Origin: Planctomycetales bacterium
GTDB lineage: Bacteria; Planctomycetota; Planctomycetia; Isosphaerales; Isosphaeraceae
DNA length: 64,000 nt
NCBI GenBank assembly: GCA_027449865.1
Contig: DAIDKV010000056.1
Location: 1 to 64,000 of the forward strand
Reading direction: 5' to 3'
The translations under genes were made by a program, and so were the position numbers. Shown here piece by piece: positions 1 through 64,000 of the stretch; position 1 is the stretch's first letter, and each line of letters begins with the position of its first letter. Below the pieces are notes generated by a model. That model searched no databases, was not told the origin of the DNA, and saw nothing but the letters and a program-made list of their open reading frames with translations.

Positions 1-509
1 ATGACGTGGAGCGTGACGCGAAGGCAGAGAAGAAGCGACATGGGTTGGACCACGAGGCGTTCGTGACGCTGCGGCACGAGATGAGGGCGGAGCGATCGCG
101 GCCGATCTTCGAGACGTTGGGGGCCTGGCTGGAGGCGGAGGCGTCGAAGGTGCTGCCGAAGAGCCCGATCGGCGAGGCGATCTCGTATGCGCGGAACCAC
201 TGGTCGGCGCTGGTGCGACCGCTGGAGGCGGGTTTTTTGGAGTTGGACAACGGGGCGTGCGAGCGGGCGTTCAAGCCGGTGGCGCTGGGACGGAAGAACT
301 GGCTGTTCGCCGGGAGCGACGAGGGGGCCCGAAGAGCGGCGGTGCTGATGAGCCTCTGCACGACGTGCAAGGAACTGGAGATCGACCCGCAAGCGTACCT
401 CCGCGATGTGCTGGAGCGGGTGAGCACACATCCGGCGAGCCGGATCGAGGAGCTGCTACCCGATCGCTGGAAGGAACTGCGCCAGGTCGCCGACGCCGCC
501 CGGGCCTGA
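1..509 (+). CDS. IS66 family transposase, C-terminal part (cut by window edge)
   Basis: The reading frame is open to the left edge, so only the last ~168 residues are visible. The segment matches the C-terminal half of IS66 transposases: a SPIGEA..YARNHW block, then LDNGACERAFKPVALGRKNW, whose Glu in CER corresponds to the last acidic residue of the DDE triad, then GSDEGARRAAVLMSL, a DPQAYLRDVL block and the terminal LLPDRW. The visible part has no internal stop, so the copy may be intact beyond the edge. No IS66 helper genes (TnpA/TnpB) or terminal inverted repeat could be identified to its right. Confidence 0.9.
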   Translation, partial: DVERDAKAEKKRHGLDHEAFVTLRHEMRAERSRPIFETLGAWLEAEASKVLPKSPIGEAISYARNHWSALVRPLEAGFLELDNGACERAFKPVALGRKNWLFAGSDEGARRAAVLMSLCTTCKELEIDPQAYLRDVLERVSTHPASRIEELLPDRWKELRQVADAARA

Positions 510-1163
510 GGGCTGTTGACCGCAGTTGAGGCCGGGGGACTCCTCGCTGAGGAGGATGTCGGACCGGGCACTCTCGCCCGCTCAGGCCGGCACGGTCATC
601 GCGTCGGGCCAACGCGGCCCGATCGCTAAAATCGACCTGGGACGACGCGTCCAGACCGTTCGCCGGCGCATCATCTCATGCCGAGCGGCGTCCTTGAAGA
701 TGTGGTTCACCGGACGGACACAGATCGCTCGCGAGAACGCCGCAGCCCGCCATTACGAAAACAGGGTTTCGCCGCTGTACTGGGCGGTGAACGGCGAGAA
801 GCAAATCCGGGTTCTCGTGCAGCTTGTCCGAGACAGGCCAACCAGTTTTGATGCTGACTTCGGCGCTCCAGTCGCCACGGTTCGCCACGAGATCTGGCAA
901 TACACGCGCAGTTATAGCAGCTGGACAAAAGACCGAAAAACCGAGGTTCTCGATCGAACTCTGCTACTGCGGGAGGAATTCCAGCGCTGGACATGGATCT
1001 GGGAGCCAAGGCTCGGCGGGATTGAGGTCAATCGGAAGCCGGTGACGATCGTGTACCGGCTTCCGACGAAGTTCGACCCGCGGAGTTCGCGAGGATGGTT
1101 TCCGAATCGCTGAGGTCCGTATGGAGAGTAGTCCACTGGAGGCGACATCGACGATCGACGTGC
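510..1163. other. Gap with no convincing gene; small hairpin at 540-554
   Basis: This 650-base stretch separates the IS66 tail from the aldo/keto reductase. A 195-residue plus-strand frame spans 526-1113 but matches nothing I recognise and has no good ribosome binding site, so I do not call it. A perfect hairpin CTCCTC-GCT-GAGGAG lies at 540-554, 30 bases after the transposase stop, without a T-run. It may mark the transcript end or the right end of the insertion sequence. Confidence 0.5.
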
Positions 1164-2399
1164 TCAGGTGAAGTAACGCACGGCCCTTGCCGCAATCTCT
1201 GGATAGTCGATGCCGAAGGCACAACCGTCGCGAAGGGTGACGAGGTCGGCCTTCGATACGTCTCGTGCTGTGGCCGGGAGCGAGCGGTACAAGATTCTGG
1301 CTTCGGGATTGCCATCCTGCTCGTAATACGTGACATAGCGGGCAATGTCGCGGAATGCGAAGGATGTCGTGTTCGATTGGGCATCGCAGGACGGGCAGCC
1401 GGGACAGAACGTACGTCGGCAGGCGAGCACGACGTGCCTGAGCTGGTCGATAATGGAGAGATCGAGCGGCCTCGTGTAGTTGCGGGCGGCATCCAGGCTG
1501 GAGCGCATTTGATCCAGGTTCTTCACCGAATTACAAACGGCGGTGATGCGAGGATCGCTCCAGACCGCTTGAAGAAGGGCCTGATGGGTGCTCAATCCAA
1601 GCGCATCGAACTGGGGCAGGCGACGAGGGACGTTGCCCGCATGGCGAAGCGTCTTCATGGCGATCAGGCCGATTCCACGCTCGTGGCAGGCAGTTAGCGC
1701 GCGGTCGAAGACGCCCCCTCGCTCATAGAAAGGGGTGTATTGCACCATGACCGCGTCGAGGAAGCCACCATCGGCAGCGGCTTGAATATATTCTGGCCCC
1801 CCATGGCAAGAGAAGCCGACCATGCGGCACTTGCCGGAACGCTTGAGCGCCTCGGTCACTTTTCGGAACCGATCGCTCCGGGGCCACTCGACCGAGTCCT
1901 TCCCGTATACCTCGGGACAAAGCTGGTGGATAAAATACAGGTCGAGGTAGTCGGTCCCCAGCGCTGCGAGCCGGCGGTCGATCATGTCTAGAAGCTGTTC
2001 GGGCCCCTGACGCGGATAATCCTTGGAGACGAGGAAGAGTTGCTCACGCCGGCCGGGATTCTGTGCAAACCACTGGCGATAGGTTTCCTCCTCTTTCCCG
2101 TGCCCGTATTTCTGGGCGGTGTCGAAGTAGCGGTAGCCAAGGGACCAGGCGCGGGCAATGAGCCTCTGAGCACTATCGAGGTTCATGTCTCCGCCCATCG
2201 CAAGCATCGAAACGTTTGGGCCGTTCCGACCGAGCCGGCGTGTCGGCAGCAGGGCGGTACTCGCCGCCCCATCCTCCTCGACGTCGGATGACTCAGCATG
2301 GACGCCGGAGGAGAGCTTCCCAATACCGAGCGTGACCCCGCTCGCGACTCCAACGCCTTTCACGAAAGCTCGGCGGTTCCACGGCGTGCCTGGTTCCAT
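1164..2399 (-). CDS. Tat-exported aldo/keto reductase with C-terminal Cys cluster
   Basis: 411 residues. The start is placed at the ATG beginning MEPGTPWNRRAFVKG because a twin-arginine motif (NRRAFVKG) followed by a hydrophobic stretch begins there; a longer frame would bury it. The AKR tetrad is visible: Asp and Tyr in YFDTAQKYG, Lys in LVSKDYP, His in YFIHQL. Residues near the end hold CRRTFCPGCPSC, comparable to the ferredoxin-like cysteine tail of one AKR subgroup. It is therefore probably a periplasmic NAD(P)-linked or Fe-S-assisted oxidoreductase acting on a sugar-like carbonyl; the substrate is unknown. It lies 198 bases downstream of the sialidase-like/ThuA gene on the same strand. 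Confidence 0.85.
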   Translation of the reverse strand: MEPGTPWNRRAFVKGVGVASGVTLGIGKLSSGVHAESSDVEEDGAASTALLPTRRLGRNGPNVSMLAMGGDMNLDSAQRLIARAWSLGYRYFDTAQKYGHGKEEETYRQWFAQNPGRREQLFLVSKDYPRQGPEQLLDMIDRRLAALGTDYLDLYFIHQLCPEVYGKDSVEWPRSDRFRKVTEALKRSGKCRMVGFSCHGGPEYIQAAADGGFLDAVMVQYTPFYERGGVFDRALTACHERGIGLIAMKTLRHAGNVPRRLPQFDALGLSTHQALLQAVWSDPRITAVCNSVKNLDQMRSSLDAARNYTRPLDLSIIDQLRHVVLACRRTFCPGCPSCDAQSNTTSFAFRDIARYVTYYEQDGNPEARILYRSLPATARDVSKADLVTLRDGCAFGIDYPEIAARAVRYFT

Positions 2400-2597
2400 G
2401 ATCGCTTTGTCTCCGAAAGAATGATCGTGGGGGGGAGAAAAGACCCCGAACGAGATTCTCAACGAGGAGTTTGATCCAAACTAGCCCCTCAAATTTAACG
2501 GATCATGCGATGTTTCACAATAGAGGAGTCTGATGAAAGGTGAGGCAAATGTCCGAAGCGAATTTGGACGCCGCAAGGAACGGGTTCCGTTCGCCCG

Positions 2598-4595
2598 TCA
2601 TGGCCGCAGAGAGATTGCGTTCGGGGTAGGGAAATCTGGGGGAGTGGTCTTACCAGGATCTCGCCCGGCCAGCCATTTGAGAGCGCGAACCAGGATCGTC
2701 TGAAATGCGGCGCAGTGCATCCCCTTCGGATCGGCCTGGTTATACCAAACATGACCATACGTAGAAACGAAAACATGCCCCTTACCGTATTGCACCGTCC
2801 ATTCGATAGGAAATTGCAGTTTTGTCTGCGGATCTTTTGCATAGGCAAGCGCAGTGAGGTGTTCGGCAGGCCCGCGAGCATATCGGTAGATTTCGATATC
2901 CGCAGCCATCCACGACATGGGCAGTCCGAAATGAATGGGATGCATACCGATCTGATGAACGGTAACATCAAGACGGGGCCCATGCCCGGTCCCGGCACCC
3001 TCTCCAGGTGCAACGAAGCGCAAGGTTTCGTCCGGCTCTACGATGATGGCATTGCCAAAGCTCTTACCTCGCCAGCCGAGACCGATCATCCTATTGTATT
3101 CGGGCCACTCAGCGAACGCGTTGTTGGCTTCGTGGTAGCAGTAGAAACCGCCACCGTCGTGGATGAATTTCTCAAAGGATTTGCGCACCGGTTCGGGCCA
3201 TCCGGGCTTGCCTCCCAGATTGTTGTAGCCAGAGAGCACCACATCGTACTTTGAGAAATCTGGGCGCCAGTTTTCCCACGCAGGATCACCGGCTTTCGAT
3301 GGTGTGACCGTCACGTCCACCTCAAAGGCTCCGTCTCGGGCAAGGATTTGCCTCACCAAACCGAGGCGGTGACGCCAGTCGTGATTGCTCACGCCCTCCA
3401 CGATCAGGAGGCGAATCTTGCCTGACACCTCGTCGGTTTTCGTAGTGGACGTTGACTTTGCCTTCGACAGTTCGTCGAGCTCACGAAGTGTGAACCGGAC
3501 ACTCACGATGTATGGTGGATCTCCCTCAGTCCAGTGCCCATAGGTCGTGGCGACGAAAGTGCCGTCTGGCAATACTTCGAGGCCAGGATAGGCACAATCC
3601 GAGGCCTTATGGTTGTTCATTAGGCGAATCCGATACTGTCCCTCACGACCGGCGACAATGTCATCGTAGGTGCCAACCCAGCCGATCCAATCGCCCCTTG
3701 TTGGGCTTTCGTGAAGTGTGTCGCGGAACGAGACAAAAAGGCGTCCGTCCGTCCCATACTTGCCAACATGCCGGTCGCCGGTCAGCGAGCCCGGAAGCTC
3801 TCTCGGCCTGGTCCAGGTTCGGCCCTCATCGTCGGAGAAGATCACGAAGGAATGAAACTTGCGGCTGTTCTCCCGGAGTAGGACGGCGAGTTGGCGACCG
3901 TTCGGGGAACGGATCAGGCCCGGCTCGCAGAGTTGAGCCGAGGGATGTTCGGCGATGACTTCCGGCTGACTCCAGGTCAGGCCACCGTCGGCCGAGATGG
4001 TCTTGTAGACTCGGAATCGGTCGCGACCGCTCTCTGGATGGAGATATCGGCCATCGTCGTGAAAGAGGGCCAGATACGAGCCGGTTTTCAGACGCTCGAC
4101 GCTAGCCATGGCTACGATGCCGCCAAAGTCCCCGATTGGCTCGAGTGGGGTCCAGGTCTGGCCGTCGTCTCCGGAGATTGCCCGTCGAATCGGGCTGAGA
4201 CCTGAGAAGAGGACAAGCCGATTCTGGCCCTGGGGATCGATCAGCCGATGGATTGTCGGTGTCTCCTTTGAAGTGGACCAGTTCTCCGGTACCGGAAGCC
4301 GGTCGGACCACGTGAGGCCGCCATCGTCGCTTCTCTTCATCACGATTGGACCCCGGCCATGCCCCTTGGGATAGACGATGAAAATCGTCTTGCCGTCTTC
4401 AAGAAGGACGGTGGTGGGATGGCCGAGATACTGGCCTTTCTCTCGGTCGACGATAACCTGACGATGGCTCTGCTCGGCCAAATCGATCAAGGGGATCGTA
4501 TGACCGGGACGGATCGGCGAGGACTGAGCCTCGGCGAGCCGCGCCGGGAGGAGGGTTAGACAAACGAGTGTGAAAATCCGAAAGCAGCCGCTCAT
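2598..4595 (-). CDS. Secreted sialidase-like (BNR) domain fused to ThuA domain
   Basis: 665 residues with a signal peptide ending near residue 23 (AEA|Q). Residues ~30-385 form a BNR/sialidase-type propeller with several Asp-boxes: SDDGGLTWSD, SGDDGQTWTP, SADGGLTWSQ, SDDEGRTWTR. Residues ~395-655 are a ThuA-like domain of glutamine-amidotransferase-like fold: RLLIVEGVSNHDW at its start, then FIHDGGGFYCYHEANNAF, HPIHFGLP and the VFVSTYGHVWY block. ThuA-family proteins act in sugar metabolism, including 3-keto sugar routes. The propeller probably binds or cleaves a glycan; classical sialidase catalytic residues were not verified. A strong GGAGG lies 7-8 bases before the ATG. It is divergent from the DUF1080 gene. 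Confidence 0.85.
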   Translation of the reverse strand: MSGCFRIFTLVCLTLLPARLAEAQSSPIRPGHTIPLIDLAEQSHRQVIVDREKGQYLGHPTTVLLEDGKTIFIVYPKGHGRGPIVMKRSDDGGLTWSDRLPVPENWSTSKETPTIHRLIDPQGQNRLVLFSGLSPIRRAISGDDGQTWTPLEPIGDFGGIVAMASVERLKTGSYLALFHDDGRYLHPESGRDRFRVYKTISADGGLTWSQPEVIAEHPSAQLCEPGLIRSPNGRQLAVLLRENSRKFHSFVIFSDDEGRTWTRPRELPGSLTGDRHVGKYGTDGRLFVSFRDTLHESPTRGDWIGWVGTYDDIVAGREGQYRIRLMNNHKASDCAYPGLEVLPDGTFVATTYGHWTEGDPPYIVSVRFTLRELDELSKAKSTSTTKTDEVSGKIRLLIVEGVSNHDWRHRLGLVRQILARDGAFEVDVTVTPSKAGDPAWENWRPDFSKYDVVLSGYNNLGGKPGWPEPVRKSFEKFIHDGGGFYCYHEANNAFAEWPEYNRMIGLGWRGKSFGNAIIVEPDETLRFVAPGEGAGTGHGPRLDVTVHQIGMHPIHFGLPMSWMAADIEIYRYARGPAEHLTALAYAKDPQTKLQFPIEWTVQYGKGHVFVSTYGHVWYNQADPKGMHCAAFQTILVRALKWLAGRDPGKTTPPDFPTPNAISLRP

Positions 4596-4980
4596 GATGC
4601 TCCCTCCGCAGGTGCCGATCGCACTTGAGGCCGGATCGCTCGATTTCTGGTTCGGCCGTCGAATAGGTTAAACGAGGATGTCTCTGGATTCCATGGATCA
4701 GGCGATTCGGGCATTTTGCCGTTGCCCTGGGGTCCGTCTCAAGCTCCCTGTCTCACCTGGGATACCGATTTCGTTGCCAATCTCCCCGCTATCCCCCCGC
4801 TAATGAAGGGTCTCGAACTTCCACTTGATTCGCTTGAATGAAGGAGTGAGGATCTTGGCTGGCCGGGACCCGCCGGTAGTCAAGGCTTGATGCACGAGGC
4901 AAGGGGCGTAAGAATCGGGACGTTGCCCAGTCGGTGTAGACTCAGCGTGATAGAACCGGAACCCGCCTGGAGGCCTGCCC
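4596..4980. promoter_or_regulatory. Divergent intergenic region between sialidase-like/ThuA and DUF1080 genes
   Basis: 385 bases between two divergently read genes, so it should hold both promoters. I found no clear -35/-10 pair, palindromic operator or small gene. A GGAGG Shine-Dalgarno lies 7 bases before the GTG at 4981. Confidence 0.5.
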
Positions 4981-5796
4981 GTGTCCCGACGATTGCTTGC
5001 GACTCCGCTTCTAGCTCTGGCTCTCCTGATCGACCCAGGGCACCGAGGTTTCGCTGAAGAGGCTTCCGCTCCGACACCGCCCGAGGGTTTCCAGTCGGTC
5101 TTCAACGGCCAGGACCTGACCGGCTGGGAGGGGAGCTCGAAATACTGGTCGGTCGAGGATGGCTGCCTCACCGGTAAGGCCGACGGCACGCTGAAGTTCA
5201 ACCGCTTCCTCATCTGGCGAGGCGGTACACTTCGGAATTTCGAGTTGCGGGTGAAGGTCAAGGTATCCTCCAGGGGCAACAGCGGACTGCAATACCGGGG
5301 CAGAGAGCGGCCTGATCTCGGCGAGTCGGTCGTTACTGGGTATCAGTGTGATGTCGTCGCCACCCGTCCCGATTACAACGGGATGCTCTACGAAGAGCGA
5401 GGCCGCCGGATTCTGGCTCACACCGGGGAGAAGGTCGTGATCGATCCGAAGGGCCAGCCCTGGGTGGTGGGTCAATTCCCACTGATGGCATTCCCGCCCG
5501 AGATCTGGCACGAGTACCGAGTCGTCGTTGAAGGGAACCCTCATCGACACTGGATCGATGGCCATCCCACAGTGGAAGTCATCGACCTGGATGAGAAGGG
5601 AAGGATGCTCGAAGGCGTCCTCGCGGTACAGGTCCACGTTGGGCCGCCGATGACGATACAGTACCGGGACTTCTTCCTGAAGTCGCTCTCAAACGACCTG
5701 CCGATGGTCGCGCCTGAGCAGGCGACCATCCCGAAGAATGCCCGAATGGTCGAAACGCAGGGCCACGATGGTCCAAGAAAACCGAACGCGAGCTGA
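4981..5796 (+). CDS. Secreted DUF1080 / 3-keto-disaccharide hydrolase family protein
   Basis: 271 residues, GTG start supported by GGAGG 7 bases upstream. Signal peptide of about 25 residues, then the DUF1080 (3keto-disac_hyd) beta-jelly-roll: GFQSVFNGQDLTGWEG at the start, KYWSVEDGCLTGK, then FELRVKVKVSSRGNSGLQYRG, YNGMLYEERGR and NEYR-type EYRVVVEGN. The family includes hydrolases of 3-keto-glucosides and is expanded in Planctomycetota. Location is expected to be periplasmic. It may work with the nearby AKR and ThuA proteins on oxidised sugars, which is an inference from family and position only. Confidence 0.88.
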   Translation: MSRRLLATPLLALALLIDPGHRGFAEEASAPTPPEGFQSVFNGQDLTGWEGSSKYWSVEDGCLTGKADGTLKFNRFLIWRGGTLRNFELRVKVKVSSRGNSGLQYRGRERPDLGESVVTGYQCDVVATRPDYNGMLYEERGRRILAHTGEKVVIDPKGQPWVVGQFPLMAFPPEIWHEYRVVVEGNPHRHWIDGHPTVEVIDLDEKGRMLEGVLAVQVHVGPPMTIQYRDFFLKSLSNDLPMVAPEQATIPKNARMVETQGHDGPRKPNAS

Positions 5797-5920
5797 GTAC
5801 TGGTTTCTCGCATGGGGCCGGGTAGAAACGTGAGTCCGGCATGAAGAAGCGAGCTTGCCTGGCGATATGGGGGAGTAAGCTAACCGCCAGGGACCAGCGG
5901 TGATTTCTGGGAGCAACCCC

Positions 5921-7378
5921 ATGGGCGATCAAGATCAAGCCGAGCACGACCACCGCCATGCCTTCAACAATTTGAATCCGCTGACGAGAGAAGGACTGGT
6001 GATTCCCAGCCGTCGGAACATGCTCAAGGCCGGAATGGCGGGTCTTGCCGGACTGAGCCTGCCCGACCTCCTCCGCCACCGTGCCCGCGCGATCGAGACG
6101 GGTACTTCTCGGCCTGGCAACAAAGCCGTCATCCTGCTCTGGATGGCCGGAGGACCCAGCCAGATCGACACATGGGATCCTAAGCCTGATCGCCCGCTTC
6201 AGAATCGGGGGCCCTTCGCTGTCATTTCCACCAAAATCACAGGTGTTCATATATGCGAGCATTTGCCAAGGCAAGCGGCGATGCTCGACCAGTTCACGAT
6301 CATCCGCTCCGTTGATGCCCGCCACAGCAATCACGAGCCGAACAAGGTCTTCCAGACAGGCAACCTCGAAGCAGCGCCACGCATCAATCCCAATGGAGAA
6401 ATGTACCCAGCGATCGGATCCGTGGTGGCCAAATACCATGGTGCGAATCAGGCAGGACTTCCGCCTTATGTGGCTTTCCAGACGTCGCGCACTCACGTTG
6501 CACACGCCGGCTACCTGGGACGGCGCTACGATCCGTTCATCGCCAACCGGGCCTCCCGGTTGCCGATTTACTCGAACATTGGTGTGGACACCGGCCGGAC
6601 GACCGACGCCGACTTTTTTCAACTTCCAAAGGGACTGACCCACGAGCGACTGGCCGACCGCCGGTCGTTACTAGAGGGCCTTGACCGGCTGCGTCGCGAG
6701 CTCGACCGCACTGGAGAGGTCGAGGCGATGGATCGGTATGGTCAGCAGGCGGTGGAAATGCTGATCGGGCAGCGAGCGCAGGCGGCCTTCGACCTGTCGA
6801 GGGAGCCGCAGGGCGTCCGTGACCGCTTCGGTACTCACCTTTGGTGCCAGCAGGCGCTACTGGCCCGTCGGCTGGTTGAGGCGGGTGTGGCTTTCGTAAC
6901 GATCGACCTGAGCTACCACCCAGCTTCAGGCACCTGGGATAACCACGGTGATAACATTCCCCCTTATGGAGGTATCAGCAAAGGCTTAAGGCCGCTGTTG
7001 CCGATTTTTGACCGACTGATCACCACCCTGGTATCGGATCTGTCCGAACGTGGCCTTCTGGACGACGTGTTAGTCATCGCCATGGGAGAGTTTGGTCGGA
7101 CACCCATCATGGGCACTCAGGGAAGCACCGACGGACGCAATCACTGGCCGATGGTAATGTCCATGGCGATGGCCGGCGGAGGCTTGCAGCATGGGCAGGT
7201 CATCGGGGCGACGGAGCCCGATGGCGGATTCATCAAGGATCGCCCGGTGACGCCGGGAGACCTCGCGGCGACAATCTACCGTCATATGGGCGTTCCGCTC
7301 GACGCCACATACCAGGACAGAGCTGGACGTCCCCGATTCATCGTCGAGCGCGGAAGCCCGATTTCGGAGCTCTTCTAG
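5921..7378 (+). CDS. DUF1501 family protein with Tat signal
   Basis: 485 residues. I start at the ATG at 5921 (MGDQDQAEHDHRH), which has GGGAG a few bases upstream, rather than 21 bases earlier. A Tat motif SRRNMLKAG starts near residue 33. Hallmarks of the DUF1501 alkaline-phosphatase-like superfamily are present: LLWMAGGPSQIDTWDPKP, ARHSNHE, TWDNHGDNI, GEFGRTP and GRNHWP, with Asp/His residues likely to bind metal. These proteins are very numerous in planctomycetes, often paired with DUF1549/DUF1553 cytochrome-like partners; no such partner is present here. Substrate is unknown. It follows DUF1080 by 124 bases on the same strand and may be cotranscribed. Confidence 0.9.
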   Translation: MGDQDQAEHDHRHAFNNLNPLTREGLVIPSRRNMLKAGMAGLAGLSLPDLLRHRARAIETGTSRPGNKAVILLWMAGGPSQIDTWDPKPDRPLQNRGPFAVISTKITGVHICEHLPRQAAMLDQFTIIRSVDARHSNHEPNKVFQTGNLEAAPRINPNGEMYPAIGSVVAKYHGANQAGLPPYVAFQTSRTHVAHAGYLGRRYDPFIANRASRLPIYSNIGVDTGRTTDADFFQLPKGLTHERLADRRSLLEGLDRLRRELDRTGEVEAMDRYGQQAVEMLIGQRAQAAFDLSREPQGVRDRFGTHLWCQQALLARRLVEAGVAFVTIDLSYHPASGTWDNHGDNIPPYGGISKGLRPLLPIFDRLITTLVSDLSERGLLDDVLVIAMGEFGRTPIMGTQGSTDGRNHWPMVMSMAMAGGGLQHGQVIGATEPDGGFIKDRPVTPGDLAATIYRHMGVPLDATYQDRAGRPRFIVERGSPISELF

Positions 7379-7745
7379 GCTCTTTCAGTTCGCCTACAAG
7401 ATTCTCTTTCTCGCATATCAGACTTTTCTAAAATTAGGCGGGATCTACCAAGCATCGGCCTTGTGCTTCACTTGGTGTGCTTATTTTGCTTATGTGCGGC
7501 CCGAGTATGTCTGCCTTTGGAGCATCACCAACGTGTGCTGGTTCAGCGTGAAATGGAGAAACGAGGATCGGGAGACAAGGCAAACCGTACATTTGAACAT
7601 ATCGAGTCGATTTGACGCCTTCGTGCCAATCTCGAAGGGGAAAGACAGAGCGGCATCGTGCCGCGCCCCTTCGGTCCTGGCCCCTGGGTCGGCGCTCGGG
7701 TCGTGTCGCCACGGAGCCCTATCCTCCGCCCGGGCCACGCTCATT
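7379..7745. other. Gap between DUF1501 gene and IS3 remnant; no gene seen
   Basis: About 370 bases, A+T-richer near 7390-7440 than its surroundings. Frames crossing it on both strands continue out of the transposase remnant or match nothing. No terminal inverted repeat of the IS3 element could be fixed here. Confidence 0.5.
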
Positions 7746-8879
7746 CTAAGGCCCTCCCATGGGCCGGGCAACAAAAGGATCGGAATCCGTCGTCGCAGCG
7801 GCTCGAATCGCTGCACGGGCGGCCTTCCTCCGCTGGCGCGCCGTTTCCAGTTTGCGGTCCCTCTCGGCGATGATCTGCCGGTCACGACCGGCCAGTTTGT
7901 CGGCCGGCGCGACGTAGCCGCTCGCGCTGTGCAGGCGGACCCTGTTGTAAGGCGCCACGAAATCCTCGACGATCCGCCGCTCATCGGCCAGGGATAACGG
8001 CGTCTTGACTCGGATGCACTCTCCCTTGAGGGTCTTGTACCACCACTCCATCTTGCCGTTGCTCTGCGGATAGCATTGTGAATTTCTCATGCGAATCATG
8101 CCGCAGATGCTGTTGAACTCCTTGAACTCCCGGGCGATGAACTGCGGCCCGCTATCCGAGACGACCCGGGGCCGCTCGCCGGGGAAGCGCTCGCGGGCCT
8201 GCTGGATGATCATCTCGACGTCGAGTTCGGTCATGCTCTTGCAGATCTCCCAGTGGACGATGAACCGGCTGAAGCCATCCAGCAGGCTGCAGAGGTAGAA
8301 GAACGTGCCGGCGACGTGGATCTAGGTGATATCGACGTGCCAGTGCTCTTGGGCACACAGGGGTTGCTGGAAGCCCCTCCCCTTGAGCTAGGGCTTGTGA
8401 TGCCGCGGCCTGATCGCCCCGGCCTGGAGCAGGACGCGGTAGACGCTCGATGGGCTGGCGGCGACGACGTCGGCATCGAGCATCATGAAGGCGCGCCGTC
8501 TGTAACCCTCCAGGGGGTGGGCCTGGTGGAACTCGAGGATGGCCGTATTCTCCCACGTTTCGAGCCAACAGTCGCGAGGGACCAGGGCGTTGTGCTCGTT
8601 GGCCAGGCCGTAGTGTGCCCTCCAGTCGTGGAACTCCTCGTTCTTGCGCTGGAGCTTGTCGCGCAGCGCTACGATGGTCCGCTGAAGGTGACTGTCAGGC
8701 GTTCTTGCGCTCGAAGGCCGCCGGGCCGTTCTCGAAGAACTGCTTCTGCCTGAGGTAGAAGAGCGTGGGCGAGAGCCGATGCTCATCGCGGAGGCGGAGA
8801 CAGGGACGTGGTCGATCAGATGACGCCGGAGGATGGCGGCCTTCTATACAGACGCATAGTTATTCCGAGGCTTCCGCAT
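7746..8879 (-). pseudogene. Decayed IS3-family transposase (orfA plus orfB remnants)
   Basis: Reading right to left from an ATG at 8879, an orfA-like helix-turn-helix region (MRKPRNNYASV, then KAAILRRHLIDH) runs into an in-frame TAG and a one-base frameshift near the VPVS segment; another frame continues with DEHRLSPTLFYLRQKQFFENG. The orfB part is in one frame over 7746-8786: an HTH_21-type region, LEGYRRRAFMMLDADV, then HWHVDIT, then the rve core DSGPQFIAREFKEF and Y.PQSNGKMEWWYKTLK. Two in-frame TAG stops cut it, at 8388-8390 and 8322-8324; the latter sits where IS3 transposases have Tyr in DITY. With three stops and a frameshift it cannot encode an active enzyme. Confidence 0.88.
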
Positions 8880-9378
8880 GGGAGAGACTCCTTCCGAGTT
8901 CTATTTTAACTAAGCTCGGCGCGGTCTCGCATGGTGCAACGCTAGGAAGCTTGCTCCCCATGATGTGACTTGGCCCGGTAGCTGACGCACGTCCACCGAA
9001 CGGTTTGAAAGGTTCGAGATCAGAATTCGCGTGACCGCGTGCCCCTGGCCCTGATCAGCGTCTGGTACGCACTTGGATCTCGCCGAGGTTCAAGATCCAC
9101 CCGGAGATGGTCAGCCACACCAGGATGATCGATCCGACAACCGGCCATCCCTTTCCCGAGCAATCGGACCGTTCCACCCCGAGGTTTTCATCCAGTTCGA
9201 GTCTTTACGGCCTGCCGATCCGAGACAGTCGAATCGATGGAATGGTCAGCCTGAGAGAGTCCGAAGACATACGCGAAAAAGCAATTATAACATCATGCTT
9301 ATATTTCTCAATGGATTTTTCGTCCCATTCGTATAGCCATTTGCTCCGTTTTTTCTCCGCGTGACCAACGGCGTTTCG
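8880..9378. other. Gap downstream of kinase gene; nothing recognised
   Basis: About 500 bases between the IS3 remnant and the end of the kinase gene. Short frames here show no known motif. The piece around 9290-9360 is A+T-rich; it could contain the kinase gene's transcript end, but no stable hairpin was found. Confidence 0.45.
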
Positions 9379-12300
9379 TCATGGTGGTGGGTTCTCCTGG
9401 GCCTCATGCAAAAGGAGCAAGAAGTCGGGCCAGGCCTCGGGGCGTGAGACGCCTCCGGTGGACGTCCGAGAACAGAGTGCCTCCGACCGCTCGATCCACT
9501 TTCGGGCTTCCTCGGGTCGGCCGAGGGAAGCGGCGATCTGTGCGAGCAAGGGCCAGTTGACGAAGCCCTCGGAGGGATGCTCCGCCAGTCCAAGGGCTCG
9601 ATCGTAGGCTTCCCTGAGGCGACCCGCTCGCAGGTCGGCGAGAGCCTGGGTCGAGGCGGTGCTCCTGTCCTGATCCGCGGAGGGAGGGAGGTCTTTGGCC
9701 ATGACCACGACGGTCGAAGGATCAGCCTTACCTCGACGCGAGAGGATCAACGAGCGGACCAGCGGCCAGCTCGGCGGCTGGCGTCGAGCTGGACCATCGT
9801 CGGCCATCATTCGAGCGCATAGGTCACGATAACCCTGATCATCACCCGTGATCAGGAGGGCTCGGGCATGGCCCAGCCAACCGACGCCCTCGTCGGTCTC
9901 GCCGGATTCGGCCCATTTTCGGTAATCGGCGAGGGCCGCCTGCCAGTCCTCGACCCGCTGGAGCAGCGCCGCTCGGCGGAGCAGGGTGCGGGTATCGGGC
10001 GGTTCGGCGGCTCGGATCTTCGCGAAGTGGAACGAAAATCCCGCGAAATCCGAAGCAATCAGGGCGGATTCGGCGGCGTCGAGGTGGTAGAGGAAGGCGC
10101 GCGCGCCGGCCTCGGCCACGCGCTGGCTCGGGTCGAGAGCAGGAGAAGCGCCGTCCCAGACCGCAACGCTTCCGTCCCAGTTGGTTGAGGCCAGGCGACG
10201 GCCATCGAGGCTCCAGGCGACTCTGGGATTGTAGCCGTCATCACTCTGGCGTCGGCCCCGAATTCGGAGCACGATTAACTCCTCGCCAGTATTCATGTCC
10301 CAGACCATGACCTTCTCGCGGTCGGCACCGGCGAGGCGGCTGCCATCGGGACTGAAGGCTAGTTGGAAGACGGCGAACCGTCCGCTCGATGGTTTCTGGA
10401 CCAAACGCTCGCCGGATCGCGCGGACCAGACCGAGACCAGCCCCTGCAAGTCCGAGGCGGCGATCTTCGTCCCATCGGGGCTAAACGCTATCGCGAGAGC
10501 CATCTCCTGATCGAAGGGAAGTCGGAGCCGGTCCGACCCGCCCCCCGTTATCGGTCGGACCCGAAGAGAGACGCGCCAGGGTTCCTCAGCCGATCGAGGG
10601 GCCTCGTAATCGTCGAAGGCGACCTCGGAACCATCGGGCGAGAAGGCAATCGTCCCCTGCCGGAAGGGTGTCGGGAGTCGTCCGAGGGTCCACGACCCCA
10701 GCCTCCGGCCGGTCTCGACATCCCAGGCCCAGGCACATCGGCGATCAGGGTCGTCCCGAGGCGATGCCATCCCGATCGCGGCGAGGCGCTTGCCGTCGGG
10801 ACTGAGTGCGATCGCATGAGACGAACGGCTGAGCCCTTCCAGGCGAAAATCCCGGCCTGACTCCCGCTCGCGGATCAGGACCGATCGGAGATCGGAACCG
10901 AGCGTCGCCAACCGGCTAGCCTTCTGGTCGAACGCAGCCGTGACCGCGGGAGAGAGAAACGCCTGAGTGACCTCGACGAACGGTTCCGACCGCGTCACCC
11001 CGAGAACTGGATCCCAGCGGACGATCTGTCCCGAAAAGGCCGCGGCTCGCAGGTGAATTCCGTCGGGCTCGAAGGCGATTGCGTGGGCACGGACTGCCGG
11101 CAGCGACTGGTATTCCGGATCGCGCGTGAGGTCCCATACCTTGATGTCACCGATCCGGCGGCCACCGGAGGCGAGAAATCGACCCTGGGGATCGAAGGCG
11201 AGGCAGGCGGCCCGCTCGACGTGGCCTCGAAGGATCAAACGGGCCGCGCCCGTCTGAGCGTCCCAAAGGCGGATGGTGGAGTCGCGGCCGGCGGTGGCGA
11301 CGACCCGGCCGTCGGGGCAGAACGCAACACCGAGCACCGGTCCCTCATGTCCGACGAGATCCCGGGGCGACCGCGCTGAGCCGGGTGTCCAGATCCTCGG
11401 CGGATCGGTCGCCATGACCAGGGAGGCCCCGTCGGGCGAGAAGGCCAGGTTGGGCAATTCACTCTGAAAGTAGTCGGCCCAGTGCCCGTTCCCCGGTCCG
11501 TAGGGCAGTTCGGCGATCGTCGCGCCCGTCTGGGTATCCATCATCGCGACGGACGAGGGTCCGACCACGGCGAAGCGTCGGCCGAGTGGACTAGGGGTGG
11601 CGCGCCCGCCCGGCGAAGGAAAGCTTCGAAGTTCGGATCGATCCTCGAGCCGAACCCAGGCCACCGAGGCTTTTCGGCCGACGATCAAGGCTCGACCGTC
11701 CGGGGTAAAGGCGGCCGTTCCCCCGGCGCTCCATCGGACCGTCTCCCGGCCGGCCTCGACGTCGACCAGCATGACCTCACCGCCGGCCGAACTCACGGCG
11801 AGTCGTCGACCGTCGGGAGAGAAGGAGAGCCGGCAGGCGGCCACCGGACCAGCCAGCCGGACCGTTCGGCGGAAGCCCGGCATCTCGTGGAGATCCACTT
11901 GCGAGGCCGCCTGCGCGGGGTTGCCCCCCGGATTGTTAAACGGATTGATCCGAAGAGCGGCCAGGCGAGATCCATCGGGGCTGAAGACCAAGTCGATCAG
12001 CTCCGTGTACCGGGAATCCTTCTCCTCGAAAAGCGCCGAGTGATTGAGGTTCTGAAGGTAACCCCACTCCCATCCGCGACGGTCAGGCTCAGTCAGGCGG
12101 AGTAGCTCGTCGACATGGTCGACGGCCGAGGCCCGCCACTCCAGTCGGGCGCGGGCGATCCGGCTCACGTAGAGGCTGTCGTGAGCCTCGGCGGCCCTGG
12201 CCTCGGCCCGCCGCCACAGAACGATCGTCGCGGCGAGGCCAAGAGCGACCACCAGAAGAAGCGCGCCGGCGAGCGCGGCCTTGACCGGCTCGCGCCGACA

Positions 12301-13560
12301 CCACTTTCCGGCCAGGCCGAACCACGAGAGCCGGCGGGCCTGGATGGGCAGGCCCTCGGCGAATCTCCGGAGATCCTCGGCCAGGTCCTCGGCCGAGGCG
12401 TAGCGACGCGCCGGCGCCTTCTCCAGGCACTTCAGGCAGATCGTCTCCAGATCGCGCGGAAGTCGGCGGAGCCGGCCGGGCGGGATCGGGTCGTGGTGCG
12501 CGACCTGTTCGAGTGTGGAGAGCGGAGTCTCGCCGAGGAACGGCGGCCGACCCGTGAGCGCGGTGTAAAGGATCGCCCCGAGAGCATAAACATCGGTCCA
12601 CGGCCCGATCGCGTTTCCCGTTCGCGGGCCGGTCTGCTCGGGTGCCATGAAACTGGGGGTGCCGAGGATCATCCCGGTCCGGGTCAGGCCGCCATCCTCG
12701 CCGAGGAGCTTGGCCAGGCCGAAGTCGGTGATCTTGGGCTGACCATCTGAGCCGATGACGACGTTGGCCGGCTTGAGATCGCGATGGACCACCCCGCGAG
12801 CATGGGCGAAGTGTGCGGCCCTCGCCAGTGTCTCGACCAGATTCGCGGCCTCCGCCGGAGGAATCGGTCCACCGGCGATCCGCTCCTGCAAGCTGCCGCC
12901 CGGGACGAACTCCAGCGCGAGGAAGCCGCGGCCCCCGTGCTCGCCGACCTGATAGAGCGGAACCAGATTCGGATGCTGGAACCGCGCGGCGACCTCGGCT
13001 TCGGCCCAGAACCGCGCGGCGACCTCGGCGTCGGCGAAGAGTCCCGGTCGAATCACCTTCAGCGCCACGAGCCGGTTCAGACCGACCTCTCGGGCTCGAT
13101 AAACGACTCCCATCCCCCCTCGGCCGATCTCTTCCAGGACCTCGAAGCCAGGAATCTCGGGAGGCGACTCGATTTCGGCGCCGAAAAACTGCGGAAGCTC
13201 CTGAGGATCGAGACGCGTGGACTCGGTTCCCTGAAGCGCTCGATGCATCTCGATCTGACGGCCGAGCCGGTCGGCCAGATCGGGGAACCGGCAGGCCAGG
13301 TCGTGGCCCGCGTCCCGGTCGCCGAGTGACTCGCGGACGAGGAATTCGTTGTAGACCAGCTCGAAGAGCGCCTCGTCGTTTTCCGAGAGTTGAGGATGAA
13401 GGTCCAGGTAGCCCTCGACCCGCGCAGGTTTCCCCTCGCGCCACTGCTCGATCAGGTTGGCGCAGAGGCGATCGCTGAGGGTGGAGGTCTCCTGGCCGGG
13501 TATCTGGGGATCGTCCGTCGGGTCGATCACGGTGGCCGGTTCCTCCGGCGAGTCGCTCAT
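9379..13560 (-). CDS. Membrane serine/threonine protein kinase with WD40 propeller
   Basis: 1393 residues. Residues 28-110 are the helical N-terminal region common to planctomycete kinases. The kinase domain covers ~139-400: glycine loop GRGGMGVVYRA (147-157), Lys168 in VALKVI, catalytic H259-R260-D261 in HRDLKPAN, D279-F280-G281, and TPSFMAPEQ. A transmembrane helix follows (~430-455). The outer part carries about 12 WD40-type repeats with FSPDG/LAFSPDG motifs and clear WD tails (TIRLWDAQTG, VAVWDG), then a C-terminal TPR-like region (~1220-1385). A ligand-sensing propeller outside with a kinase inside is the expected layout. GAGGG lies 7 bases before the ATG. It starts 90 bases after the ECF sigma gene, the usual ECF-kinase pairing of this phylum. 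Confidence 0.95.
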   Translation of the reverse strand: MSDSPEEPATVIDPTDDPQIPGQETSTLSDRLCANLIEQWREGKPARVEGYLDLHPQLSENDEALFELVYNEFLVRESLGDRDAGHDLACRFPDLADRLGRQIEMHRALQGTESTRLDPQELPQFFGAEIESPPEIPGFEVLEEIGRGGMGVVYRAREVGLNRLVALKVIRPGLFADAEVAARFWAEAEVAARFQHPNLVPLYQVGEHGGRGFLALEFVPGGSLQERIAGGPIPPAEAANLVETLARAAHFAHARGVVHRDLKPANVVIGSDGQPKITDFGLAKLLGEDGGLTRTGMILGTPSFMAPEQTGPRTGNAIGPWTDVYALGAILYTALTGRPPFLGETPLSTLEQVAHHDPIPPGRLRRLPRDLETICLKCLEKAPARRYASAEDLAEDLRRFAEGLPIQARRLSWFGLAGKWCRREPVKAALAGALLLVVALGLAATIVLWRRAEARAAEAHDSLYVSRIARARLEWRASAVDHVDELLRLTEPDRRGWEWGYLQNLNHSALFEEKDSRYTELIDLVFSPDGSRLAALRINPFNNPGGNPAQAASQVDLHEMPGFRRTVRLAGPVAACRLSFSPDGRRLAVSSAGGEVMLVDVEAGRETVRWSAGGTAAFTPDGRALIVGRKASVAWVRLEDRSELRSFPSPGGRATPSPLGRRFAVVGPSSVAMMDTQTGATIAELPYGPGNGHWADYFQSELPNLAFSPDGASLVMATDPPRIWTPGSARSPRDLVGHEGPVLGVAFCPDGRVVATAGRDSTIRLWDAQTGAARLILRGHVERAACLAFDPQGRFLASGGRRIGDIKVWDLTRDPEYQSLPAVRAHAIAFEPDGIHLRAAAFSGQIVRWDPVLGVTRSEPFVEVTQAFLSPAVTAAFDQKASRLATLGSDLRSVLIRERESGRDFRLEGLSRSSHAIALSPDGKRLAAIGMASPRDDPDRRCAWAWDVETGRRLGSWTLGRLPTPFRQGTIAFSPDGSEVAFDDYEAPRSAEEPWRVSLRVRPITGGGSDRLRLPFDQEMALAIAFSPDGTKIAASDLQGLVSVWSARSGERLVQKPSSGRFAVFQLAFSPDGSRLAGADREKVMVWDMNTGEELIVLRIRGRRQSDDGYNPRVAWSLDGRRLASTNWDGSVAVWDGASPALDPSQRVAEAGARAFLYHLDAAESALIASDFAGFSFHFAKIRAAEPPDTRTLLRRAALLQRVEDWQAALADYRKWAESGETDEGVGWLGHARALLITGDDQGYRDLCARMMADDGPARRQPPSWPLVRSLILSRRGKADPSTVVVMAKDLPPSADQDRSTASTQALADLRAGRLREAYDRALGLAEHPSEGFVNWPLLAQIAASLGRPEEARKWIERSEALCSRTSTGGVSRPEAWPDFLLLLHEAQENPPP

Positions 13561-13650
13561 GGAAGATCCCTCGGGGCGGTTACGCGGGCGCGGAGTCTCA
13601 TTCTTCTGAATGGCCGCCGAGGGGGTGACCCGGACAAAAAGATCCGCCGG

Positions 13651-14262
13651 TCAGCCGGCGGCCAGGTCGAGCCCCAGCTCCTTGCCGACCCGGGCGACGG
13701 CGCGCGTGAATTGCTTCCGGCGGGCCTCGGGGGAATTCCCCATCGTGGCCGAGACGCCCACCCAGTCGAGGCCCTGCGACCTGAGCTCGGCGATCCTGCG
13801 CTCCTCGTCGGAGAGGCGCGCACGAAAAGCATCCAGCAGATCGCGGCGGGCAACGACCTGGCTGGGCGTTTCGTCGGAGCCCGATGGCCGCTCGTGGGCC
13901 GGGTCGGTTCCCTCAACCCGCCGAACGTCGCGACGTTCACGCTGGTGGAATCGGACCTGCTCGGCCAGCTTGTTTCGGGCCATCCCGACCAGCAGCGGAA
14001 GGAGCTGTCGCGGGTCATCCATATCAAACTCGCCCACGGCGGCACGGACAAAGAAACTGGCAAGAACCGCCTGGCAAATATCCATGGAATCAAAAACGCG
14101 ACGAAGCTTCGGGTTGCGAAGTCGGAGCCATCCCCGGACTTCCAGGCGGATTTCCGGCTCGTATCGGCGAACGAGCTCCTCGGCAGCCTGGTCGTCGCCC
14201 GCCCGGACTCGGCGGATCAGCTCGGTGAAGTTTTCTTGATCCTGCGGCTCCCTGGCCGGCAT
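13651..14262 (-). CDS. ECF-type RNA polymerase sigma factor, kinase-associated
   Basis: 203 residues from the ATG at 14262 (MPAREPQDQENFTELIRR), chosen because GGAGG lies 6 bases upstream; in-frame ATGs at 14301 and 14433 have weaker sites. Region 2 is visible as FTELIRRVRAGDDQAAEELVRRYEPEIR and the MDICQAVLASFFVR segment; region 4 is LSDEERRIAELRSQG followed by a helix-turn-helix around DWVGVSATMGNSPEARRKQFTRAV. No anti-sigma gene is adjacent. The downstream kinase-WD40 gene suggests control by phosphorylation, as proposed for planctomycete ECF groups linked to Ser/Thr kinases. The promoter it reads is not evident. Confidence 0.93.
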   Translation of the reverse strand: MPAREPQDQENFTELIRRVRAGDDQAAEELVRRYEPEIRLEVRGWLRLRNPKLRRVFDSMDICQAVLASFFVRAAVGEFDMDDPRQLLPLLVGMARNKLAEQVRFHQRERRDVRRVEGTDPAHERPSGSDETPSQVVARRDLLDAFRARLSDEERRIAELRSQGLDWVGVSATMGNSPEARRKQFTRAVARVGKELGLDLAAG

Positions 14263-15373
14263 GAAGGCCCTCCGCACAGCGGTCGGCACAATCGGGAACA
14301 TCAGAGTCTTCCGATCACTGCCATCGTTCGATCTTAAGCCGGCCGACAGGTGGTGTCCATCAGGCTCCTCATCGGTTCCGCGGTGCAGGACGAACAAAGA
14401 CCGCTTCCCGGAAGGTCGACCGTCCGAATCCACCAGGTTCGGCGTCTGAACCTCGAAGCCAACTCCAGCTCTCCCAGAAAAACCCGAGTCGAGACCACAT
14501 TCCGCCTCACGCCTCTCATCCGAATTTCCGCTCGTTTCCGAAGCATGAAGTAGTCAGGAGTTTCCTCCCGATTCGCCCAGGTCGCGCCCGGTGTCGTTCA
14601 CCCCTCCCGCGAGACCGGCCCAGACTGGACCTTTCCGTGGCCGTCGAGCCATCCCGAAATGCGGACTAAGAAAACATTACAAGAAACATGGAGACATTGC
14701 TCGCTTCCTGCATCGGACAAATCCATCGAGATTGCGGGATGCAACTCTCGAGCGGCTGATTTCCAGGGATTTCCTGGTTCCATCTCAGTAGGACGAGTCT
14801 CCAACGACACGATGATCCCATCCTCGCCTCTCAGACTGCCTCGCACGAGAAAGCGATTTCGCGTCGTCTTAGGCACACGCCAAGCGTTTTTTAAGAAATC
14901 CGATTTGTTCGCATGTTTCTTTCGGAGGACATCCTTGAGAAGCCACTAGATTCCGGGTGGGCGACACGATATCTATTAGAAAAACTTCAAAAGAGCCATG
15001 ATGGCGATCGAAGGGTTCAACGAGGCCGTCTAGATCGCTGGGTGTCCGTCGTCTTTGACCGATTCGGCGCGTCTGGAAGTCGCGGTTTCCTGGCCGGGGT
15101 AGGGCCGTGCGCCTTTTGGATCCGATTCGGAGACCGTGTGGGACCCCTCGATGATTTAGCGAGAGTCTGGTTCGCGATCCGTTTGACACCGTGCCGAGCC
15201 GAGCCGCGTCGCGTCGCGGTCGGCCTATCAGCGAGCGGGTTTTTCCAGAGAGAGCGTTCCCACGGAACGGAACGGGGCCGGGAACGGCGGCCCGATAAGT
15301 GAACTTAGAAGCATAGCGTTCGACTTAATCCGATCCTGCCTCGCCCCAAATCGGGGCCTGGAGACCGCCACCC
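14263..15373. other. 1.1-kb divergent region before first giant gene; no gene seen
   Basis: It lies between the sigma gene (minus strand) and the first giant repeat gene (plus strand) and must contain both promoters. Several short frames overlap each other without recognisable motifs. Around 15190-15300 there are short G+C-rich direct repeats of the kind GAGCCGAGCC, GTCGCGTCGCG and GGAACGGAACGG. The middle (14650-15010) is A+T-richer. No operator or small RNA could be assigned. Confidence 0.5.
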
Positions 15374-18300
15374 ATGGATCGAACACCGGAGAAGAAGTCG
15401 AGAAATGCATCTCGGAAGGGAGGGCTCCCGCGCCGAGGCCGGGGCCTGTCTCGCCGCCTCGCTGTGGAGGCCCTGGAGCCTCGCTTGCTGCTCTCCATCT
15501 CCAATCTTGCCCTCGCGACGCTGGCGCCCGTGGAGGGTCAGACCTTCCTGGCCTTCGACGGTTCGCCCGGGTCGCTCCTCGCCACGTTCTCGGATGCCGC
15601 TGGGCTCGGACCGAATGACTTCGCGGCCACGCTTCAATGGGGAGATGGCCGCTTCGATATCGATCTGGATCACGGTGGTAATATTTTCATCATGGAGGAC
15701 GCCGCCGTCCCCACACAGTACGACGTCTACGACCTCGTCGGGCATATCTACGCCGAGGAAGGAACGCCGGGGAACCTCGCGCTTTCCGTCACCGAGACCA
15801 CCACGACCCCCAAGAGCGCGGCCACGGTGAGTCAGCCGATCACGGTCGCCGATGCGCCGCTCTCGGCTTCTGCTGTCTCGACGATCCATCCGATCGAGGG
15901 AGTTTCCTTCACCGGAACACTCGCCACATTCGCCGACACGGATCCGGGCGGTCGGCTCGGTGAATACTCGGCGACGATCGACTGGGGGGATGGCACGACG
16001 TCGGCCGGCATCGTGACCCAGCCGGCTGGTCCCGGACATTCCTTCGCCGTGACCGGGTCGCATGCTTATGCGGAATCCGGTTCGGGTTCGAGCGGCAAGA
16101 ATCCCTCGTTTCCGGTGACGGTGACCCTCGTCGATACCGACGGCCTGAGCCCGCCGGGTGGAACCCGGGCAACGGCGACCGTCCAGGATACGGCCGTGCT
16201 GGGGGACGCGAGCCTCACGGCGATCCCGCTGATTGTCCCGTTCACGGCGAGCGAAGGAGTGAACGCCGCGGGCGTGGTCGCGACCTTTAGCGATGCCAAC
16301 CCGGGCAGCACAACGGCCGACTTTTCCGGGACCATCCAGTGGGGCGATGGCACCACCTCGGCGTTTGACTCCTCGATGATCCGGCCGGCCTCGCAGTCAG
16401 CCAGCTCGGCCAGCTTCAATGTCTTCGGGGCCCATGTCTACGCCGCGGCGGGAGCCCTTCCGCTCTCGGTGACGATCAACGACGCCGAGGGCTCGTCGGT
16501 GGTGGCGAACAGCACGGCAACGGTGGCCGATGCTCCGCTCTCCGCGCCCACCTTCGCGATCTCGGCGACACAAAGTCTCGCGTTTACGGGAACCGTGGCC
16601 ACCTTCTCGGATGCGAATCCGGCGGGGCAGGTGGGGGATTACTCGGGGACCATTCACTGGGGCGATGGGACCACCTCGGCGTTGACCTCAGCCGATTTCA
16701 GCCTCGTCTCGCGGACCCCGTCGCAGGCGCGATTCGCGATCTCGGCGACACACACCTACACCCGGGACGGGATCTTCTCGTCGGCCAATGGAGATCCGGT
16801 GCAGGTCACGGTCAATGACCAGGGCGGGGCGTCTCTCTCGATCACGGGGACGGCAACCGTCGCCGATGCCCCGATCACCCTCGCAACGTCGACCGTTTCA
16901 CCCGCGCCGGTCGAGGGCGCCTCGTTCACCGCGACTGTGGCGACGTTTACGACTCCCAACGCCCTGGCCGTACCCGCCGGATTCGCCGCGATGATCAGTT
17001 GGGGCGACGGCACGCCGCCGACCGCCGGAGTCATCTTGCAGCCAGGCGGCGCCGGGACGCCGTTTGAGGTTGTGGGGACGCACATCGATGGCGAGGAAAC
17101 CAAGCCCGGCTCGCCGGAGAGCGCCGTGGTCACGGTGATCGATATCGGCGGCAGCCCACAGGTTCCCCCGTCAACCGGAACCGTCGTCACGGCGATCGCC
17201 GCGGTCGATGCACCTTTGAGCGGCTCCGTGGCCGCGATCACGGGCAGTTCCGGGCTCCCCCTGAGTGGAATCGTCGCGACCTTCCAGGATGGAAATCCCC
17301 TGGCTCCGCTCTCGGATTATCCGGCCGGCTCCGTGAGCATCGACTGGGGCGACGGAACCACCTCCGCCGGAAGCGTGACCCAGCCGGGCGGGGTCGGGAC
17401 GCCGTTCGAAGTTTCCGGGGCCCACACCTACATCGCGCCCGGGGTTTACAACGTGCGGGTCACGGTCGAGGATGCGGGCGGGGCCCAGGTTGTTTTGGAG
17501 GACTCCGCCCAGATCGCGGTCTCGCCGCTGCTGGCGACCCCGATCGATGCATCGGGGGTCGAGGGCGCCTCGCTCTCCTCGATCGTGGCGAGCTTCGTCA
17601 ATGCCAACCCGTTCTTCGCACCCGGCGATCCGGCCGGCTCGGCCTACTCGGCGACGATCGATTGGGGCGATGGGACCACGTCGAGCGGGACCATCCAGCC
17701 CGATCCGAAGAACCTGGGCCGGTACGAAGTCGTCGGGCAGCATCTCTATACGGAGGACGGCGTCTACACCGACCGGATCGCGATCACCGACACACAGGGC
17801 GCCCGACCGACCGGCCCGGTCGTTGGGACGGTGACCGTGCAGGATGCGCCCCTCTCCGGGACATCGGTGACATTTTCGCCGACCGAGGGGCTCGCGTTCA
17901 CCGGAACGGTGGCCACCTTCACCGACGCCAACCCCGGCGCCCAGGCCGGCGATTATGCGGTCTCCATCGACTGGGGCGATGGTACGCCCGGCCACCCGGA
18001 TCTCAGCCCCGGGACGGTGAGCCAGCCGGGTGGTCCTGGGACGCCGTTCGCCGTTTCCGGGACACATACTTATGCTCAGGAAGGGACGTATCTTCCCGTT
18101 TCGGTGACGATCACAGACGGCGGTTCGAGCGCAGGCACCGTGACCGCGATTCCGCGCTCGGTCGCGGTCGTAGCAAGCCGGGCGGTGGTTCAGGACGCGC
18201 CGTTGACCGTCGTCACCAACCCTTATCCCGTGGTTTCGGTCGAGGGTTTGCCCTTCGCGGATACCTTCCCGCGGCAGTATCCGGGGGCCGGCGTGGTGGT

Positions 18301-20707
18301 CGCGACGTTCACGGATGCCGACCCACTGCCCTATGCGAGCGGCAACCTCTCGGGCTACAACGCCACGATCCTCTGGGCGCCTGGTGCCGCGACGGCGGGA
18401 ACCATCGTCGCGGATCCGACGATTCCGGGCCGATTCGATGTGCTGGGCCAGTACACCTACAGCGCTCCGGGGAGGGAGCCGATCCAGGTTTTCCTCGGGG
18501 ATATTGGAGGGAGCACGGCCCTGGCGTCGAACACCGCCACGGTGAACGACGCGCCACTCTCGTCGAGTCCGGCCGGGTCGGCGGCCTCGCCGCTGCTCTC
18601 GGTGGAGGGCTCGACCTTCACCGGGATCGTCGCACGGTTTCAGGACGCCTCGCCGATGGGGACGATCGGCGACTACTCGACCGCGATCGACTGGGGCGAC
18701 GGAACCACCTCGACAGGGAAGGTTGTCTCCGACCCGAGCCTGGGCGGCTTCGCGGTGGTCGGGTCGCATGCGTATGCCGAGGATGGGAATTTCACGATCG
18801 CGGCGACAATTTTGGCCACCGATGTCCCCGCGCCGCTGAGCCCGGCGTCGACCTCGACGTCGACGCCGGTACGCGTTCTCGATGCGGCGATGACGGCCAG
18901 TCCGGCGGTGCCGCCGGCCTGGACCGAGGGGATCGCGCCGGCGTCGCCGGTGGTTCTCGCGACCTTCACCGACGCCGATCCCAACGCAGTGCCCGGCGAC
19001 TACTCGACCACGATCGACTGGGGTGACGGGACGACCTCCGCCGGAACGGTCGTGGCGGCGAGCACACCGGGCGAGTTCGAGGTACTGGGGAGCCACACCT
19101 ACGCCGAGGACGGAACGCCGACGGCCAGCGTCCAGATTGTGGATACCGACGCGGAACAGTCGGCGCCCCGGCCATCGACGATCCCAGCCTCCGAGGCCGC
19201 TGTTTCCGTCCCGCTCTCGGTCATCGACGCGACGCTGACCGCCTGGCGTCCGTCCGCGCCCACGCCCGAGGTTGCGGGGCAAGCCTTCACCGACCTGCAG
19301 GTGGCGATGTTCTCCGACGCCGATCCGGGAGCCGTCGCGGGGGATTATACCGTGACCATCGACTGGGGCGACGGCACGACGCCGACACCGGGTCGAGTGG
19401 TTCCCGCCGGCGCCGGCAACACGTTCGAGGTTCTCGGATCCCACACGTACGCCGAGGGATCTCCGGTCGGGTCGCCTTATCGTGTCACGGTCCAGATTGC
19501 CGATACCGATGGGGAACTCGCGAGCCCTCCGCCGGTTGGACGCTCGTCGGCCGCGGTCGTCGATCCGATCGCCGTGTCCGGCCCGACGATTCAGTTGAAG
19601 GCCGCGACCGTCGTGGGCGGCGTCGAGGGGATCGCTGGACCGATTGTCCTGGCGACGCTCACAGCCGCCGACCCGAAAGCGGCGGCGGGGGATTACTCCG
19701 GAACGATCCACTGGGGCGACGGCACCATCTCGCCCCTGACCGTCGCCAACTTCGTTCCCGCGGCCAGTACGCCTGGATCGTTCCTTGTGGTCGGGACGCA
19801 TGGCTACGCCCAGGCAGGAACGTACTCCGCCGTCGTCCAGGTCTCCGAAGCAGCCGGGAACGAGCCGGCATCCAGCTCGAGTGCCACGTTAACGGCCACA
19901 ATCCCCGTGGCCGCTTCGCGTCTGGCCGCGTCTGGAGTGGCCGAGGCCGCGTACGTGGGATTTAGCGAGATCGGTCCGGTCGCCACCTTCTCGGTAGACG
20001 GAGCCCCGACACTCGCCTCGGAATACAGCGCTGAGATCCAGTGGGGAGACGGGACATCCTCAATGGGGACCGTCACCGAAAACCCGGCGACCGGGACATT
20101 CTCTGTTGTCGGAACGCATCCGTACAGCCAGGCAGGTACTTATGCCGATCAGGTCATTATTCAGGCGCCTGGAGGATTGACAACAACCGTCCGCGACCTG
20201 ATCATCGTCATCACTCCTCCACCCGCGCCGGAGCCGACGGGCCAGATTTCGCCCGCCTCGGATCCGCCCGCCGGAGGTGCGAGTGGGTCCGGTGGGAGAT
20301 CGATCCCGGCCGGACTGGTCGTGCAGGGGCTGGGACTCTCGTCGGCTCGGTCGCATGTTTTCGGCGGAGTCGTCGCGACGTTCACGGACGGAATCGATCC
20401 GGCTGCCTCGTCGACGTTCGTCGCCACCATCTGGTGGGGAGACGGTCGACACTCCAGGGGGAGTCTCGCTGGGCCATTCGGCTCGGATGGGATTTTTGTG
20501 GTGCGGGGACACCACTACTATACCCATCGGCATGAATTCACGGTGAGGATCACCATCGAGACCGGCGATGGGGCCCGTCGGGCCCTCGCCGAGAGTGACC
20601 TGAACTGGCGGCCACGGCACAGTCCGAAGGTATCGGGCGGGGTGGCCTCTCTGTCGGGCTGGAAGCGAGACTTCTTCTGGCGTCCAGCCTCGAAAACGAT
20701 CCGATGA
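15374..20707 (+). CDS. Giant LEPR-XLL protein with 15 PKD-like WGDG repeats (paralog A)
   Basis: 1777 residues. The ATG has GGAGA about 10 bases upstream. A basic N-terminus (RKGGLPRRGRGLSRR) leads to VEALEPRLLLS, the LEPR-XLL motif found at the start of many very long planctomycete repeat proteins; no ordinary signal peptide is visible. The rest is a chain of ~95-125-residue units, each with an EG..FTG.VATF segment, an IDWGDGTTSAG core, a G.HTYAE.G strand and a V.DAPLS linker. Fourteen units keep WGDG; unit nine has WAPG. The last unit (IWWGDGRHSRG) is followed by a short basic tail. The units resemble PKD/Ig-like beta sandwiches. A surface or matrix protein is likely, without a catalytic domain. 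Confidence 0.9.
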   Translation: MDRTPEKKSRNASRKGGLPRRGRGLSRRLAVEALEPRLLLSISNLALATLAPVEGQTFLAFDGSPGSLLATFSDAAGLGPNDFAATLQWGDGRFDIDLDHGGNIFIMEDAAVPTQYDVYDLVGHIYAEEGTPGNLALSVTETTTTPKSAATVSQPITVADAPLSASAVSTIHPIEGVSFTGTLATFADTDPGGRLGEYSATIDWGDGTTSAGIVTQPAGPGHSFAVTGSHAYAESGSGSSGKNPSFPVTVTLVDTDGLSPPGGTRATATVQDTAVLGDASLTAIPLIVPFTASEGVNAAGVVATFSDANPGSTTADFSGTIQWGDGTTSAFDSSMIRPASQSASSASFNVFGAHVYAAAGALPLSVTINDAEGSSVVANSTATVADAPLSAPTFAISATQSLAFTGTVATFSDANPAGQVGDYSGTIHWGDGTTSALTSADFSLVSRTPSQARFAISATHTYTRDGIFSSANGDPVQVTVNDQGGASLSITGTATVADAPITLATSTVSPAPVEGASFTATVATFTTPNALAVPAGFAAMISWGDGTPPTAGVILQPGGAGTPFEVVGTHIDGEETKPGSPESAVVTVIDIGGSPQVPPSTGTVVTAIAAVDAPLSGSVAAITGSSGLPLSGIVATFQDGNPLAPLSDYPAGSVSIDWGDGTTSAGSVTQPGGVGTPFEVSGAHTYIAPGVYNVRVTVEDAGGAQVVLEDSAQIAVSPLLATPIDASGVEGASLSSIVASFVNANPFFAPGDPAGSAYSATIDWGDGTTSSGTIQPDPKNLGRYEVVGQHLYTEDGVYTDRIAITDTQGARPTGPVVGTVTVQDAPLSGTSVTFSPTEGLAFTGTVATFTDANPGAQAGDYAVSIDWGDGTPGHPDLSPGTVSQPGGPGTPFAVSGTHTYAQEGTYLPVSVTITDGGSSAGTVTAIPRSVAVVASRAVVQDAPLTVVTNPYPVVSVEGLPFADTFPRQYPGAGVVVATFTDADPLPYASGNLSGYNATILWAPGAATAGTIVADPTIPGRFDVLGQYTYSAPGREPIQVFLGDIGGSTALASNTATVNDAPLSSSPAGSAASPLLSVEGSTFTGIVARFQDASPMGTIGDYSTAIDWGDGTTSTGKVVSDPSLGGFAVVGSHAYAEDGNFTIAATILATDVPAPLSPASTSTSTPVRVLDAAMTASPAVPPAWTEGIAPASPVVLATFTDADPNAVPGDYSTTIDWGDGTTSAGTVVAASTPGEFEVLGSHTYAEDGTPTASVQIVDTDAEQSAPRPSTIPASEAAVSVPLSVIDATLTAWRPSAPTPEVAGQAFTDLQVAMFSDADPGAVAGDYTVTIDWGDGTTPTPGRVVPAGAGNTFEVLGSHTYAEGSPVGSPYRVTVQIADTDGELASPPPVGRSSAAVVDPIAVSGPTIQLKAATVVGGVEGIAGPIVLATLTAADPKAAAGDYSGTIHWGDGTISPLTVANFVPAASTPGSFLVVGTHGYAQAGTYSAVVQVSEAAGNEPASSSSATLTATIPVAASRLAASGVAEAAYVGFSEIGPVATFSVDGAPTLASEYSAEIQWGDGTSSMGTVTENPATGTFSVVGTHPYSQAGTYADQVIIQAPGGLTTTVRDLIIVITPPPAPEPTGQISPASDPPAGGASGSGGRSIPAGLVVQGLGLSSARSHVFGGVVATFTDGIDPAASSTFVATIWWGDGRHSRGSLAGPFGSDGIFVVRGHHYYTHRHEFTVRITIETGDGARRALAESDLNWRPRHSPKVSGGVASLSGWKRDFFWRPASKTIR
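15500..20580 (+). repeat. Protein-level tandem repeat array A (15 WGDG units)
   Basis: The WGDG cores occur roughly every 300-370 bases, first near 15637 and last near 20434. Repeats are diverged at DNA level, so they are old rather than recently expanded. Unit nine, near 18360, has YNATILWAPG in place of the core. Confidence 0.9.
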
Positions 20708-21782
20708 GCCGTGACCGGCCCCAGGGAAAGGGCCGACTCAACACACCCGCGCGATCCCGAATGGGGTGACAGCCGCGGAGTCGTCGTGCGTGACCGTGTC
20801 TCGGGGCCGTCGGGATTTCTCCCGTCGATTCTCGAAAACCGGGGAAAAGCGCTCATGTCGCCGCCAGGCGTGGGCCAACCACGGTTTTTTTCATGATGAT
20901 GTTCTGAGAAGGGAAACCTGAGCTTATCACGAGCCGCCCGAGGTCCCGGAAGCCTCGGGCTGGCACGCAGCTCGAAAAAAGCCGGTGGTATTTCGTCGAA
21001 ACGGCCCGCGACCCGGCTACTTCGACGGCCGTGGACGGTGCGCGCATCGCTACAATGTAACATTTCGTGGCGAACAAGCGGCCATTTTATTTGATTCACA
21101 CTGAATGTGCGCCTGAGACCGCGTACGTCCGGAGATTCCACGTATTTTCTCCCGGTTTTCGAATAGCATGTACACCGAGATTAATCAGAGACAAATCCGA
21201 GTACAGCCATTCGAAATCTGTTCGAAACTGATATTGACGAGAAGAGGCCGGCGCGGTTCTATAGGCGAGCGCGTTTAGTTCCGAACCACGCGGTATGACC
21301 GAAACGTCCACCAGAGGTGTTGTCGAGGTGGCCGCCCGGGAGACAGAGGGGCGATCATCGCGGCGACTATAAGACGTGTCGAGGTGACGTCGCGAGAGAT
21401 CCGGGGAGCGAACATCAGGGACGATGACCACGGTTTGGCGGGGCTCTTGCCATCGGCCCTGTCACCGAGGGCTTCGCCGTCGCCCGGTAGGTTGATTCCA
21501 GGAAGAAGAAAGCTGAATCCTGGGATCGAGGAGCGGCGTGCCTCGCGCTGGACCATGACAAGGAGTGAACCCGGCTCAAGGGGGCGGCCGGACCCACACT
21601 GATCGGCACTGGCCAGGGTGTGGAAGGTGAGGATCGCCGCGCAGGAAGCGCACGCGGGCCCCGTCGGATTGGTCGAAAATCGGTCGGTCGGATTGAAAAT
21701 CCATCTGAGGCGATGGCCGTGGATTGTACGCGCCGGGCTTACCGGCCGGGCGTTCGCGGCCTCACAACCGAGGGTCAGTCAC
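20708..21782. other. 1-kb spacer between the two giant genes; no gene seen
   Basis: No recognisable gene. Near its left end is the hairpin at 20716-20735. The piece 21040-21250 is A+T-richer and is the likeliest promoter region for paralog B. A reading frame runs from 21618 into paralog B, but its first 55 residues look like untranslated leader (see that entry). Confidence 0.5.
20716..20735 (+). terminator. Candidate terminator hairpin after giant gene A
   Basis: CGGCCC (20716-20721) pairs with GGGCCG (20730-20735) around an 8-base loop, 8 bases after the stop. No T-run follows, so a rho-independent terminator is only a possibility. Confidence 0.35.
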
Positions 21783-24700
21783 ATGCGTCAGAACAAGAAT
21801 TCGCGGGCGAATTTCTTCGATTCTCGCCGGCGCCGCGGCACGCGCCCCAGGCGAGACATGATTCGCGTCGATGCGATCGAGCCGCTCGAGACGCGGTCGC
21901 TGATGACCATTACCAACCTCGCGTTCACACCGCCGCTTAATCCCGTGGAAGGGCAGAATTTCGGCAACGTTTCGCCGATCGCTACCTTTACGGACTCCGC
22001 CGGTCTGAATCTGTCCAATTTCTCGGCCGTGCTCCAGTGGGGCGACGGCGGGATCGATACAGATGTCCTCAACGGTGGGACCGTCCTCATCATGGAGGAC
22101 ACCTTAATCCCCACGCAGTACGACGTCTACGACCTGACCGGGCACACCTACCAGGAGGAGGGGACGCCAGGGAACATCGCTCTTTCGGTGACGGAGACTT
22201 CTTCGATCGGCTCCGCCCCCAACTCGGCCTCGATCAGCCAGCCGATCACGATCACCGATGCGCCTCTGAGCGCTACCAACGTGGGGACCATCCATCCCAC
22301 CGAGGGGCAAGCCTTCACGGGTACACTCGCGACGTTTACCGACACGGACCCGAACGGTGTTCTGGGAGAGTACGCGGCGAACATCAACTGGGGCGACGGC
22401 CAGTCCTCGGTCGGCGTGATCACTCAGCCGGGCGGAGCGGGACACGCCTTCGTCGTGACGGGAACGCACACGTTCGCCGAGGAAGGGACGTTCAGCGCGA
22501 GCAATACGCCGCCGAACCCGGTCTCGGTCACGATTGTGGATACCGACGGACACAACCCGCCGGCCGGAACCCGCGCGACGGCCACGGTGACCGACACGGC
22601 GATCGTGGGCGACGCCACCCTGACGCCGCTCCCCCTGACAACGCCGTTCACGTCAACGGAGGGCTCGGCGGGCACGGGCGTGGTCGCGACCTTTAGCGAC
22701 GCGAACCCGAGCGCGCCCGTGACGGACTTCTCGGGGACGGTCAACTGGGGCGACGGCCAGACCTCGGCGTTCTCCTCGGCCAACATTCAGGTTGTCTCGC
22801 GATCGGCGACACAGGCGATTTTCAACGTCCAGGGGCTCACCCATACGTATGCCGAGGCAGGCAGCCCAACGATCAGCGTGAAGATCAACGACATCGGCGG
22901 CAGCTCGACCACGTCGACGAGCCAGGCCACGGTGAACGACGCGAAGCTGCTCGCCTCGGGAACGACAATCAGTGGCGCGGTCGAGGGGACCAACGGCACC
23001 TTCAAGGTGGCGACCCTCATCGACTACAATCCGAACGCGCCGACCTCCGACTTCTCCGGGACGATTAACTGGGGCGACGGTCAGACCTCGGCGTTCGGGC
23101 CAGGTGACGTCACGCTGGTGGCGCGAGGCACGTCGGTCTCGGTTTTCACGATCAGCGGTTCGCATGCGTTCGTCGAGGATGGGGATTACAACACGGCCAA
23201 CGGCAATCCCATTAGTGTGTCGATCAACGACGTGGACGGTTCCACAACGTCGGCCACTTCCTCGGCGACCGTCGCGGATGCCGCGCTTCACGCATCTTCG
23301 ACCATCGGTAGCACGGTCGAGCAGGGGACGTTCAGCGGGACCGTAGCGACCTTCACCGACGCCGATCAGTTCGGTCAGATCGGCGACTACACGGTTTCGA
23401 TCAACTGGGGCGACAGCTCCACACCGACGGCGGGGGTGGTTACCCAGCCGGGTGGTCCTGGGCATGCGTTTGTTGTCAGCGGCTCGCACCTCTACGCCGA
23501 GGAGGGCTCGTACAACGTCACGGTGCAGATCACCGATACCGATCAGCACCTGCCGGCTGTCCCGGGCGTGGCGCGTTCGAGCGCCACGCTGACCACGCCG
23601 ACGGTGATCACGGTCAGCGACGCGCCTCTGTCGCCGGGCCCGGCCGTTTCCCCGCAGCCGATCATCGCCTACGCGGGCCTGCCCGCGGGCTCGCCGCCCA
23701 ACGGCCAGCTCATGGCGATCTTCAACGACACGAATGCCAAGGGAACGCTCAGCGACTTCCCGCTCGGCAGCCAGATCATCAACTGGGGCGACGGGACGAC
23801 CTCAACGGCGACCGACGTCACCCAGCCGGGCGGGGTCGGTACAGCGTTCTATGTCTACGGGATGCACACCTACAACCCGACCATGGCGCTCCCCGTGACG
23901 TACAACGCCAGCGTCTCGATCAACGATGTGGGCGGGCAATCGCTCAGCATCTCCGACCAGGTGAAGGTCGAGGTGGCCCCGCTGCTGGCGACGCCCATTC
24001 CGATCAACACGACCGAGGGCGTGGCGCTCACGAATGTGGAGGTGGCGACGTTCGTCAATGCCAACCCGAATCCTCCGGCCGGAACGACCTATTCCGGGAC
24101 GATCAACTGGGGCGATCCCTACAATGGATTCAGCTCGGCAGCGTCGATCGTGGCCGATCCGTACGTCGCGGGACAGTACGACGTCTACGGGACCTACACG
24201 CACGGCTACACCGAGGCCGGGATCTTCTCGGCGACGGTCTCGCTCAGCTCCTCGCAGGGCGCGACGGGTTCGGCGAACGTGAAGGCCACCGTACAGGATG
24301 CAGCCCTGACCGGCTCTCCGGTCACATTCAAGCCGACCGAGGGTCTCTCGTTCACCGGGACCGTGGGCACGTTCACCGATGCCGATCCTTACAGCGCGGC
24401 CTCGGACTACGCGATCACGATTCACTGGGGAGACGGTCAGACCTCCAGCGGGACCGCGGTTCCCGACCCGAATCCGGCGGTCGGATACGACATCACCGGC
24501 ACCCATACCTACGCCGAGGAAGGGACGTATACCGGTGTCACGATCAGTATCTCCGAGAACGACCTGCCGACCCCGCCGCCGGTGACCCCGGCCAGCACCA
24601 CGATCTACAACAGCACGGCGATCGTTCAGGACGCCCCGCTGACGATCACCAGCATGCCCTCGATGTCGACGGTCGAGGGGAAGGCTTTCCCCGACGCCTT

Positions 24701-27401
24701 CCCGACGCAGTACCCGGGTCTCGGAGCGCTGGTTGCAACCTTCACCGACGCGAATCCGATTCCGGGAAATGCCACGCCGCCGGACGCCTCCGATTACAAC
24801 GCGACGGTCGTCTGGAGCGGGACACTCAGCAACCCCATCATCGCGACTCCTGGAACGGTGGTCGCCGATCCGAATGTTCCAGGCCAGTTCGACGTGCTCG
24901 CCAATTACACTTATCCCGAGGACGGTGTTTATTCACCGACCGTACTGATCGGTGATATTGGCGGCAGCACGGCGATTCAGACCGGCAGCAACGAGGTCAC
25001 CGTCAAGGACGCCGCGCTGCATCCGGTGAGCACGCCCGCGAATCTCTCGGTTGAGGGCGCGACCTTCACCGGAGTGGTGGGCTCGTTCACCGACGATGAC
25101 CCGCACGGCCTGCCGGGCGCGAACGGCGACTACACGGCCGTCATCAATTGGGGCGACGGCCAGACCTCGGACGGAACGATCACCCAGCCCGGTGGGCCGG
25201 GTACCGCGTTCCAGGTCATCGGTACTCACGCCTATACCGAGGATGGCGTCTTCAACCAGCCGAATGGGAATGCGGTCACGGTGACGGTCACCGACACCGA
25301 TCAGCACCTGACCTCGACGCCGGCTGTTCCCCGCTCGACAGTCACGCTACACTCGGCGATGACCGTGAGCGATGCCCCGCTCATGGCCGTGGCGAACCCG
25401 TCGCTCCCGGCCGCGACCGAGGGGGCGCTTTATGCCCCGGTCGCTCCTCTGGCGACTTTCACCGACGCGGATCCCAACGGGCAGACTGGCGACTACACCG
25501 CGACGATCACCTGGGGCGACGGCCAGACCTCGACGGGGACCGTCGCGGCCGATCCGAACATCGCCGGCCAGTTCGACGTCACCGGGAGCCACCTCTTCGT
25601 TGAGGACGGTGTCTTCAGCGGCACCAGCACCCCGCCGTTCTCGGTGACGATCACGGATACGGATCAGCACCTGTCATCGACTCCGGCCGTGCCGCGGGCC
25701 ACGGTGACGGTCAATCCGACAGTGGTGGTCAACGACGCGCCGCTCTCCTCGACCGCGACGACCATCGCCGCGCAGACCGAGGGCAATACCTTCACGGTCG
25801 AGATCGGCACGTTCACCGACGCCGATCCCAACGGCCAATTTGGCGACTACACGGTGACGATTTCCTGGGGCGACGGCGCGACCTCGACGGGCAGCCTCAC
25901 GCAGCCCGGCGGGCCCAACACGCCGTTCGTCGTTTCGGGAACGCACACCTACGCCGAGGAGCGCCCGAACGGCTCGCTGAGCGGCCCGGGCAGCCTGCCT
26001 TACCAGGTGACCGCCCAGATCACCGACACCGATCAGCACCTCGGCACCCCGCCGTCGGTGCCTCGGTCGACGACCAGCATCGTCAATACGATCGCGGTCA
26101 ACGACGCCGCCATCTCGCTCACCCCGACCACCGGCACCACCGTGACCGAGGGCAGCTCGTCCAGCATCACGCTGGCGACGCTGGTCGACGGCGACAAAGG
26201 CGGCAATCCGGGCGATTACGCCGGGACCGTCACATGGGGCGACGGATCGACCTCGGCGCTGAGCGCGTCGAACTTCGTTCCGGTCCTCGATGGGAACGGC
26301 CATCCAATCCCTGGCCACTTCTATGTCGAGGCGACTCACAATTACACCGAGGAGAGCCTGCACCAGCCCACGGGCAAGTTCGTGGCCTCGGTTCAGGTGT
26401 GGGACACCGACGGAATCCGGCCGACCTCCGGCTCGACCGTGACCGCGACGGCAAGCCCGGCGATCCTGGTGAACGACGCGGCTCTGACCTCGACCGGCAC
26501 GGCCCAGACCTTCACGAGCACCGAAGGCGCCTCGACCGGCAGCATCGGGGTCGCGACGTTCCAGGACGCCAATACGTCCGCTCTCAACGAGGTCCCGCCG
26601 TCTCCGGGCGCGGACTACACGGCCGTCATCAACTGGGGCGACGGCAGCACGTCGGCGGGCTCGGTCCAGCCGGCGAACAACGCCGGGCTCTTCAACGTCT
26701 ATGGTACCCACACGTATACTGGCGAGAATACGGCGGGTTACCAGGTCTCGGTGACGATCACCGACGACGGCGGTCAGAGCACCGTCGCGAACAACACGAC
26801 CGTTATCGTCAAGGACGCGTCGCTGACGGGTCTCAACCCGCCGACCTACCCCTCGACGAATATCCCGCTGACGACCGGGGTCAACTCGAACGCGATCTCT
26901 GTCGGACAGTTCGTCGATGCGGATCCGAACGGCGGGGTCTCGGATTACACGGCGACGATCTACTGGGGAGACGGCTCGTCGTCCGCGGCGTCGAACTTCG
27001 TGACGTCGCCCTCGCCGATCGGGGATCCTCCGGGAACCCTGGTGAACGTGATCGGGAGCCATACGTACGCCCGCAAGGGTTCGTACCGAATCCTGGTTCT
27101 CGCCTACGACTCCGACGGCGGACCGACCGCGGGCACTCCGTTCGCGGTGATTTACAACTCAACGGCGATCGTCACCGATCCGCCGAGCGGCACCACCTCG
27201 ATCTCGCTGACGAGCCGGACGATCGGCGTTTCGCCTCTCGTCCAGACAACCGCCAGCACCACGCCAAGGACGACCACGACATCCCCGACGGCCGTGGTCG
27301 ACGCCGCCCTCAGCGCGATCGTCGCCCAGGGAACGACCGTGGGCCAGGACGGCTCCTCAGCGCTTGGCGTGCAGAAGAAATCACTGGCGCTCATCGGCTG
27401 A
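21783..27401 (+). CDS. Giant WGDG-repeat protein (paralog B)
   Basis: 1872 residues from the ATG at 21783 (MRQNKNSRANFF), which has GAGGG 8 bases upstream; the frame is open back to 21618 but that part lacks protein character. A basic stretch (SRRRRGTRPRRD) precedes VDAIEPLETRSLMT, a variant of the LEPR-XLL motif. Fifteen repeat units follow, with cores such as INWGDGQTSAF and INWGDGSTSAG. Unit five has WGDSS, unit seven WGDPY and unit nine WSGT. First-unit sequences match paralog A closely (PTQYDVYDL.GH.Y.EEGTPGN.ALSVTET in both). A Thr/Ser-rich tail ends the protein, unlike the basic tail of paralog A. Likely secreted or surface-anchored. Confidence 0.9.
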   Translation: MRQNKNSRANFFDSRRRRGTRPRRDMIRVDAIEPLETRSLMTITNLAFTPPLNPVEGQNFGNVSPIATFTDSAGLNLSNFSAVLQWGDGGIDTDVLNGGTVLIMEDTLIPTQYDVYDLTGHTYQEEGTPGNIALSVTETSSIGSAPNSASISQPITITDAPLSATNVGTIHPTEGQAFTGTLATFTDTDPNGVLGEYAANINWGDGQSSVGVITQPGGAGHAFVVTGTHTFAEEGTFSASNTPPNPVSVTIVDTDGHNPPAGTRATATVTDTAIVGDATLTPLPLTTPFTSTEGSAGTGVVATFSDANPSAPVTDFSGTVNWGDGQTSAFSSANIQVVSRSATQAIFNVQGLTHTYAEAGSPTISVKINDIGGSSTTSTSQATVNDAKLLASGTTISGAVEGTNGTFKVATLIDYNPNAPTSDFSGTINWGDGQTSAFGPGDVTLVARGTSVSVFTISGSHAFVEDGDYNTANGNPISVSINDVDGSTTSATSSATVADAALHASSTIGSTVEQGTFSGTVATFTDADQFGQIGDYTVSINWGDSSTPTAGVVTQPGGPGHAFVVSGSHLYAEEGSYNVTVQITDTDQHLPAVPGVARSSATLTTPTVITVSDAPLSPGPAVSPQPIIAYAGLPAGSPPNGQLMAIFNDTNAKGTLSDFPLGSQIINWGDGTTSTATDVTQPGGVGTAFYVYGMHTYNPTMALPVTYNASVSINDVGGQSLSISDQVKVEVAPLLATPIPINTTEGVALTNVEVATFVNANPNPPAGTTYSGTINWGDPYNGFSSAASIVADPYVAGQYDVYGTYTHGYTEAGIFSATVSLSSSQGATGSANVKATVQDAALTGSPVTFKPTEGLSFTGTVGTFTDADPYSAASDYAITIHWGDGQTSSGTAVPDPNPAVGYDITGTHTYAEEGTYTGVTISISENDLPTPPPVTPASTTIYNSTAIVQDAPLTITSMPSMSTVEGKAFPDAFPTQYPGLGALVATFTDANPIPGNATPPDASDYNATVVWSGTLSNPIIATPGTVVADPNVPGQFDVLANYTYPEDGVYSPTVLIGDIGGSTAIQTGSNEVTVKDAALHPVSTPANLSVEGATFTGVVGSFTDDDPHGLPGANGDYTAVINWGDGQTSDGTITQPGGPGTAFQVIGTHAYTEDGVFNQPNGNAVTVTVTDTDQHLTSTPAVPRSTVTLHSAMTVSDAPLMAVANPSLPAATEGALYAPVAPLATFTDADPNGQTGDYTATITWGDGQTSTGTVAADPNIAGQFDVTGSHLFVEDGVFSGTSTPPFSVTITDTDQHLSSTPAVPRATVTVNPTVVVNDAPLSSTATTIAAQTEGNTFTVEIGTFTDADPNGQFGDYTVTISWGDGATSTGSLTQPGGPNTPFVVSGTHTYAEERPNGSLSGPGSLPYQVTAQITDTDQHLGTPPSVPRSTTSIVNTIAVNDAAISLTPTTGTTVTEGSSSSITLATLVDGDKGGNPGDYAGTVTWGDGSTSALSASNFVPVLDGNGHPIPGHFYVEATHNYTEESLHQPTGKFVASVQVWDTDGIRPTSGSTVTATASPAILVNDAALTSTGTAQTFTSTEGASTGSIGVATFQDANTSALNEVPPSPGADYTAVINWGDGSTSAGSVQPANNAGLFNVYGTHTYTGENTAGYQVSVTITDDGGQSTVANNTTVIVKDASLTGLNPPTYPSTNIPLTTGVNSNAISVGQFVDADPNGGVSDYTATIYWGDGSSSAASNFVTSPSPIGDPPGTLVNVIGSHTYARKGSYRILVLAYDSDGGPTAGTPFAVIYNSTAIVTDPPSGTTSISLTSRTIGVSPLVQTTASTTPRTTTTSPTAVVDAALSAIVAQGTTVGQDGSSALGVQKKSLALIG
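21919..27175 (+). repeat. Protein-level tandem repeat array B (15 WGDG-type units)
   Basis: First core near 22037, last near 26965. The order of distinctive units (long first unit, 'PLLATPI' unit seven, degenerate unit nine) is the same as in array A. Confidence 0.9.
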
Positions 27402-27416
27402 TTCGATGATCGCTGG

Positions 27417-27449
27417 CCGGGGCGGGAAGCGATTGGCTTTCCGCCCCGG
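27417..27449 (+). terminator. Strong hairpin after giant gene B
   Basis: CCGGGGCGG (27417-27425) pairs perfectly with CCGCCCCGG (27441-27449), extended inward by G-T and two A-T pairs around a 9-base loop. It begins 16 bases after the stop codon. No T-tract follows, so termination is inferred from stability and position. Confidence 0.6.
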
Positions 27450-27694
27450 TAAGAAATGAGCCGGAGCCCTGGACCAGGATGTCCCGTCAACTCCGATACC
27501 GTATCCCGGGGCGAAACGACGAGCAGGTTCCCAGGCGGCCCCCCCACCTGGCCCCCGCGCGTGGCGTCGCCCCGGGCGCCCACAAAGCGAATTCGGTCCA
27601 ATGGACCGAGTTCCCACGAGCGACGGCCCTGGGGGCGATCGCTCGAATCCTCCCGTGACTCAGCGAGGCACGTTGGTCCCACAAGGGGCGAGCC

Positions 27695-29161
27695 ATGAGA
27701 TCCGACGTCTCTCTGACGATGATCGTGAAGGATGAAGAAGCCAATCTGGCGACCTGCCTCCGATCGGTCGCGGATCTGGTGGGAGAGATCGTCATCATCG
27801 ATACCGGCTCGGTCGATCGAACGCGTGAGATCGCGCTGGAATTTGGAGCCCGAGTTCACGATTTCCAGTGGATCGACGACTTCTCGGCAGCCCGGAACGA
27901 GGCGCTCGATCGGGCTCGAGGCCGCTGGATCCTCTGGCTCGACGCCGACGAGCGATTCGACGCCGATGGACGACGTCGGCTCGCCTCCCTGCTCGAAAGC
28001 CTGGGCGACGAGTCGGCCGGTTACATCATGAATCAGGTCTGCCTCAGGCAATCGACGCTAACCGGCCCGATCCGCCACGATGACAAGCTCGTTCCGCAGG
28101 TTCGGCTGTTCCCGCGCTTGCCGGGGATTCGATGGGAGCACCGCGTCTACGAGCAGATCTCGCTCTCGATCCGCCGTGTTGGAGGCCGCCTGCGCGAGAC
28201 CGACATCGAGATTCAGCACCCGGGTTATGAGGATCCAGAGCTTCATCGCCGGAAGATCGAGCGGAATCTGCGTCTGGCGAGGATGGAGTCACTGGAGCGG
28301 CCCGTCGACCCGTACGTCCAGTACACGCTCGGCCTCTTCCTTGAGATGCTCGGCGACGACGAGGCCGCACTCTCTCCACTCCGGCGATCGCTCGGACTGG
28401 TCAGCGTGGGAGCCTCGTACGGGCCGAAGCTCTTCGCGATCACGACCCAGGCCCTCCTTCGGACCGCCGGGCCCCACGAGGCCCTCGCCGTCTGCCGAGC
28501 GGGCCGCGAACGGTATCCCGAGAATGAGGAGCTGCGGGGCCAGGAAGCTTACCTCCTCCCCGAAGCTCATGACCTGCCCGGAGCCGAGGTCCTCCTGCGT
28601 CGGCTTGCAACCCGGCCAGGGATCTACCCGGCCTCGCTGGAGGCGGATCTCACGCGATTCGCCCGCCATCACCTGGCGATTCTCTGTCGAAATCTTCGAC
28701 GGTACTCCGACGCCGAGGTCCACTGGCGCCAACTTCTCGATGAGGCGCCTGGTTTCGCCCGAGGTTGGCTTGAACTGGGAGAGCTGTATCTGTCGATCGG
28801 ACGATGGCCCGACCTGGAGCGCGTCGCCCGGCACGTCGACTCTCACCTTGGAAGGCCGGAGGACGCGGCGGTTCTCCGGTCGCGCGGGATGCTGGCTCGC
28901 CACGAATTCGACCAGGCCCGAGAACTGCTGCTCCGGCTCATCGACATGGTCCCTCAGGCGCTGCGGCCCCGACAGGCCCTCAGCCACGTTCTTCTCCTGG
29001 AGGGGCGCGACCCGGCCGCCGCCGAACGGGCCCTACTGGATGTTCTGAAGATCGAGCCCAACGACGCTCAGGCGGCCCGGAACCTGGAAATCCTCCGGGA
29101 TCGACTGCGCGACCGCCGGCGCGATGTCATCATGGCCGAAGGCGCCGAGTCCCGAGGATGA
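27695..29161 (+). CDS. Family 2 glycosyltransferase with TPR-like C-terminal half
   Basis: 488 residues, AGGGG about 6 bases before the ATG. Residues 5-200 are a GT2 domain of the SunS/TPR-associated type: SLTMIVKDEEANLATCLRSV, IIDTGSVDRT, then FSAARNEALDRARGRWILWLDADE (the DXD-like metal site is DAD) and RLFPRLPGIRWEHRVYEQI. Residues ~220-480 are helical TPR-like repeats (YVQYTLGLFLEMLGDDEAAL, HWRQLLDEAPGFARGWLELGELY, ALLDVLKIEPNDAQAARNLE). Such GT2-TPR enzymes transfer sugars to proteins or peptides in several systems. It is followed by the GT4 gene after 7 bases, so the two are one operon. Proximity to the giant proteins suggests them as acceptors, which is inference. Confidence 0.9.
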   Translation: MRSDVSLTMIVKDEEANLATCLRSVADLVGEIVIIDTGSVDRTREIALEFGARVHDFQWIDDFSAARNEALDRARGRWILWLDADERFDADGRRRLASLLESLGDESAGYIMNQVCLRQSTLTGPIRHDDKLVPQVRLFPRLPGIRWEHRVYEQISLSIRRVGGRLRETDIEIQHPGYEDPELHRRKIERNLRLARMESLERPVDPYVQYTLGLFLEMLGDDEAALSPLRRSLGLVSVGASYGPKLFAITTQALLRTAGPHEALAVCRAGRERYPENEELRGQEAYLLPEAHDLPGAEVLLRRLATRPGIYPASLEADLTRFARHHLAILCRNLRRYSDAEVHWRQLLDEAPGFARGWLELGELYLSIGRWPDLERVARHVDSHLGRPEDAAVLRSRGMLARHEFDQARELLLRLIDMVPQALRPRQALSHVLLLEGRDPAAAERALLDVLKIEPNDAQAARNLEILRDRLRDRRRDVIMAEGAESRG

Positions 29162-29168
29162 TCGACCC

Positions 29169-30476
29169 ATGGAGATCCTTTTCGTTCATAAAGAGTATCC
29201 CGGGCAGTACGGCCAGATCGCACACTCGCTGGCCGAAAGTCATGGGCATACCTGTACCTTCGCCTATTCGCGGATCGCCGACCGGCACCAGAAGGCGCTC
29301 ACGGACGGCCGACCGGTGAATCTGCCGCTCGGGGGCCTCGAGCGGTCGGAGATACCAGCGCATGTTGGGGCAAACGGCGACCTGGTTTATCGGGGAGTCC
29401 GGCTAATTCCCTATCGTGCGCGGGGAGCCTCCGGGCAGACGCATTCCTGCGGGCTTCACTTCGAGATCTCGATGTGGAACAACCAGGGTGCGCTCGATGC
29501 GGTCCGGGCTCGGCCGGAGATCCAGCCCGACCTGATCGTCGGCCACTCGTTCTTCGGCAATGCGCTGTTCCTGGCAGACCATTTCCAGTGTCCGATGCTC
29601 ACCTATTGCGAGTATTTTTACCGCCCGCGAGGCTCGGAACTGGACTTCCGCCCCGAGTTCCCACCGACGGACCACGATCGTCGGATGCACCGGACCTACA
29701 ATGCCACGACCCTACTGAACCTCGAAGCGGCCAGGGCCGGACTCAGTCCGACCGAGTGGCAGCGGAGCACATTTCCCGCCGAGTACCGGCCGAAAATCCG
29801 GACCATCTTTGATGGAATTGATCGGACATTCTGGTATCGCCGAAAGGCTCCATTGCGCTCCATCGCCGGGCGTCCGATCCCCCCCACGACACCGGTCGTG
29901 ACCTATGTCGCGTACGGATTCGAGCCGACGCGAGGCTTCGATATTTTCATGCGAGTTGCCGCCCAGATCTCCGCGGCTCGCGACGATGTGATTTTTGTCG
30001 TCGTGGGTGCCGATCGGACGTATTACGGGCGAGCCTCCAACGACCCCTCCGCGCCGACATTCCGCGAGCAGGTTCTCGCCGAGCGCCCCTACGACCTGAA
30101 CCGCTTCCTCTTCACCGGCCAGGTGCTGGAGGAGGACCTGGTGCGAATCCTTGGTCGGAGCGATCTCCATATTTACCTGACAACGCCGTTCGTCCTGAGC
30201 TGGTCGATGATGAACGCCCTGGCCTGTGGCTGCACCGTTCTGGCGTCGGCAACTCCCCCGGTTCTGGAGATGATCGCGCATGGAGAGAACGGCCTGCTCG
30301 CCGCGTTCGACGACGTGGATGGACTCGCCGAGGAAGCGCTCCGCGTTCTGGACAACCCCGAAGCCTTTCGTCACCTCGGCCAGGCCGCGGAACGAATGAT
30401 CGACGAGCGGTACAGCGTCAACGCCGTCTTGCCACGAATCGCCTCACTCTACGAGGAGATCGCCCGATCGGCCTGA
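29169..30476 (+). CDS. GT4-like glycosyltransferase
   Basis: 435 residues from the ATG at 29169 (MEILFVHKEYPGQYGQ), 7 bases after the previous stop, with GAGGA ~10 bases upstream. GT-B fold: an N-terminal Rossmann domain with LIVGHSFFGNALFLAD and CEYFYRPRGSELDF, then TTLLNLEAARAGLSPTEWQRSTFP, and a C-terminal half with FEPTRGFDIFMRVA, VFVV-type FVVVGADRTYYG, FTGQVLEEDLVRILGRSDLHIYLT and the nucleotide-sugar site SWSMMNALACGCTVLAS (Glu of the usual E-x7-E is not obvious). It is cytoplasmic by sequence, and probably acts with the GT2-TPR protein on a common acceptor. Confidence 0.9.
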   Translation: MEILFVHKEYPGQYGQIAHSLAESHGHTCTFAYSRIADRHQKALTDGRPVNLPLGGLERSEIPAHVGANGDLVYRGVRLIPYRARGASGQTHSCGLHFEISMWNNQGALDAVRARPEIQPDLIVGHSFFGNALFLADHFQCPMLTYCEYFYRPRGSELDFRPEFPPTDHDRRMHRTYNATTLLNLEAARAGLSPTEWQRSTFPAEYRPKIRTIFDGIDRTFWYRRKAPLRSIAGRPIPPTTPVVTYVAYGFEPTRGFDIFMRVAAQISAARDDVIFVVVGADRTYYGRASNDPSAPTFREQVLAERPYDLNRFLFTGQVLEEDLVRILGRSDLHIYLTTPFVLSWSMMNALACGCTVLASATPPVLEMIAHGENGLLAAFDDVDGLAEEALRVLDNPEAFRHLGQAAERMIDERYSVNAVLPRIASLYEEIARSA

Positions 30477-31624
30477 GAGGCGGATCGCCCGCCGACCGTG
30501 GCGATGGGTCGCATTTTCTCGGATGACTCATTCTGATTCCGCGGCCATCCGAGTTCTCTCAATTTGAAAGCGATGCCCGCATGAAACACATAACTTATAT
30601 GTCGATTATGGCAATATTTACCTTGGTGGCGAGATCCGCACGAATCGCGGGCGATTTCTCGCCACGGGAACTGGCTTCGATCGGGGAATCTCATCCGACT
30701 GGGGCCTTCTCGATGGCAAGAGAGCATCTTGACCGGCTGGGTGAGACAATGGCCTCGCGTCAGGCGATACCCTACAAAAAGCATCGCGATCTTCCCGACT
30801 ATCGAGGCACACAGGACGACGTTAGAATCCACCCATTCTCCGATTGGCAACGAGTGCGGGCGGCGAATCCGGCAAGATTCCGCGGACCATCGCTGTCGTG
30901 TTCCATCGGTTTTGGGGACAGGACCGACACCGCCGTTCACCAGCCGCGGAGTCAGGGGATAGGAAATCTCCTGGCAGGGAATGGTCCGGAACGGTCCTGG
31001 GGCCAGAATGGCCCCGAGCACGACCGATCGCCTGGATTCTCGAGGGATGACGGCCCGAGGACCCACCAGGAAGGGATGGTCCTCCCGCCACTGGTTCTTT
31101 GGTGTTTCGGGCCCTCGGCGTGCCCTGGACGACCCTAGTCGCAAGCCAGGCCGGTGCGGTGGAGGTATAGGCGGCTCTACCGGCACCAAGGGAAACATCC
31201 CACACGTTTCGACCGGGACTTCCCTCCTGGAGGCACATCGGCCGGTGATCTCCCGGCCCAGAATCCATCGCAACGGGCCATGTCCGCCCCATTCGGAGAG
31301 GACACGAGCCTTAAAGTGAAACCAACAGTCCAGACCCTGGAAACCGTCTCGATGTCGCGTTGAGAATCGCCTCGTTGCAAGGACTCTCAAAGCCGGTGCA
31401 AAGCTCGGCGCCGGTTTTATCGAGCGGCGGTGGATCATCGCGTCTCTGCGGATTTCCAGTGGTTTCTGCTCGTCGTTTACATCATTGGGCGATGAGACGA
31501 CCCGGATCGATTCACGGATTCGGCCGAAACACATCGGGTCTGGATATTTGATGCGTGCCACGATCGCCGGGGCCCCGGCACTGAAAGAGCCGCGCCGGCA
31601 GGTCGATGGAACGGGGGGATCATC
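30477..31624. other. 1.15-kb gap; no recognised gene
   Basis: A 185-residue plus-strand frame (30581-31138) starts with a hydrophobic segment but becomes low-complexity Pro/Arg/Gly, and a long minus-strand frame crosses into the phosphoribosyltransferase gene antisense. Neither has family motifs. A short hairpin (GGCGG-ATCGC-CCGCC, 30479-30493) directly after the GT4 stop may end that transcript. The region may contain a decayed gene. Confidence 0.45.
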
Positions 31625-32326
31625 ATGAAACCAGAACATATGACGACGATTTCGTCGGCAAATCAGGTCTTCTTCCGCGATCATCGCGATGCGGGCCGTC
31701 AGTTGGCTCGAAAGCTCCAGAGTTACGCGGACCGGAAAGATCTCCTGGTGCTGGCGCTGCCCAGGGGTGGAGTACCGGTTGCCTTCGAGGTCGCGCTGGC
31801 ATTGAACGCGCCACTGGATGTCTGCGTCGTCCGCAGGCTGGGGGCGCCTGGGCTGGAATCGGTCACTCTGGGAGCGGTCGCGGCGGGAGGGGCGTGGATT
31901 CTCGACGAGTCGGTGATCCGGGAATTTCGGATTAGCGATCGGGTCCTCCGCGAGATCGCCGAGCAAGGGTTCCGCGAGCTGCGCGAGCTCGAGCTGAGTT
32001 ATCGGGGAGAGCGGCCGGCGGCCGTGATCCGGGGCCGCACAGTGATCCTCGTCGATGAGGGCGCGACCACCGGACACACCCTCTCTCAGGCAGCGGCGGC
32101 CCTCCGTCGGCACGATCCGGCCAGGATTATCGTGGCCGTGCCGACCGCCTCCGCCGCGGCCCGAGCCCACGCGAGCCGCGGTGTGGACGAATGGGTGGCC
32201 CTCCACGAGCCCGATCCCTTCGTCTCAATTGGTCTCGCTTACGACGAGTTCACCCGGCCGAGCATGGAACTCGTTCGGAACCTGATTCGGCTGGCCGCGG
32301 GAAACCCGACCAGGCACTGGGCGTGA
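31625..32326 (+). CDS. Phosphoribosyltransferase-domain protein
   Basis: 233 residues; a G-rich site (GGGGGA) lies about 6 bases before the ATG. Type I phosphoribosyltransferase fold: FRDHRDAGRQLARKL, VLALPRGGVPVAFEVA, then RRLGAPG, and the PRPP-binding motif VILVDEGATTGHTL, where a Glu replaces the second Asp of the usual VDDG. The PRGG..VA.E...L motif places it in the group of stand-alone PRTases found near erythromycin-esterase or dienelactone-hydrolase genes; none is adjacent here. The nucleobase or other acceptor is unknown. It is monocistronic, bounded downstream by a compound hairpin. Confidence 0.88.
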   Translation: MKPEHMTTISSANQVFFRDHRDAGRQLARKLQSYADRKDLLVLALPRGGVPVAFEVALALNAPLDVCVVRRLGAPGLESVTLGAVAAGGAWILDESVIREFRISDRVLREIAEQGFRELRELELSYRGERPAAVIRGRTVILVDEGATTGHTLSQAAAALRRHDPARIIVAVPTASAAARAHASRGVDEWVALHEPDPFVSIGLAYDEFTRPSMELVRNLIRLAAGNPTRHWA

Positions 32327-32334
32327 GTGGAGAA

Positions 32335-32373
32335 GAGCATCGGGACGCGGCGAGGCACCCGATGCTCGCCGCG
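32335..32373. terminator. Two overlapping, mutually exclusive hairpins between convergent genes
   Basis: Hairpin 1 pairs GAGCATCGGG (32335-32344) with CCCGATGCTC (32358-32367), 10 perfect bp. Hairpin 2 pairs CGCGGCGAG (32346-32354) with CTCGCCGCG (32365-32373), 9 perfect bp. They share 32365-32367, so only one can form fully at a time. The site sits 8 bases after the phosphoribosyltransferase stop and ~50 bases beyond the sulfatase stop on the other strand, so a bidirectional terminator is likely. Confidence 0.6.
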
Positions 32374-32424
32374 GCCCGCTCTCTCATGACCCATGGAAAG
32401 CTCAAGAACGCATGTCTCTGACGA

Positions 32425-34104
32425 TCACTTTTTCCTCGCAGGCCGCGCCGGTGGGTATGGGACCACATCCGATCGCTTCGCCCAGGCTTCCCAGCGGGCC
32501 GCCAGTTCTGTGACCTTCTCAGGGTTGCGCGAGGAGACGTCCTCGTGCTCGACCCGGTCGGTTTCCATGTTGTAAAGTTCCCAGGGTTGGCCCTTCCGGG
32601 CGACGAGTTTCCACGACCCGGCGAGGACGGCCCGGTTTCCCTCGTGCTCCCAGAAGATGGCGTCGCGGGGGATTGGACGTCCGGCGAACGAGGGGACAAG
32701 GCTTCGGCCCGGGAGCGGTCTGGCATTGGCCGGATACGTCGCGCCGGCCAGTTCGACGCAGGTTGCCATGATGTCGATGATGTGGCCGGGTTCGCGGCGT
32801 AGCTCGCCTCGGCCCGCGATTCCCGCTGGCCAGTGGGCGATGAGAGGCGTGCTGATTCCGCCCTCGTGAACCCAGTGCTTGTAACGGCGGAACGGTGTGT
32901 TGGAGACATTCGCCCACCCCTCGCCATAGGCGACATAGGTATCCGCGGGACCGGGGAAGACGCGATCCCCCATCCGGATAGGATAGCCATCCCTCGTCTG
33001 TGCGGGGACGCTTCCGGCCGCCGCGAAATCGGTCGGCTTCATCGGAGGGAGCGTCGGTCGGTCCTCTCGCGGAAGATTCGGGTGGATTTTTTCCGGACGG
33101 CGGCCCATGTCCTCAGCGCAGCCGCCGTTATCCTGGAGGAACAGGATCAGGGTGTTCTCGAACTGGCCGTTGCGTTTCAACTCCTCGACCAGCTTGCCGA
33201 TCCCTCGGTCCATCCGCTCGACCATCGCCGCGTAGACCTCCATCCCGGCGGCTTCCCACTTCTGATCGGCGACGGCTTTCCAGTCCTTCGCGGTTGGGCT
33301 CATCGGCTGGTGCGGGTCGATCAGGCCGAGCCGGGAGGCCTTCTCGAACCGGGCCCGGCGGATCGGCTCATAACCGGCATCATATTTTCCGCGATACTTC
33401 GCGATGTCTTCGGGGAGGGCCTGCATCGGCCAGTGGGCCGCCGTGAAGGCAACGTAGAGAAAGAACGGTTGCTTCGGGTAATCGCGCGCTTGCTCGCCGA
33501 CGAACCGGACGGCGTGGTCGGCAATGGCATCGGTGTAGTAATACCGATCGGGATGGTACTCAGGGTCGGCGTGGGCCGAGATCATCGTATTATCCCGGAT
33601 CAGCGACGAGGGATCGTAATAGCTGCCGGCCCCGTGGATCGTTCCGTAAAACCGGTCGAAACCGCGGCCAAGGGGCCAGTTGTGCCTTGGACCGTCGGGC
33701 GCCGTGAACCGGGTCACGTGCCACTTACCGACGGCCAGGGTACGGTATCCGGCGGGACGGAGCACCTCGGCGATCGTCCGGCACCGCGTATTCAGATCGC
33801 CTCGGTATCCGTCGACACCGCGGTCATCCATCATGTGGCCGATGCCGGTCTGATGCGGATAGAGCCCGGTCAGAAGGCTGGCGCGCGTGGGGCAGCATCG
33901 GGCGTTGTTATAAAACCGGGTGAATCGCAGGCCGTTCGCGGCGAGAAAGTCCAGGTTCGGCGTGGCGATCTCGCTGCCGTAGCAGCCGATATCGGAGAAG
34001 CCCATGTCGTCGCCCAGGATCACGACGATGTTCGGCGGCGCGGCGGTCGCGGTGGAACAGGCGAGCGTCATCGCCGCGATCACGGCGAGGATTCGTGGGA
34101 TCAT
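32425..34104 (-). CDS. Secreted arylsulfatase
   Basis: 559 residues, signal peptide to about residue 21 (ATA|A). The sulfatase signature CCPTRASLLTG is at 70-80, with Cys71 in C-P-T-R being the residue converted to formylglycine by the maturation enzyme. Metal ligands are in ILGDDMGFSDIGCYG (Asp32, Asp33) and LQDNGGCAEDMG. KWHVTRF and HWPAGI blocks also fit. The architecture is that of arylsulfatase A-like enzymes, which are numerous in planctomycetes and remove sulfate from polysaccharides. It starts 21 bases after the aldo/keto reductase stop, so the two form an operon; the GH30-like gene diverges from the other side of that reductase. Confidence 0.95.
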   Translation of the reverse strand: MIPRILAVIAAMTLACSTATAAPPNIVVILGDDMGFSDIGCYGSEIATPNLDFLAANGLRFTRFYNNARCCPTRASLLTGLYPHQTGIGHMMDDRGVDGYRGDLNTRCRTIAEVLRPAGYRTLAVGKWHVTRFTAPDGPRHNWPLGRGFDRFYGTIHGAGSYYDPSSLIRDNTMISAHADPEYHPDRYYYTDAIADHAVRFVGEQARDYPKQPFFLYVAFTAAHWPMQALPEDIAKYRGKYDAGYEPIRRARFEKASRLGLIDPHQPMSPTAKDWKAVADQKWEAAGMEVYAAMVERMDRGIGKLVEELKRNGQFENTLILFLQDNGGCAEDMGRRPEKIHPNLPREDRPTLPPMKPTDFAAAGSVPAQTRDGYPIRMGDRVFPGPADTYVAYGEGWANVSNTPFRRYKHWVHEGGISTPLIAHWPAGIAGRGELRREPGHIIDIMATCVELAGATYPANARPLPGRSLVPSFAGRPIPRDAIFWEHEGNRAVLAGSWKLVARKGQPWELYNMETDRVEHEDVSSRNPEKVTELAARWEAWAKRSDVVPYPPARPARKK

Positions 34105-34125
34105 CTTGAGGTCTCTCCCGGGTGG

Positions 34126-35073
34126 TCAGGCGCTGGCGGAATCGAGCCGATCGATGGCGGCCTGGTCGAGTTCGAGCTGCGTTCCGGCGATCAGATCGTG
34201 GAACTGCTCAACGCTTGTGGCACTGGCGATCGGGGCCGTGACGACGGGTCGAGTCAGGAGCCAGGCAATCGCGACGCGGGCCGGCGTGGAGGAGTATCGG
34301 GCCGAGACCTCATCGAGCGCTGAGAGGATACGAAATCCACGATCGTTCAGATACTTCTTGACGCCCGCACTCCGCGCCTTGCCGGCGGCATCGTCCTCGG
34401 AGCGATACTTCCCGGTGAGGAATCCGCTGGCGAGCGAGTAGTAGGGGATGACGCCGAGGCTGGACGCTCGGCAGACCGGTTCCAGGTCGCGCTCGAAATC
34501 GGCTCGCTCGGCCAGATTGTAGTGTGGCTGGAGGCACTGGTAGGCCGGTAGCTGGTTTTCCTTGCTGATTCGGAGCGCCTCGGCCAGTCGAGCGCCTGAG
34601 TAGTTGGAGGCACCGATCGCGCGCACCTTCCCTTGCCGGATCAACGCGCCGAAGGCGCCAAGGGTCTCTTCCAGGGGGGTCGAGGGGTCGTCCTTGTGCG
34701 CCTGGTAGAGGTCGATATGATCGATCTTCAGGCTGCGAAGCGATTCCTCGACGGCCTCCTGAATGCGAGCCGCGGAGAGTCCGCTCTTTCCCGGTCCCAT
34801 CTCCATGCCAACCTTGGTGGCGATGAGGACTCGGTTGCGATTGCCGCTCTTTTCAAGCCACCGGCCGATGATCGTCTCCGACTCTCCGCCCTGATTGCCG
34901 GGGGCCCATCGAGAATAGACATCGGCGGTGTCGATCAGGTTGAGCCCAGCGTCGACGAAGGCGTCGAGCAGCCGGAATGAGGTCGCCTCGTCGGCCGTCC
35001 AGCCGAACACGTTCCCACCGAAGGCCAGTGGACCGGCTTCCAGGCCGGAATTACCAATCGGACGCATCTTCAT
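34126..35073 (-). CDS. Aldo/keto reductase (cytoplasmic)
   Basis: 315 residues from the ATG at 35073 (MKMRPIGNSGLEAG), with GAGGAG 9 bases upstream. The frame is open for another 1.3 kb upstream, but that part is antisense to the GH30 gene. AKR motifs: FGGNVFGW, LIDTADVYSRW (Asp, Tyr), VLIATKVG (Lys), IDLYQAHKDDP (His), then KVRAIGASNYSGARL and YSLASGFLTGKY. It resembles the YhdN/PdxI-like AKR group. The nicotinamide-dependent substrate is probably a sugar aldehyde or ketone given the sulfatase downstream. Confidence 0.92.
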   Translation of the reverse strand: MKMRPIGNSGLEAGPLAFGGNVFGWTADEATSFRLLDAFVDAGLNLIDTADVYSRWAPGNQGGESETIIGRWLEKSGNRNRVLIATKVGMEMGPGKSGLSAARIQEAVEESLRSLKIDHIDLYQAHKDDPSTPLEETLGAFGALIRQGKVRAIGASNYSGARLAEALRISKENQLPAYQCLQPHYNLAERADFERDLEPVCRASSLGVIPYYSLASGFLTGKYRSEDDAAGKARSAGVKKYLNDRGFRILSALDEVSARYSSTPARVAIAWLLTRPVVTAPIASATSVEQFHDLIAGTQLELDQAAIDRLDSASA

Positions 35074-35298
35074 GATTGGAGACTCCTCGGTACTCGGGGC
35101 GTGGTCGATTTCCTGTGCTGGGGATTCCGAGAAGGATAGGGGAGCCGGGCCCCGACGACAACCTCCTGGCGGCCCCGAGTTGTCGGAGCCAGGAGGAGAA
35201 ACGGCCTCGCGCGCTGGACCCGGCCGGTGGCTTCCTCCGGCTCGTTTCCTGTGGATAATGGGAGACAGCCGCCCAGAATTTCCGAGGACCCGACCATC

Positions 35299-36855
35299 AT
35301 GAAGCGCATCATCGGCATCGTGCTCTGTCACCCGCTCCTCGCGGCGACCCTTTTCGGAGCGCCCCTCAAGGTCCGGATCGATCCCGGCCTCGTTCACCAG
35401 TCCATCGACGGCTTCGGCGCTTCCGATGCCTGGCAGTGCGATATTGTCGGCCGGGACTGGCCGGAAGCGAAACGGCGGCGGATTGCCGAACGACTCTTTA
35501 GCCAGGAGTCCGACTCCGAGGGAAACCCGAAAGGTATTGGTCTTTCGATCTGGCGATTCAACATCGGGGCGGGGACCGCCGAGCAGGGAGACGCGTCGGA
35601 GATCCGGAATCCCTGGCGACGCGGGGAGTGCTTCCAGCGCCCGGATGGGACGTACAATTGGTCCCGAGCGGCTGGGCAGCGATGGTTCCTGGAGTCGGCC
35701 CGTCGAAATGGTGTCGAGTCGTTTCTGGCGTTCTCCAACTCGCCGCCCGTCCACATGACGCGTAACGGCAAGGGATTCGCAACCCGGGGCGTTCCCGACC
35801 TGAACCTCAAGCCAGGGAAGTATCCCGCGTTCGCGGCGTTCCTGGCCGACGTCGCCGAGCATTTCCATCAGGCCGGGCTCCCTTTCGATTATCTGAGCCC
35901 GATCAACGAGCCGCAGTGGGACTGGGACAAACCGAACCAGGAGGGCACACCGGCCTCGAACATCGAGATTGAAGCCCTGGTCCGCCTGCTCTCGAAGGAA
36001 CTCGCTCGCCGAAAGCTCTCGACGAGGATCGTCATCGGCGAGGCCGGCTCGTTCGCGCACGTTTTCGGGAAGGTCAAGGACGACGGCCGGGACGATCAGG
36101 CGCGGTTCTTCTTCGACCCGGCTTCGGCGTTCTACCTCGGCAATCTGCCGAACGTCGCTCCGATCCTTGCGGCGCACGGCTACTTCTCCGTCTGGCCGCT
36201 GAAGGTCCAGGTCGAGAACCGCCAGAAGCTTCACCGGGCGTTTCAGTCGACAAATCCCCGGCTCGGCTTCTGGCAGAGCGAATACTGCATTCTCGAGCCT
36301 CCAAACGACGAGATTAAAGGCGGCTCTGGCCGGGACCTCGGTATGGACCTTGCGCTCTACGTCGCCCGGATCATCCACAACGATCTGACCATCGCCCAGG
36401 CACGGTCGTGGCAGTGGTGGACTGCGGTCAGCCAGGTGGATTACAAGGATGGCCTGATCTATCTGGATGATGGATCGAAGGGCAAGACGGGCCGGATGGG
36501 ACCGGAGACGACCAGCCTACTGAAAAACGGATTCGTGCGTGAGAGCAAGTTGCTCTGGGCATTCGGGAACTACGCTCGATTTATCCGGCCGGGCATGGTT
36601 CGCATCGAGTGTCGAGTGGAACCCGACTCCTCGAACAGCGAGAGAATGCTGGCCTCGGCCTACAGCGGAACCAACGGTCAGAAAACCATCGTGCTGGTGA
36701 ACCTCTCGCGGGAGGATCTAACCGCCGATCTGGGGAGGCCGGGCCAGGTCGATGTCTACACCACGTCGAGCGATTCCGACCTGCGAAGGAGCCGGCAAGA
36801 CGCCGGATCGATCCGGATTCCGGCCCGCGCGCTGGCGACCTGCGTCTCAAGGTAA
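35299..36855 (+). CDS. Secreted GH30-like O-glycosyl hydrolase
   Basis: 518 residues from the ATG at 35299 (MKRIIGIVLCHPLL), GAGGA ~9 bases upstream. Signal peptide to about residue 20. Clan GH-A (beta/alpha)8 barrel of the GH30 type: HQSIDGFGASDAWQ at the N-terminus, SIWRFNIGAG, FLAFSNSPPVHMTRNG, the acid/base Glu204 in SPINEPQWDW, and the nucleophile Glu328 in FWQSEYCIL. The C-terminal ~90 residues form the beta-sandwich typical of GH30 (FGNYARFIRPGMVRIE, KTIVLVNLS). Relatives are endo-beta-1,6-galactanases and related exo-enzymes; the exact linkage is not deducible. It diverges from the AKR-sulfatase operon, suggesting joint use of a sulfated polysaccharide. Confidence 0.9.
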   Translation: MKRIIGIVLCHPLLAATLFGAPLKVRIDPGLVHQSIDGFGASDAWQCDIVGRDWPEAKRRRIAERLFSQESDSEGNPKGIGLSIWRFNIGAGTAEQGDASEIRNPWRRGECFQRPDGTYNWSRAAGQRWFLESARRNGVESFLAFSNSPPVHMTRNGKGFATRGVPDLNLKPGKYPAFAAFLADVAEHFHQAGLPFDYLSPINEPQWDWDKPNQEGTPASNIEIEALVRLLSKELARRKLSTRIVIGEAGSFAHVFGKVKDDGRDDQARFFFDPASAFYLGNLPNVAPILAAHGYFSVWPLKVQVENRQKLHRAFQSTNPRLGFWQSEYCILEPPNDEIKGGSGRDLGMDLALYVARIIHNDLTIAQARSWQWWTAVSQVDYKDGLIYLDDGSKGKTGRMGPETTSLLKNGFVRESKLLWAFGNYARFIRPGMVRIECRVEPDSSNSERMLASAYSGTNGQKTIVLVNLSREDLTADLGRPGQVDVYTTSSDSDLRRSRQDAGSIRIPARALATCVSR

Positions 36856-36880
36856 AACCGTCCTGAGTCGGCGAAGAGTC

Positions 36881-38023
36881 TCACCGCGTGACCAGGGCTC
36901 CCTGGCAGCTCGACCCGCTTCCCGCCGTGCAACCGTAGCAATGCGGGCCGGTGACGATACCTCGGGTGCGTAGCAAGGATTCGTCGAAATCGCGGATGTG
37001 CTTCGGTCGACCCGCTTCGAGGCCAAGTTCGAGCATCTGGTTGAAGTCGCAGTCGTAAAGCCGGCCGTCCCAGCCGACCGAGAGGGTTGTTCGACACATC
37101 ACCCCGGCCGTCGCCGCGGGGTTGTAGGCATGGACAAGTTTCTGCATGTAGGAGTCCAACTGGCCGGTTTGGAGAAGGTCGTCCAGGAATCGGCTGATCG
37201 GCATGTTGGTGATGGTGTACAGTCGGGTGAAGACGACGCCGTGACGAGCGGAAAGCTCGCGGCGGTAAGCTTCCTCCAGCTCCCACTGCGCCCCCGGCAG
37301 CGAGGGGCCGACGGGATTGTAGACCAGCGTGAGCACCAGGCCGCTCTTCGGATCGCCGTAGCCGACCTCGTTCAAACGTCTCAGGGCCTTGATGGATTTT
37401 TCGAAGACGCCGTCGCCACGCTGCCTGTCGGTGTTTGCTGGCTGGTAACAGGGAAGCGAGGCCACGATCTCCACTTGCTGACGAGCCAGGAAATTGTGGA
37501 GGTCATCGTGGCCTGGGGCCAGGAGGATGGTCAGGTTGCACCGGTCGATCACATGACGGCCGCGGGATCGGGCCGTTTCGACCAGCCATCGAAAATCCGG
37601 GTTCATCTCGGGCGCGCCGCCGGTGATGTCGAGCGTGGGGATCTCGCCCGCTTCCAGAGCGTCGAGGCAAAATTGCATCGTCTCCCGACTCATGATCTCG
37701 CGACGATCGGGCCCGGCATCGACGTGACAATGACGGCAGGTTTGATTGCAGATCTTACCGACGTTCACCTGTAAAACATGAATGCTGGTTGATTGCAAGG
37801 GACGAAGTCCGCTGTCGGCCAGGGTCGCCTCGAACGGGCGATACGCTCCGCCGGAGAGAATGCGAAGCTGGTTCGCGGGCGAAGAGAGCGGATTCCGATC
37901 ACGTAGAAGCGTGAGGATTGGCAAGGAAGTCAAGCTCCTGTCGTGGACGTCCGCGGAAACCCTCAGCCGGGCCGCGACAATTTTAACGCTCGCAAGGATG
38001 TGGATACGTGGTTTCAAAACCAT
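36881..38023 (-). CDS. arsS: Radical SAM/Cys-rich protein (ArsS / rSAM_SeCys family)
   Basis: 380 residues if started at the ATG at 38023, which overlaps the upstream gene by 41 bases; a TTG at 37924 preceded by AGGAG would give a length closer to the family. Radical SAM cluster motif CNQTCRHCHVDAGP (Cys92, 96, 99), then LDITGGAPEMNPDFRWLV, and the family's C-terminal Cys-rich domain: AGVMCRTTLSVGWDGRLYDCDFNQML and HCYGCTAGSGSSCQGALV. This family (TIGR04167 type) includes ArsS, which installs the 5'-deoxyadenosyl group in arsenosugar synthesis, and typically sits beside rSAM-associated transferases 1 and 2, as here. No arsM methyltransferase is in the window, so an arsenosugar role is inferred from family. 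Confidence 0.88.
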   Translation of the reverse strand: MVLKPRIHILASVKIVAARLRVSADVHDRSLTSLPILTLLRDRNPLSSPANQLRILSGGAYRPFEATLADSGLRPLQSTSIHVLQVNVGKICNQTCRHCHVDAGPDRREIMSRETMQFCLDALEAGEIPTLDITGGAPEMNPDFRWLVETARSRGRHVIDRCNLTILLAPGHDDLHNFLARQQVEIVASLPCYQPANTDRQRGDGVFEKSIKALRRLNEVGYGDPKSGLVLTLVYNPVGPSLPGAQWELEEAYRRELSARHGVVFTRLYTITNMPISRFLDDLLQTGQLDSYMQKLVHAYNPAATAGVMCRTTLSVGWDGRLYDCDFNQMLELGLEAGRPKHIRDFDESLLRTRGIVTGPHCYGCTAGSGSSCQGALVTR

Positions 38024-39407
38024 CGGACGAGCGGACGACGTCGAGAGTCACCCGCTTCAACGATTCCGAGTGAGACGGTCGGTTCCGGCGATGGGAAACG
38101 CGATCGCGCCAGGCGGCGAGGCGAGCCGGAGAAACTCCCAGGAAATGACCGGTCAGACAGGCCAGATTGATGGCGGTCATCCGAAGGGCGCCCGCTTCCT
38201 CCCATCGGCGGCCGGACGTGATCACGGCTTCCGGGAGAACCTGAATCGTGCCGAGGGTCCGGGCGCGGACGACGAGGTCGACGTCTTCCATCAGTGGAAT
38301 CGCGGCGAAGCCGTGGAGATGGCGGTAGGTTTCCGCGCGAAGAAATAGCGCCTGGTCTCCATAGGGCAGGCCGAGCCAGCTTGATCGGAGACCGACCGCG
38401 GCCTCCAGAAGCCGAAGAAGCCTTCCCGGTCGATCGATTCGCAGACGGAAGGCTCCGAGTGCCACGCTCGCGTCGGCCATGGTTCGACGGACGACGTCCA
38501 GGTAATCGGCGGGCAAGATCGTATCGGCGTGAAGAAAGATCAGAATCGAGCCATGTGCGGCAACCGCGCCTGCGTCGAGTTGTGTTCCTCGCCCACGCGG
38601 GGCGTCGATCACACGTGCTCCGGCGGCCGAGGCGATCTCTCGCGTCGCGTCGGAACTGCCGCCATCTGCGACAAGAACCTCGACACCCGGTCGAAGCGCC
38701 CGCCGAATCGTAACCCCAATTCGTTCTTCCTCGTCAAGCGTGGGGATGACGATCGACACCTCGGGCCGAGCGCCGATGCGCGAACGAGCGGCCTCCCAGG
38801 CTGGCAGGTCGCCGGGCTCGTCGATATCGTCAAGCACCGGGAGCAGATGAACGGAGAGGCGCAGCCGATCCGCCCGTGTCAGGGTCTCGGCGCGGACCTC
38901 TGACGTCCCCCAGGGCATCCGATCGAAAAGCTCCGGGATCGGTCGGCGGAGTCCAATCAGGTAATAACCGCCGTCGCTCGCTGGGCCAATGACGAGATCG
39001 TGGTTCTGAAGGGCATCCAGGGCCTCGGCAAGAATCGTCGCGTCGAGGGCCGGGCAATCGGTCCCAATGATCGCGGCCGATCGGGCGACGGCCAGCATGC
39101 CCTCGAAGGCGGCGGCCATCCGGTCGCCAAGGTCGCCCTCAGGCTGGGGCCGATAGAGACGCTCGCCGAATTCGGCCCGCATCTGCTCGGCGCTGCCACC
39201 CGTGAACCAGACCTCAATGGAGATGGAGCGACTCCCTGCCAGCTCATCGACATGGCTCAGCGTATGCCGAGTCATCTGGGCGTGCAGTTGGGCCGCGCCT
39301 TCGGACCCGAGCGCGGGGATGAGCCGGGTCTTGGCGCGGCCAGGCTCGGGAAACCGTGCAAAAACGGCAAGGCATTCTTTTGAGGAACGATCCGTATCGA
39401 GGAGCAT
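37983..39407 (-). CDS. Fused rSAM-associated transferase 1 (DUF2064) and transferase 2 (GT2)
   Basis: 474 residues from the ATG at 39407 (MLLDTDRSSKECLAVF); no clear ribosome site. Residues ~9-205 match the TIGR04282/DUF2064 nucleotidyltransferase-like family: FARFPEPGRAKTRLIPALG, GDLGDRMAAAF, IIGTDCPALDA, VIGPASDGGYYLIG. Residues ~215-445 match the TIGR04283 GT2 family: SIVIPTLDEEERI, VLVADGGSSDAT, PRGRGTQLDAGA, FLHADTILP, then LPYGDQALFLR. These are usually two separate adjacent genes accompanying the radical SAM/Cys-rich protein; here they are one polypeptide, and the radical SAM gene follows with overlapping ends, consistent with translational coupling. Confidence 0.9.
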   Translation of the reverse strand: MLLDTDRSSKECLAVFARFPEPGRAKTRLIPALGSEGAAQLHAQMTRHTLSHVDELAGSRSISIEVWFTGGSAEQMRAEFGERLYRPQPEGDLGDRMAAAFEGMLAVARSAAIIGTDCPALDATILAEALDALQNHDLVIGPASDGGYYLIGLRRPIPELFDRMPWGTSEVRAETLTRADRLRLSVHLLPVLDDIDEPGDLPAWEAARSRIGARPEVSIVIPTLDEEERIGVTIRRALRPGVEVLVADGGSSDATREIASAAGARVIDAPRGRGTQLDAGAVAAHGSILIFLHADTILPADYLDVVRRTMADASVALGAFRLRIDRPGRLLRLLEAAVGLRSSWLGLPYGDQALFLRAETYRHLHGFAAIPLMEDVDLVVRARTLGTIQVLPEAVITSGRRWEEAGALRMTAINLACLTGHFLGVSPARLAAWRDRVSHRRNRPSHSESLKRVTLDVVRSSDGFETTYPHPCER

Positions 39408-39512
39408 GAGGAACGGACCATGGAAAAAAGGTCGATGGCTTATCGATTTTCGATCGCCTTCGAGCATCCACGAAGTCGAGGCCCGGTTCAAGCGGAATGG
39501 CTGGAAATCGGC

Positions 39513-39983
39513 TCACCGTCCGCGACGGCCAGTGCGTGAGGCACCTTTGCGGAGGTTCGCAACCGGCGCGGTTTGACTGGAATCCAGACGGATCTCTCGG
39601 TCCTTCAGGCCAGCTCTTGGGACATCGATCGTGATGGGAGTGGTTCGCGGACCGGCGTACTTGGCCAGTCTCGGGGAGCTGCCGGCACCCAGCGAGAGAG
39701 TGACCCGGTATTTCCCGACCATGGCACCGTCGCCGTGAGGATAGGTCCGAAGACGGAACGAACCGTCCTCGTACAGCATGCTGCTGGAATCGAGAGGATG
39801 GGCCCCGTCGGCGGTCTCGGTTCCATCAGCGACGAACCAGATGCTCCCGGGGAAGACGGGACGGCCGTCTGAGTCGAGCACCTTGCCCTGCACAGTGACC
39901 AGTTCCGGCCCGTTCCCTCCGCATCCGGCGGCGAGGAGGAGGAGCCAGCCGGGGAGAATGATCCATACAATCGATCGTCGCAT
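39513..39983 (-). CDS. Small lipoprotein with carboxypeptidase-regulatory-like fold
   Basis: 156 residues; the N-terminus has a hydrophobic core ending LLLAAGCGG, a lipobox with Cys21. The mature part starts VTVQGKVLDSDGRPVFPGSIWF and continues with GSFRLRTYPHGDGAMVGKYRVTLSL, a transthyretin/CarboxypepD_reg-like beta sandwich. Such lipoproteins commonly follow DUF1559 genes in planctomycetes, and this one starts 27 bases after the DUF1559 stop, so they form a unit. Function is unknown, probably envelope-associated. An AGGAG lies 13 bases upstream, rather far. Confidence 0.8.
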   Translation of the reverse strand: MRRSIVWIILPGWLLLLAAGCGGNGPELVTVQGKVLDSDGRPVFPGSIWFVADGTETADGAHPLDSSSMLYEDGSFRLRTYPHGDGAMVGKYRVTLSLGAGSSPRLAKYAGPRTTPITIDVPRAGLKDREIRLDSSQTAPVANLRKGASRTGRRGR

Positions 39984-40010
39984 GGCGTTCCGTCATCTCC
40001 TTAATTTTGC

Positions 40011-41087
40011 TCAATAGTCCGAGGAAGAGAGCACTCCGCCATCCGTCGGCTGAATGAGCTTCCGCATGACCTGGAAGGCAATACTGTACTTGAACTGAGA
40101 GACCGAGCCGTCGGCCTTCAGGAAGAGAACACCGCCGGGGTCGGGCGAGCCCCAGTTACCACCACCGCACGAGCCACCGTCGTTGTAGGGATCGTAGGGG
40201 CCAGCGGTCAGCTCGCGAAGCCCGCGCTGGTCCATGTAAAGCTTCCCACCGCAGCGTGCCGCGCCTCCCGCCCCGCCGAGGATGATCGGCTCGTCCCAGA
40301 ACCAGCTACCGGCATCGATCGCGTCGGGATCCATCGCCTTTTCCCCGGCGATGATGGTGTTTGAGAGGCCATCAGTTATCCCCTGCGCCCCCATCGTGTT
40401 GCCGAAGGTGGAAGTGGGTGGCTCCGTCCAGTTCGGTCGGACGATCTGGTCGTTGGCGGCGTAATCCGTGTGTGCCCAGGGATTCAGTCCATCGCCGTTG
40501 TACCCCCAGCCGGGATAGATCGGGTCATTCGCGGGGACGTTTGTTGCAATCGGTGGACGCCGAGCAGGAATATAATAGATCGAAAGCGCGGTACGGTAGC
40601 TTGCCGCGTTCACGTTCGCGACCGTGGCCGCCCCATTCAACGCGTTGTACAGAGTATTTTGTTCAATATAAGGAAGTAGCCCGAATGCATAAGATCCTGA
40701 CTGCTGTTTTCCTGCTTTTGAGGGATCTCCCCACCCCCAGGGCCACGACCACGTCGGGGCATTGGTAACAACGGTGGGGGCGTTGATCGTCGGCTGATAA
40801 TTCGCCTGATAATCCTGCATCGATAGCCAGGGACCGCCGCCGTTATTCGGGAAGAAGTTCCACGTGTTGTGGAAGTTGTACATCGCGATCCCGATTTGCT
40901 TGAGGTTGTTGGTCGACTGGGCTCGCCGACCGGCGGCTCGCGCTGCCTGAACGGCCGGCAGAAGCATCGCGATCAGGACCGCGATGATCGCGATGACCAC
41001 CAACAATTCAATGAGTGTGAAGGCCGAGCGAACCCGAACCCGCGATTTTGAAAGGCCCTGTGCCATTTCCCTGAGAATTCGCATCAT
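40011..41087 (-). CDS. DUF1559 protein with type IV pilin-like N-terminus
   Basis: 358 residues starting at the ATG-ATG pair at 41087/41084, which has AAGGAG just upstream. The leader ends at [30 protein letters not shown], the prepilin-type cleavage and methylation motif with its hydrophobic helix. Then [14 protein letters not shown] and, near the end, the DUF1559 signature around [15 protein letters not shown]. These pseudopilin-like proteins occur in dozens of copies in planctomycete genomes and are thought to be exported by a type II/IV pilus-like machine; the role is unknown. It is followed by the lipoprotein. Confidence 0.92.
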
Positions 41088-41233
41088 CGTCTCCTTCATT
41101 CGGGCGGACGAGCCAGCCGCGGGACCCGATCCCGGGACCAATCCACGAACGACCTTTCTCGATCCGTCGTCGAGATCTTACCGGCGGATCCAGCATCGAT
41201 CTGTGAGCCTCTTCACGATCCGACCATCCGAGA

Positions 41234-42256
41234 TCAAGATCCCTGAGGTTCCGTGACAATGGGGCGCACCGCGATGCACAATGGGGAAGCCTCCGGCGCG
41301 GGACGCTGGCGACGAATGGCCTCAAGGTTGAGGTCGATGTCGACGATTCCGCGCTCGGTCCGACCGCCCTGGGCAAGTCGATCAAGGGCATGCTTTGTGA
41401 AGAATTCGTCGCACCAAAGGCAGTGATTGCCCAGTTCCCGAGTCCGGCGAAGTCCGTACTCCTCACTGATACCCAATGACTCCCCCATGGCTTCGGGCCG
41501 TCCCTGGTTGAGGGCCTGAAGAACCGGATCGTGGGCGCAACGGTCGAGGATCTGGATCAGCGGCTCGTCGAGGAGTCGGCCGATCGGGCGGCAGGTCATC
41601 GGGCAGCAAGGGTAGACATCATCAAGCTGGATGTTGACCTCGCTGCCCTCGCTCCGATAATCCAGGAAATTCCGGGCTCCGCTCCACATTCGGCAGAATT
41701 CGTGTTCGGGACGAGCGGCGGAAAGCCCTTTTTGACGCGCCCGCCCCCGCGGCCAGAGTGGTCCGATCCACTGGTCCTCGGTCGCTCCCCAGAATCCAAA
41801 CGTGAGACGATCCTGATCGTCGGCGGTTCCGGTCGCCGGAACCATCCCTCGCGACTCGAAAAGCTGGGTCAAAATCTCGAGGCGATCGAGTGTGCTCCTC
41901 GGGTGAAATCGATCCATGCTGGAGACGTCGACGCGTCGAACGTGTTCATCCAGCAATCGATCGAGAGTCGGAGCATCGAGAAGATCGCCATTGGTCTGGA
42001 CCCAGACGGCGGTTTTGCCAAGATAACGCTCGTGGAGTTGCTGGAGCGTATGAAAGAGCAGGGCGGTCCATGCGAGAACCTCACCGCCCGAGAGGATGAT
42101 CCGGGAGATGGGAACGTCGTCGGGATCCGGCAAGTGCGCCACGCATCGAGAGATTTCATCGGCCCGCAGGCTGGGTGCGCCCGGCTCGGAATCGTTATAA
42201 CAATGGGGACATTTCTGGTTGCAGTCGCGCGAGACGACCCAGTAGATCGAATCCAT
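41234..42256 (-). CDS. Radical SAM protein of unknown function
   Basis: 340 residues from the ATG at 42256 (MDSIYWVVSRDCNQ), which has AAGGA 8 bases upstream; ATGs at 42265 and 42295 are alternatives. The [4Fe-4S]-SAM motif is CNQKCPHCYN, immediately at the N-terminus. Then ISRIILSGGEVLAW (GGE motif), VWVQTNGDLL, and a second Cys set: DVYPCCPMTC and NHCLWCDEFF, suggesting SPASM-like auxiliary clusters. The substrate is not recognisable. It stands upstream of DUF1559 on the same strand and diverges from a small lipoprotein gene. It could modify a peptide, as SPASM proteins often do, but no precursor peptide is evident. Confidence 0.82.
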   Translation of the reverse strand: MDSIYWVVSRDCNQKCPHCYNDSEPGAPSLRADEISRCVAHLPDPDDVPISRIILSGGEVLAWTALLFHTLQQLHERYLGKTAVWVQTNGDLLDAPTLDRLLDEHVRRVDVSSMDRFHPRSTLDRLEILTQLFESRGMVPATGTADDQDRLTFGFWGATEDQWIGPLWPRGRARQKGLSAARPEHEFCRMWSGARNFLDYRSEGSEVNIQLDDVYPCCPMTCRPIGRLLDEPLIQILDRCAHDPVLQALNQGRPEAMGESLGISEEYGLRRTRELGNHCLWCDEFFTKHALDRLAQGGRTERGIVDIDLNLEAIRRQRPAPEASPLCIAVRPIVTEPQGS

Positions 42257-42556
42257 TTCGGTCATCCTTGCCTTGTTCGTGAAGGGGATCAACATCGTCT
42301 CGATTCTGATCCTCGGCGATCATGGTAACGGGTGTAACCTCGAATCTCTGTTAGCCGATTCACAGAAAATGGCGGATCTTCCTGTTAGTCTTTTGCCCAT
42401 CCGGCGCCGAAACCGAGTGACCATCCGGCACGGCCCGCGAATGTGAGCCGGATCACGGAGCAAGGATCGGTTCTAACCGATCAAGAGAAGGAGTGTGGAG
42501 TGTTCCGCAGCATCGTGAAGCTACGGGACCGCGCCTCAGGGATCGAGGAGAATCCG
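42257..42556. promoter_or_regulatory. Divergent regulatory region, radical SAM gene / small lipoprotein
   Basis: 300 bases between diverging genes; A+T-richer at 42340-42390. It contains the Crp-type box listed separately and GAGGAG 6 bases before the lipoprotein ATG. Confidence 0.5.
42442..42457. promoter_or_regulatory. Candidate Crp-type box TGTGA-N6-TCACG
   Basis: One mismatch to TGTGA-N6-TCACA. It lies ~100 bases before the small lipoprotein start and ~185 before the radical SAM start. A Crp-like regulator with an RETV recognition helix is encoded 10 kb away. Confidence 0.35.
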
Positions 42557-42769
42557 ATGTTCAAGTCGTCTCGCGTTTTCATGGCCTTGCTGGCTCTCGC
42601 CGGCCTCGGCCAGGGATGCCATCGCATGGAGTCGCGTCGTGCCATGTCCGGGCCTTCGAGAGGCGATGCCGGCATGAGCGTACCGTCTTCGCCAGCGCCG
42701 ATGTACGCCCCCGGGGAGGGTTCGGGCTCGGGGGCCATGCGTGGTTATCGCGCCTCGGAAGGGAGCTGA
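42557..42769 (+). CDS. Small Met/Gly/Ser-rich lipoprotein
   Basis: 70 residues, ATG preceded by GAGGAG at 6 bases. MFKSSRVFMALLALAGLGQGC is a lipoprotein-type signal with Cys21, though the residue three before Cys is Gly rather than Leu. The mature ~50 residues are low complexity, rich in Met, Gly, Ser and Pro (MSGPSRGDAGMSVPSSP). No family is recognised. Its last 25 bases overlap the end of the convergent membrane transferase gene. A real gene is supported by the ribosome site and signal; function is unknown. Confidence 0.65.
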   Translation: MFKSSRVFMALLALAGLGQGCHRMESRRAMSGPSRGDAGMSVPSSPAPMYAPGEGSGSGAMRGYRASEGS

Positions 42770-44478
42770 TTCCCATCGAGACCGGCGCGGCCAGTAAAAG
42801 ACTGCCCGCGCCAGGTTTCAAAGGCGAAAGCCGCAAAAAACGGGGTGTATTCCAGCCAGACGACGCCGTAGTCGAACGATTCAATCGCCTGCTCGACGGC
42901 GGGAAGACCTCCCGGGAGTGCCTGGTATTCCATGAAAAATCGCAGATAGTAGATGAAAACGAGACCGGGCAGCAGGAACCAGCTCTGGCGCCCCGCAAAA
43001 ATCAGGAATGGAAGGCTCCAGGTCAGATACCACGGATGGGGCGTGCTGCTGAGAAGCCAGCCCCAGGCCAGAACCAGGCCGATTCCTCGGAGGAGAATCA
43101 ACGGTTCGGGTCTACGAAGGACGCGAACGCCCCAGCCAAGGACAATCCAACCGACGATCGCGCCCATCACCCCCTCGGTCAGCAGGAACGCCGGCTCCGC
43201 GTCCGGTGAACCGACGAGTCGCGACAGCGGGACCGCCAGATCCTCATCAATCGCACGTCGCAAATTTCCTGGTAACACGACGAACCATCGATCGCGAACG
43301 TCCGGAATCGGCGGGCGCAAATTTTCATGAACCAGCATGAATAAGAAATCATTCTTCTGCCAGCGTGCCAGAAACGTGCCGAGCCCTGTCCATGGCGAGT
43401 GCGCACGGATTTCGGATGGGCCGGCGCCCCCCACGAACGGGGCGTATCCAGCCGCGACAACCGCAAGAAAGACCGTAGCCGGGAGTAGCGATCGCAGGCC
43501 CCTGCGTGAGACGAAATAGCCCGCAATGAGTGGCAGTATCAGGACCGGATAGCCCTTCGCCAGCACGGCCATGCCCAGCCAGACTGCACCGATCACGGCG
43601 CCCCGAAGCGGGCAGGGATCGTTGGTGCGCTTGCAGCCGTCAAGAAATCGCTCGACCGCGAGAACCGTAAAAAAGACAGCGATCGCATCGAGATGAGCCG
43701 TATTCGCGAACTCCTTGAGGACGAGAGGGCACCAGCCGTAGGCGATCGCGAGGTCTTCCGAGAGGCCAAGGCGGAGGAGGAGGCGAGCCAGGACCAGCAG
43801 CGTGCCCAGGTCGAACGAGAGGATCAGGACCTTTAAGACCAGCAGGTGAACCACGACCGGTGCCTCGGGGCGCGTCAGAAGTGCGGCCGCTCCGAAGACG
43901 AACTGAGAGGCCGGGGGATAGATCGTGGGAACCTCACGGTGGTGGATACGTCCGAAGATCACCTGGACGGAGTCGGAGCGGCTCCGGAGTTGCCAGAGCT
44001 TGCCGAGTTCGGTGTCCAGCGATGCGTTCGGGCCATCGCGATCGATCTCGGCCGGGGCATGGGCGAACGGATTCAGGCCGTTGAGCAGGACTCTACCGTC
44101 CCAAAGATATCGATAAAAGTCGATTTCCTGAATCGGTTGGGAGAATAGCAGTATCAGACGGAATGCGATCGCGAAGGAGAGAATCGTTGGCAAGCGTCGG
44201 CCGAAGATGGGGCCGAACCGATCGGGCTCTGTCGACGAGTGATCGCCCCGATTCCGTACCGCTACGAGGGCCCAGGCGTAGGCCACCCAGGCAAGAGAGA
44301 GCAGGGCGAGCACGGTGAGGATCGGACGATCTCGATGGCCCTCGCCATATCGAAACCGGACGCTCAGCAACGTGACCAGCCCGTAGAGGGGGATCGAGGC
44401 GAGGCCGGCGATAACGAGCCGGCGATGGACCGGCTCGTCGCTGGACGATCGGGTCAAGGGCTCGGGCCTCACCGGCAC
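42745..44478 (-). CDS. Integral membrane GT-C type glycosyltransferase (GT87/DUF2029-like)
   Basis: 577 residues from the GTG at 44478, chosen because AAGGAG lies 8 bases upstream and the start then overlaps the previous stop by 10 bases; the ATG at 44559 would overlap by 91. About ten or more membrane helices. The first loop carries the acidic motif region IDFYRYLWDGRVLLNGLNPFAHAP, typical of polyprenyl-phosphate-sugar-dependent mannosyltransferases, followed by EVPTIYPPASQFVFGAAALL. Later helices include WLGMAVLAKGYPVLILPL and STPHPWYLTWSLPFL. It likely uses a lipid-linked sugar made by the upstream GT2, transferring it on the outer face of the membrane. Confidence 0.85.
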   Translation of the reverse strand: MPVRPEPLTRSSSDEPVHRRLVIAGLASIPLYGLVTLLSVRFRYGEGHRDRPILTVLALLSLAWVAYAWALVAVRNRGDHSSTEPDRFGPIFGRRLPTILSFAIAFRLILLFSQPIQEIDFYRYLWDGRVLLNGLNPFAHAPAEIDRDGPNASLDTELGKLWQLRSRSDSVQVIFGRIHHREVPTIYPPASQFVFGAAALLTRPEAPVVVHLLVLKVLILSFDLGTLLVLARLLLRLGLSEDLAIAYGWCPLVLKEFANTAHLDAIAVFFTVLAVERFLDGCKRTNDPCPLRGAVIGAVWLGMAVLAKGYPVLILPLIAGYFVSRRGLRSLLPATVFLAVVAAGYAPFVGGAGPSEIRAHSPWTGLGTFLARWQKNDFLFMLVHENLRPPIPDVRDRWFVVLPGNLRRAIDEDLAVPLSRLVGSPDAEPAFLLTEGVMGAIVGWIVLGWGVRVLRRPEPLILLRGIGLVLAWGWLLSSTPHPWYLTWSLPFLIFAGRQSWFLLPGLVFIYYLRFFMEYQALPGGLPAVEQAIESFDYGVVWLEYTPFFAAFAFETWRGQSFTGRAGLDGNQLPSEAR

Positions 44479-45278
44479 GGGGTCTTCTCCTTGCGGCCAC
44501 GGGGTTGATGACGGCCGGAGGGGCCGGCCGATCGACTCGGTATCAAATGCAATGGCCACCCGTACCGGGCAATTGTGAGCAGAATCTTCGAGCCAGCCCG
44601 GATCGTGCCCCGGATGGTTCCGCTGATTTTGCTGGTACCGATCCGCCGACGATACGAGACGGGGACCTCGCGGTAGCGTAACCCGTGGCGAACTGCCTTG
44701 ATCTGCATCTCAATCGTCCAGCCGTAGTCGCGATCGCACATCCCGATCCGTTCGAGCGCACTCCAACGTATGGCTCGGAAAGGTCCGAGATCGGAATAAT
44801 GCGCTCCCAAGAGGTGACGCATCAGAAAGCAGGCAAGGCGGTTGCCCCAGACGCTCTGCGGAGGCATCGCGCCCCGCTCTCGAGACCCAGCCAGTCGCGA
44901 CCCCAGGACCATGTCGTACCCCTCGCGAAGGATGGGCTCGACAAGGGTTGGCAACTCGTCGGGATGATCGCTGTAATCCGCGTCCAGAAATACGACAATC
45001 TCGGGAGGACCTCCCGCGCTCTCGGCAAGTTCGGCAAGACCTCGAAGACAGGCCGACCCGTAGCCTCGGCGGCGTTCCGCGACGACTTCAGCGCCCAGGG
45101 ATCGGGCGATCTCCGCCGTCCGATCGGTTGATCCATTATCCACGACCACCACACGATCGACCCAGCTCTCGGGCAGATCGCCGAGGACCCGGGCGATTGA
45201 TCTCTCCTCGTTGAGCGCGGGCATCACAACGGCGATTAGCTCCGAGCGCGACGACGCTACCTTCTGATTCGAGTTCAT
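44469..45278 (-). CDS. GT2 polyprenyl-phosphate sugar transferase (DPM1-like)
   Basis: 269 residues from the ATG at 45278, which overlaps the csrA stop as ATGA; another ATG two codons earlier is possible. GT2 fold: IAVVMPALNEERSIARVL, VVVVDNGSTDRTAEIA, RRGYGSACLRGL, the metal site in FLDADYSDHPDEL, then SRLAGSRERGAMPPQSVWGN and GPFRAIRWSALERIGM. This resembles dolichyl/undecaprenyl-phosphate mannose or glucose synthases, without C-terminal membrane helices. The product would be a lipid-linked sugar donor for the GT-C protein encoded next. Confidence 0.9.
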   Translation of the reverse strand: MNSNQKVASSRSELIAVVMPALNEERSIARVLGDLPESWVDRVVVVDNGSTDRTAEIARSLGAEVVAERRRGYGSACLRGLAELAESAGGPPEIVVFLDADYSDHPDELPTLVEPILREGYDMVLGSRLAGSRERGAMPPQSVWGNRLACFLMRHLLGAHYSDLGPFRAIRWSALERIGMCDRDYGWTIEMQIKAVRHGLRYREVPVSYRRRIGTSKISGTIRGTIRAGSKILLTIARYGWPLHLIPSRSAGPSGRHQPRGRKEKTPCR

Positions 45279-45511
45279 GTGCATGATCTCCCATCCTGGG
45301 ATCGGCCACCCGCTCGGATGGACTCCTTCGATCTTCCGATCACCTGCGCATCGGGGTCGCGCGGCGAGGCCAACTCTTCGCGGAGCACCCTCACCTCGGA
45401 CGGCGCCTCGATCCCGATCCGAACGATCCCGCACCGCGCTGCGAGTACGGTGACGACGACGGACCCACCAACGAACACATGCTCGCCGATCTTGCGGCTC
45501 AAGACTAACAT
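45275..45511 (-). CDS. csrA: Carbon storage regulator CsrA
   Basis: 78 residues; GGGAGGG ~8 bases before the ATG. The CsrA/RsmA fold is clear: MLVLSRKIGEHVFVGGSVVVTVL, then VRIGIEAPSEVRVLREEL with the RNA-binding Arg near residue 44. A C-terminal tail of ~25 residues (SPRDPDAQVIGRSKES) is longer than the 61-residue classical form. CsrA binds GGA motifs in leader RNAs and changes translation. Here it leads a coupled operon of two glycosyltransferases rather than neighbouring flagellar genes. The GGA-rich leader next to its own start could be an autoregulatory site. Confidence 0.93.
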   Translation of the reverse strand: MLVLSRKIGEHVFVGGSVVVTVLAARCGIVRIGIEAPSEVRVLREELASPRDPDAQVIGRSKESIRAGGRSQDGRSCT

Positions 45512-45798
45512 GGAGTCCCTCCCAGGTAGGAGACCTGAATCATACTCGGGACGAGACGTCGTCCCTGAGGAGGCCTGGACAATCTTCAGCGTCGAATCGA
45601 TCGGCGACGGAACATCTCGGCACCTCACGATCGCAGAGTATTTTTGCGGCGCCCGCGTTCGGATTCTGTGACGAGGCTAACCATCGGATCATAGCCACGG
45701 AGCGGAAATCGGGTTGTGAGATAGGTTACAGAAAATTTTTTGGCCATAAAATCTTACTCCGTAGGATCTCTGCGATGTGCACGCAACTACTCGGCGAA
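45512..45798 (-). promoter_or_regulatory. Leader/promoter region of the csrA operon
   Basis: 287 bases without a gene. A strongly A+T-rich stretch at 45730-45770 contrasts with the G+C-rich surroundings and is the best promoter candidate. It abuts the Crp-type box. Confidence 0.45.
45715..45730. promoter_or_regulatory. Candidate Crp-type box TGTGA-N6-TTACA
   Basis: One mismatch to TGTGA-N6-TCACA. It lies ~205 bases upstream of the csrA start next to an A+T-rich tract. Confidence 0.4.
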
Positions 45799-46270
45799 TC
45801 ACGCCGCGGTGTGCATCGCCGCGGGAATCCCGTGATAATCCAACTGCACGACGGCACCGAGCAGTGGGTGTCCTTTCTTACTGACGTGCCAACGATGGCT
45901 ATGCGGCACCTTCACGATCAGTCCCCGCACATTCAGCCGCTTGAGCATTCGACCCACCGCGTGATTTCGACGCCGTCACTCCTTGTCATCCTCGGTGTCA
46001 CCGTACAGGGCCGATCGGATATCGGCGTTGCGAAAGCCGTGCAGCAGGTTGTCGTCGGCCTCCTCGGCTGCTCGCTTGGTTCTCTCGACCCGGGCCTCGG
46101 ATTGCAGCTCGGCGAAGGCCAGGAAGTCGTAGCGGAGGATCTTGAGGACGTGGTCGACGAAGCCTTCGAGGGCCGGCCCATTGCTGATGGGGAGACAGCC
46201 CTCGACCAGTATCGCGTTGCTCGCAAGGTCTTGAACCGATCTTGCGATCGGATTTCTCGACTTCACGGTG
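45799..46270 (-). pseudogene. Remnant of a winged-helix-ended protein, interrupted by TGA
   Basis: The minus-strand frame reads KSRNPIARSVQDLASNAI at the left, then LKILRYDFLAFAELQSEARV and LLHGFRNADIRSALYG, hits TGA at 45976-45978, and continues in the same frame with RNHAVGRMLKRLNVRGLIVKVPHSHRWHVSKKG to a stop at 45799. The second part looks like the winged-helix end (R.LR..GLI.KVP.THRY.V...G) of an uncharacterised, often mobile-element-associated family I recall from planctomycetes and cyanobacteria. The TGA may replace an Arg codon. The beginning is not resolved. Its family assignment is from memory of the motif only. Confidence 0.55.
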
Positions 46271-46306
46271 ACCCTCCGCTTCCTGCGGACTGCTCTCGTG
46301 AACCTC

Positions 46307-46735
46307 TCATTTCGGCGAGGGAATGGATTCTCGAAGCCAGCCGAGCAGGTCGGACGAGTCGAGATATCCGGCGCGGGTCTGTTCAACCCGACCGTCGGGA
46401 CGCACGATGGCGGAGGTCGGCAGGCCCTCGACCGACAACGCTCTGAGCAAGGCCGCATTCGATGATGAGTCGGCATCGACCCGAATCGGGATTGTCCGGG
46501 CGTTCAGTTCCTGAACCACCCTCGGATCGCGAAGCGTCGTGGATTCGAGCTTTCGGCACCATCCGCAGCCGGAAGATGTCACCACCAGGAAAATCGGACG
46601 GCTCGACCGTTGGGCCTCGACCCTGGCTGTGGCCAGGCTCGATTGCCACTGGACCTCCTCAGCATTCACATGAATCGGCCAGACGACCGCCACAAGACAG
46701 AGCGCCACAATCGACTTGACGAGATCCCCTCGCAT
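46307..46735 (-). CDS. Secreted thioredoxin-fold protein (CGWC)
   Basis: 142 residues, AAGGG 7 bases before the ATG. Signal peptide to about residue 25 (VNA|EE). Thioredoxin-like fold with RPIFLVVTSSGCGWCRKLE, redox pair Cys57-Cys60, and the cis-Pro loop in VEGLPTSAIVRPDG. It belongs to the group of DUF255/thioredoxin_7-like periplasmic proteins that reduce or oxidise disulfides. It starts 67 bases after the YHS gene's stop on the same strand, consistent with one operon. Confidence 0.88.
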   Translation of the reverse strand: MRGDLVKSIVALCLVAVVWPIHVNAEEVQWQSSLATARVEAQRSSRPIFLVVTSSGCGWCRKLESTTLRDPRVVQELNARTIPIRVDADSSSNAALLRALSVEGLPTSAIVRPDGRVEQTRAGYLDSSDLLGWLRESIPSPK

Positions 46736-46802
46736 GGATCACCCTTTCCAATATCCAGACCCTGAAACCAGGATTGATCACGAAATGATGAGATATCCGC
46801 GA

Positions 46803-47477
46803 TCAGCGCGAGGCGCTGCCTCCCTCGGACGACCTTGGGTCCGGGCCTTCCGTCACCGGAACCGCGAACTTCTCAGGATTGGCAAGGAACATCTGACGCG
46901 TACCGGCATCGACGAAGTAGTAGCGAAGACCCTTGTAACGTGTCGCGAACTCAGGCTTTCCCGGCACCGATTCCTGCTTGGCAACCCGGCAAACCGCACA
47001 CTGGCCGTCAAAGGCAAGGTCGGCGTTGACGAATGTGGAGGGAGCCTTCTGGAAGGCGAGTCGCTCCTCCTCACTGGTGAACAGGAATAGCCGTCCGTCG
47101 TGAATCAGTGCATACTCCAGCTTACCCGGCACACGCTTATGGGCTTTCACATAACTGACAATCGAATCTCCGTTCAGCACCGTCGCAAAGCGGTCGGGGC
47201 TCGCGTCAAACATGGCTTTCTGCTCTCCGCTCGGGAACCGATAGACAAATCCATCATAGACGCTGGTGATATCGGGACGACCGGGCATCCACGCGCTCGA
47301 ACCGATCACACAGACCGGGCAATAGCCGCGGAGAGCCAGTGTGTGCGAGGCGGTCGCCTGAGGACGAGTGGGGCTCGGACTCCTCGATCCGCTCTGGGCG
47401 TGTGCGGATTCGCCGCCGCCCATCACGAACGCCGAGAAAAGTCCGGTCAACACGAGGGACGCAAGGGAAGACTTCAT
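46803..47477 (-). CDS. Secreted protein with two YHS-like Cys domains
   Basis: 224 residues from the ATG at 47477 (MKSSLASLVLTGLF), AAGGA ~8 bases upstream. Signal peptide to AHA|Q. Two related modules follow: LALRGYCPVCVI... with VYDGFVYRFPSGEQKAMFDASPDRF, and LAFDGQCAVCRV... with RYKGLRYYFVDAGTRQMFLANPEKF. Each has a G-x-C-x-V-C pair and the Y.G..Y.F....R..F...P..F pattern of YHS domains, which often bind metals such as copper. Pairing with a periplasmic thioredoxin suggests redox or metal handling. The two modules imply an internal duplication. Confidence 0.85.
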   Translation of the reverse strand: MKSSLASLVLTGLFSAFVMGGGESAHAQSGSRSPSPTRPQATASHTLALRGYCPVCVIGSSAWMPGRPDITSVYDGFVYRFPSGEQKAMFDASPDRFATVLNGDSIVSYVKAHKRVPGKLEYALIHDGRLFLFTSEEERLAFQKAPSTFVNADLAFDGQCAVCRVAKQESVPGKPEFATRYKGLRYYFVDAGTRQMFLANPEKFAVPVTEGPDPRSSEGGSASR

Positions 47478-47607
47478 CCAAGATTCCTTTCGTCGGATCA
47501 CCAGAGAATGCTGTCGTCAAGGCAGACCAGGCTTCTTACCTGGAAGCCCAGTATCACGTCCTTCCACCGAGGACATCCGAATCATCGACGAGATTGCCAA
47601 ATTGGTC

Positions 47608-47623
47608 TGTGAGCCATCCCACA
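47608..47623. promoter_or_regulatory. Candidate Crp-type box TGTGA-N6-CCACA
   Basis: One mismatch to TGTGA-N6-TCACA. It is in the 247-base region between the diverging YHS-thioredoxin operon and the flavoprotein gene at 47725. Confidence 0.4.
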
Positions 47624-47724
47624 AGTGCGTTCGATTCGAGATGGGATGATCTCGGTGGCCTGGTGTCGAGACTCGATCGCACCGTTTTTCCTGAGGTTCG
47701 ATCCATAGAAGGACCTGAATTTCG

Positions 47725-48882
47725 ATGAGTTCCTCGGTGCAACTTCGCCATGTCGTTCTCTGGGGAATCGGTCACACGAATGCCCTGGTGGTGCGGGCCT
47801 GGCGCGATCACCCCATTCCGGGGAGCCGGTTGATTTGTGTCGCCGATGCGTCGATCTCAACCTATTCCGGGATGTTGCCGGGCGTCCTCGCCGGACAGTA
47901 TTCCCGTCAGGCCATGCAAATCGATCTCGACAGGCTCTCCGAATCGGCCGGAGCCGAGTTCGTACCGGGAGATCTCCGCGGTATCGATCTCGATTCGCGG
48001 GTCTTACTCTTCGAAGATCGAGAACGGATCGAATTCGACGTGCTCTCGATCGGAATCGGCTCCGTGCCGTCGCGATCGGGCGTCGTCGGCGCCGATGATG
48101 ATCGAATTGTCTCCATCAAGCCAATGCTGACTTTTCTCGATCGACTTGCCATTCGTCTCATCGAGGCCAGCAACGCCGCGCGCGTTCGAGCGGTTCGAAT
48201 CACGATCGTCGGAGGTGGGGCCGGTGGTGCGGAGATTGCGTTTTGCCTTCCGGCCTTCGTGCATCGAATACTCGGCAATGTCCTGATCGAGCGAACCCTG
48301 ATTCACGAGGGAGAAACGCTCGTCACAGGATCGGTGGCCTCGACCAATATTCGAGTGCAACGCCGGCTTGAACAAACGGGCGTCACGATGGTCATGGGAC
48401 GTCGAGTGACTCGCGTGGAGCCAGGACACCTGATTCTGAGCGATGGCCAGTCTGTCGAGACGGATCTGACGATCTGGGCGACGGGGGCCGCGGCGCCTCC
48501 GATTCTCGCCCGGCTCGGGCTACCCGTCGACGAGCGAGGATTCCTTCTTACTCGGCCCACGTTGCAGGTTGTGGCCGATCGGCCGATTTTCGTGGTGGGC
48601 GATTCCGGAACACTCATCGAATCCCCGACGCCAAAGGCCGGGGTCCATGCCGTCCGACAGGGCCCGATTCTGCGGGAGAATCTTGCTCGACTGCTCGATG
48701 GCCGGCCGTTACTCGCCTATCAGCCGCAAAAAAGCTTTCTCCGGCTGATCAATACCGGCGATGGCCGGGCGATCGGCGAGTATCGGGGCTATACCTTCGA
48801 AGGCCGGTGGTGCTGGTCGCTCAAGGACTGGATCGATCGTCGTTTCATGGAACAGTTTTCTCTGAATCGTCCGTCTCGTTAA
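47725..48882 (+). CDS. Pyridine nucleotide-disulfide oxidoreductase (TIGR03169-like)
   Basis: 385 residues; GAAGGA about 11 bases upstream. Two-dinucleotide-binding-domain flavoprotein: VVLWGIGHTNALVVRAW at the N-terminus, then ISTYSGMLPGVLAGQYS and IDLDRLSESAGAEFV, then the NAD(P) site IVGGGAGGAEIAF, TIWATGAAAPP and the FAD tail VFVVGDSGTL. The YSGMLPG..AG.Y pattern matches the family that in some bacteria is fused to SelD (selenophosphate synthetase). Here no SelD part exists. A type II NADH-dehydrogenase-like reaction is possible. Its stop overlaps that of the convergent flavoprotein gene by 3 bases (TTAA). Confidence 0.85.
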   Translation: MSSSVQLRHVVLWGIGHTNALVVRAWRDHPIPGSRLICVADASISTYSGMLPGVLAGQYSRQAMQIDLDRLSESAGAEFVPGDLRGIDLDSRVLLFEDRERIEFDVLSIGIGSVPSRSGVVGADDDRIVSIKPMLTFLDRLAIRLIEASNAARVRAVRITIVGGGAGGAEIAFCLPAFVHRILGNVLIERTLIHEGETLVTGSVASTNIRVQRRLEQTGVTMVMGRRVTRVEPGHLILSDGQSVETDLTIWATGAAAPPILARLGLPVDERGFLLTRPTLQVVADRPIFVVGDSGTLIESPTPKAGVHAVRQGPILRENLARLLDGRPLLAYQPQKSFLRLINTGDGRAIGEYRGYTFEGRWCWSLKDWIDRRFMEQFSLNRPSR

Positions 48883-50426
48883 CGCGTCCACATCAACCAT
48901 CGCTTGAAGAGAGTTTTCACGAAGGGTGTGAGTCGGGTTCGGTTGTAGGCGTCCGCGATTTTTTTGATGGCCTCGGCCTGGGTCGGATAGGGATGGATGG
49001 TTCGGGCCAGATCCTTCAGACCCAGGCCGCCGACCATCGCGAGTGTGATCTCGGAGATCATCTCGCCTGCGTGCCTGCCCACGATTGTCGCACCGACGAT
49101 GCGATCGGTCCCCTTTCGAACGTGGATTTTCACCAACCCGTCGGTCTCGCCGTCGAGCACCGCACGATCGACGCCGGAAAAGTTCTGGACGAAGGTCTGA
49201 ACCGGTATGCCCTGTTTGCGTGCTTCTCCCTCGTAGAGCCCGACATGAGCAATCTCTGGATCGGTGTAAGTGCACCAGGGAATTGTGAGAGCACTGACGC
49301 GAGCCCGCCCCAGAAACAGTGCATTCTGGATCGCAATCCGGGCCATCGCGTCGGCCGCATGAGTGAACTTGTAGCGGCTACAAACATCGCCGGCGGCAAG
49401 AATTCTGGGATTCGTCGTCCGGAGGCGCTCGTCAACCCTCAGGCCGCTCCTGTCGTAACTGACCCCTGCCTTCTCCAATCCCAGACCCTCGACGTTCGCC
49501 GCTCGACCGACTGCGACCAGAACTTCGTCCACTCGAAGCGTACTCTCCCCGCGGCCACATTGCAGCGTGAGAACCTTTTCACTGAGCTCACGACGAACCT
49601 GTGTGATTTTGCATCCGCAATTCACGGTGATCCGATCCCGGCGAAATGCGCTCGCGACGAGCGACGCGGCCTCCGGATCCTCGTTGCCTAGGATCTGCGG
49701 TTGTCCTTCGAGGAGTGTCACCTCTGAACCGAACCGAGCGAAGGCCTGGGCGAGCTCGCAACCGATCGCACCCGCGCCGATGACGGCCAGTCGTCGGGGC
49801 TGTTCGACCAGTGAGAAAACGGATTCATTGGTCAGGTAGCCAGCCTCTTCGAGCCCCGGAATGGGTGGCGCGGAAGCTCTTGCACCCGTGGCGATGATCG
49901 CCTTCCGGAATCGGAGGGTCTGGCCCTCTACGTCGATGGCATCGATCCCGACGAACCGGCCGGAGCCGAGAAAGACGTCCACGCCGAGCGAGCGGAATCG
50001 CGAGGCCGAGTCGTGCGGACTGATCTCGGCTCGAATCCGACGGAGCCGCTCCATCACGTCCGCGCATTCGACACTTGACGGTCCCTGATTCCGGACGCCG
50101 AAGTTCGCTCCATCGCGGACAGCCACGGCGGCCCGCGCGGCTCGGATCAGGGCCTTCGACGGCACACAACCGACATTCAGACAGTCGCCTCCCATCAGGT
50201 GCTTCTCGATCAGGGCGACCTTCGCACCCAGTCCCGCCGCACCCGCCGCCGCGACCAGCCCAGCCGTCCCCGCGCCGAGGACAACGAGATTGTACCGCCC
50301 AGCCGGCTCGGGATTGCACCAGTCGGGCGGGTGGACGTTCGCCAAAAGAGTGAGGTTATGTTCGTCGGTCGGCACGATCAACGGGCCGCCGCCATTTTTG
50401 AGGAGGAAGCGATGGGGTTCGCTCAA
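48879..50426 (-). CDS. Dihydrolipoamide dehydrogenase/mercuric reductase-family flavoprotein
   Basis: 515 residues from a TTG at 50426 that overlaps the VTT stop as TTGA and has GGGAGG 6 bases upstream; a longer frame would run into the VTT gene. FAD motif LVVLGAGTAGLVAA, redox-active CLNVGC (Cys82, Cys87) in GGDCLNVGCVPSKAL, NAD motif LAVIGAGAIGCELAQAF, ILAAGDVCS, and C-terminal HPYPTQAEAI, the His-Glu dyad region. The paired C-terminal cysteines of MerA are absent, as is a MerR-like context, so it is not a mercuric reductase proper. Together with VTT proteins this family forms a frequent but uncharacterised gene pair, probably redox-linked membrane function. Confidence 0.92.
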   Translation of the reverse strand: MSEPHRFLLKNGGGPLIVPTDEHNLTLLANVHPPDWCNPEPAGRYNLVVLGAGTAGLVAAAGAAGLGAKVALIEKHLMGGDCLNVGCVPSKALIRAARAAVAVRDGANFGVRNQGPSSVECADVMERLRRIRAEISPHDSASRFRSLGVDVFLGSGRFVGIDAIDVEGQTLRFRKAIIATGARASAPPIPGLEEAGYLTNESVFSLVEQPRRLAVIGAGAIGCELAQAFARFGSEVTLLEGQPQILGNEDPEAASLVASAFRRDRITVNCGCKITQVRRELSEKVLTLQCGRGESTLRVDEVLVAVGRAANVEGLGLEKAGVSYDRSGLRVDERLRTTNPRILAAGDVCSRYKFTHAADAMARIAIQNALFLGRARVSALTIPWCTYTDPEIAHVGLYEGEARKQGIPVQTFVQNFSGVDRAVLDGETDGLVKIHVRKGTDRIVGATIVGRHAGEMISEITLAMVGGLGLKDLARTIHPYPTQAEAIKKIADAYNRTRLTPFVKTLFKRWLMWTR

Positions 50427-51154
50427 GGGATTGCCTCCCGATTCTCGATGCGATGGTTGATCCTGGGATCCTCTCGAATCACGCGACGAGCCAGGCGCGT
50501 GATGTAGACCGAGACCCCAAGGGTTGCCAGCAGGCCGATGACAATGAGCGTCCACTGCGCCGGGGATCGTGATCGGACGCCCGATGCGACCTCAAGGCCA
50601 GCGCGCCCCACGACACCGAGATAGACGTAGAGGACCGTTCCCGGCAGCATGGCAACCCAACTGGTCAGCACCGAGGGCCAGAAACCGATTCGTGTTAAAC
50701 CGTAGAGGTAGTTCTGAAGGATGAAGGGTACGGCGGGGGAGAGTCGGAGCAGTGCGACGATCCTCCACCCTCCCTCGCCGATCGCCCGGTCGATGGCCTC
50801 GAACCTCGGATCACGGCGAGCCCAGCGCGCGACGGCGTCGCGCGCCAGATACCGGGCGATCAGGAAAGCGAGCGCTGCGCCGGCGGTGGAGCCGATCGAG
50901 ACCGTGATCGTCCCCACCAGGGGCCCGAAGAGGGCGCCCGCGGCCAGAGTCAGTGCCGAGCCCGGTATCATCGCGACCACGGCCGCGGCGTAGATCAGGG
51001 CGAAGACAAGTGGTCCCCAGACGCCCAGGCTCTGAATCCAGTTGGAGAGGCCCTCCACCAGATGCGAGATGGGGAGCCGTCGGGTGACCGCGAACAGGAT
51101 CAGTGCGAGCGCGGCCGCCGCGATCGCGCTGAGGACCGAAGCCCGCCTTGACAT
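50423..51154 (-). CDS. VTT/SNARE-associated (TVP38/TMEM64-like) membrane protein
   Basis: 243 residues, AAGGA close to the ATG and AGGAG further upstream. N-terminal helix (SAIAAAALALILFAVTR), then FALIYAAAVVAMIPGSALTLAAGALFG, the loop GSTAGAALAFLIARYLARD, and the VTT hallmark IVALLRLSPAVPFILQNYLYGLT, ending with a helix LIVIGLLATLGVSVYI. The family has DedA-like topology with re-entrant loops and is linked to lipid scrambling or transport. It precedes the flavoprotein gene with a TTGA overlap and follows DUF547 by 61 bases, so the three are one operon. Confidence 0.92.
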   Translation of the reverse strand: MSRRASVLSAIAAAALALILFAVTRRLPISHLVEGLSNWIQSLGVWGPLVFALIYAAAVVAMIPGSALTLAAGALFGPLVGTITVSIGSTAGAALAFLIARYLARDAVARWARRDPRFEAIDRAIGEGGWRIVALLRLSPAVPFILQNYLYGLTRIGFWPSVLTSWVAMLPGTVLYVYLGVVGRAGLEVASGVRSRSPAQWTLIVIGLLATLGVSVYITRLARRVIREDPRINHRIENREAIP

Positions 51155-51215
51155 GATCCTTCACTCCTGCTGGATCGTTGAGGTCGCTCTCCTCCAGGAT
51201 CGTTTCTGGATTCTG

Positions 51216-52055
51216 CTAACGTGTGGGTCGTTGATCGTTCAAGGACCAGTCGTAGTCGAGATAGCGGACCCGAACTCCAGGTTCAGCCACCCATTCCGCT
51301 CCGGCCGGCAACATCGGAGAGATGGCCTGCAACTGTGCGGCGGGGCTCGGAGCGAAGTCGGTTCCGTACCACTCAAAGATTCGGGAGAGGGAAACCTGTC
51401 TCGATCGACCATCCGCCTGGAAGTTTTCCGGCCGTGAAAGGAATCGCTGGCCATTGGCGGTGAGTTGCGAATCGAGCCCCTCGGCCGAGTACGCTCGGTT
51501 CCAGAGCGGCGGGCAACCACGCGAAGCACATACCAGAGCCAGGTGAATTCGAGGCTCTCCCATTTTACGCAAAATCGCATGTTCCATATTGTCGAGCGAG
51601 AATTGCCGCCCATCCACCCAGATCAGCAGGTCCTTCCAGATATTGTAGCCGAGCCGCGCGGTGTGGTTGCGAATGCTGCTGGTCGGGTACTCGCGAAGAA
51701 TACCCTTCAGCGTCACGGCGTTATAAACGTTGATCCAGTAGGCAATCTGGGCCGGCTTCGCCGCGGGCTTTCCCAGGTCCACACATCCCGCCCGAGCCAG
51801 GTACTCATCGAGCGCCTGAAGGTCCTGATCGTTGGACTTCCATTGCGCATAGGCGACCAGGCCCTTCTCATCCACATAAGTCTGGAGAAGTCGGTCAAAA
51901 ATGGAATGATCCACTTCCGCCAGCGACGGCCGATCTCCACTCGAACAGGGGCGTCCGACCGAAACCCGGGGACCAGCCATCGCAAGACGATCCGCGATCG
52001 CCCCCAGCCCGGTCAACACCACCGTCACCCCGAACAACCACATCCTTGCACGCAT
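51216..52055 (-). CDS. Secreted DUF547 protein
   Basis: 279 residues from the ATG at 52055 (MRARMWLFGVTVVL), GGGAG 8 bases upstream; the open frame extends further but lacks signal character. N-terminal signal segment to about residue 27. DUF547 core: IFDRLLQTYVDEKGLVAYAQWK, AYWINVYNAVTLKGIL, FSLDNMEHAILRK, HLALVCASRGCPPL, SRIFEWYGTDF. The conserved Cys-rich C-A-S-R-G-C motif hints at a papain-like or transglutaminase-like fold. Function is unknown. It is first in the operon with VTT and flavoprotein genes and diverges from the Crp-type regulator. Confidence 0.88.
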   Translation of the reverse strand: MRARMWLFGVTVVLTGLGAIADRLAMAGPRVSVGRPCSSGDRPSLAEVDHSIFDRLLQTYVDEKGLVAYAQWKSNDQDLQALDEYLARAGCVDLGKPAAKPAQIAYWINVYNAVTLKGILREYPTSSIRNHTARLGYNIWKDLLIWVDGRQFSLDNMEHAILRKMGEPRIHLALVCASRGCPPLWNRAYSAEGLDSQLTANGQRFLSRPENFQADGRSRQVSLSRIFEWYGTDFAPSPAAQLQAISPMLPAGAEWVAEPGVRVRYLDYDWSLNDQRPTR

Positions 52056-52182
52056 CTGCTCGCTCCCTTCTCGTGGGATCAGGACGTTCTCATGAGGAGA
52101 CCTTAACCTTATCGCCGAAATGACCGACAAAGTCTGTGTGACAGCCAACAGTTCGCGCAGGAACCGCCTGGCTAACATCGAA

Positions 52183-52201
52183 GTTGTCGTCCGGAGACAA
52201 C
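52183..52201. promoter_or_regulatory. Perfect inverted repeat between DUF547 operon and crp-type gene
   Basis: GTTGTC-N7-GACAAC, 19 bases, with an internal TCCGGA. It sits 69 bases before the regulator's start and 128 from the DUF547 start. It could be an operator for either gene. It does not match the TGTGA half-site. Confidence 0.35.
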
Positions 52202-52269
52202 CGGTCTATTCTGGATGGCCTGTCGTCACCAGATCGTGAAAAGGGGATAGGTCCACGAGCCGACCGGTC

Positions 52270-52959
52270 ATGTCCAGCAAGTTATGGTATCTGAAGCGAT
52301 GCGACCTGTTTGAGCGGTTGACGCCCGAGCAGGCCGAGCAACTGGAAGGTCGCGCGATCATGCGACGGTTCGGTCGGGGCGACATCATTTACCTTCCCTC
52401 GGAGATGGCCCGGAGTGTACTTGTTCTGGCAAGCGGCCGGGTGAAGATCAAGGGGGTGACTCCAGATGGGAAGGAATTCATTTACGCGTTTATCGAGCCG
52501 GGTGAGATCTTCGGCGAGTTGGCTCTGGTGGGCGACTCACCCCGTGAGGAGTTCGCCGAGGCTCTTGAAGCCTCCGAGATTCTGGCGATCGATCGCGACG
52601 ACCTTTTTGCGTTGATGGCGGCGCGACCGGATGTCTCGCTCGGGATCACCAAGCTTCTCGGGCTTCGTCGACGTCGAATCGAGATGCGACTTCGCAATAT
52701 CATGTTCCGTTCAAACCGCCAGCGGGTTCTGGGCGTACTTCTGGAATTGCTCGATGCTTATGGGGAAAGATCGGGTTCCGACTGGCGAATCCGGCTCCGA
52801 CTCTCGCATCAGGAACTTGCGAGCCTGATCGGTGCGACGCGAGAAACGGTGACCATCGTGCTGGGACAGCTCCAACTGGAAGGCTTCATCCGGGTCCAGC
52901 GGCGCTTGATCACAATCCTCGACCGCGACCGGTTGGTCGCGGAATCGGCTGCGGAATAA
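52270..52959 (+). CDS. Crp/Fnr-family transcriptional regulator
   Basis: 229 residues. An N-terminal cyclic-nucleotide-binding-like beta roll (CDLFERLTPEQAEQLEGRA, VLVLASGRVKIKG, FIYAFIEPGEIFGELALVGD) connects through a long helix (LGLRRRRIEMRLRNIMF) to a winged helix: LRLSHQELASLIGATRETVTIVLGQLQLEGFI. The recognition helix carries RETV, the residues by which E. coli CRP reads GTGA, rather than the FNR pattern. No Cys cluster for Fe-S is present. The exact cAMP pocket residues (FGE.AL..... R/S) are partly kept (FGELALVGDSPREEF). The ribosome site is weak. It diverges from the DUF547 operon. Confidence 0.92.
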   Translation: MSSKLWYLKRCDLFERLTPEQAEQLEGRAIMRRFGRGDIIYLPSEMARSVLVLASGRVKIKGVTPDGKEFIYAFIEPGEIFGELALVGDSPREEFAEALEASEILAIDRDDLFALMAARPDVSLGITKLLGLRRRRIEMRLRNIMFRSNRQRVLGVLLELLDAYGERSGSDWRIRLRLSHQELASLIGATRETVTIVLGQLQLEGFIRVQRRLITILDRDRLVAESAAE

Positions 52960-52966
52960 TGGCGAA

Positions 52967-52982
52967 TGTGTGCGACTTCACG
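52967..52982. promoter_or_regulatory. Weak Crp-type box TGTGT-N6-TCACG
   Basis: Two mismatches to TGTGA-N6-TCACA. It lies between the regulator stop and the Cys/His small protein, 72 bases before the latter's start. Confidence 0.2.
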
Positions 52983-53053
52983 GAGCCCATCCTCCAGCGG
53001 CACGATGATGGATCAGGGGTAAGAAATCTCGTGAGCGAATCGGAGCCGATGGG

Positions 53054-53449
53054 ATGAGCGACTCTGCTCGTAACGGCTGGGAAACGTGTCCTCCAGGCGA
53101 ATTCTCACGCCTCTCAACGCGACTGCGCGCAAGCCATCGCCGACGCGATGCCATCCGCGGCACGGTCGCGGTCGCGGTCGCCGTCGTGATGGGGTCGGTG
53201 ATGTATCAGTCGTGGTCCAGTTCGTGGAATTACCATTTCGCAGGGCTATCCTGCACACAGGTGATGGCTCTGGCACCCGGCTACGCGATGGGAAAACTCG
53301 CCCCGGAGCGCCGGGAACAGGTTCGCGAGCATGTTGATATATGTCCGCATTGCAAGCCCCTTTTTCAGATGATGGGGCTCGCTCACCAGAAAAAGCAGCC
53401 TCGGATCGGTGACCGACCGCTCAGGAACCCGGCCATCGAGGAGGGATGA
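53054..53449 (+). CDS. Small membrane protein with zf-HC2-like Cys/His motif
   Basis: 131 residues, GGAG 8 bases before the ATG. A basic N-terminal part (RLRASHRRRDAIR) precedes one membrane helix (GTVAVAVAVVMGSVMYQ). After it comes SCTQVMALAPGYAMGKLAPERREQVREHVDICPHC, which follows the zf-HC2 pattern C-(x)n-H-x3-C-x2-C of anti-sigma factors. In anti-sigma factors this domain precedes the helix and is cytoplasmic; here it follows and, by the positive-inside rule, would be outside. No sigma gene is adjacent. It stands between the Crp-type gene and the porin. Confidence 0.7.
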   Translation: MSDSARNGWETCPPGEFSRLSTRLRASHRRRDAIRGTVAVAVAVVMGSVMYQSWSSSWNYHFAGLSCTQVMALAPGYAMGKLAPERREQVREHVDICPHCKPLFQMMGLAHQKKQPRIGDRPLRNPAIEEG

Positions 53450-53675
53450 GACCACCACGGTTGGGTCGTATCCATCGCTTGAGGGAGGGATGCGATCCGG
53501 GAAATGCAACCGATCACCGCCCCCTGGAAGAGTAGGCCCCGCCTGTCCGAAACCCTGCCTCCATTTCGCGACTCTCATCGAAATCTCTCCGAGAATCGGA
53601 AGAATCATCCGATACTGAGTAGGGCATCATCCTGTTGTCGACGCCCGGTCGGGTTGCGGCGGGAGTGAATCGAGG

Positions 53676-55232
53676 GTGAGACGTCCACCGAATCCCTGGC
53701 CACTCGGATTTTTTGGCCTGGCGTTCGGGGTGATCGCGGCTGTTCCCGTGCTGGGAGCCGACGCGATCTCGACTGTGCCCCATCGATCGAGAACCGGCGC
53801 CGCGAGGGGGTCGACGGCCGAGGAAAGGCCGTTCGCTTTTCCTCGATGGCCTGAGTTCTCCGAACGTCGGCTCGTTCTGGCCCGGTGGTTCCAGCAGGAA
53901 GCAACCGGCGATGTCCCGGCGGGCGATTTGTCGATGCCCGGGCAGGGGGCGCCAGGCGGAATGCCGGCCTCCGTGCGACAACCGGGAACTCCCGGCGCAC
54001 CCGAATCGAGCCGCGTCCTGACGCCGCCCAGCATCCCCACGCCCTCGGTTCCGCCTGCTCCCACGCCCTTGCTCCTGAACAAGGCACTCTACCTTGAGGA
54101 CAGGCCCTATCGTCTCTACGGCTGGATTGAGAACAGTTTCACGGGAAATGCCAACGGCCTCCCCGCGAATCGGGTGAATTTCGGGGTCTATCCCAATCAT
54201 CTGGCTGAACAGTGGGAAGGAAACCAGTATTACCTGGTTTTCGAGAATCCGCTCAACTCGATCGACATGGTGAATTTCGGATTCCGGATGGATGTCCTGT
54301 TTGGCTATGACTGGCAGTTTACGAAGATGTATGGACTGTTTGATCGGGCCTGGCCCGATCACTGGTTTCCGGGGCTGGATCTCCCGCAGTTTTACGGAGA
54401 GGTCCACCTGCCCATTCTGACACCCCTCGGCCTGGATCTCCGCGCCGGTCGATTTTACTCGCTGACAGGCTTTGAGAGTCCGCAGGCGATCGCCAGGCCC
54501 TTGCTCTCGGTTCCGTACTCGATGAATTATACGCCGTTTACCTACCTTGGCGCTTATGCGAAGCTCAATCTTCACGAGCGTCTGAATGTCTTTAGCGGAT
54601 CGATTCCCGGATTCGATCGACTGCCAAACGAGCCCTACAAATGGGGGTACATCGGCGGTTTTAACTGGACCTCACGCGACCGAAAAACGAACATCGTCAT
54701 CGGCGGAGCCGATGCCTATGACCAGCTTCCGATTTTTCCTCCCTCGTACGCGCAGGATCTCCCCGTCGGTGTCCCTGGGCCTGGCTTCCTGCCAAGGCGG
54801 CCAAACCCTTACTACGACAAGAGTATGCGGGGTTACATCGTCGGCGTGATGACCTATCAATGGACCTCGAAGTTAACCCAGGCCGTCGAGACGGATGACG
54901 TTTTCGATCCCCGGATTCTTGGCTACGGGGGTCATCCGTACCGGCCGACTTCGGCCGCCTATCACGGCCTGGTCAACTGGTTCCTCTACGAGATCACACC
55001 CAAGTTGACAGGTGTCTGGAGGAGCGAAATCTTCTGGGATCCTTACGGTCTCGCGACCGGTAATGCCGATAATTACCATGAAATCACCCTGGGCCTCCTG
55101 TACAAGCCGAAGGACCATCTCTGGATTCGGCCTGAGGTCCGGTACGATTGGGCCCAATTCACCCACCCTTTCAACGATGGCACTCGGAGCAGTCAGCTGA
55201 CGCTGGGCTTTGATGTCATTGTCCTCTTCTGA
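53676..55232 (+). CDS. Outer-membrane beta-barrel porin (BBP2/OmpL-like)
   Basis: 518 residues from a GTG with GGGAG 10 bases upstream. Signal peptide to about residue 28 (VLG|AD). A ~110-residue Pro/Gly-rich linker follows (MPGQGAPGGMPAS, TPPSIPTPSVPPAPTP). From ~140 on, alternating beta strands with aromatic girdles: YRLYGWIENSFTGNANG, NFGVYPNHLAEQWEGNQYY, FGFRMDVLFGYDW, FYGEVHLPILTPLGLDLRAGRF, and a final strand LTLGFDVIVLF ending in Phe, the typical outer-membrane terminus. It resembles planctomycete porin-like BBP2 proteins. Substrate is unknown. Confidence 0.88.
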   Translation: MRRPPNPWPLGFFGLAFGVIAAVPVLGADAISTVPHRSRTGAARGSTAEERPFAFPRWPEFSERRLVLARWFQQEATGDVPAGDLSMPGQGAPGGMPASVRQPGTPGAPESSRVLTPPSIPTPSVPPAPTPLLLNKALYLEDRPYRLYGWIENSFTGNANGLPANRVNFGVYPNHLAEQWEGNQYYLVFENPLNSIDMVNFGFRMDVLFGYDWQFTKMYGLFDRAWPDHWFPGLDLPQFYGEVHLPILTPLGLDLRAGRFYSLTGFESPQAIARPLLSVPYSMNYTPFTYLGAYAKLNLHERLNVFSGSIPGFDRLPNEPYKWGYIGGFNWTSRDRKTNIVIGGADAYDQLPIFPPSYAQDLPVGVPGPGFLPRRPNPYYDKSMRGYIVGVMTYQWTSKLTQAVETDDVFDPRILGYGGHPYRPTSAAYHGLVNWFLYEITPKLTGVWRSEIFWDPYGLATGNADNYHEITLGLLYKPKDHLWIRPEVRYDWAQFTHPFNDGTRSSQLTLGFDVIVLF

Positions 55233-55321
55233 CAGGTCGGGAGCGAAGGGCAGGCCGGAACGTGGAGGAGCCGCGTTCCGATGTTCTCAGAATCGAGCCG
55301 ATGGGCGAGGAGGTAGGCCCG

Positions 55322-56182
55322 ATGTCCGCATGGAAGAAGGCGATGGCAGGGGGAGTTTTGAACCTGGCGATGATCGCCACGGCAGGGGCGCAGGCGCCAA
55401 CGGCCCCTGCGATCCCGGCGAAGCCAGCCGGCCCTCCACCGACCTACACGATTACCTTGCACACCCGAAATGCCTGCGTCGTGCCGAATTCCCAGCATCT
55501 GGCCCGGGCCGAGGGTGGGTTCATCGACGTCACGACGCCGTCGCCGAACGTACTCACCGCGACGATGACCGGCACGACCGCAGCCAACAGCTACATCGGC
55601 GCAACGGGCCTGGCGTCGGAGAGGTTTCAGCTTGTTCAGGAACTGGACATCACCTGTTCGGATTCCAGCCAGAACACCGTCGCGCTGACGCTCGACACAG
55701 CTCTGGTGGGGTTCGTCCGCAGCAAGGGGAACGCCGACGCCGGAGTTCGGGTTGCGCAGGTGACCCTGACGCCGGTGGGCGTTCCGGCCGAGCCGATCAC
55801 GATCGCCTACCCGCCACTCTGCACTTCAGGTACGAATGGTCAGCTCTGCAACCAGCATCTCCCGCCGCTGGAGGTTCCGGTGATGCCGGTGGGCAAGTAC
55901 ACGCTCGCGGCCACGCTGGTGCTCGACTCCCGCGCTTCAGGGTTCCACAACGCGCACTCGGTTGCCGATTTCTCGCCGGACACCGCGCTGCCGGCGGAGT
56001 GGGTTCGCACCAAGGATCCCTTTCAGGGCGTCTCGAAGAAGTCGTTCGGGTTCACGATGACCGTCTCGGCGGCGGCGCCGAACACCGATCTGACCGGAGC
56101 CCCGATCGCCTCGCGAGCCATCCCACAGCCCGCGGCTCCGAACGTTCGCCTCGCGGATGCCCGCGCCCGCCGGAATCCGTGA
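55322..56182 (+). CDS. Secreted protein of unknown function, four Cys
   Basis: 286 residues from the ATG at 55322 (MSAWKKAMAGGVLN), GGAGG 8 bases upstream. Signal peptide to about residue 24 (AGA|Q), then a Pro/Ala-rich spacer. The mature part is beta-rich without a family I recognise. Cysteines at CVVPN, ITCSD, LCTSG and LCNQH could form two disulfides. A segment LVLDSRASGFHNAHSVADFSP looks like an exposed loop. It follows the porin by 89 bases on the same strand and ends with a Pro/Ala/Arg-rich tail. Confidence 0.7.
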   Translation: MSAWKKAMAGGVLNLAMIATAGAQAPTAPAIPAKPAGPPPTYTITLHTRNACVVPNSQHLARAEGGFIDVTTPSPNVLTATMTGTTAANSYIGATGLASERFQLVQELDITCSDSSQNTVALTLDTALVGFVRSKGNADAGVRVAQVTLTPVGVPAEPITIAYPPLCTSGTNGQLCNQHLPPLEVPVMPVGKYTLAATLVLDSRASGFHNAHSVADFSPDTALPAEWVRTKDPFQGVSKKSFGFTMTVSAAAPNTDLTGAPIASRAIPQPAAPNVRLADARARRNP

Positions 56183-56218
56183 GACGAGAACGCTTCGCAA
56201 CTTCAGACCGGGTCCGAT

Positions 56219-56235
56219 CGCCGCTGTCGGCGGCG
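56219..56235 (+). terminator. Hairpin after the unknown secreted protein
   Basis: CGCCGC (56219-56224) pairs with GCGGCG (56230-56235) over a 5-base loop, about 37 bases after the stop. The pairing arms are flanked by CGGGTCC and GGGCCCG, which could extend it imperfectly. No T-tract. Confidence 0.35.
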
Positions 56236-56307
56236 AAAGGGCCCGGTTATGATGTTGGATAGAGATCCGACCGCGTCCGCGTCGTCCCGCAGAACGGGAG
56301 TGAGTGA

Positions 56308-56916
56308 GTGTCCTACCGGGATTTCACCATCCGCGATTTGAAGCAGAGGTTCGGCCTCCAGATCGGGGAGGAGCGTGATCTCTTCTCCGAACTCTCCAGC
56401 ATCGAGGTTAGCCCGGCTCTGACCGAGACGCTGGCCGAGACGGTTCCCCTCGCTCTGGCAATCTCCACCGAGAAGGCACGATCCGAGCTGATCATCGCGC
56501 CGGTGCTACTGGAAGCTCGTCGACGCGCCGATCGCCGCGTCGGCTTCTTCTCAGGGATCGACTTCTCCGTTGATCCACAGCGCGGGCTCAACGGTGTCTG
56601 CGACTTCCTCCTGAGCCGCTCCCCCGAGCAGTTGTCAATCGAGGCGCCGGTGATCGCGGTTGTCGAGGCGAAGAACGAGGACATGCGGGCCGGGATCGGG
56701 CAGTGCCTCGCGGAGATGCTTGCCGCCAGGGTCTTCAACGAGAAGGACGGACGCGGCGAGGAGATGATCTACGGGGCGGTGACAACCGGTAATACCTGGA
56801 GATTTCTCCGCCTGAAAAACGACGAGGCTCAGGTGGATCGAGCCGAGTATTACATCAATGAGGTCGGGCGGATCCTCGGCATCCTCAAGGCAATGCTCGA
56901 CGGGACGGCCGGATGA
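56308..56916 (+). CDS. PD-(D/E)XK nuclease-like protein coupled to hslV
   Basis: 202 residues from a GTG with GGGAG 7 bases upstream. No named family is recognised. The pattern of a PD-(D/E)XK fold is visible: Glu60 in an early helix, Asp99 in GVCDFLLS, Glu120-Ala-Lys122 in [10 protein letters not shown], and Gln132 in GIGQCLAEM. The remaining part ([18 protein letters not shown]) resembles the end of uncharacterised restriction-endonuclease-like proteins. Its TGA overlaps the hslV ATG as ATGA, so the pair is translationally coupled. It might act on nucleic acid or be inactive; no methylase is nearby. Confidence 0.7.
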
Positions 56917-57518
56917 GCCGAACGCACGCATGGGAGAACCATCCCTTGGACTGGCACGCGACGACGATTCTCTCGGTGCGGAAGGGCGACCGCGTGGCGA
57001 TCGGCGGCGACGGCCAGGTCACACTCGGCACCCAGATCATGAAGGCCGACGCCGTGAAGATCCGCAAGCTGCTCGACGGTCAGGTGATCGTCGGGTTCGC
57101 CGGATCCGCGGCCGACGGATTCGCGCTCCTGGAACGCTTCGAGGGGAAGCTGAAGGACTACCCCAATAACGTCCCAAGGGCCGCCACCGAACTGGCGAAG
57201 CTCTGGCGGACCGACCGAATGCTCCGCCGCCTGGAGGCCGTGCTGGTTGTCGTCGACGCGAAGCACAGCCTGCTTCTGACCGGCTCGGGCGACGTGATCC
57301 AGCCGACCGACGGCATCCTCGCCACCGGCTCGGGCGGCGGCTACGCACTCGCCGCGGCCCGGGCTCTGGTCCAGCATTCGAACCTCTCGGCCGGCGAAAT
57401 CGTCCGCGAATCCCTGGCGATCGCGGGCGGGATCGACATTTACACGAATGGCAACCTGACGGTGGAGGAACTGCCGTGTCCGACCGCGAACAGGAGCCCG
57501 GGCGCGAGCGTGAGCTGA
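56913..57518 (+). CDS. hslV: HslV, peptidase subunit of the HslUV protease
   Basis: 201 residues. A 16-residue propeptide precedes TTILSVRKG, so Thr17 becomes the N-terminal nucleophile after processing. Family motifs: [57 protein letters not shown], then [12 protein letters not shown]. The C-terminus runs 13 residues past the usual end ([13 protein letters not shown]), a by-product of the 43-base overlap with hslU. The hexameric rings associate with HslU to degrade unfolded proteins in the cytoplasm. Confidence 0.96.
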
Positions 57519-58870
57519 CGCCCCGGCAGATCGTCGCCGAGCTCGATCGCGACATCGTCGGCCAGGCGGACGCCAAGCGCGCCGTCGCGATCGCCCTGCG
57601 GAACCGATGGCGCCGCCGACAGCTTCCCGACGACCTGCGCCGGCAGGTCACGCCCAAGAATATCCTTCTGATTGGATCGACGGGCGTCGGCAAGACCGAG
57701 ATCGCTCGACGGCTCGCGATGCTCGTCGGTGCCCCATTCATGAAGGCCGAGGCGACCAAGTACACCGAGGTCGGCTACGTCGGTCGCGACGTCGAGGGGC
57801 TGATCCGCGACCTCGTCGAGGCCGCGATCGTCCTCGTCCGCAATGCCGAGCGGGCCCGCGTCGAGGAACAGGCCGCCGCACGGGTCGAGCAGCGATTGCT
57901 CGACCTGCTCCTGCCCCCATCGTCGCCAGCGCCGCCGTGGCCCGAGGGAGAGGCGCCGCAGTCGAGCGAGGCGGCCGATCGCCGCCAGCGCTCACGCGAG
58001 AAACTCCGCGCCCGTCTGGCCGCCGGCGAACTCGATGACCGAGAGGTGGAAATCACCTTCCCTGGTCGTTCGGTGGCCCCGGTCTCGATCCTCGGCGCCG
58101 GAAACTTCGAACAGATGGAGATGGATCTCCAGAACATGTTCGAGAGAATCATGCCCAAAGCCTCGCAATCGAGAAAACTCCCAATCCGCCAGGCCCGTCC
58201 GATCCTCCTCCAGCAGGAGATTGACGCCCTGCTCGACCCCGAGAAGATCAGCCAGGCCGCCGTCTCGCTGACCGAGGAATCCGGGATCGTCTTCATCGAC
58301 GAGATCGACAAGATCGCGGGCGAGGACACAGGTTCGGGTCGGGGCCCGGACGTTTCCCGTCAGGGTGTCCAGCGCGACCTCTTGCCGATCGTCGAGGGGA
58401 CGACCGTTAACACCAAGCACGGCCCGGTCAAGACGGATCACATCCTCTTCGTCGCGGCCGGGGCCTTCCACCGGTCAAAGCCCTCGGACCTGATGCCCGA
58501 GTTGCAGGGGCGGTTCCCGATCCGGGTCGAAATGCACGACCTGACCCGCGACGACTTCGCCCGGATTCTCCGCGAGCCCCGGGCCTCGCTGCTCCGGCAA
58601 TACGAGGCGCTCCTCTCGACCGAGGGCCTTACCCTCGAATTCACCGAGGGAGCCATCGATGTCATGGCCGATCTCGCGTTCCAGGTCAATCAAACGACCC
58701 AGAATATCGGCGCGCGTCGATTGCACACGATCCTGGAGCGGGTGCTCGAGGAGATCAGCTTCGACGCCCCCGATCGGGCCGAGAAGAAGGTGGTCATCGA
58801 CGAACCGATGGTCCGCGGCCGTCTCGAAGAGCTTTCCAGGGACGAGGACCTGAGCCGGTTCATCCTCTGA
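57476..58870 (+). CDS. hslU: HslU, ATPase subunit of the HslUV protease
   Basis: 464 residues from a GTG with GGAGG 7 bases upstream. N-terminal [21 protein letters not shown], Walker [15 protein letters not shown], pore motif GYVGRDVE, an I-domain with an unusual Pro/Ala-rich stretch (~145-160), the Walker [14 protein letters not shown], then [12 protein letters not shown], the sensor region [10 protein letters not shown], and the C-terminal LSRFIL tail that activates HslV. It overlaps hslV by 43 bases and ends just before a bidirectional hairpin. Confidence 0.97.
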
Positions 58871-58873
58871 TCT

Positions 58874-58901
58874 GGGCCCGGATCGTGCGGCATCCGGGCT
58901 C
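58874..58901. terminator. Bidirectional hairpin between convergent hslU and CBS gene
   Basis: GCCCGGAT (58876-58883) pairs with ATCCGGGC (58892-58899), extended by a G-T and a G-C pair, loop 8 bases. It fills the 48-base space between the two stop codons. Confidence 0.65.
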
Positions 58902-58918
58902 GATCGAGGCCAGATCGA

Positions 58919-60217
58919 TCACGATCGCGACTCCACCGGCGCTGTGCCGAGGAGATCGACCTTCAATCGGCGGATGCGGTGGTCCTTAACGTCGACGATG
59001 GTGAACTGCACCCCATCGGCGCGAAAGGTTTCGCCAGGATTGGGAACCTTGCCCAGCAGGTGGAACGCCAGGCCGCCGACGGTCAGGTATTCGCCCTCGG
59101 TCGGGAGGTTCAGCCCGAGCCGATCGTTGAGCGATTCGACGGGGAGCGTCGCGTCGACCTCGTACGTCGTCTCGCCGAGCGGGCGGACCGGGTCGTCCGG
59201 GGTCGGGACATCGTGCTCGTCGTCGATGGCGCCGACCAGCTCTTCGAGCAGGTCTTCCAGCGTAACCAGTCCCACCACGCTCCCGTACTCGTCGAGAACG
59301 ATCGCGATCTGACGGCGGTCGTTACGCATTTCCTCCAGAAGCTCGAAGGCGTTCTTGGTCTCGGGGACGCAGTAAGCGGGTCGGACAAGCTGGCGGGGGA
59401 AGACCGAGCTGAAGTCCTTCACCTCGGCGAGCCGGGCGAAAAGATCCTTCACGTAAAGGATTCCGATGATATCGTCGTGATTGGCGCCGAAGAGCGGCAC
59501 ACGGCTGAGGCCCGTCTGGCGGAAGGTGGCCGCGGCCTGCTCGGCCGTCGCCGTCGAGGGGAGCGAGATGATCATCGGACGCGGAGTCATCAGCTCAGAG
59601 ACATCCGTTCGGGTCAGTTCGACGGTGCGCTGGAGCATGTCGCGAACCGGCTCGGGGAGGTCGGGCTCCTCGTCGTGATCGGCCTCGTCCTCGTCGTCTC
59701 TCTCGATCTCGACCTCCACGCTCGCGGGACGTTGAGAGGATTCGTCGGAGCCGGCCCACCACTCGACCAGCCGCTCGACCTGTCGGATGCCGAAGGTCAA
59801 CGGCCAGGCGGCGGCCCGGATGGCGCCCGCGGCCGGCCAGGCGGCGTCGATGATGGTCTCGGCGAGAACCTTGCCGATCACGCCGGCCAGCACGTAGCCG
59901 AGCAGGCCGATGGTGAGGACGACGAGGATCAGTCCCTCGATTCCGGCGGTCTGGCCGAGCGCGGCGACGCCCAGGCCGCCGATTCCGGCGAGAAGTAATC
60001 CGGTGAGGACCGCCAGCGAGCTTGAGGCTCGCTCGGTCCGGACATCGAGGTGAGCGACCTCGTCGGCACGGCCGGGATGACCCTTGCGCTCGCAGTGTTC
60101 CTCCAGCAGGGAACGGGAGTAGGCGCGGAGGGCCGTGGTCATCGCGATCGCGAAGAGGTGCAGGGGCAGGAGCAAAAGGGCGGTCGCCATCGGCCCGATG
60201 AGGTTTAGCTCGAGCAC
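58919..60217 (-). CDS. CBS/CorC-HlyC membrane protein (DUF21 family)
   Basis: 432 residues from a GTG overlapping the ybeY stop by 13 bases, GGGAG 8 bases upstream. Membrane part (~1-150) with helices ATALLLLPLHLFAIAMTTALRA, SLAVLTGLLLAGIGGLGV and LILVVLTIGLLGYVLAGVIG. An acidic linker (EIERDDEDEADHDEEPD) leads to a CBS pair (~205-325: RTDVSELMTPRPMI, FGANHDDIIGILYVKDL, IAIVLDEYGSVVGLVTLEDLLEELVG) and a CorC_HlyC domain (~340-425). Such proteins are linked to Mg/Co efflux or membrane maintenance and are commonly encoded after ybeY. Confidence 0.93.
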   Translation of the reverse strand: MLELNLIGPMATALLLLPLHLFAIAMTTALRAYSRSLLEEHCERKGHPGRADEVAHLDVRTERASSSLAVLTGLLLAGIGGLGVAALGQTAGIEGLILVVLTIGLLGYVLAGVIGKVLAETIIDAAWPAAGAIRAAAWPLTFGIRQVERLVEWWAGSDESSQRPASVEVEIERDDEDEADHDEEPDLPEPVRDMLQRTVELTRTDVSELMTPRPMIISLPSTATAEQAAATFRQTGLSRVPLFGANHDDIIGILYVKDLFARLAEVKDFSSVFPRQLVRPAYCVPETKNAFELLEEMRNDRRQIAIVLDEYGSVVGLVTLEDLLEELVGAIDDEHDVPTPDDPVRPLGETTYEVDATLPVESLNDRLGLNLPTEGEYLTVGGLAFHLLGKVPNPGETFRADGVQFTIVDVKDHRIRRLKVDLLGTAPVESRS

Positions 60218-60723
60218 GGCGAAGGCTCCCTGGAATCGTGAGACGGCTTCGCCGCGTTGAGGTCGAACGGGTTCGAGTAGCCAGCCGCGGCGAGCAGCTC
60301 GCCTTCACGGCGACGCATCCGGGCCGCGTCGGGCTCCGTTCGGTCGTCATAACCGCAGAGGTGGAGCAGTCCATGAACGAGGTAGAGCGCCAGTTCGTCG
60401 ACCGGATTGAGACCGTGCTCGGCGGCCGTGGTCGCGGCCATCTCGGCCGAGACGACCAGCTCGCCTGAAAGGGTTTCGTCCTCGGGCGACGAGAGCGGGA
60501 AGCTGATCACGTCGGTTGGCCAGTCGTGGTCCAGGTGAGTTCGGTTGATCGCGTGGATGGCCGCCTGGTCGACGATTGCGATCGAGATCGAGGCCCGCCG
60601 CCGACCCTCGGCCGCCATCACGGTCCGAACGATCGACGCCACCTGGGAGGGATCGACCCGCAGATGCCCCTGGGTGTCGCTCAGTTCGACCTCGACGTCG
60701 TTCTCGGCCTCGGACCAGTTCAT
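60205..60723 (-). CDS. ybeY: YbeY rRNA maturation endoribonuclease
   Basis: 172 residues from the ATG at 60723 (MNWSEAENDVEVEL), GGGAGG 5-7 bases upstream; the frame is open further but without family character. YbeY motifs: HAINRTHLDHDWPTDVISFPLS and the metal site HGLLHLCGYDD, where the third position of the H-x3-H-x5-H triad is Asp instead of His. The family matures 16S rRNA 3' ends and participates in ribosome quality control. It lies 41 bases after the HD gene and overlaps the CBS gene, a conserved operon order (phoH, 7TM-HD, ybeY, corC). Confidence 0.94.
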   Translation of the reverse strand: MNWSEAENDVEVELSDTQGHLRVDPSQVASIVRTVMAAEGRRRASISIAIVDQAAIHAINRTHLDHDWPTDVISFPLSSPEDETLSGELVVSAEMAATTAAEHGLNPVDELALYLVHGLLHLCGYDDRTEPDAARMRRREGELLAAAGYSNPFDLNAAKPSHDSREPSPCSS

Positions 60724-60764
60724 CACGGCCTCCCGGGAAGAACCGGGTCGTGGTGGTGCAGGAA

Positions 60765-63008
60765 TCATGCCGTGCGGTGCTCGGGGTACTTGACCCGTCC
60801 GTGGTAGATGCCGATCAGCGACTTGATCAGGCTCTCGCGAATCTCGGCGATCTCGCGGAGAGTCAGGCCGCACTCGTCGAATTGTCCATCTCGGAGCCGC
60901 TTGTCGACCAGCACCTCGACGAGCCCCTCAATCCGGGCGGGTGTCGGCTCGGAGAGGGTTCGGCTGGCGCTCTCGACGGCGTCGGCCACCATCAGGATGG
61001 CGGCCTCGCGGGTCTGCGGCTTCGGACCGGGGTAGCGGAAGGCACTTTCGGGAACCGCGACGGCGTCGGGATTGTTGCCGTTCCGCCGGTTTGCCTCATA
61101 GTAAAAATACTCGACGAGCGTGGTTCCGTGGTGCTGCTCGATCAGGTCGATGATCGGCTCGGGAAGGTGGTGCTGCCGGCCGAGGTCGACGCCATCCTTG
61201 ACGTGCCCGATGATGATGAGTGTACTCATCGCCGGGGCGAGCTTCGAGTGACGGTTGGTCCCGCCGACCTGGTTCTCGATGAAATAATGGGGCTTGAGCA
61301 TCTTGCCGATGTCGTGGAAATAGGCACCGATCCGGACGAGCAGCGCATCGGCCCCAATCCGCTCGGCGGCGGCCTCGGCGATCGCGCCGACGGTAATCGA
61401 GTGGTTGTGCGTTCCGGGGGCGCGTCGGACCAGTTCCTGGAGCAGGGGGTGGGTGTTGTCGCCCAGCTCAAGCAGGCTGATCCCGGTGACGATCCCGAGC
61501 GATCCTTCCAGGAACGGTAGGCTCCCACCCAGGAAGAAACCCGCCATCAGCCCCCAGCCAGCGCGCCAGAAGCTATCGCTCCGGACGAGTTCGATCGGCT
61601 GGTCCTGCCAGAGACCGGTGGCCCAGGTCATCAGAAAATAGGTGAGCGCCGCTGTCGCGCCGACCTTGATTAACTTGGTTCGAGTACGGACCTCGTTGAG
61701 CGTCAAGGCTCCGGCCGCTGTCCCACCCATCAGCACAAGGAAGTGCGCCAGATCGGTTCCCAGGGTCACACAGGTGAGTAGTGAGATCGTGAACGTGACC
61801 ATCAGGGCAAAGTTGGGATTGTATGCAATTGCGACGATCATGGCGGCGATGGCGACGGGGACCAGTTCGGCATCCCAGGTGTGCATGTTCAGAAGTCGAA
61901 CGACGGCCGGCGCCATCAAGACCAGACCGCAGATCAGGGCGATTCGCCTGGGTTCGTGGACGAAGCGGGTCTCGTGGCGATAGGCGTAATAGCCGGTCAG
62001 CAGGTAGAGCGCGATGACGAGAGAGAGGATGCCAAGTCCGCGACGAAGGCGGTCGCCCAGGCCGAGCAGTTCCGCGGCTCGCTCGTGTTCGAGCTTGAGC
62101 AGGATCAACTGCTCCTCGCCGATGGCTTGCCCCTGCTCGACGAGGACCTCGCCTCGGGTGTAGATGTCGTAATGGTCGGGGACACGGTCGCGGGCGTCTT
62201 CCCGGGCACTTGCGGTGGCCTCGGCCTCGAAGGTAAGGGTTGGTGTGCTGTCGAGCTTCTCGGCGATCAGGCCGAAAAGGACCTGGCCGACCTGGGGCGG
62301 GGTGAAGGCTCCGCAGAATTCCTGGAAGACAGCGCCATCGGGTTTGGTCATGCGTTCGGGGATGACTCGCTCCAGGGCGACCTGCCGGGCTCGGACGCGG
62401 GGCTCTCCCTTCTGTCGAACGGCGAGGATGCGGGCCGACTCCTCGTTGGTCGGCAAGGCACCGGCGCCGAGGATTCCGTCGCGGACAAGGGGTCGAAACG
62501 CCGAGGTGATCTGAGCGTGGAGCCGATCACGATCGGCCGGGGCGGCGACGGCCGACTTGATCGCGGCGAAGATCTCGGGGCGGAGCTTCCAGTTGGATCG
62601 GACGGCGTCGTGGAGGTCCTCGAACCGGCTGGCTCGTGAGATGGCGACAGTCAGGTCGTCGAGGCGGTCGGCCAGTTCCAGGATGGGCGCGGGGTCGTTG
62701 ACCATGGCCGGCGGCACCTGATCGGCGGCGGCCTGTCGCTCGTTACTGGTCTTGGTCTGGTTCCGCATCCGGAATTCCTTGACGTTCACCCGAATTTCGC
62801 GATCGGCGCGCTGGCCGAGGCGGTAGGTGAACGGTGGGCCGGAGCCGTGAACGACGGCGGCCGTCGCCAGGAGGGAAGCGACGACCAGGGCAAGCCGGCC
62901 GGCCCGATGACGCTGGCGGGCCTGCCGGTCTTCCTTGAGCGAGATCGTGGCCGCCGAGGGGCGGAGCTGGGCGCGGGACGGTCGAAGACGCCGCTTGCCG
63001 ATGCTCAT
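60765..63008 (-). CDS. 7TM-HD phosphohydrolase (PgpH-type, likely c-di-AMP hydrolase)
   Basis: 747 residues. An N-terminal basic segment and one helix (GRLALVVASLLATAAVVHG), then an extracytoplasmic 7TMR-HDED domain (~65-320, with the RDRVPDHYDIYTRGEVLVEQGQ pattern), seven helices (~325-520) and a cytoplasmic HD domain: NHSITVGAIAEAAAERIGADALLVRIGAYFHDIGKM with HD followed by HSKLAP and HHLPEPIIDLIEQHHGT. In Firmicutes, PgpH of this family hydrolyses c-di-AMP. A c-di-AMP role here is assumed from homology; no cyclase gene is in the window. It is between phoH and ybeY. Confidence 0.93.
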   Translation of the reverse strand: MSIGKRRLRPSRAQLRPSAATISLKEDRQARQRHRAGRLALVVASLLATAAVVHGSGPPFTYRLGQRADREIRVNVKEFRMRNQTKTSNERQAAADQVPPAMVNDPAPILELADRLDDLTVAISRASRFEDLHDAVRSNWKLRPEIFAAIKSAVAAPADRDRLHAQITSAFRPLVRDGILGAGALPTNEESARILAVRQKGEPRVRARQVALERVIPERMTKPDGAVFQEFCGAFTPPQVGQVLFGLIAEKLDSTPTLTFEAEATASAREDARDRVPDHYDIYTRGEVLVEQGQAIGEEQLILLKLEHERAAELLGLGDRLRRGLGILSLVIALYLLTGYYAYRHETRFVHEPRRIALICGLVLMAPAVVRLLNMHTWDAELVPVAIAAMIVAIAYNPNFALMVTFTISLLTCVTLGTDLAHFLVLMGGTAAGALTLNEVRTRTKLIKVGATAALTYFLMTWATGLWQDQPIELVRSDSFWRAGWGLMAGFFLGGSLPFLEGSLGIVTGISLLELGDNTHPLLQELVRRAPGTHNHSITVGAIAEAAAERIGADALLVRIGAYFHDIGKMLKPHYFIENQVGGTNRHSKLAPAMSTLIIIGHVKDGVDLGRQHHLPEPIIDLIEQHHGTTLVEYFYYEANRRNGNNPDAVAVPESAFRYPGPKPQTREAAILMVADAVESASRTLSEPTPARIEGLVEVLVDKRLRDGQFDECGLTLREIAEIRESLIKSLIGIYHGRVKYPEHRTA

Positions 63009-63183
63009 TTCAGGGTCTCGGGACGGCGATCGGGAGGGGGCTCCCCCTCCGTCGCGGGAGTGCGCCGGGGCGACGCAGCCCCAGCTTGGCGGTGTCGGCG
63101 GTGAGTTCTCGAGGATCGCATGATCGTCGATGGCCTCTCACGCGGGCCGGGTGGATCCGGCCGGTCTACAACACCGCAACGCC

Positions 63184-64000
63184 TCACTCCGGGGCGGTCG
63201 CACGGGCGGGGATCGGGTCGGTTTTGACGCCGGCCGAGTTCGAGACCGTGGGTCCGGTGCCCGGCCCCAGGTCGCGATCGGCGGGTAGCTCGTCGGATTC
63301 GTAGGCGTTGACGATCGCCTGAACCAGTGGATGGCGGACAATATCGGAGCGGTCGAGCAGGACGGTGCCAACCCCTGGAATGCGCCCAAGCCGCTCCAGG
63401 GCATCGGCCAGCCCACTGCGAACGCCCGGCGGCAGGTCCACCTGCGTGATATCGCCGGTGACGACGATTCGCGCGTTCTGGCCCATGCGTGTCAGGAACA
63501 TCTTCATCTGAGGAACCGTCGCGTTCTGGCCTTCGTCGAGGATGACCACGGCGTCATTCATGGTCCGGCCTCGCATGTAGGCCAGCGGGGCGATTTCGAT
63601 CAGATCGTTATCCATGTAGCGCCGGATCTGCTCGTAGTCCATCAGGTCATGTAGGGCGTCGAGCAAGGGTCGGAGGTAGGGATTGATCTTAGCCTCGAGG
63701 TCGCCGGGGAGGAAGCCGAGATGTTCGCCGGCCTCGACGGCGGGGCGGACCAGAACGATTTTCTTGATTCGTCCGCGGCGAAGCAGCGCCACGGCCATGG
63801 CGACCGCGAGATAGGTCTTGCCGGTCCCAGCCGGACCACTACAGAAAACCAGCTCGTTCTGGATGAGGGCGCGGATGTAGCGGCCCTGTCCATCGGAGCG
63901 TGGCCGAACGGCTCGATTGCCCTCGCGGATCTCGACGGCGCCCGGTTCGTCGGGTGCGTCGGCCTGGAGGGTCATATCGATCAATTCACTCACATCGCTG
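63184..64000 (-). CDS. PhoH-like ATPase (N-terminus beyond window)
   Basis: About 270 residues visible; the frame is still open at the right edge, and family members have ~75 more residues before the P-loop, so the true start is probably outside. Walker A GPAGTGKTYLAVAMA is preceded by the RPRSDGQGRYIRALIQNEL segment; Walker B is AVVILDEGQNAT (DEGQN of the PhoH group), then TRMGQNARIVVTGDITQVDLP, RIPGVGTVLLDRSDIVRHPLVQAIVNAYE. It is an RNA-associated ATPase of the YbeZ type, first in the phoH-HD-ybeY-CBS order. The last 40 residues (DLGPGTGPTVSNSAGV...) are low complexity. Confidence 0.93.
   Translation of the reverse strand, partial: SDVSELIDMTLQADAPDEPGAVEIREGNRAVRPRSDGQGRYIRALIQNELVFCSGPAGTGKTYLAVAMAVALLRRGRIKKIVLVRPAVEAGEHLGFLPGDLEAKINPYLRPLLDALHDLMDYEQIRRYMDNDLIEIAPLAYMRGRTMNDAVVILDEGQNATVPQMKMFLTRMGQNARIVVTGDITQVDLPPGVRSGLADALERLGRIPGVGTVLLDRSDIVRHPLVQAIVNAYESDELPADRDLGPGTGPTVSNSAGVKTDPIPARATAPE

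Follow-up and report, generated by a model that had tools for sequence, protein, structure and literature searches.

A tandem pair of giant PKD-array genes in a planctomycete, probably copied whole with an atypical ninth unit

Planctomycete genomes can hold up to 60 giant genes (>5 kb), which are often annotated as cell-surface proteins (PMC5352709). Among solved structures, the folds closest to a model of the ninth repeat that we describe here are the PKD domains (PF00801, or PF18911 for PKD_4) of the clostridial collagenases ColG and ColH. Regarding the evolution of repeat arrays in general, Schaper and colleagues reported that most tandem repeats of human proteins have kept their unit number and order since distant speciations, and that conservation is higher for longer repeat units (PMC3995336). 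A third point of comparison is the LEPR-XLL family of N-termini (NF012209), for which a literature search found nothing on topic.

In this work, we have analysed a stretch of 64,000 nucleotides from a bacterium of the Isosphaeraceae (hereafter, the window), where two adjacent giant genes, A (5.3 kb) and B (5.8 kb), lie on the same strand (Table 1). A preliminary description of this DNA had presented them as colinear duplicates with 15 repeat units each, and both open reading frames were indeed found in place, with 15 W-centred units in either protein. Units measure from 98 to 127 aa, and a W-x-GDG-type signature occupies the core of 14 of the 15 units of A and 12 of the 15 of B. The first unit, previously characterised as long, falls inside that range (118 aa in A and 116 aa in B), and it is the ninth that carries an insert. 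Nor is the loss of GDG peculiar to unit nine, at least in B, where units 5 and 7 also deviate and bring the non-GDG units to three. Protein A scores above the Pfam cut-offs for both PKD_4 (47.9 bits, cut-off 27) and PKD (32.2 bits, cut-off 23.5), whole-protein B gives no Pfam PKD match at E 0.01, and, of 31 units taken singly from the two proteins, nine match PKD_4, although weakly. The N-terminus of A matches the LEPR-XLL model (20.9 bits, cut-off 17), whereas B, which reads LETRSLM, does not, even though this region of B aligns with A; by a simple pattern search, further PKD proteins of the family also have a LEPR-like motif. The C-terminal tails are dissimilar, each of them being kept in a sister ortholog.

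Table 1. Coordinates of genes A and B, their distinctive parts and their neighbours in the window
Feature	Position	Strand	Basis and remarks
Ser/Thr kinase with WD40 repeats, upstream neighbour	9379..13560	-	Pfam
Gene A, 1777 aa	15374..20707	+	ORF; LEPR-XLL-type N-terminus, 15 PKD-type units, basic/aromatic C-terminal tail; SGWKRDFFWRPASKTIR
A LEPR-XLL motif, AVEALEPRLLLS	15458..15496	+	NCBIfam NF012209, best stretch residues 29-41
A unit 1	15497..15850	+	Unit cut; its tree partner is B unit 1, 100/100
A unit 9, WAPG replacing WGDG, FPRQYPG-containing insert ahead of the Trp	18194..18547	+	Its tree partner is B unit 9, 99/98
A units 14-15	19910..20584	+	Long branches; without specific likeness to B units 14-15
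Terminator-like stem-loop and T-run, A-B intergenic	20869..20891	+	Scan and L044 alignment; weak evidence
Gene B, 1927 aa	21618..27401	+	ORF; paralog of A by colinearity; LETRSLM N-terminus, 15 PKD-type units, Ser/Thr-rich tail
B unit 5, WGDS replacing WGDG	23277..23618	+	Unit inspection
B unit 7, WGDPYNG replacing WGDG	23976..24296	+	Unit inspection
B unit 9, non-canonical WSGTLSNPIIATPGT	24630..25007	+	FPTQYPG insert common with A unit 9
Two glycosyltransferases, downstream neighbours	27695..30476	+	Pfam

The reading frame of B opens with a GTG at 21618, and an ATG at 21783 (residue 56) is the likelier start, because it aligns with the start of A and is followed by a basic stretch and a LEPR-like motif of the same kind as in A. 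The DNA from the GTG to the ATG is indel-free in the intergenic alignment (L044) with the same-genus genome G018, so that B may have an N-terminal extension. Indels are likewise absent from the whole stretch 21620-21790, which, unlike the intergenic DNA further upstream, is strongly conserved in G018 and would correspond either to a conserved leader or to such an extension. Separate transcription of the two genes is hinted at by the terminator-like element that follows A and that G018 retains in sequence. The regions upstream of A and B showed no similarity to each other, and hence no common promoter or leader was seen; neither Rfam matches nor tRNA genes were found in the window.

Our comparisons confirm A and B as colinear duplicates. 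BLASTP of one protein against the other returned a single colinear alignment (812/1824 identical, 45%, 1132 bits). When both proteins were cut into units, the mean identity reached 48% for units at the same position (i-i pairs), versus 38% for A-B pairs at different positions, 39% among the units of A and 40% among those of B, and the mean unit score was 231 in register 0 and 116-144 in all other registers from -7 to +7, with the sum of the i-i scores lying 8.9 standard deviations above 20,000 random pairings. The expectation that unit i of A would group with unit i of B in a tree was borne out for seven units (1, 2, 3, 6, 7, 9 and 13), the other eight of the 15 pairs being left without resolution; a second unit tree was built with the ortholog units added. 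AU tests rejected none of those eight i-i pairs (p 0.10-0.73), and units 4, 5, 8, 10, 11 and 12, taken as a block, still favour the i-i pairing (p 0.004).

The sequence landmarks that had suggested this correspondence are largely where they were said to be. The V.PLLATPI motif sits at the join of units 6 and 7 in both proteins, and unit nine shows WAPG in A and WSGT in B together with the F.D.FP.QYPG segment. VVATFSDANP occurs in unit 3 of both, but inside the unit, ahead of WGDG, and not after it. In the window, A and B alike carry PTQYDVYDL in their first unit, although the motif is not general to B: at the positions of B unit 1 that encode it (22116-22142), the G018 ortholog (L044) reads STSTYDVFDF, with the differences clustered locally.

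Five genomes of the same genus were searched, and, besides that of the window itself, two of them (G017 and G018) contain orthologs of both genes, as fragments; no A/B-type pair was found in G016 and G019. The A orthologs are 88% identical and gap-free over the covered N-terminal parts (1152 residues) and 80% identical in the C-terminal part, and the B orthologs of G017 and G018 are 85-88% identical. Pieced together from contigs, the gene order kinase, A, B, glycosyltransferase is kept in both genomes: orthologs of the upstream kinase adjoin A on the same contigs (C791 in G017, C285 in G018), the end of A and the start of B share one contig of G018 (591, L044), and the first glycosyltransferase follows B in both (C112 in G018, C356 in G017). 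That two related genomes share the pair in this order indicates that the duplication predates those species, and the quartet site patterns over units 1-3 give 201 sites for the A|B split expected from duplication before speciation, and 10 and 4 for the alternatives. A duplication older than the divergence of the sampled species is therefore supported by these comparisons. The single-copy ancestor proposed earlier as something to look for in relatives did not appear, either as a 15-unit gene in 45 genomes of the family or order, or, with patterns of units 1-3, in a contig set of 84,980 species, and no colinear homolog came from the family or from that set. Two side observations can be added: unit 3 of A (16205-16528) has a dS of 0.22 between A orthologs, below that of every other unit (0.29-0.65), and a 585-aa ORF without a Pfam match (30452-32206, minus strand) is flanked by the glycosyltransferases on one side and by a sulfatase gene on the other.

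Unit nine is special in both arrays. Its conserved Trp stands at residue 60-61 in both proteins, compared with 43-56 in all 28 other units, owing to the insert that includes the common F.D.FP.QYPG stretch. This Trp is retained but GDG is lost, with APG standing in its place in A and SGTLSNP in B, two replacements that differ from each other. The unit is rightly called degenerate as far as the motif goes. It had also been called defective, which does not agree with an AlphaFold2 model of the unit (with the other units as alignment), where a PKD sandwich is predicted with a pLDDT of 91.7, nor with its low dN/dS. In the model, a strand at 55-62, ending in WA, turns straight into a strand at 65-68 at PG; PKD domains of ColH and ColG top the list of the closest solved folds, with a Z of 8.7 over 83 aligned residues and an rmsd of 2.2 for ColH PKD 4u6t. 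Between A and its G018 ortholog, purifying selection acts across the array and most strongly on unit nine, which is the most conserved unit (94.9% identical) and has the lowest dN/dS (0.053, against 0.085-0.255 elsewhere). It shows 6 replacements in 118 residues, against 131 in 993 elsewhere (p 0.011 uncorrected, from one ortholog pair and for a unit named beforehand, a value that fails correction over all units). The assemblies of G017 and G018 lack the middle of B, unit nine included, and the constraint thus refers to A only. These data support a ninth unit that is constrained rather than decaying, and make a special role for it plausible, on modest evidence. The candidate explanation of a decaying repeat was rejected on the low dN/dS and the folded model. 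A model of units 8-10 places three sandwiches in a row, with cadherin rods as the best Foldseek matches, whose TM-scores are too low for a claim on domain angles or on a kink.

The constancy of the array had been considered unusual for tandem repeats, an impression that does not hold, given that domain-sized repeats are normally stable and that colinearity is also seen among other PKD giants of the family. As a local control, we compared three other pairs of PKD giants from the same family (L089/L090, L096/L097 and L091/L094), and all were colinear: 55% over 2188 columns for G008 and G007, 54% over 1780 for G009 and G010, and 48% over 3081 for G026 and G006, which belong to different genera. 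Non-GDG units are found in place here as well, as WGNG/WGNG and WGAG/WGTG in G026/G006 and WGNG/WGNG in G008/G007. Stability is imperfect, since the G026 protein has extra units missing from that of G006. Across these pairs, WGNG, WGAG/WGTG and WGDP stand at fixed positions, and there may be a family-wide class of atypical units.

The best account, which we regard as probable, is that A and B are tandem paralogs, born from the whole-gene duplication of a PKD array that already carried the atypical ninth unit. How much of the array was copied is a separate matter. The preliminary description had the ancestor at 15 units, of which 13 in register, the odd ninth among them, are shown by our comparisons; exactly 15 lacks demonstration because units 14 and 15 cannot be matched and would correspond by position only. 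Their A-B identities (28% and 32%) are even below the 38% mean of the non-matching A-B pairs, and the register test gives them no i-i preference (p 0.49). It is thus possible, if on the doubtful side, that only units 1-13 descend in step and that, in one of the genes, another PKD gene replaced the two C-terminal units with the tail or served to rebuild them, the count of 15 being partly a coincidence. The tails are dissimilar and A units 14-15 have the longest branches of the tree, which speaks for this alternative, but the AU tests leave the 14-14 and 15-15 pairings unrejected, the two proteins have the same number of units, and no donor for the C-terminal end of A appeared in the 45 genomes beyond PKD matches of 65 bits or less (outside the A orthologs, A units 14-15 find generic PKD matches only). 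Far less can be said for the convergence of two independent arrays on 15 units, or for their separate homogenisation, an idea we find scarcely credible. B units 5, 10, 11 and 12 are more alike among themselves than each is to its A partner, which would fit it, yet the register score, the seven i-i pairs that the tree supports, the shared position of the odd unit and the want of long exact matches within A or within B strongly contradict it. Recent homogenisation or exchange between units was also rejected, the longest exact DNA match of any two units being 26 bp. The same four units of B (23277-23618 and 25008-26102) have common endings of the DTDQHL..P.V.RS type.

Two further alternatives concern single units within the duplicated array. 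Part of the A-B likeness of unit 1, PTQYDVYDL included, might come from a short A-to-B gene-conversion tract in the genome of the window, which we judge rather unlikely. The motif is missing from the G018 B, 10 of the 39 changes found only in that protein fall in one 20-codon window, and the A and B of our window share an exact 20-bp tract there; against this, a similar cluster private to the B of the window lies at codons 280-300, so that local rate variation accounts for the unit 1 cluster equally well, and one B ortholog only covers the region. As for unit nine, a dedicated job (a kink, a partner-binding face or a processing site) would explain its conservation, and its insert and non-GDG turn common to A and B, its low dN/dS and few replacements in A, and a unit-nine profile that scored above 200 bits for these two units alone, with the next best at 56 bits, all speak for it. 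However, other PKD giants of the family also keep non-GDG units in place, which makes such units ordinary, the turn at the Trp differs (WAPG in A, WSGTLSNP in B), the model is an ordinary PKD sandwich, and no protease or binding motif was identified, so that we hold this proposal as a doubtful one. A more general form of it, which we deem unlikely, would have certain non-canonical units of planctomycete PKD giants, unit nine of A and B included, fixed as “address” domains with a binding or bending role, surviving gene duplication and speciation as neighbouring canonical units drift.

Under the whole-gene duplication that we favour, one ancestral gene with a multi-domain PKD array, atypical ninth unit included, would have been duplicated end to end. 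The number of units may have stayed fixed because domain-sized units that are only ~40% alike offer little substrate for unequal recombination. LEPR-XLL-type N-termini would direct the export of both proteins, which on the surface of the cell or in its extracellular matrix would make up long rods of Ig-like beads, with unit nine as a structural PKD bead that has its own loop surface and not as a dead repeat. From the LEPR-XLL N-terminus of A, the PKD domains and what is known of PKD arrays and planctomycete giants, predicted exported rod-like proteins in adhesion or matrix are the most likely reading. The distinct conserved tails and the fast-diverging units 14-15 suggest paralogs specialised at their C-terminal ends, where the dissimilar units and tails may provide A and B with different attachments or partners. 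The locus is a clean example of the whole-gene duplication of a giant array and, together with the three other pairs, shows that planctomycete PKD arrays retain the order of their units and even the odd ones among them. Positionally conserved non-GDG units would make a short list of domains that possibly carry the specific functions of these otherwise uniform surface giants.

Among described systems, the PKD domains of ColG and ColH are akin to the units of A and B, as seen in the Pfam scores of A and the match of the unit-nine model to 4u6t. Units of A and B are nevertheless longer (~113 aa, versus ~86 aa in 4u6t and 4aqo), come in arrays of 15 and have WGDG at their core instead of WDFGDG, and unit nine lacks GDG and has an extra loop. 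The LEPR-XLL proteins resemble A, and B departs from them. The CPR pilus protein PamR, RbmA-like (NF058578), was rejected as an identity for A, which reaches 110.2 bits over five stretches, far under the cut-off of 300, the matched parts being PKD-like units. Finally, A and B resemble the giant genes of planctomycetes (PMC5352709) in size class, lineage and repeat content, and differ from them as a tandem duplicate with a common atypical unit, built on PKD arrays that fall outside that account.
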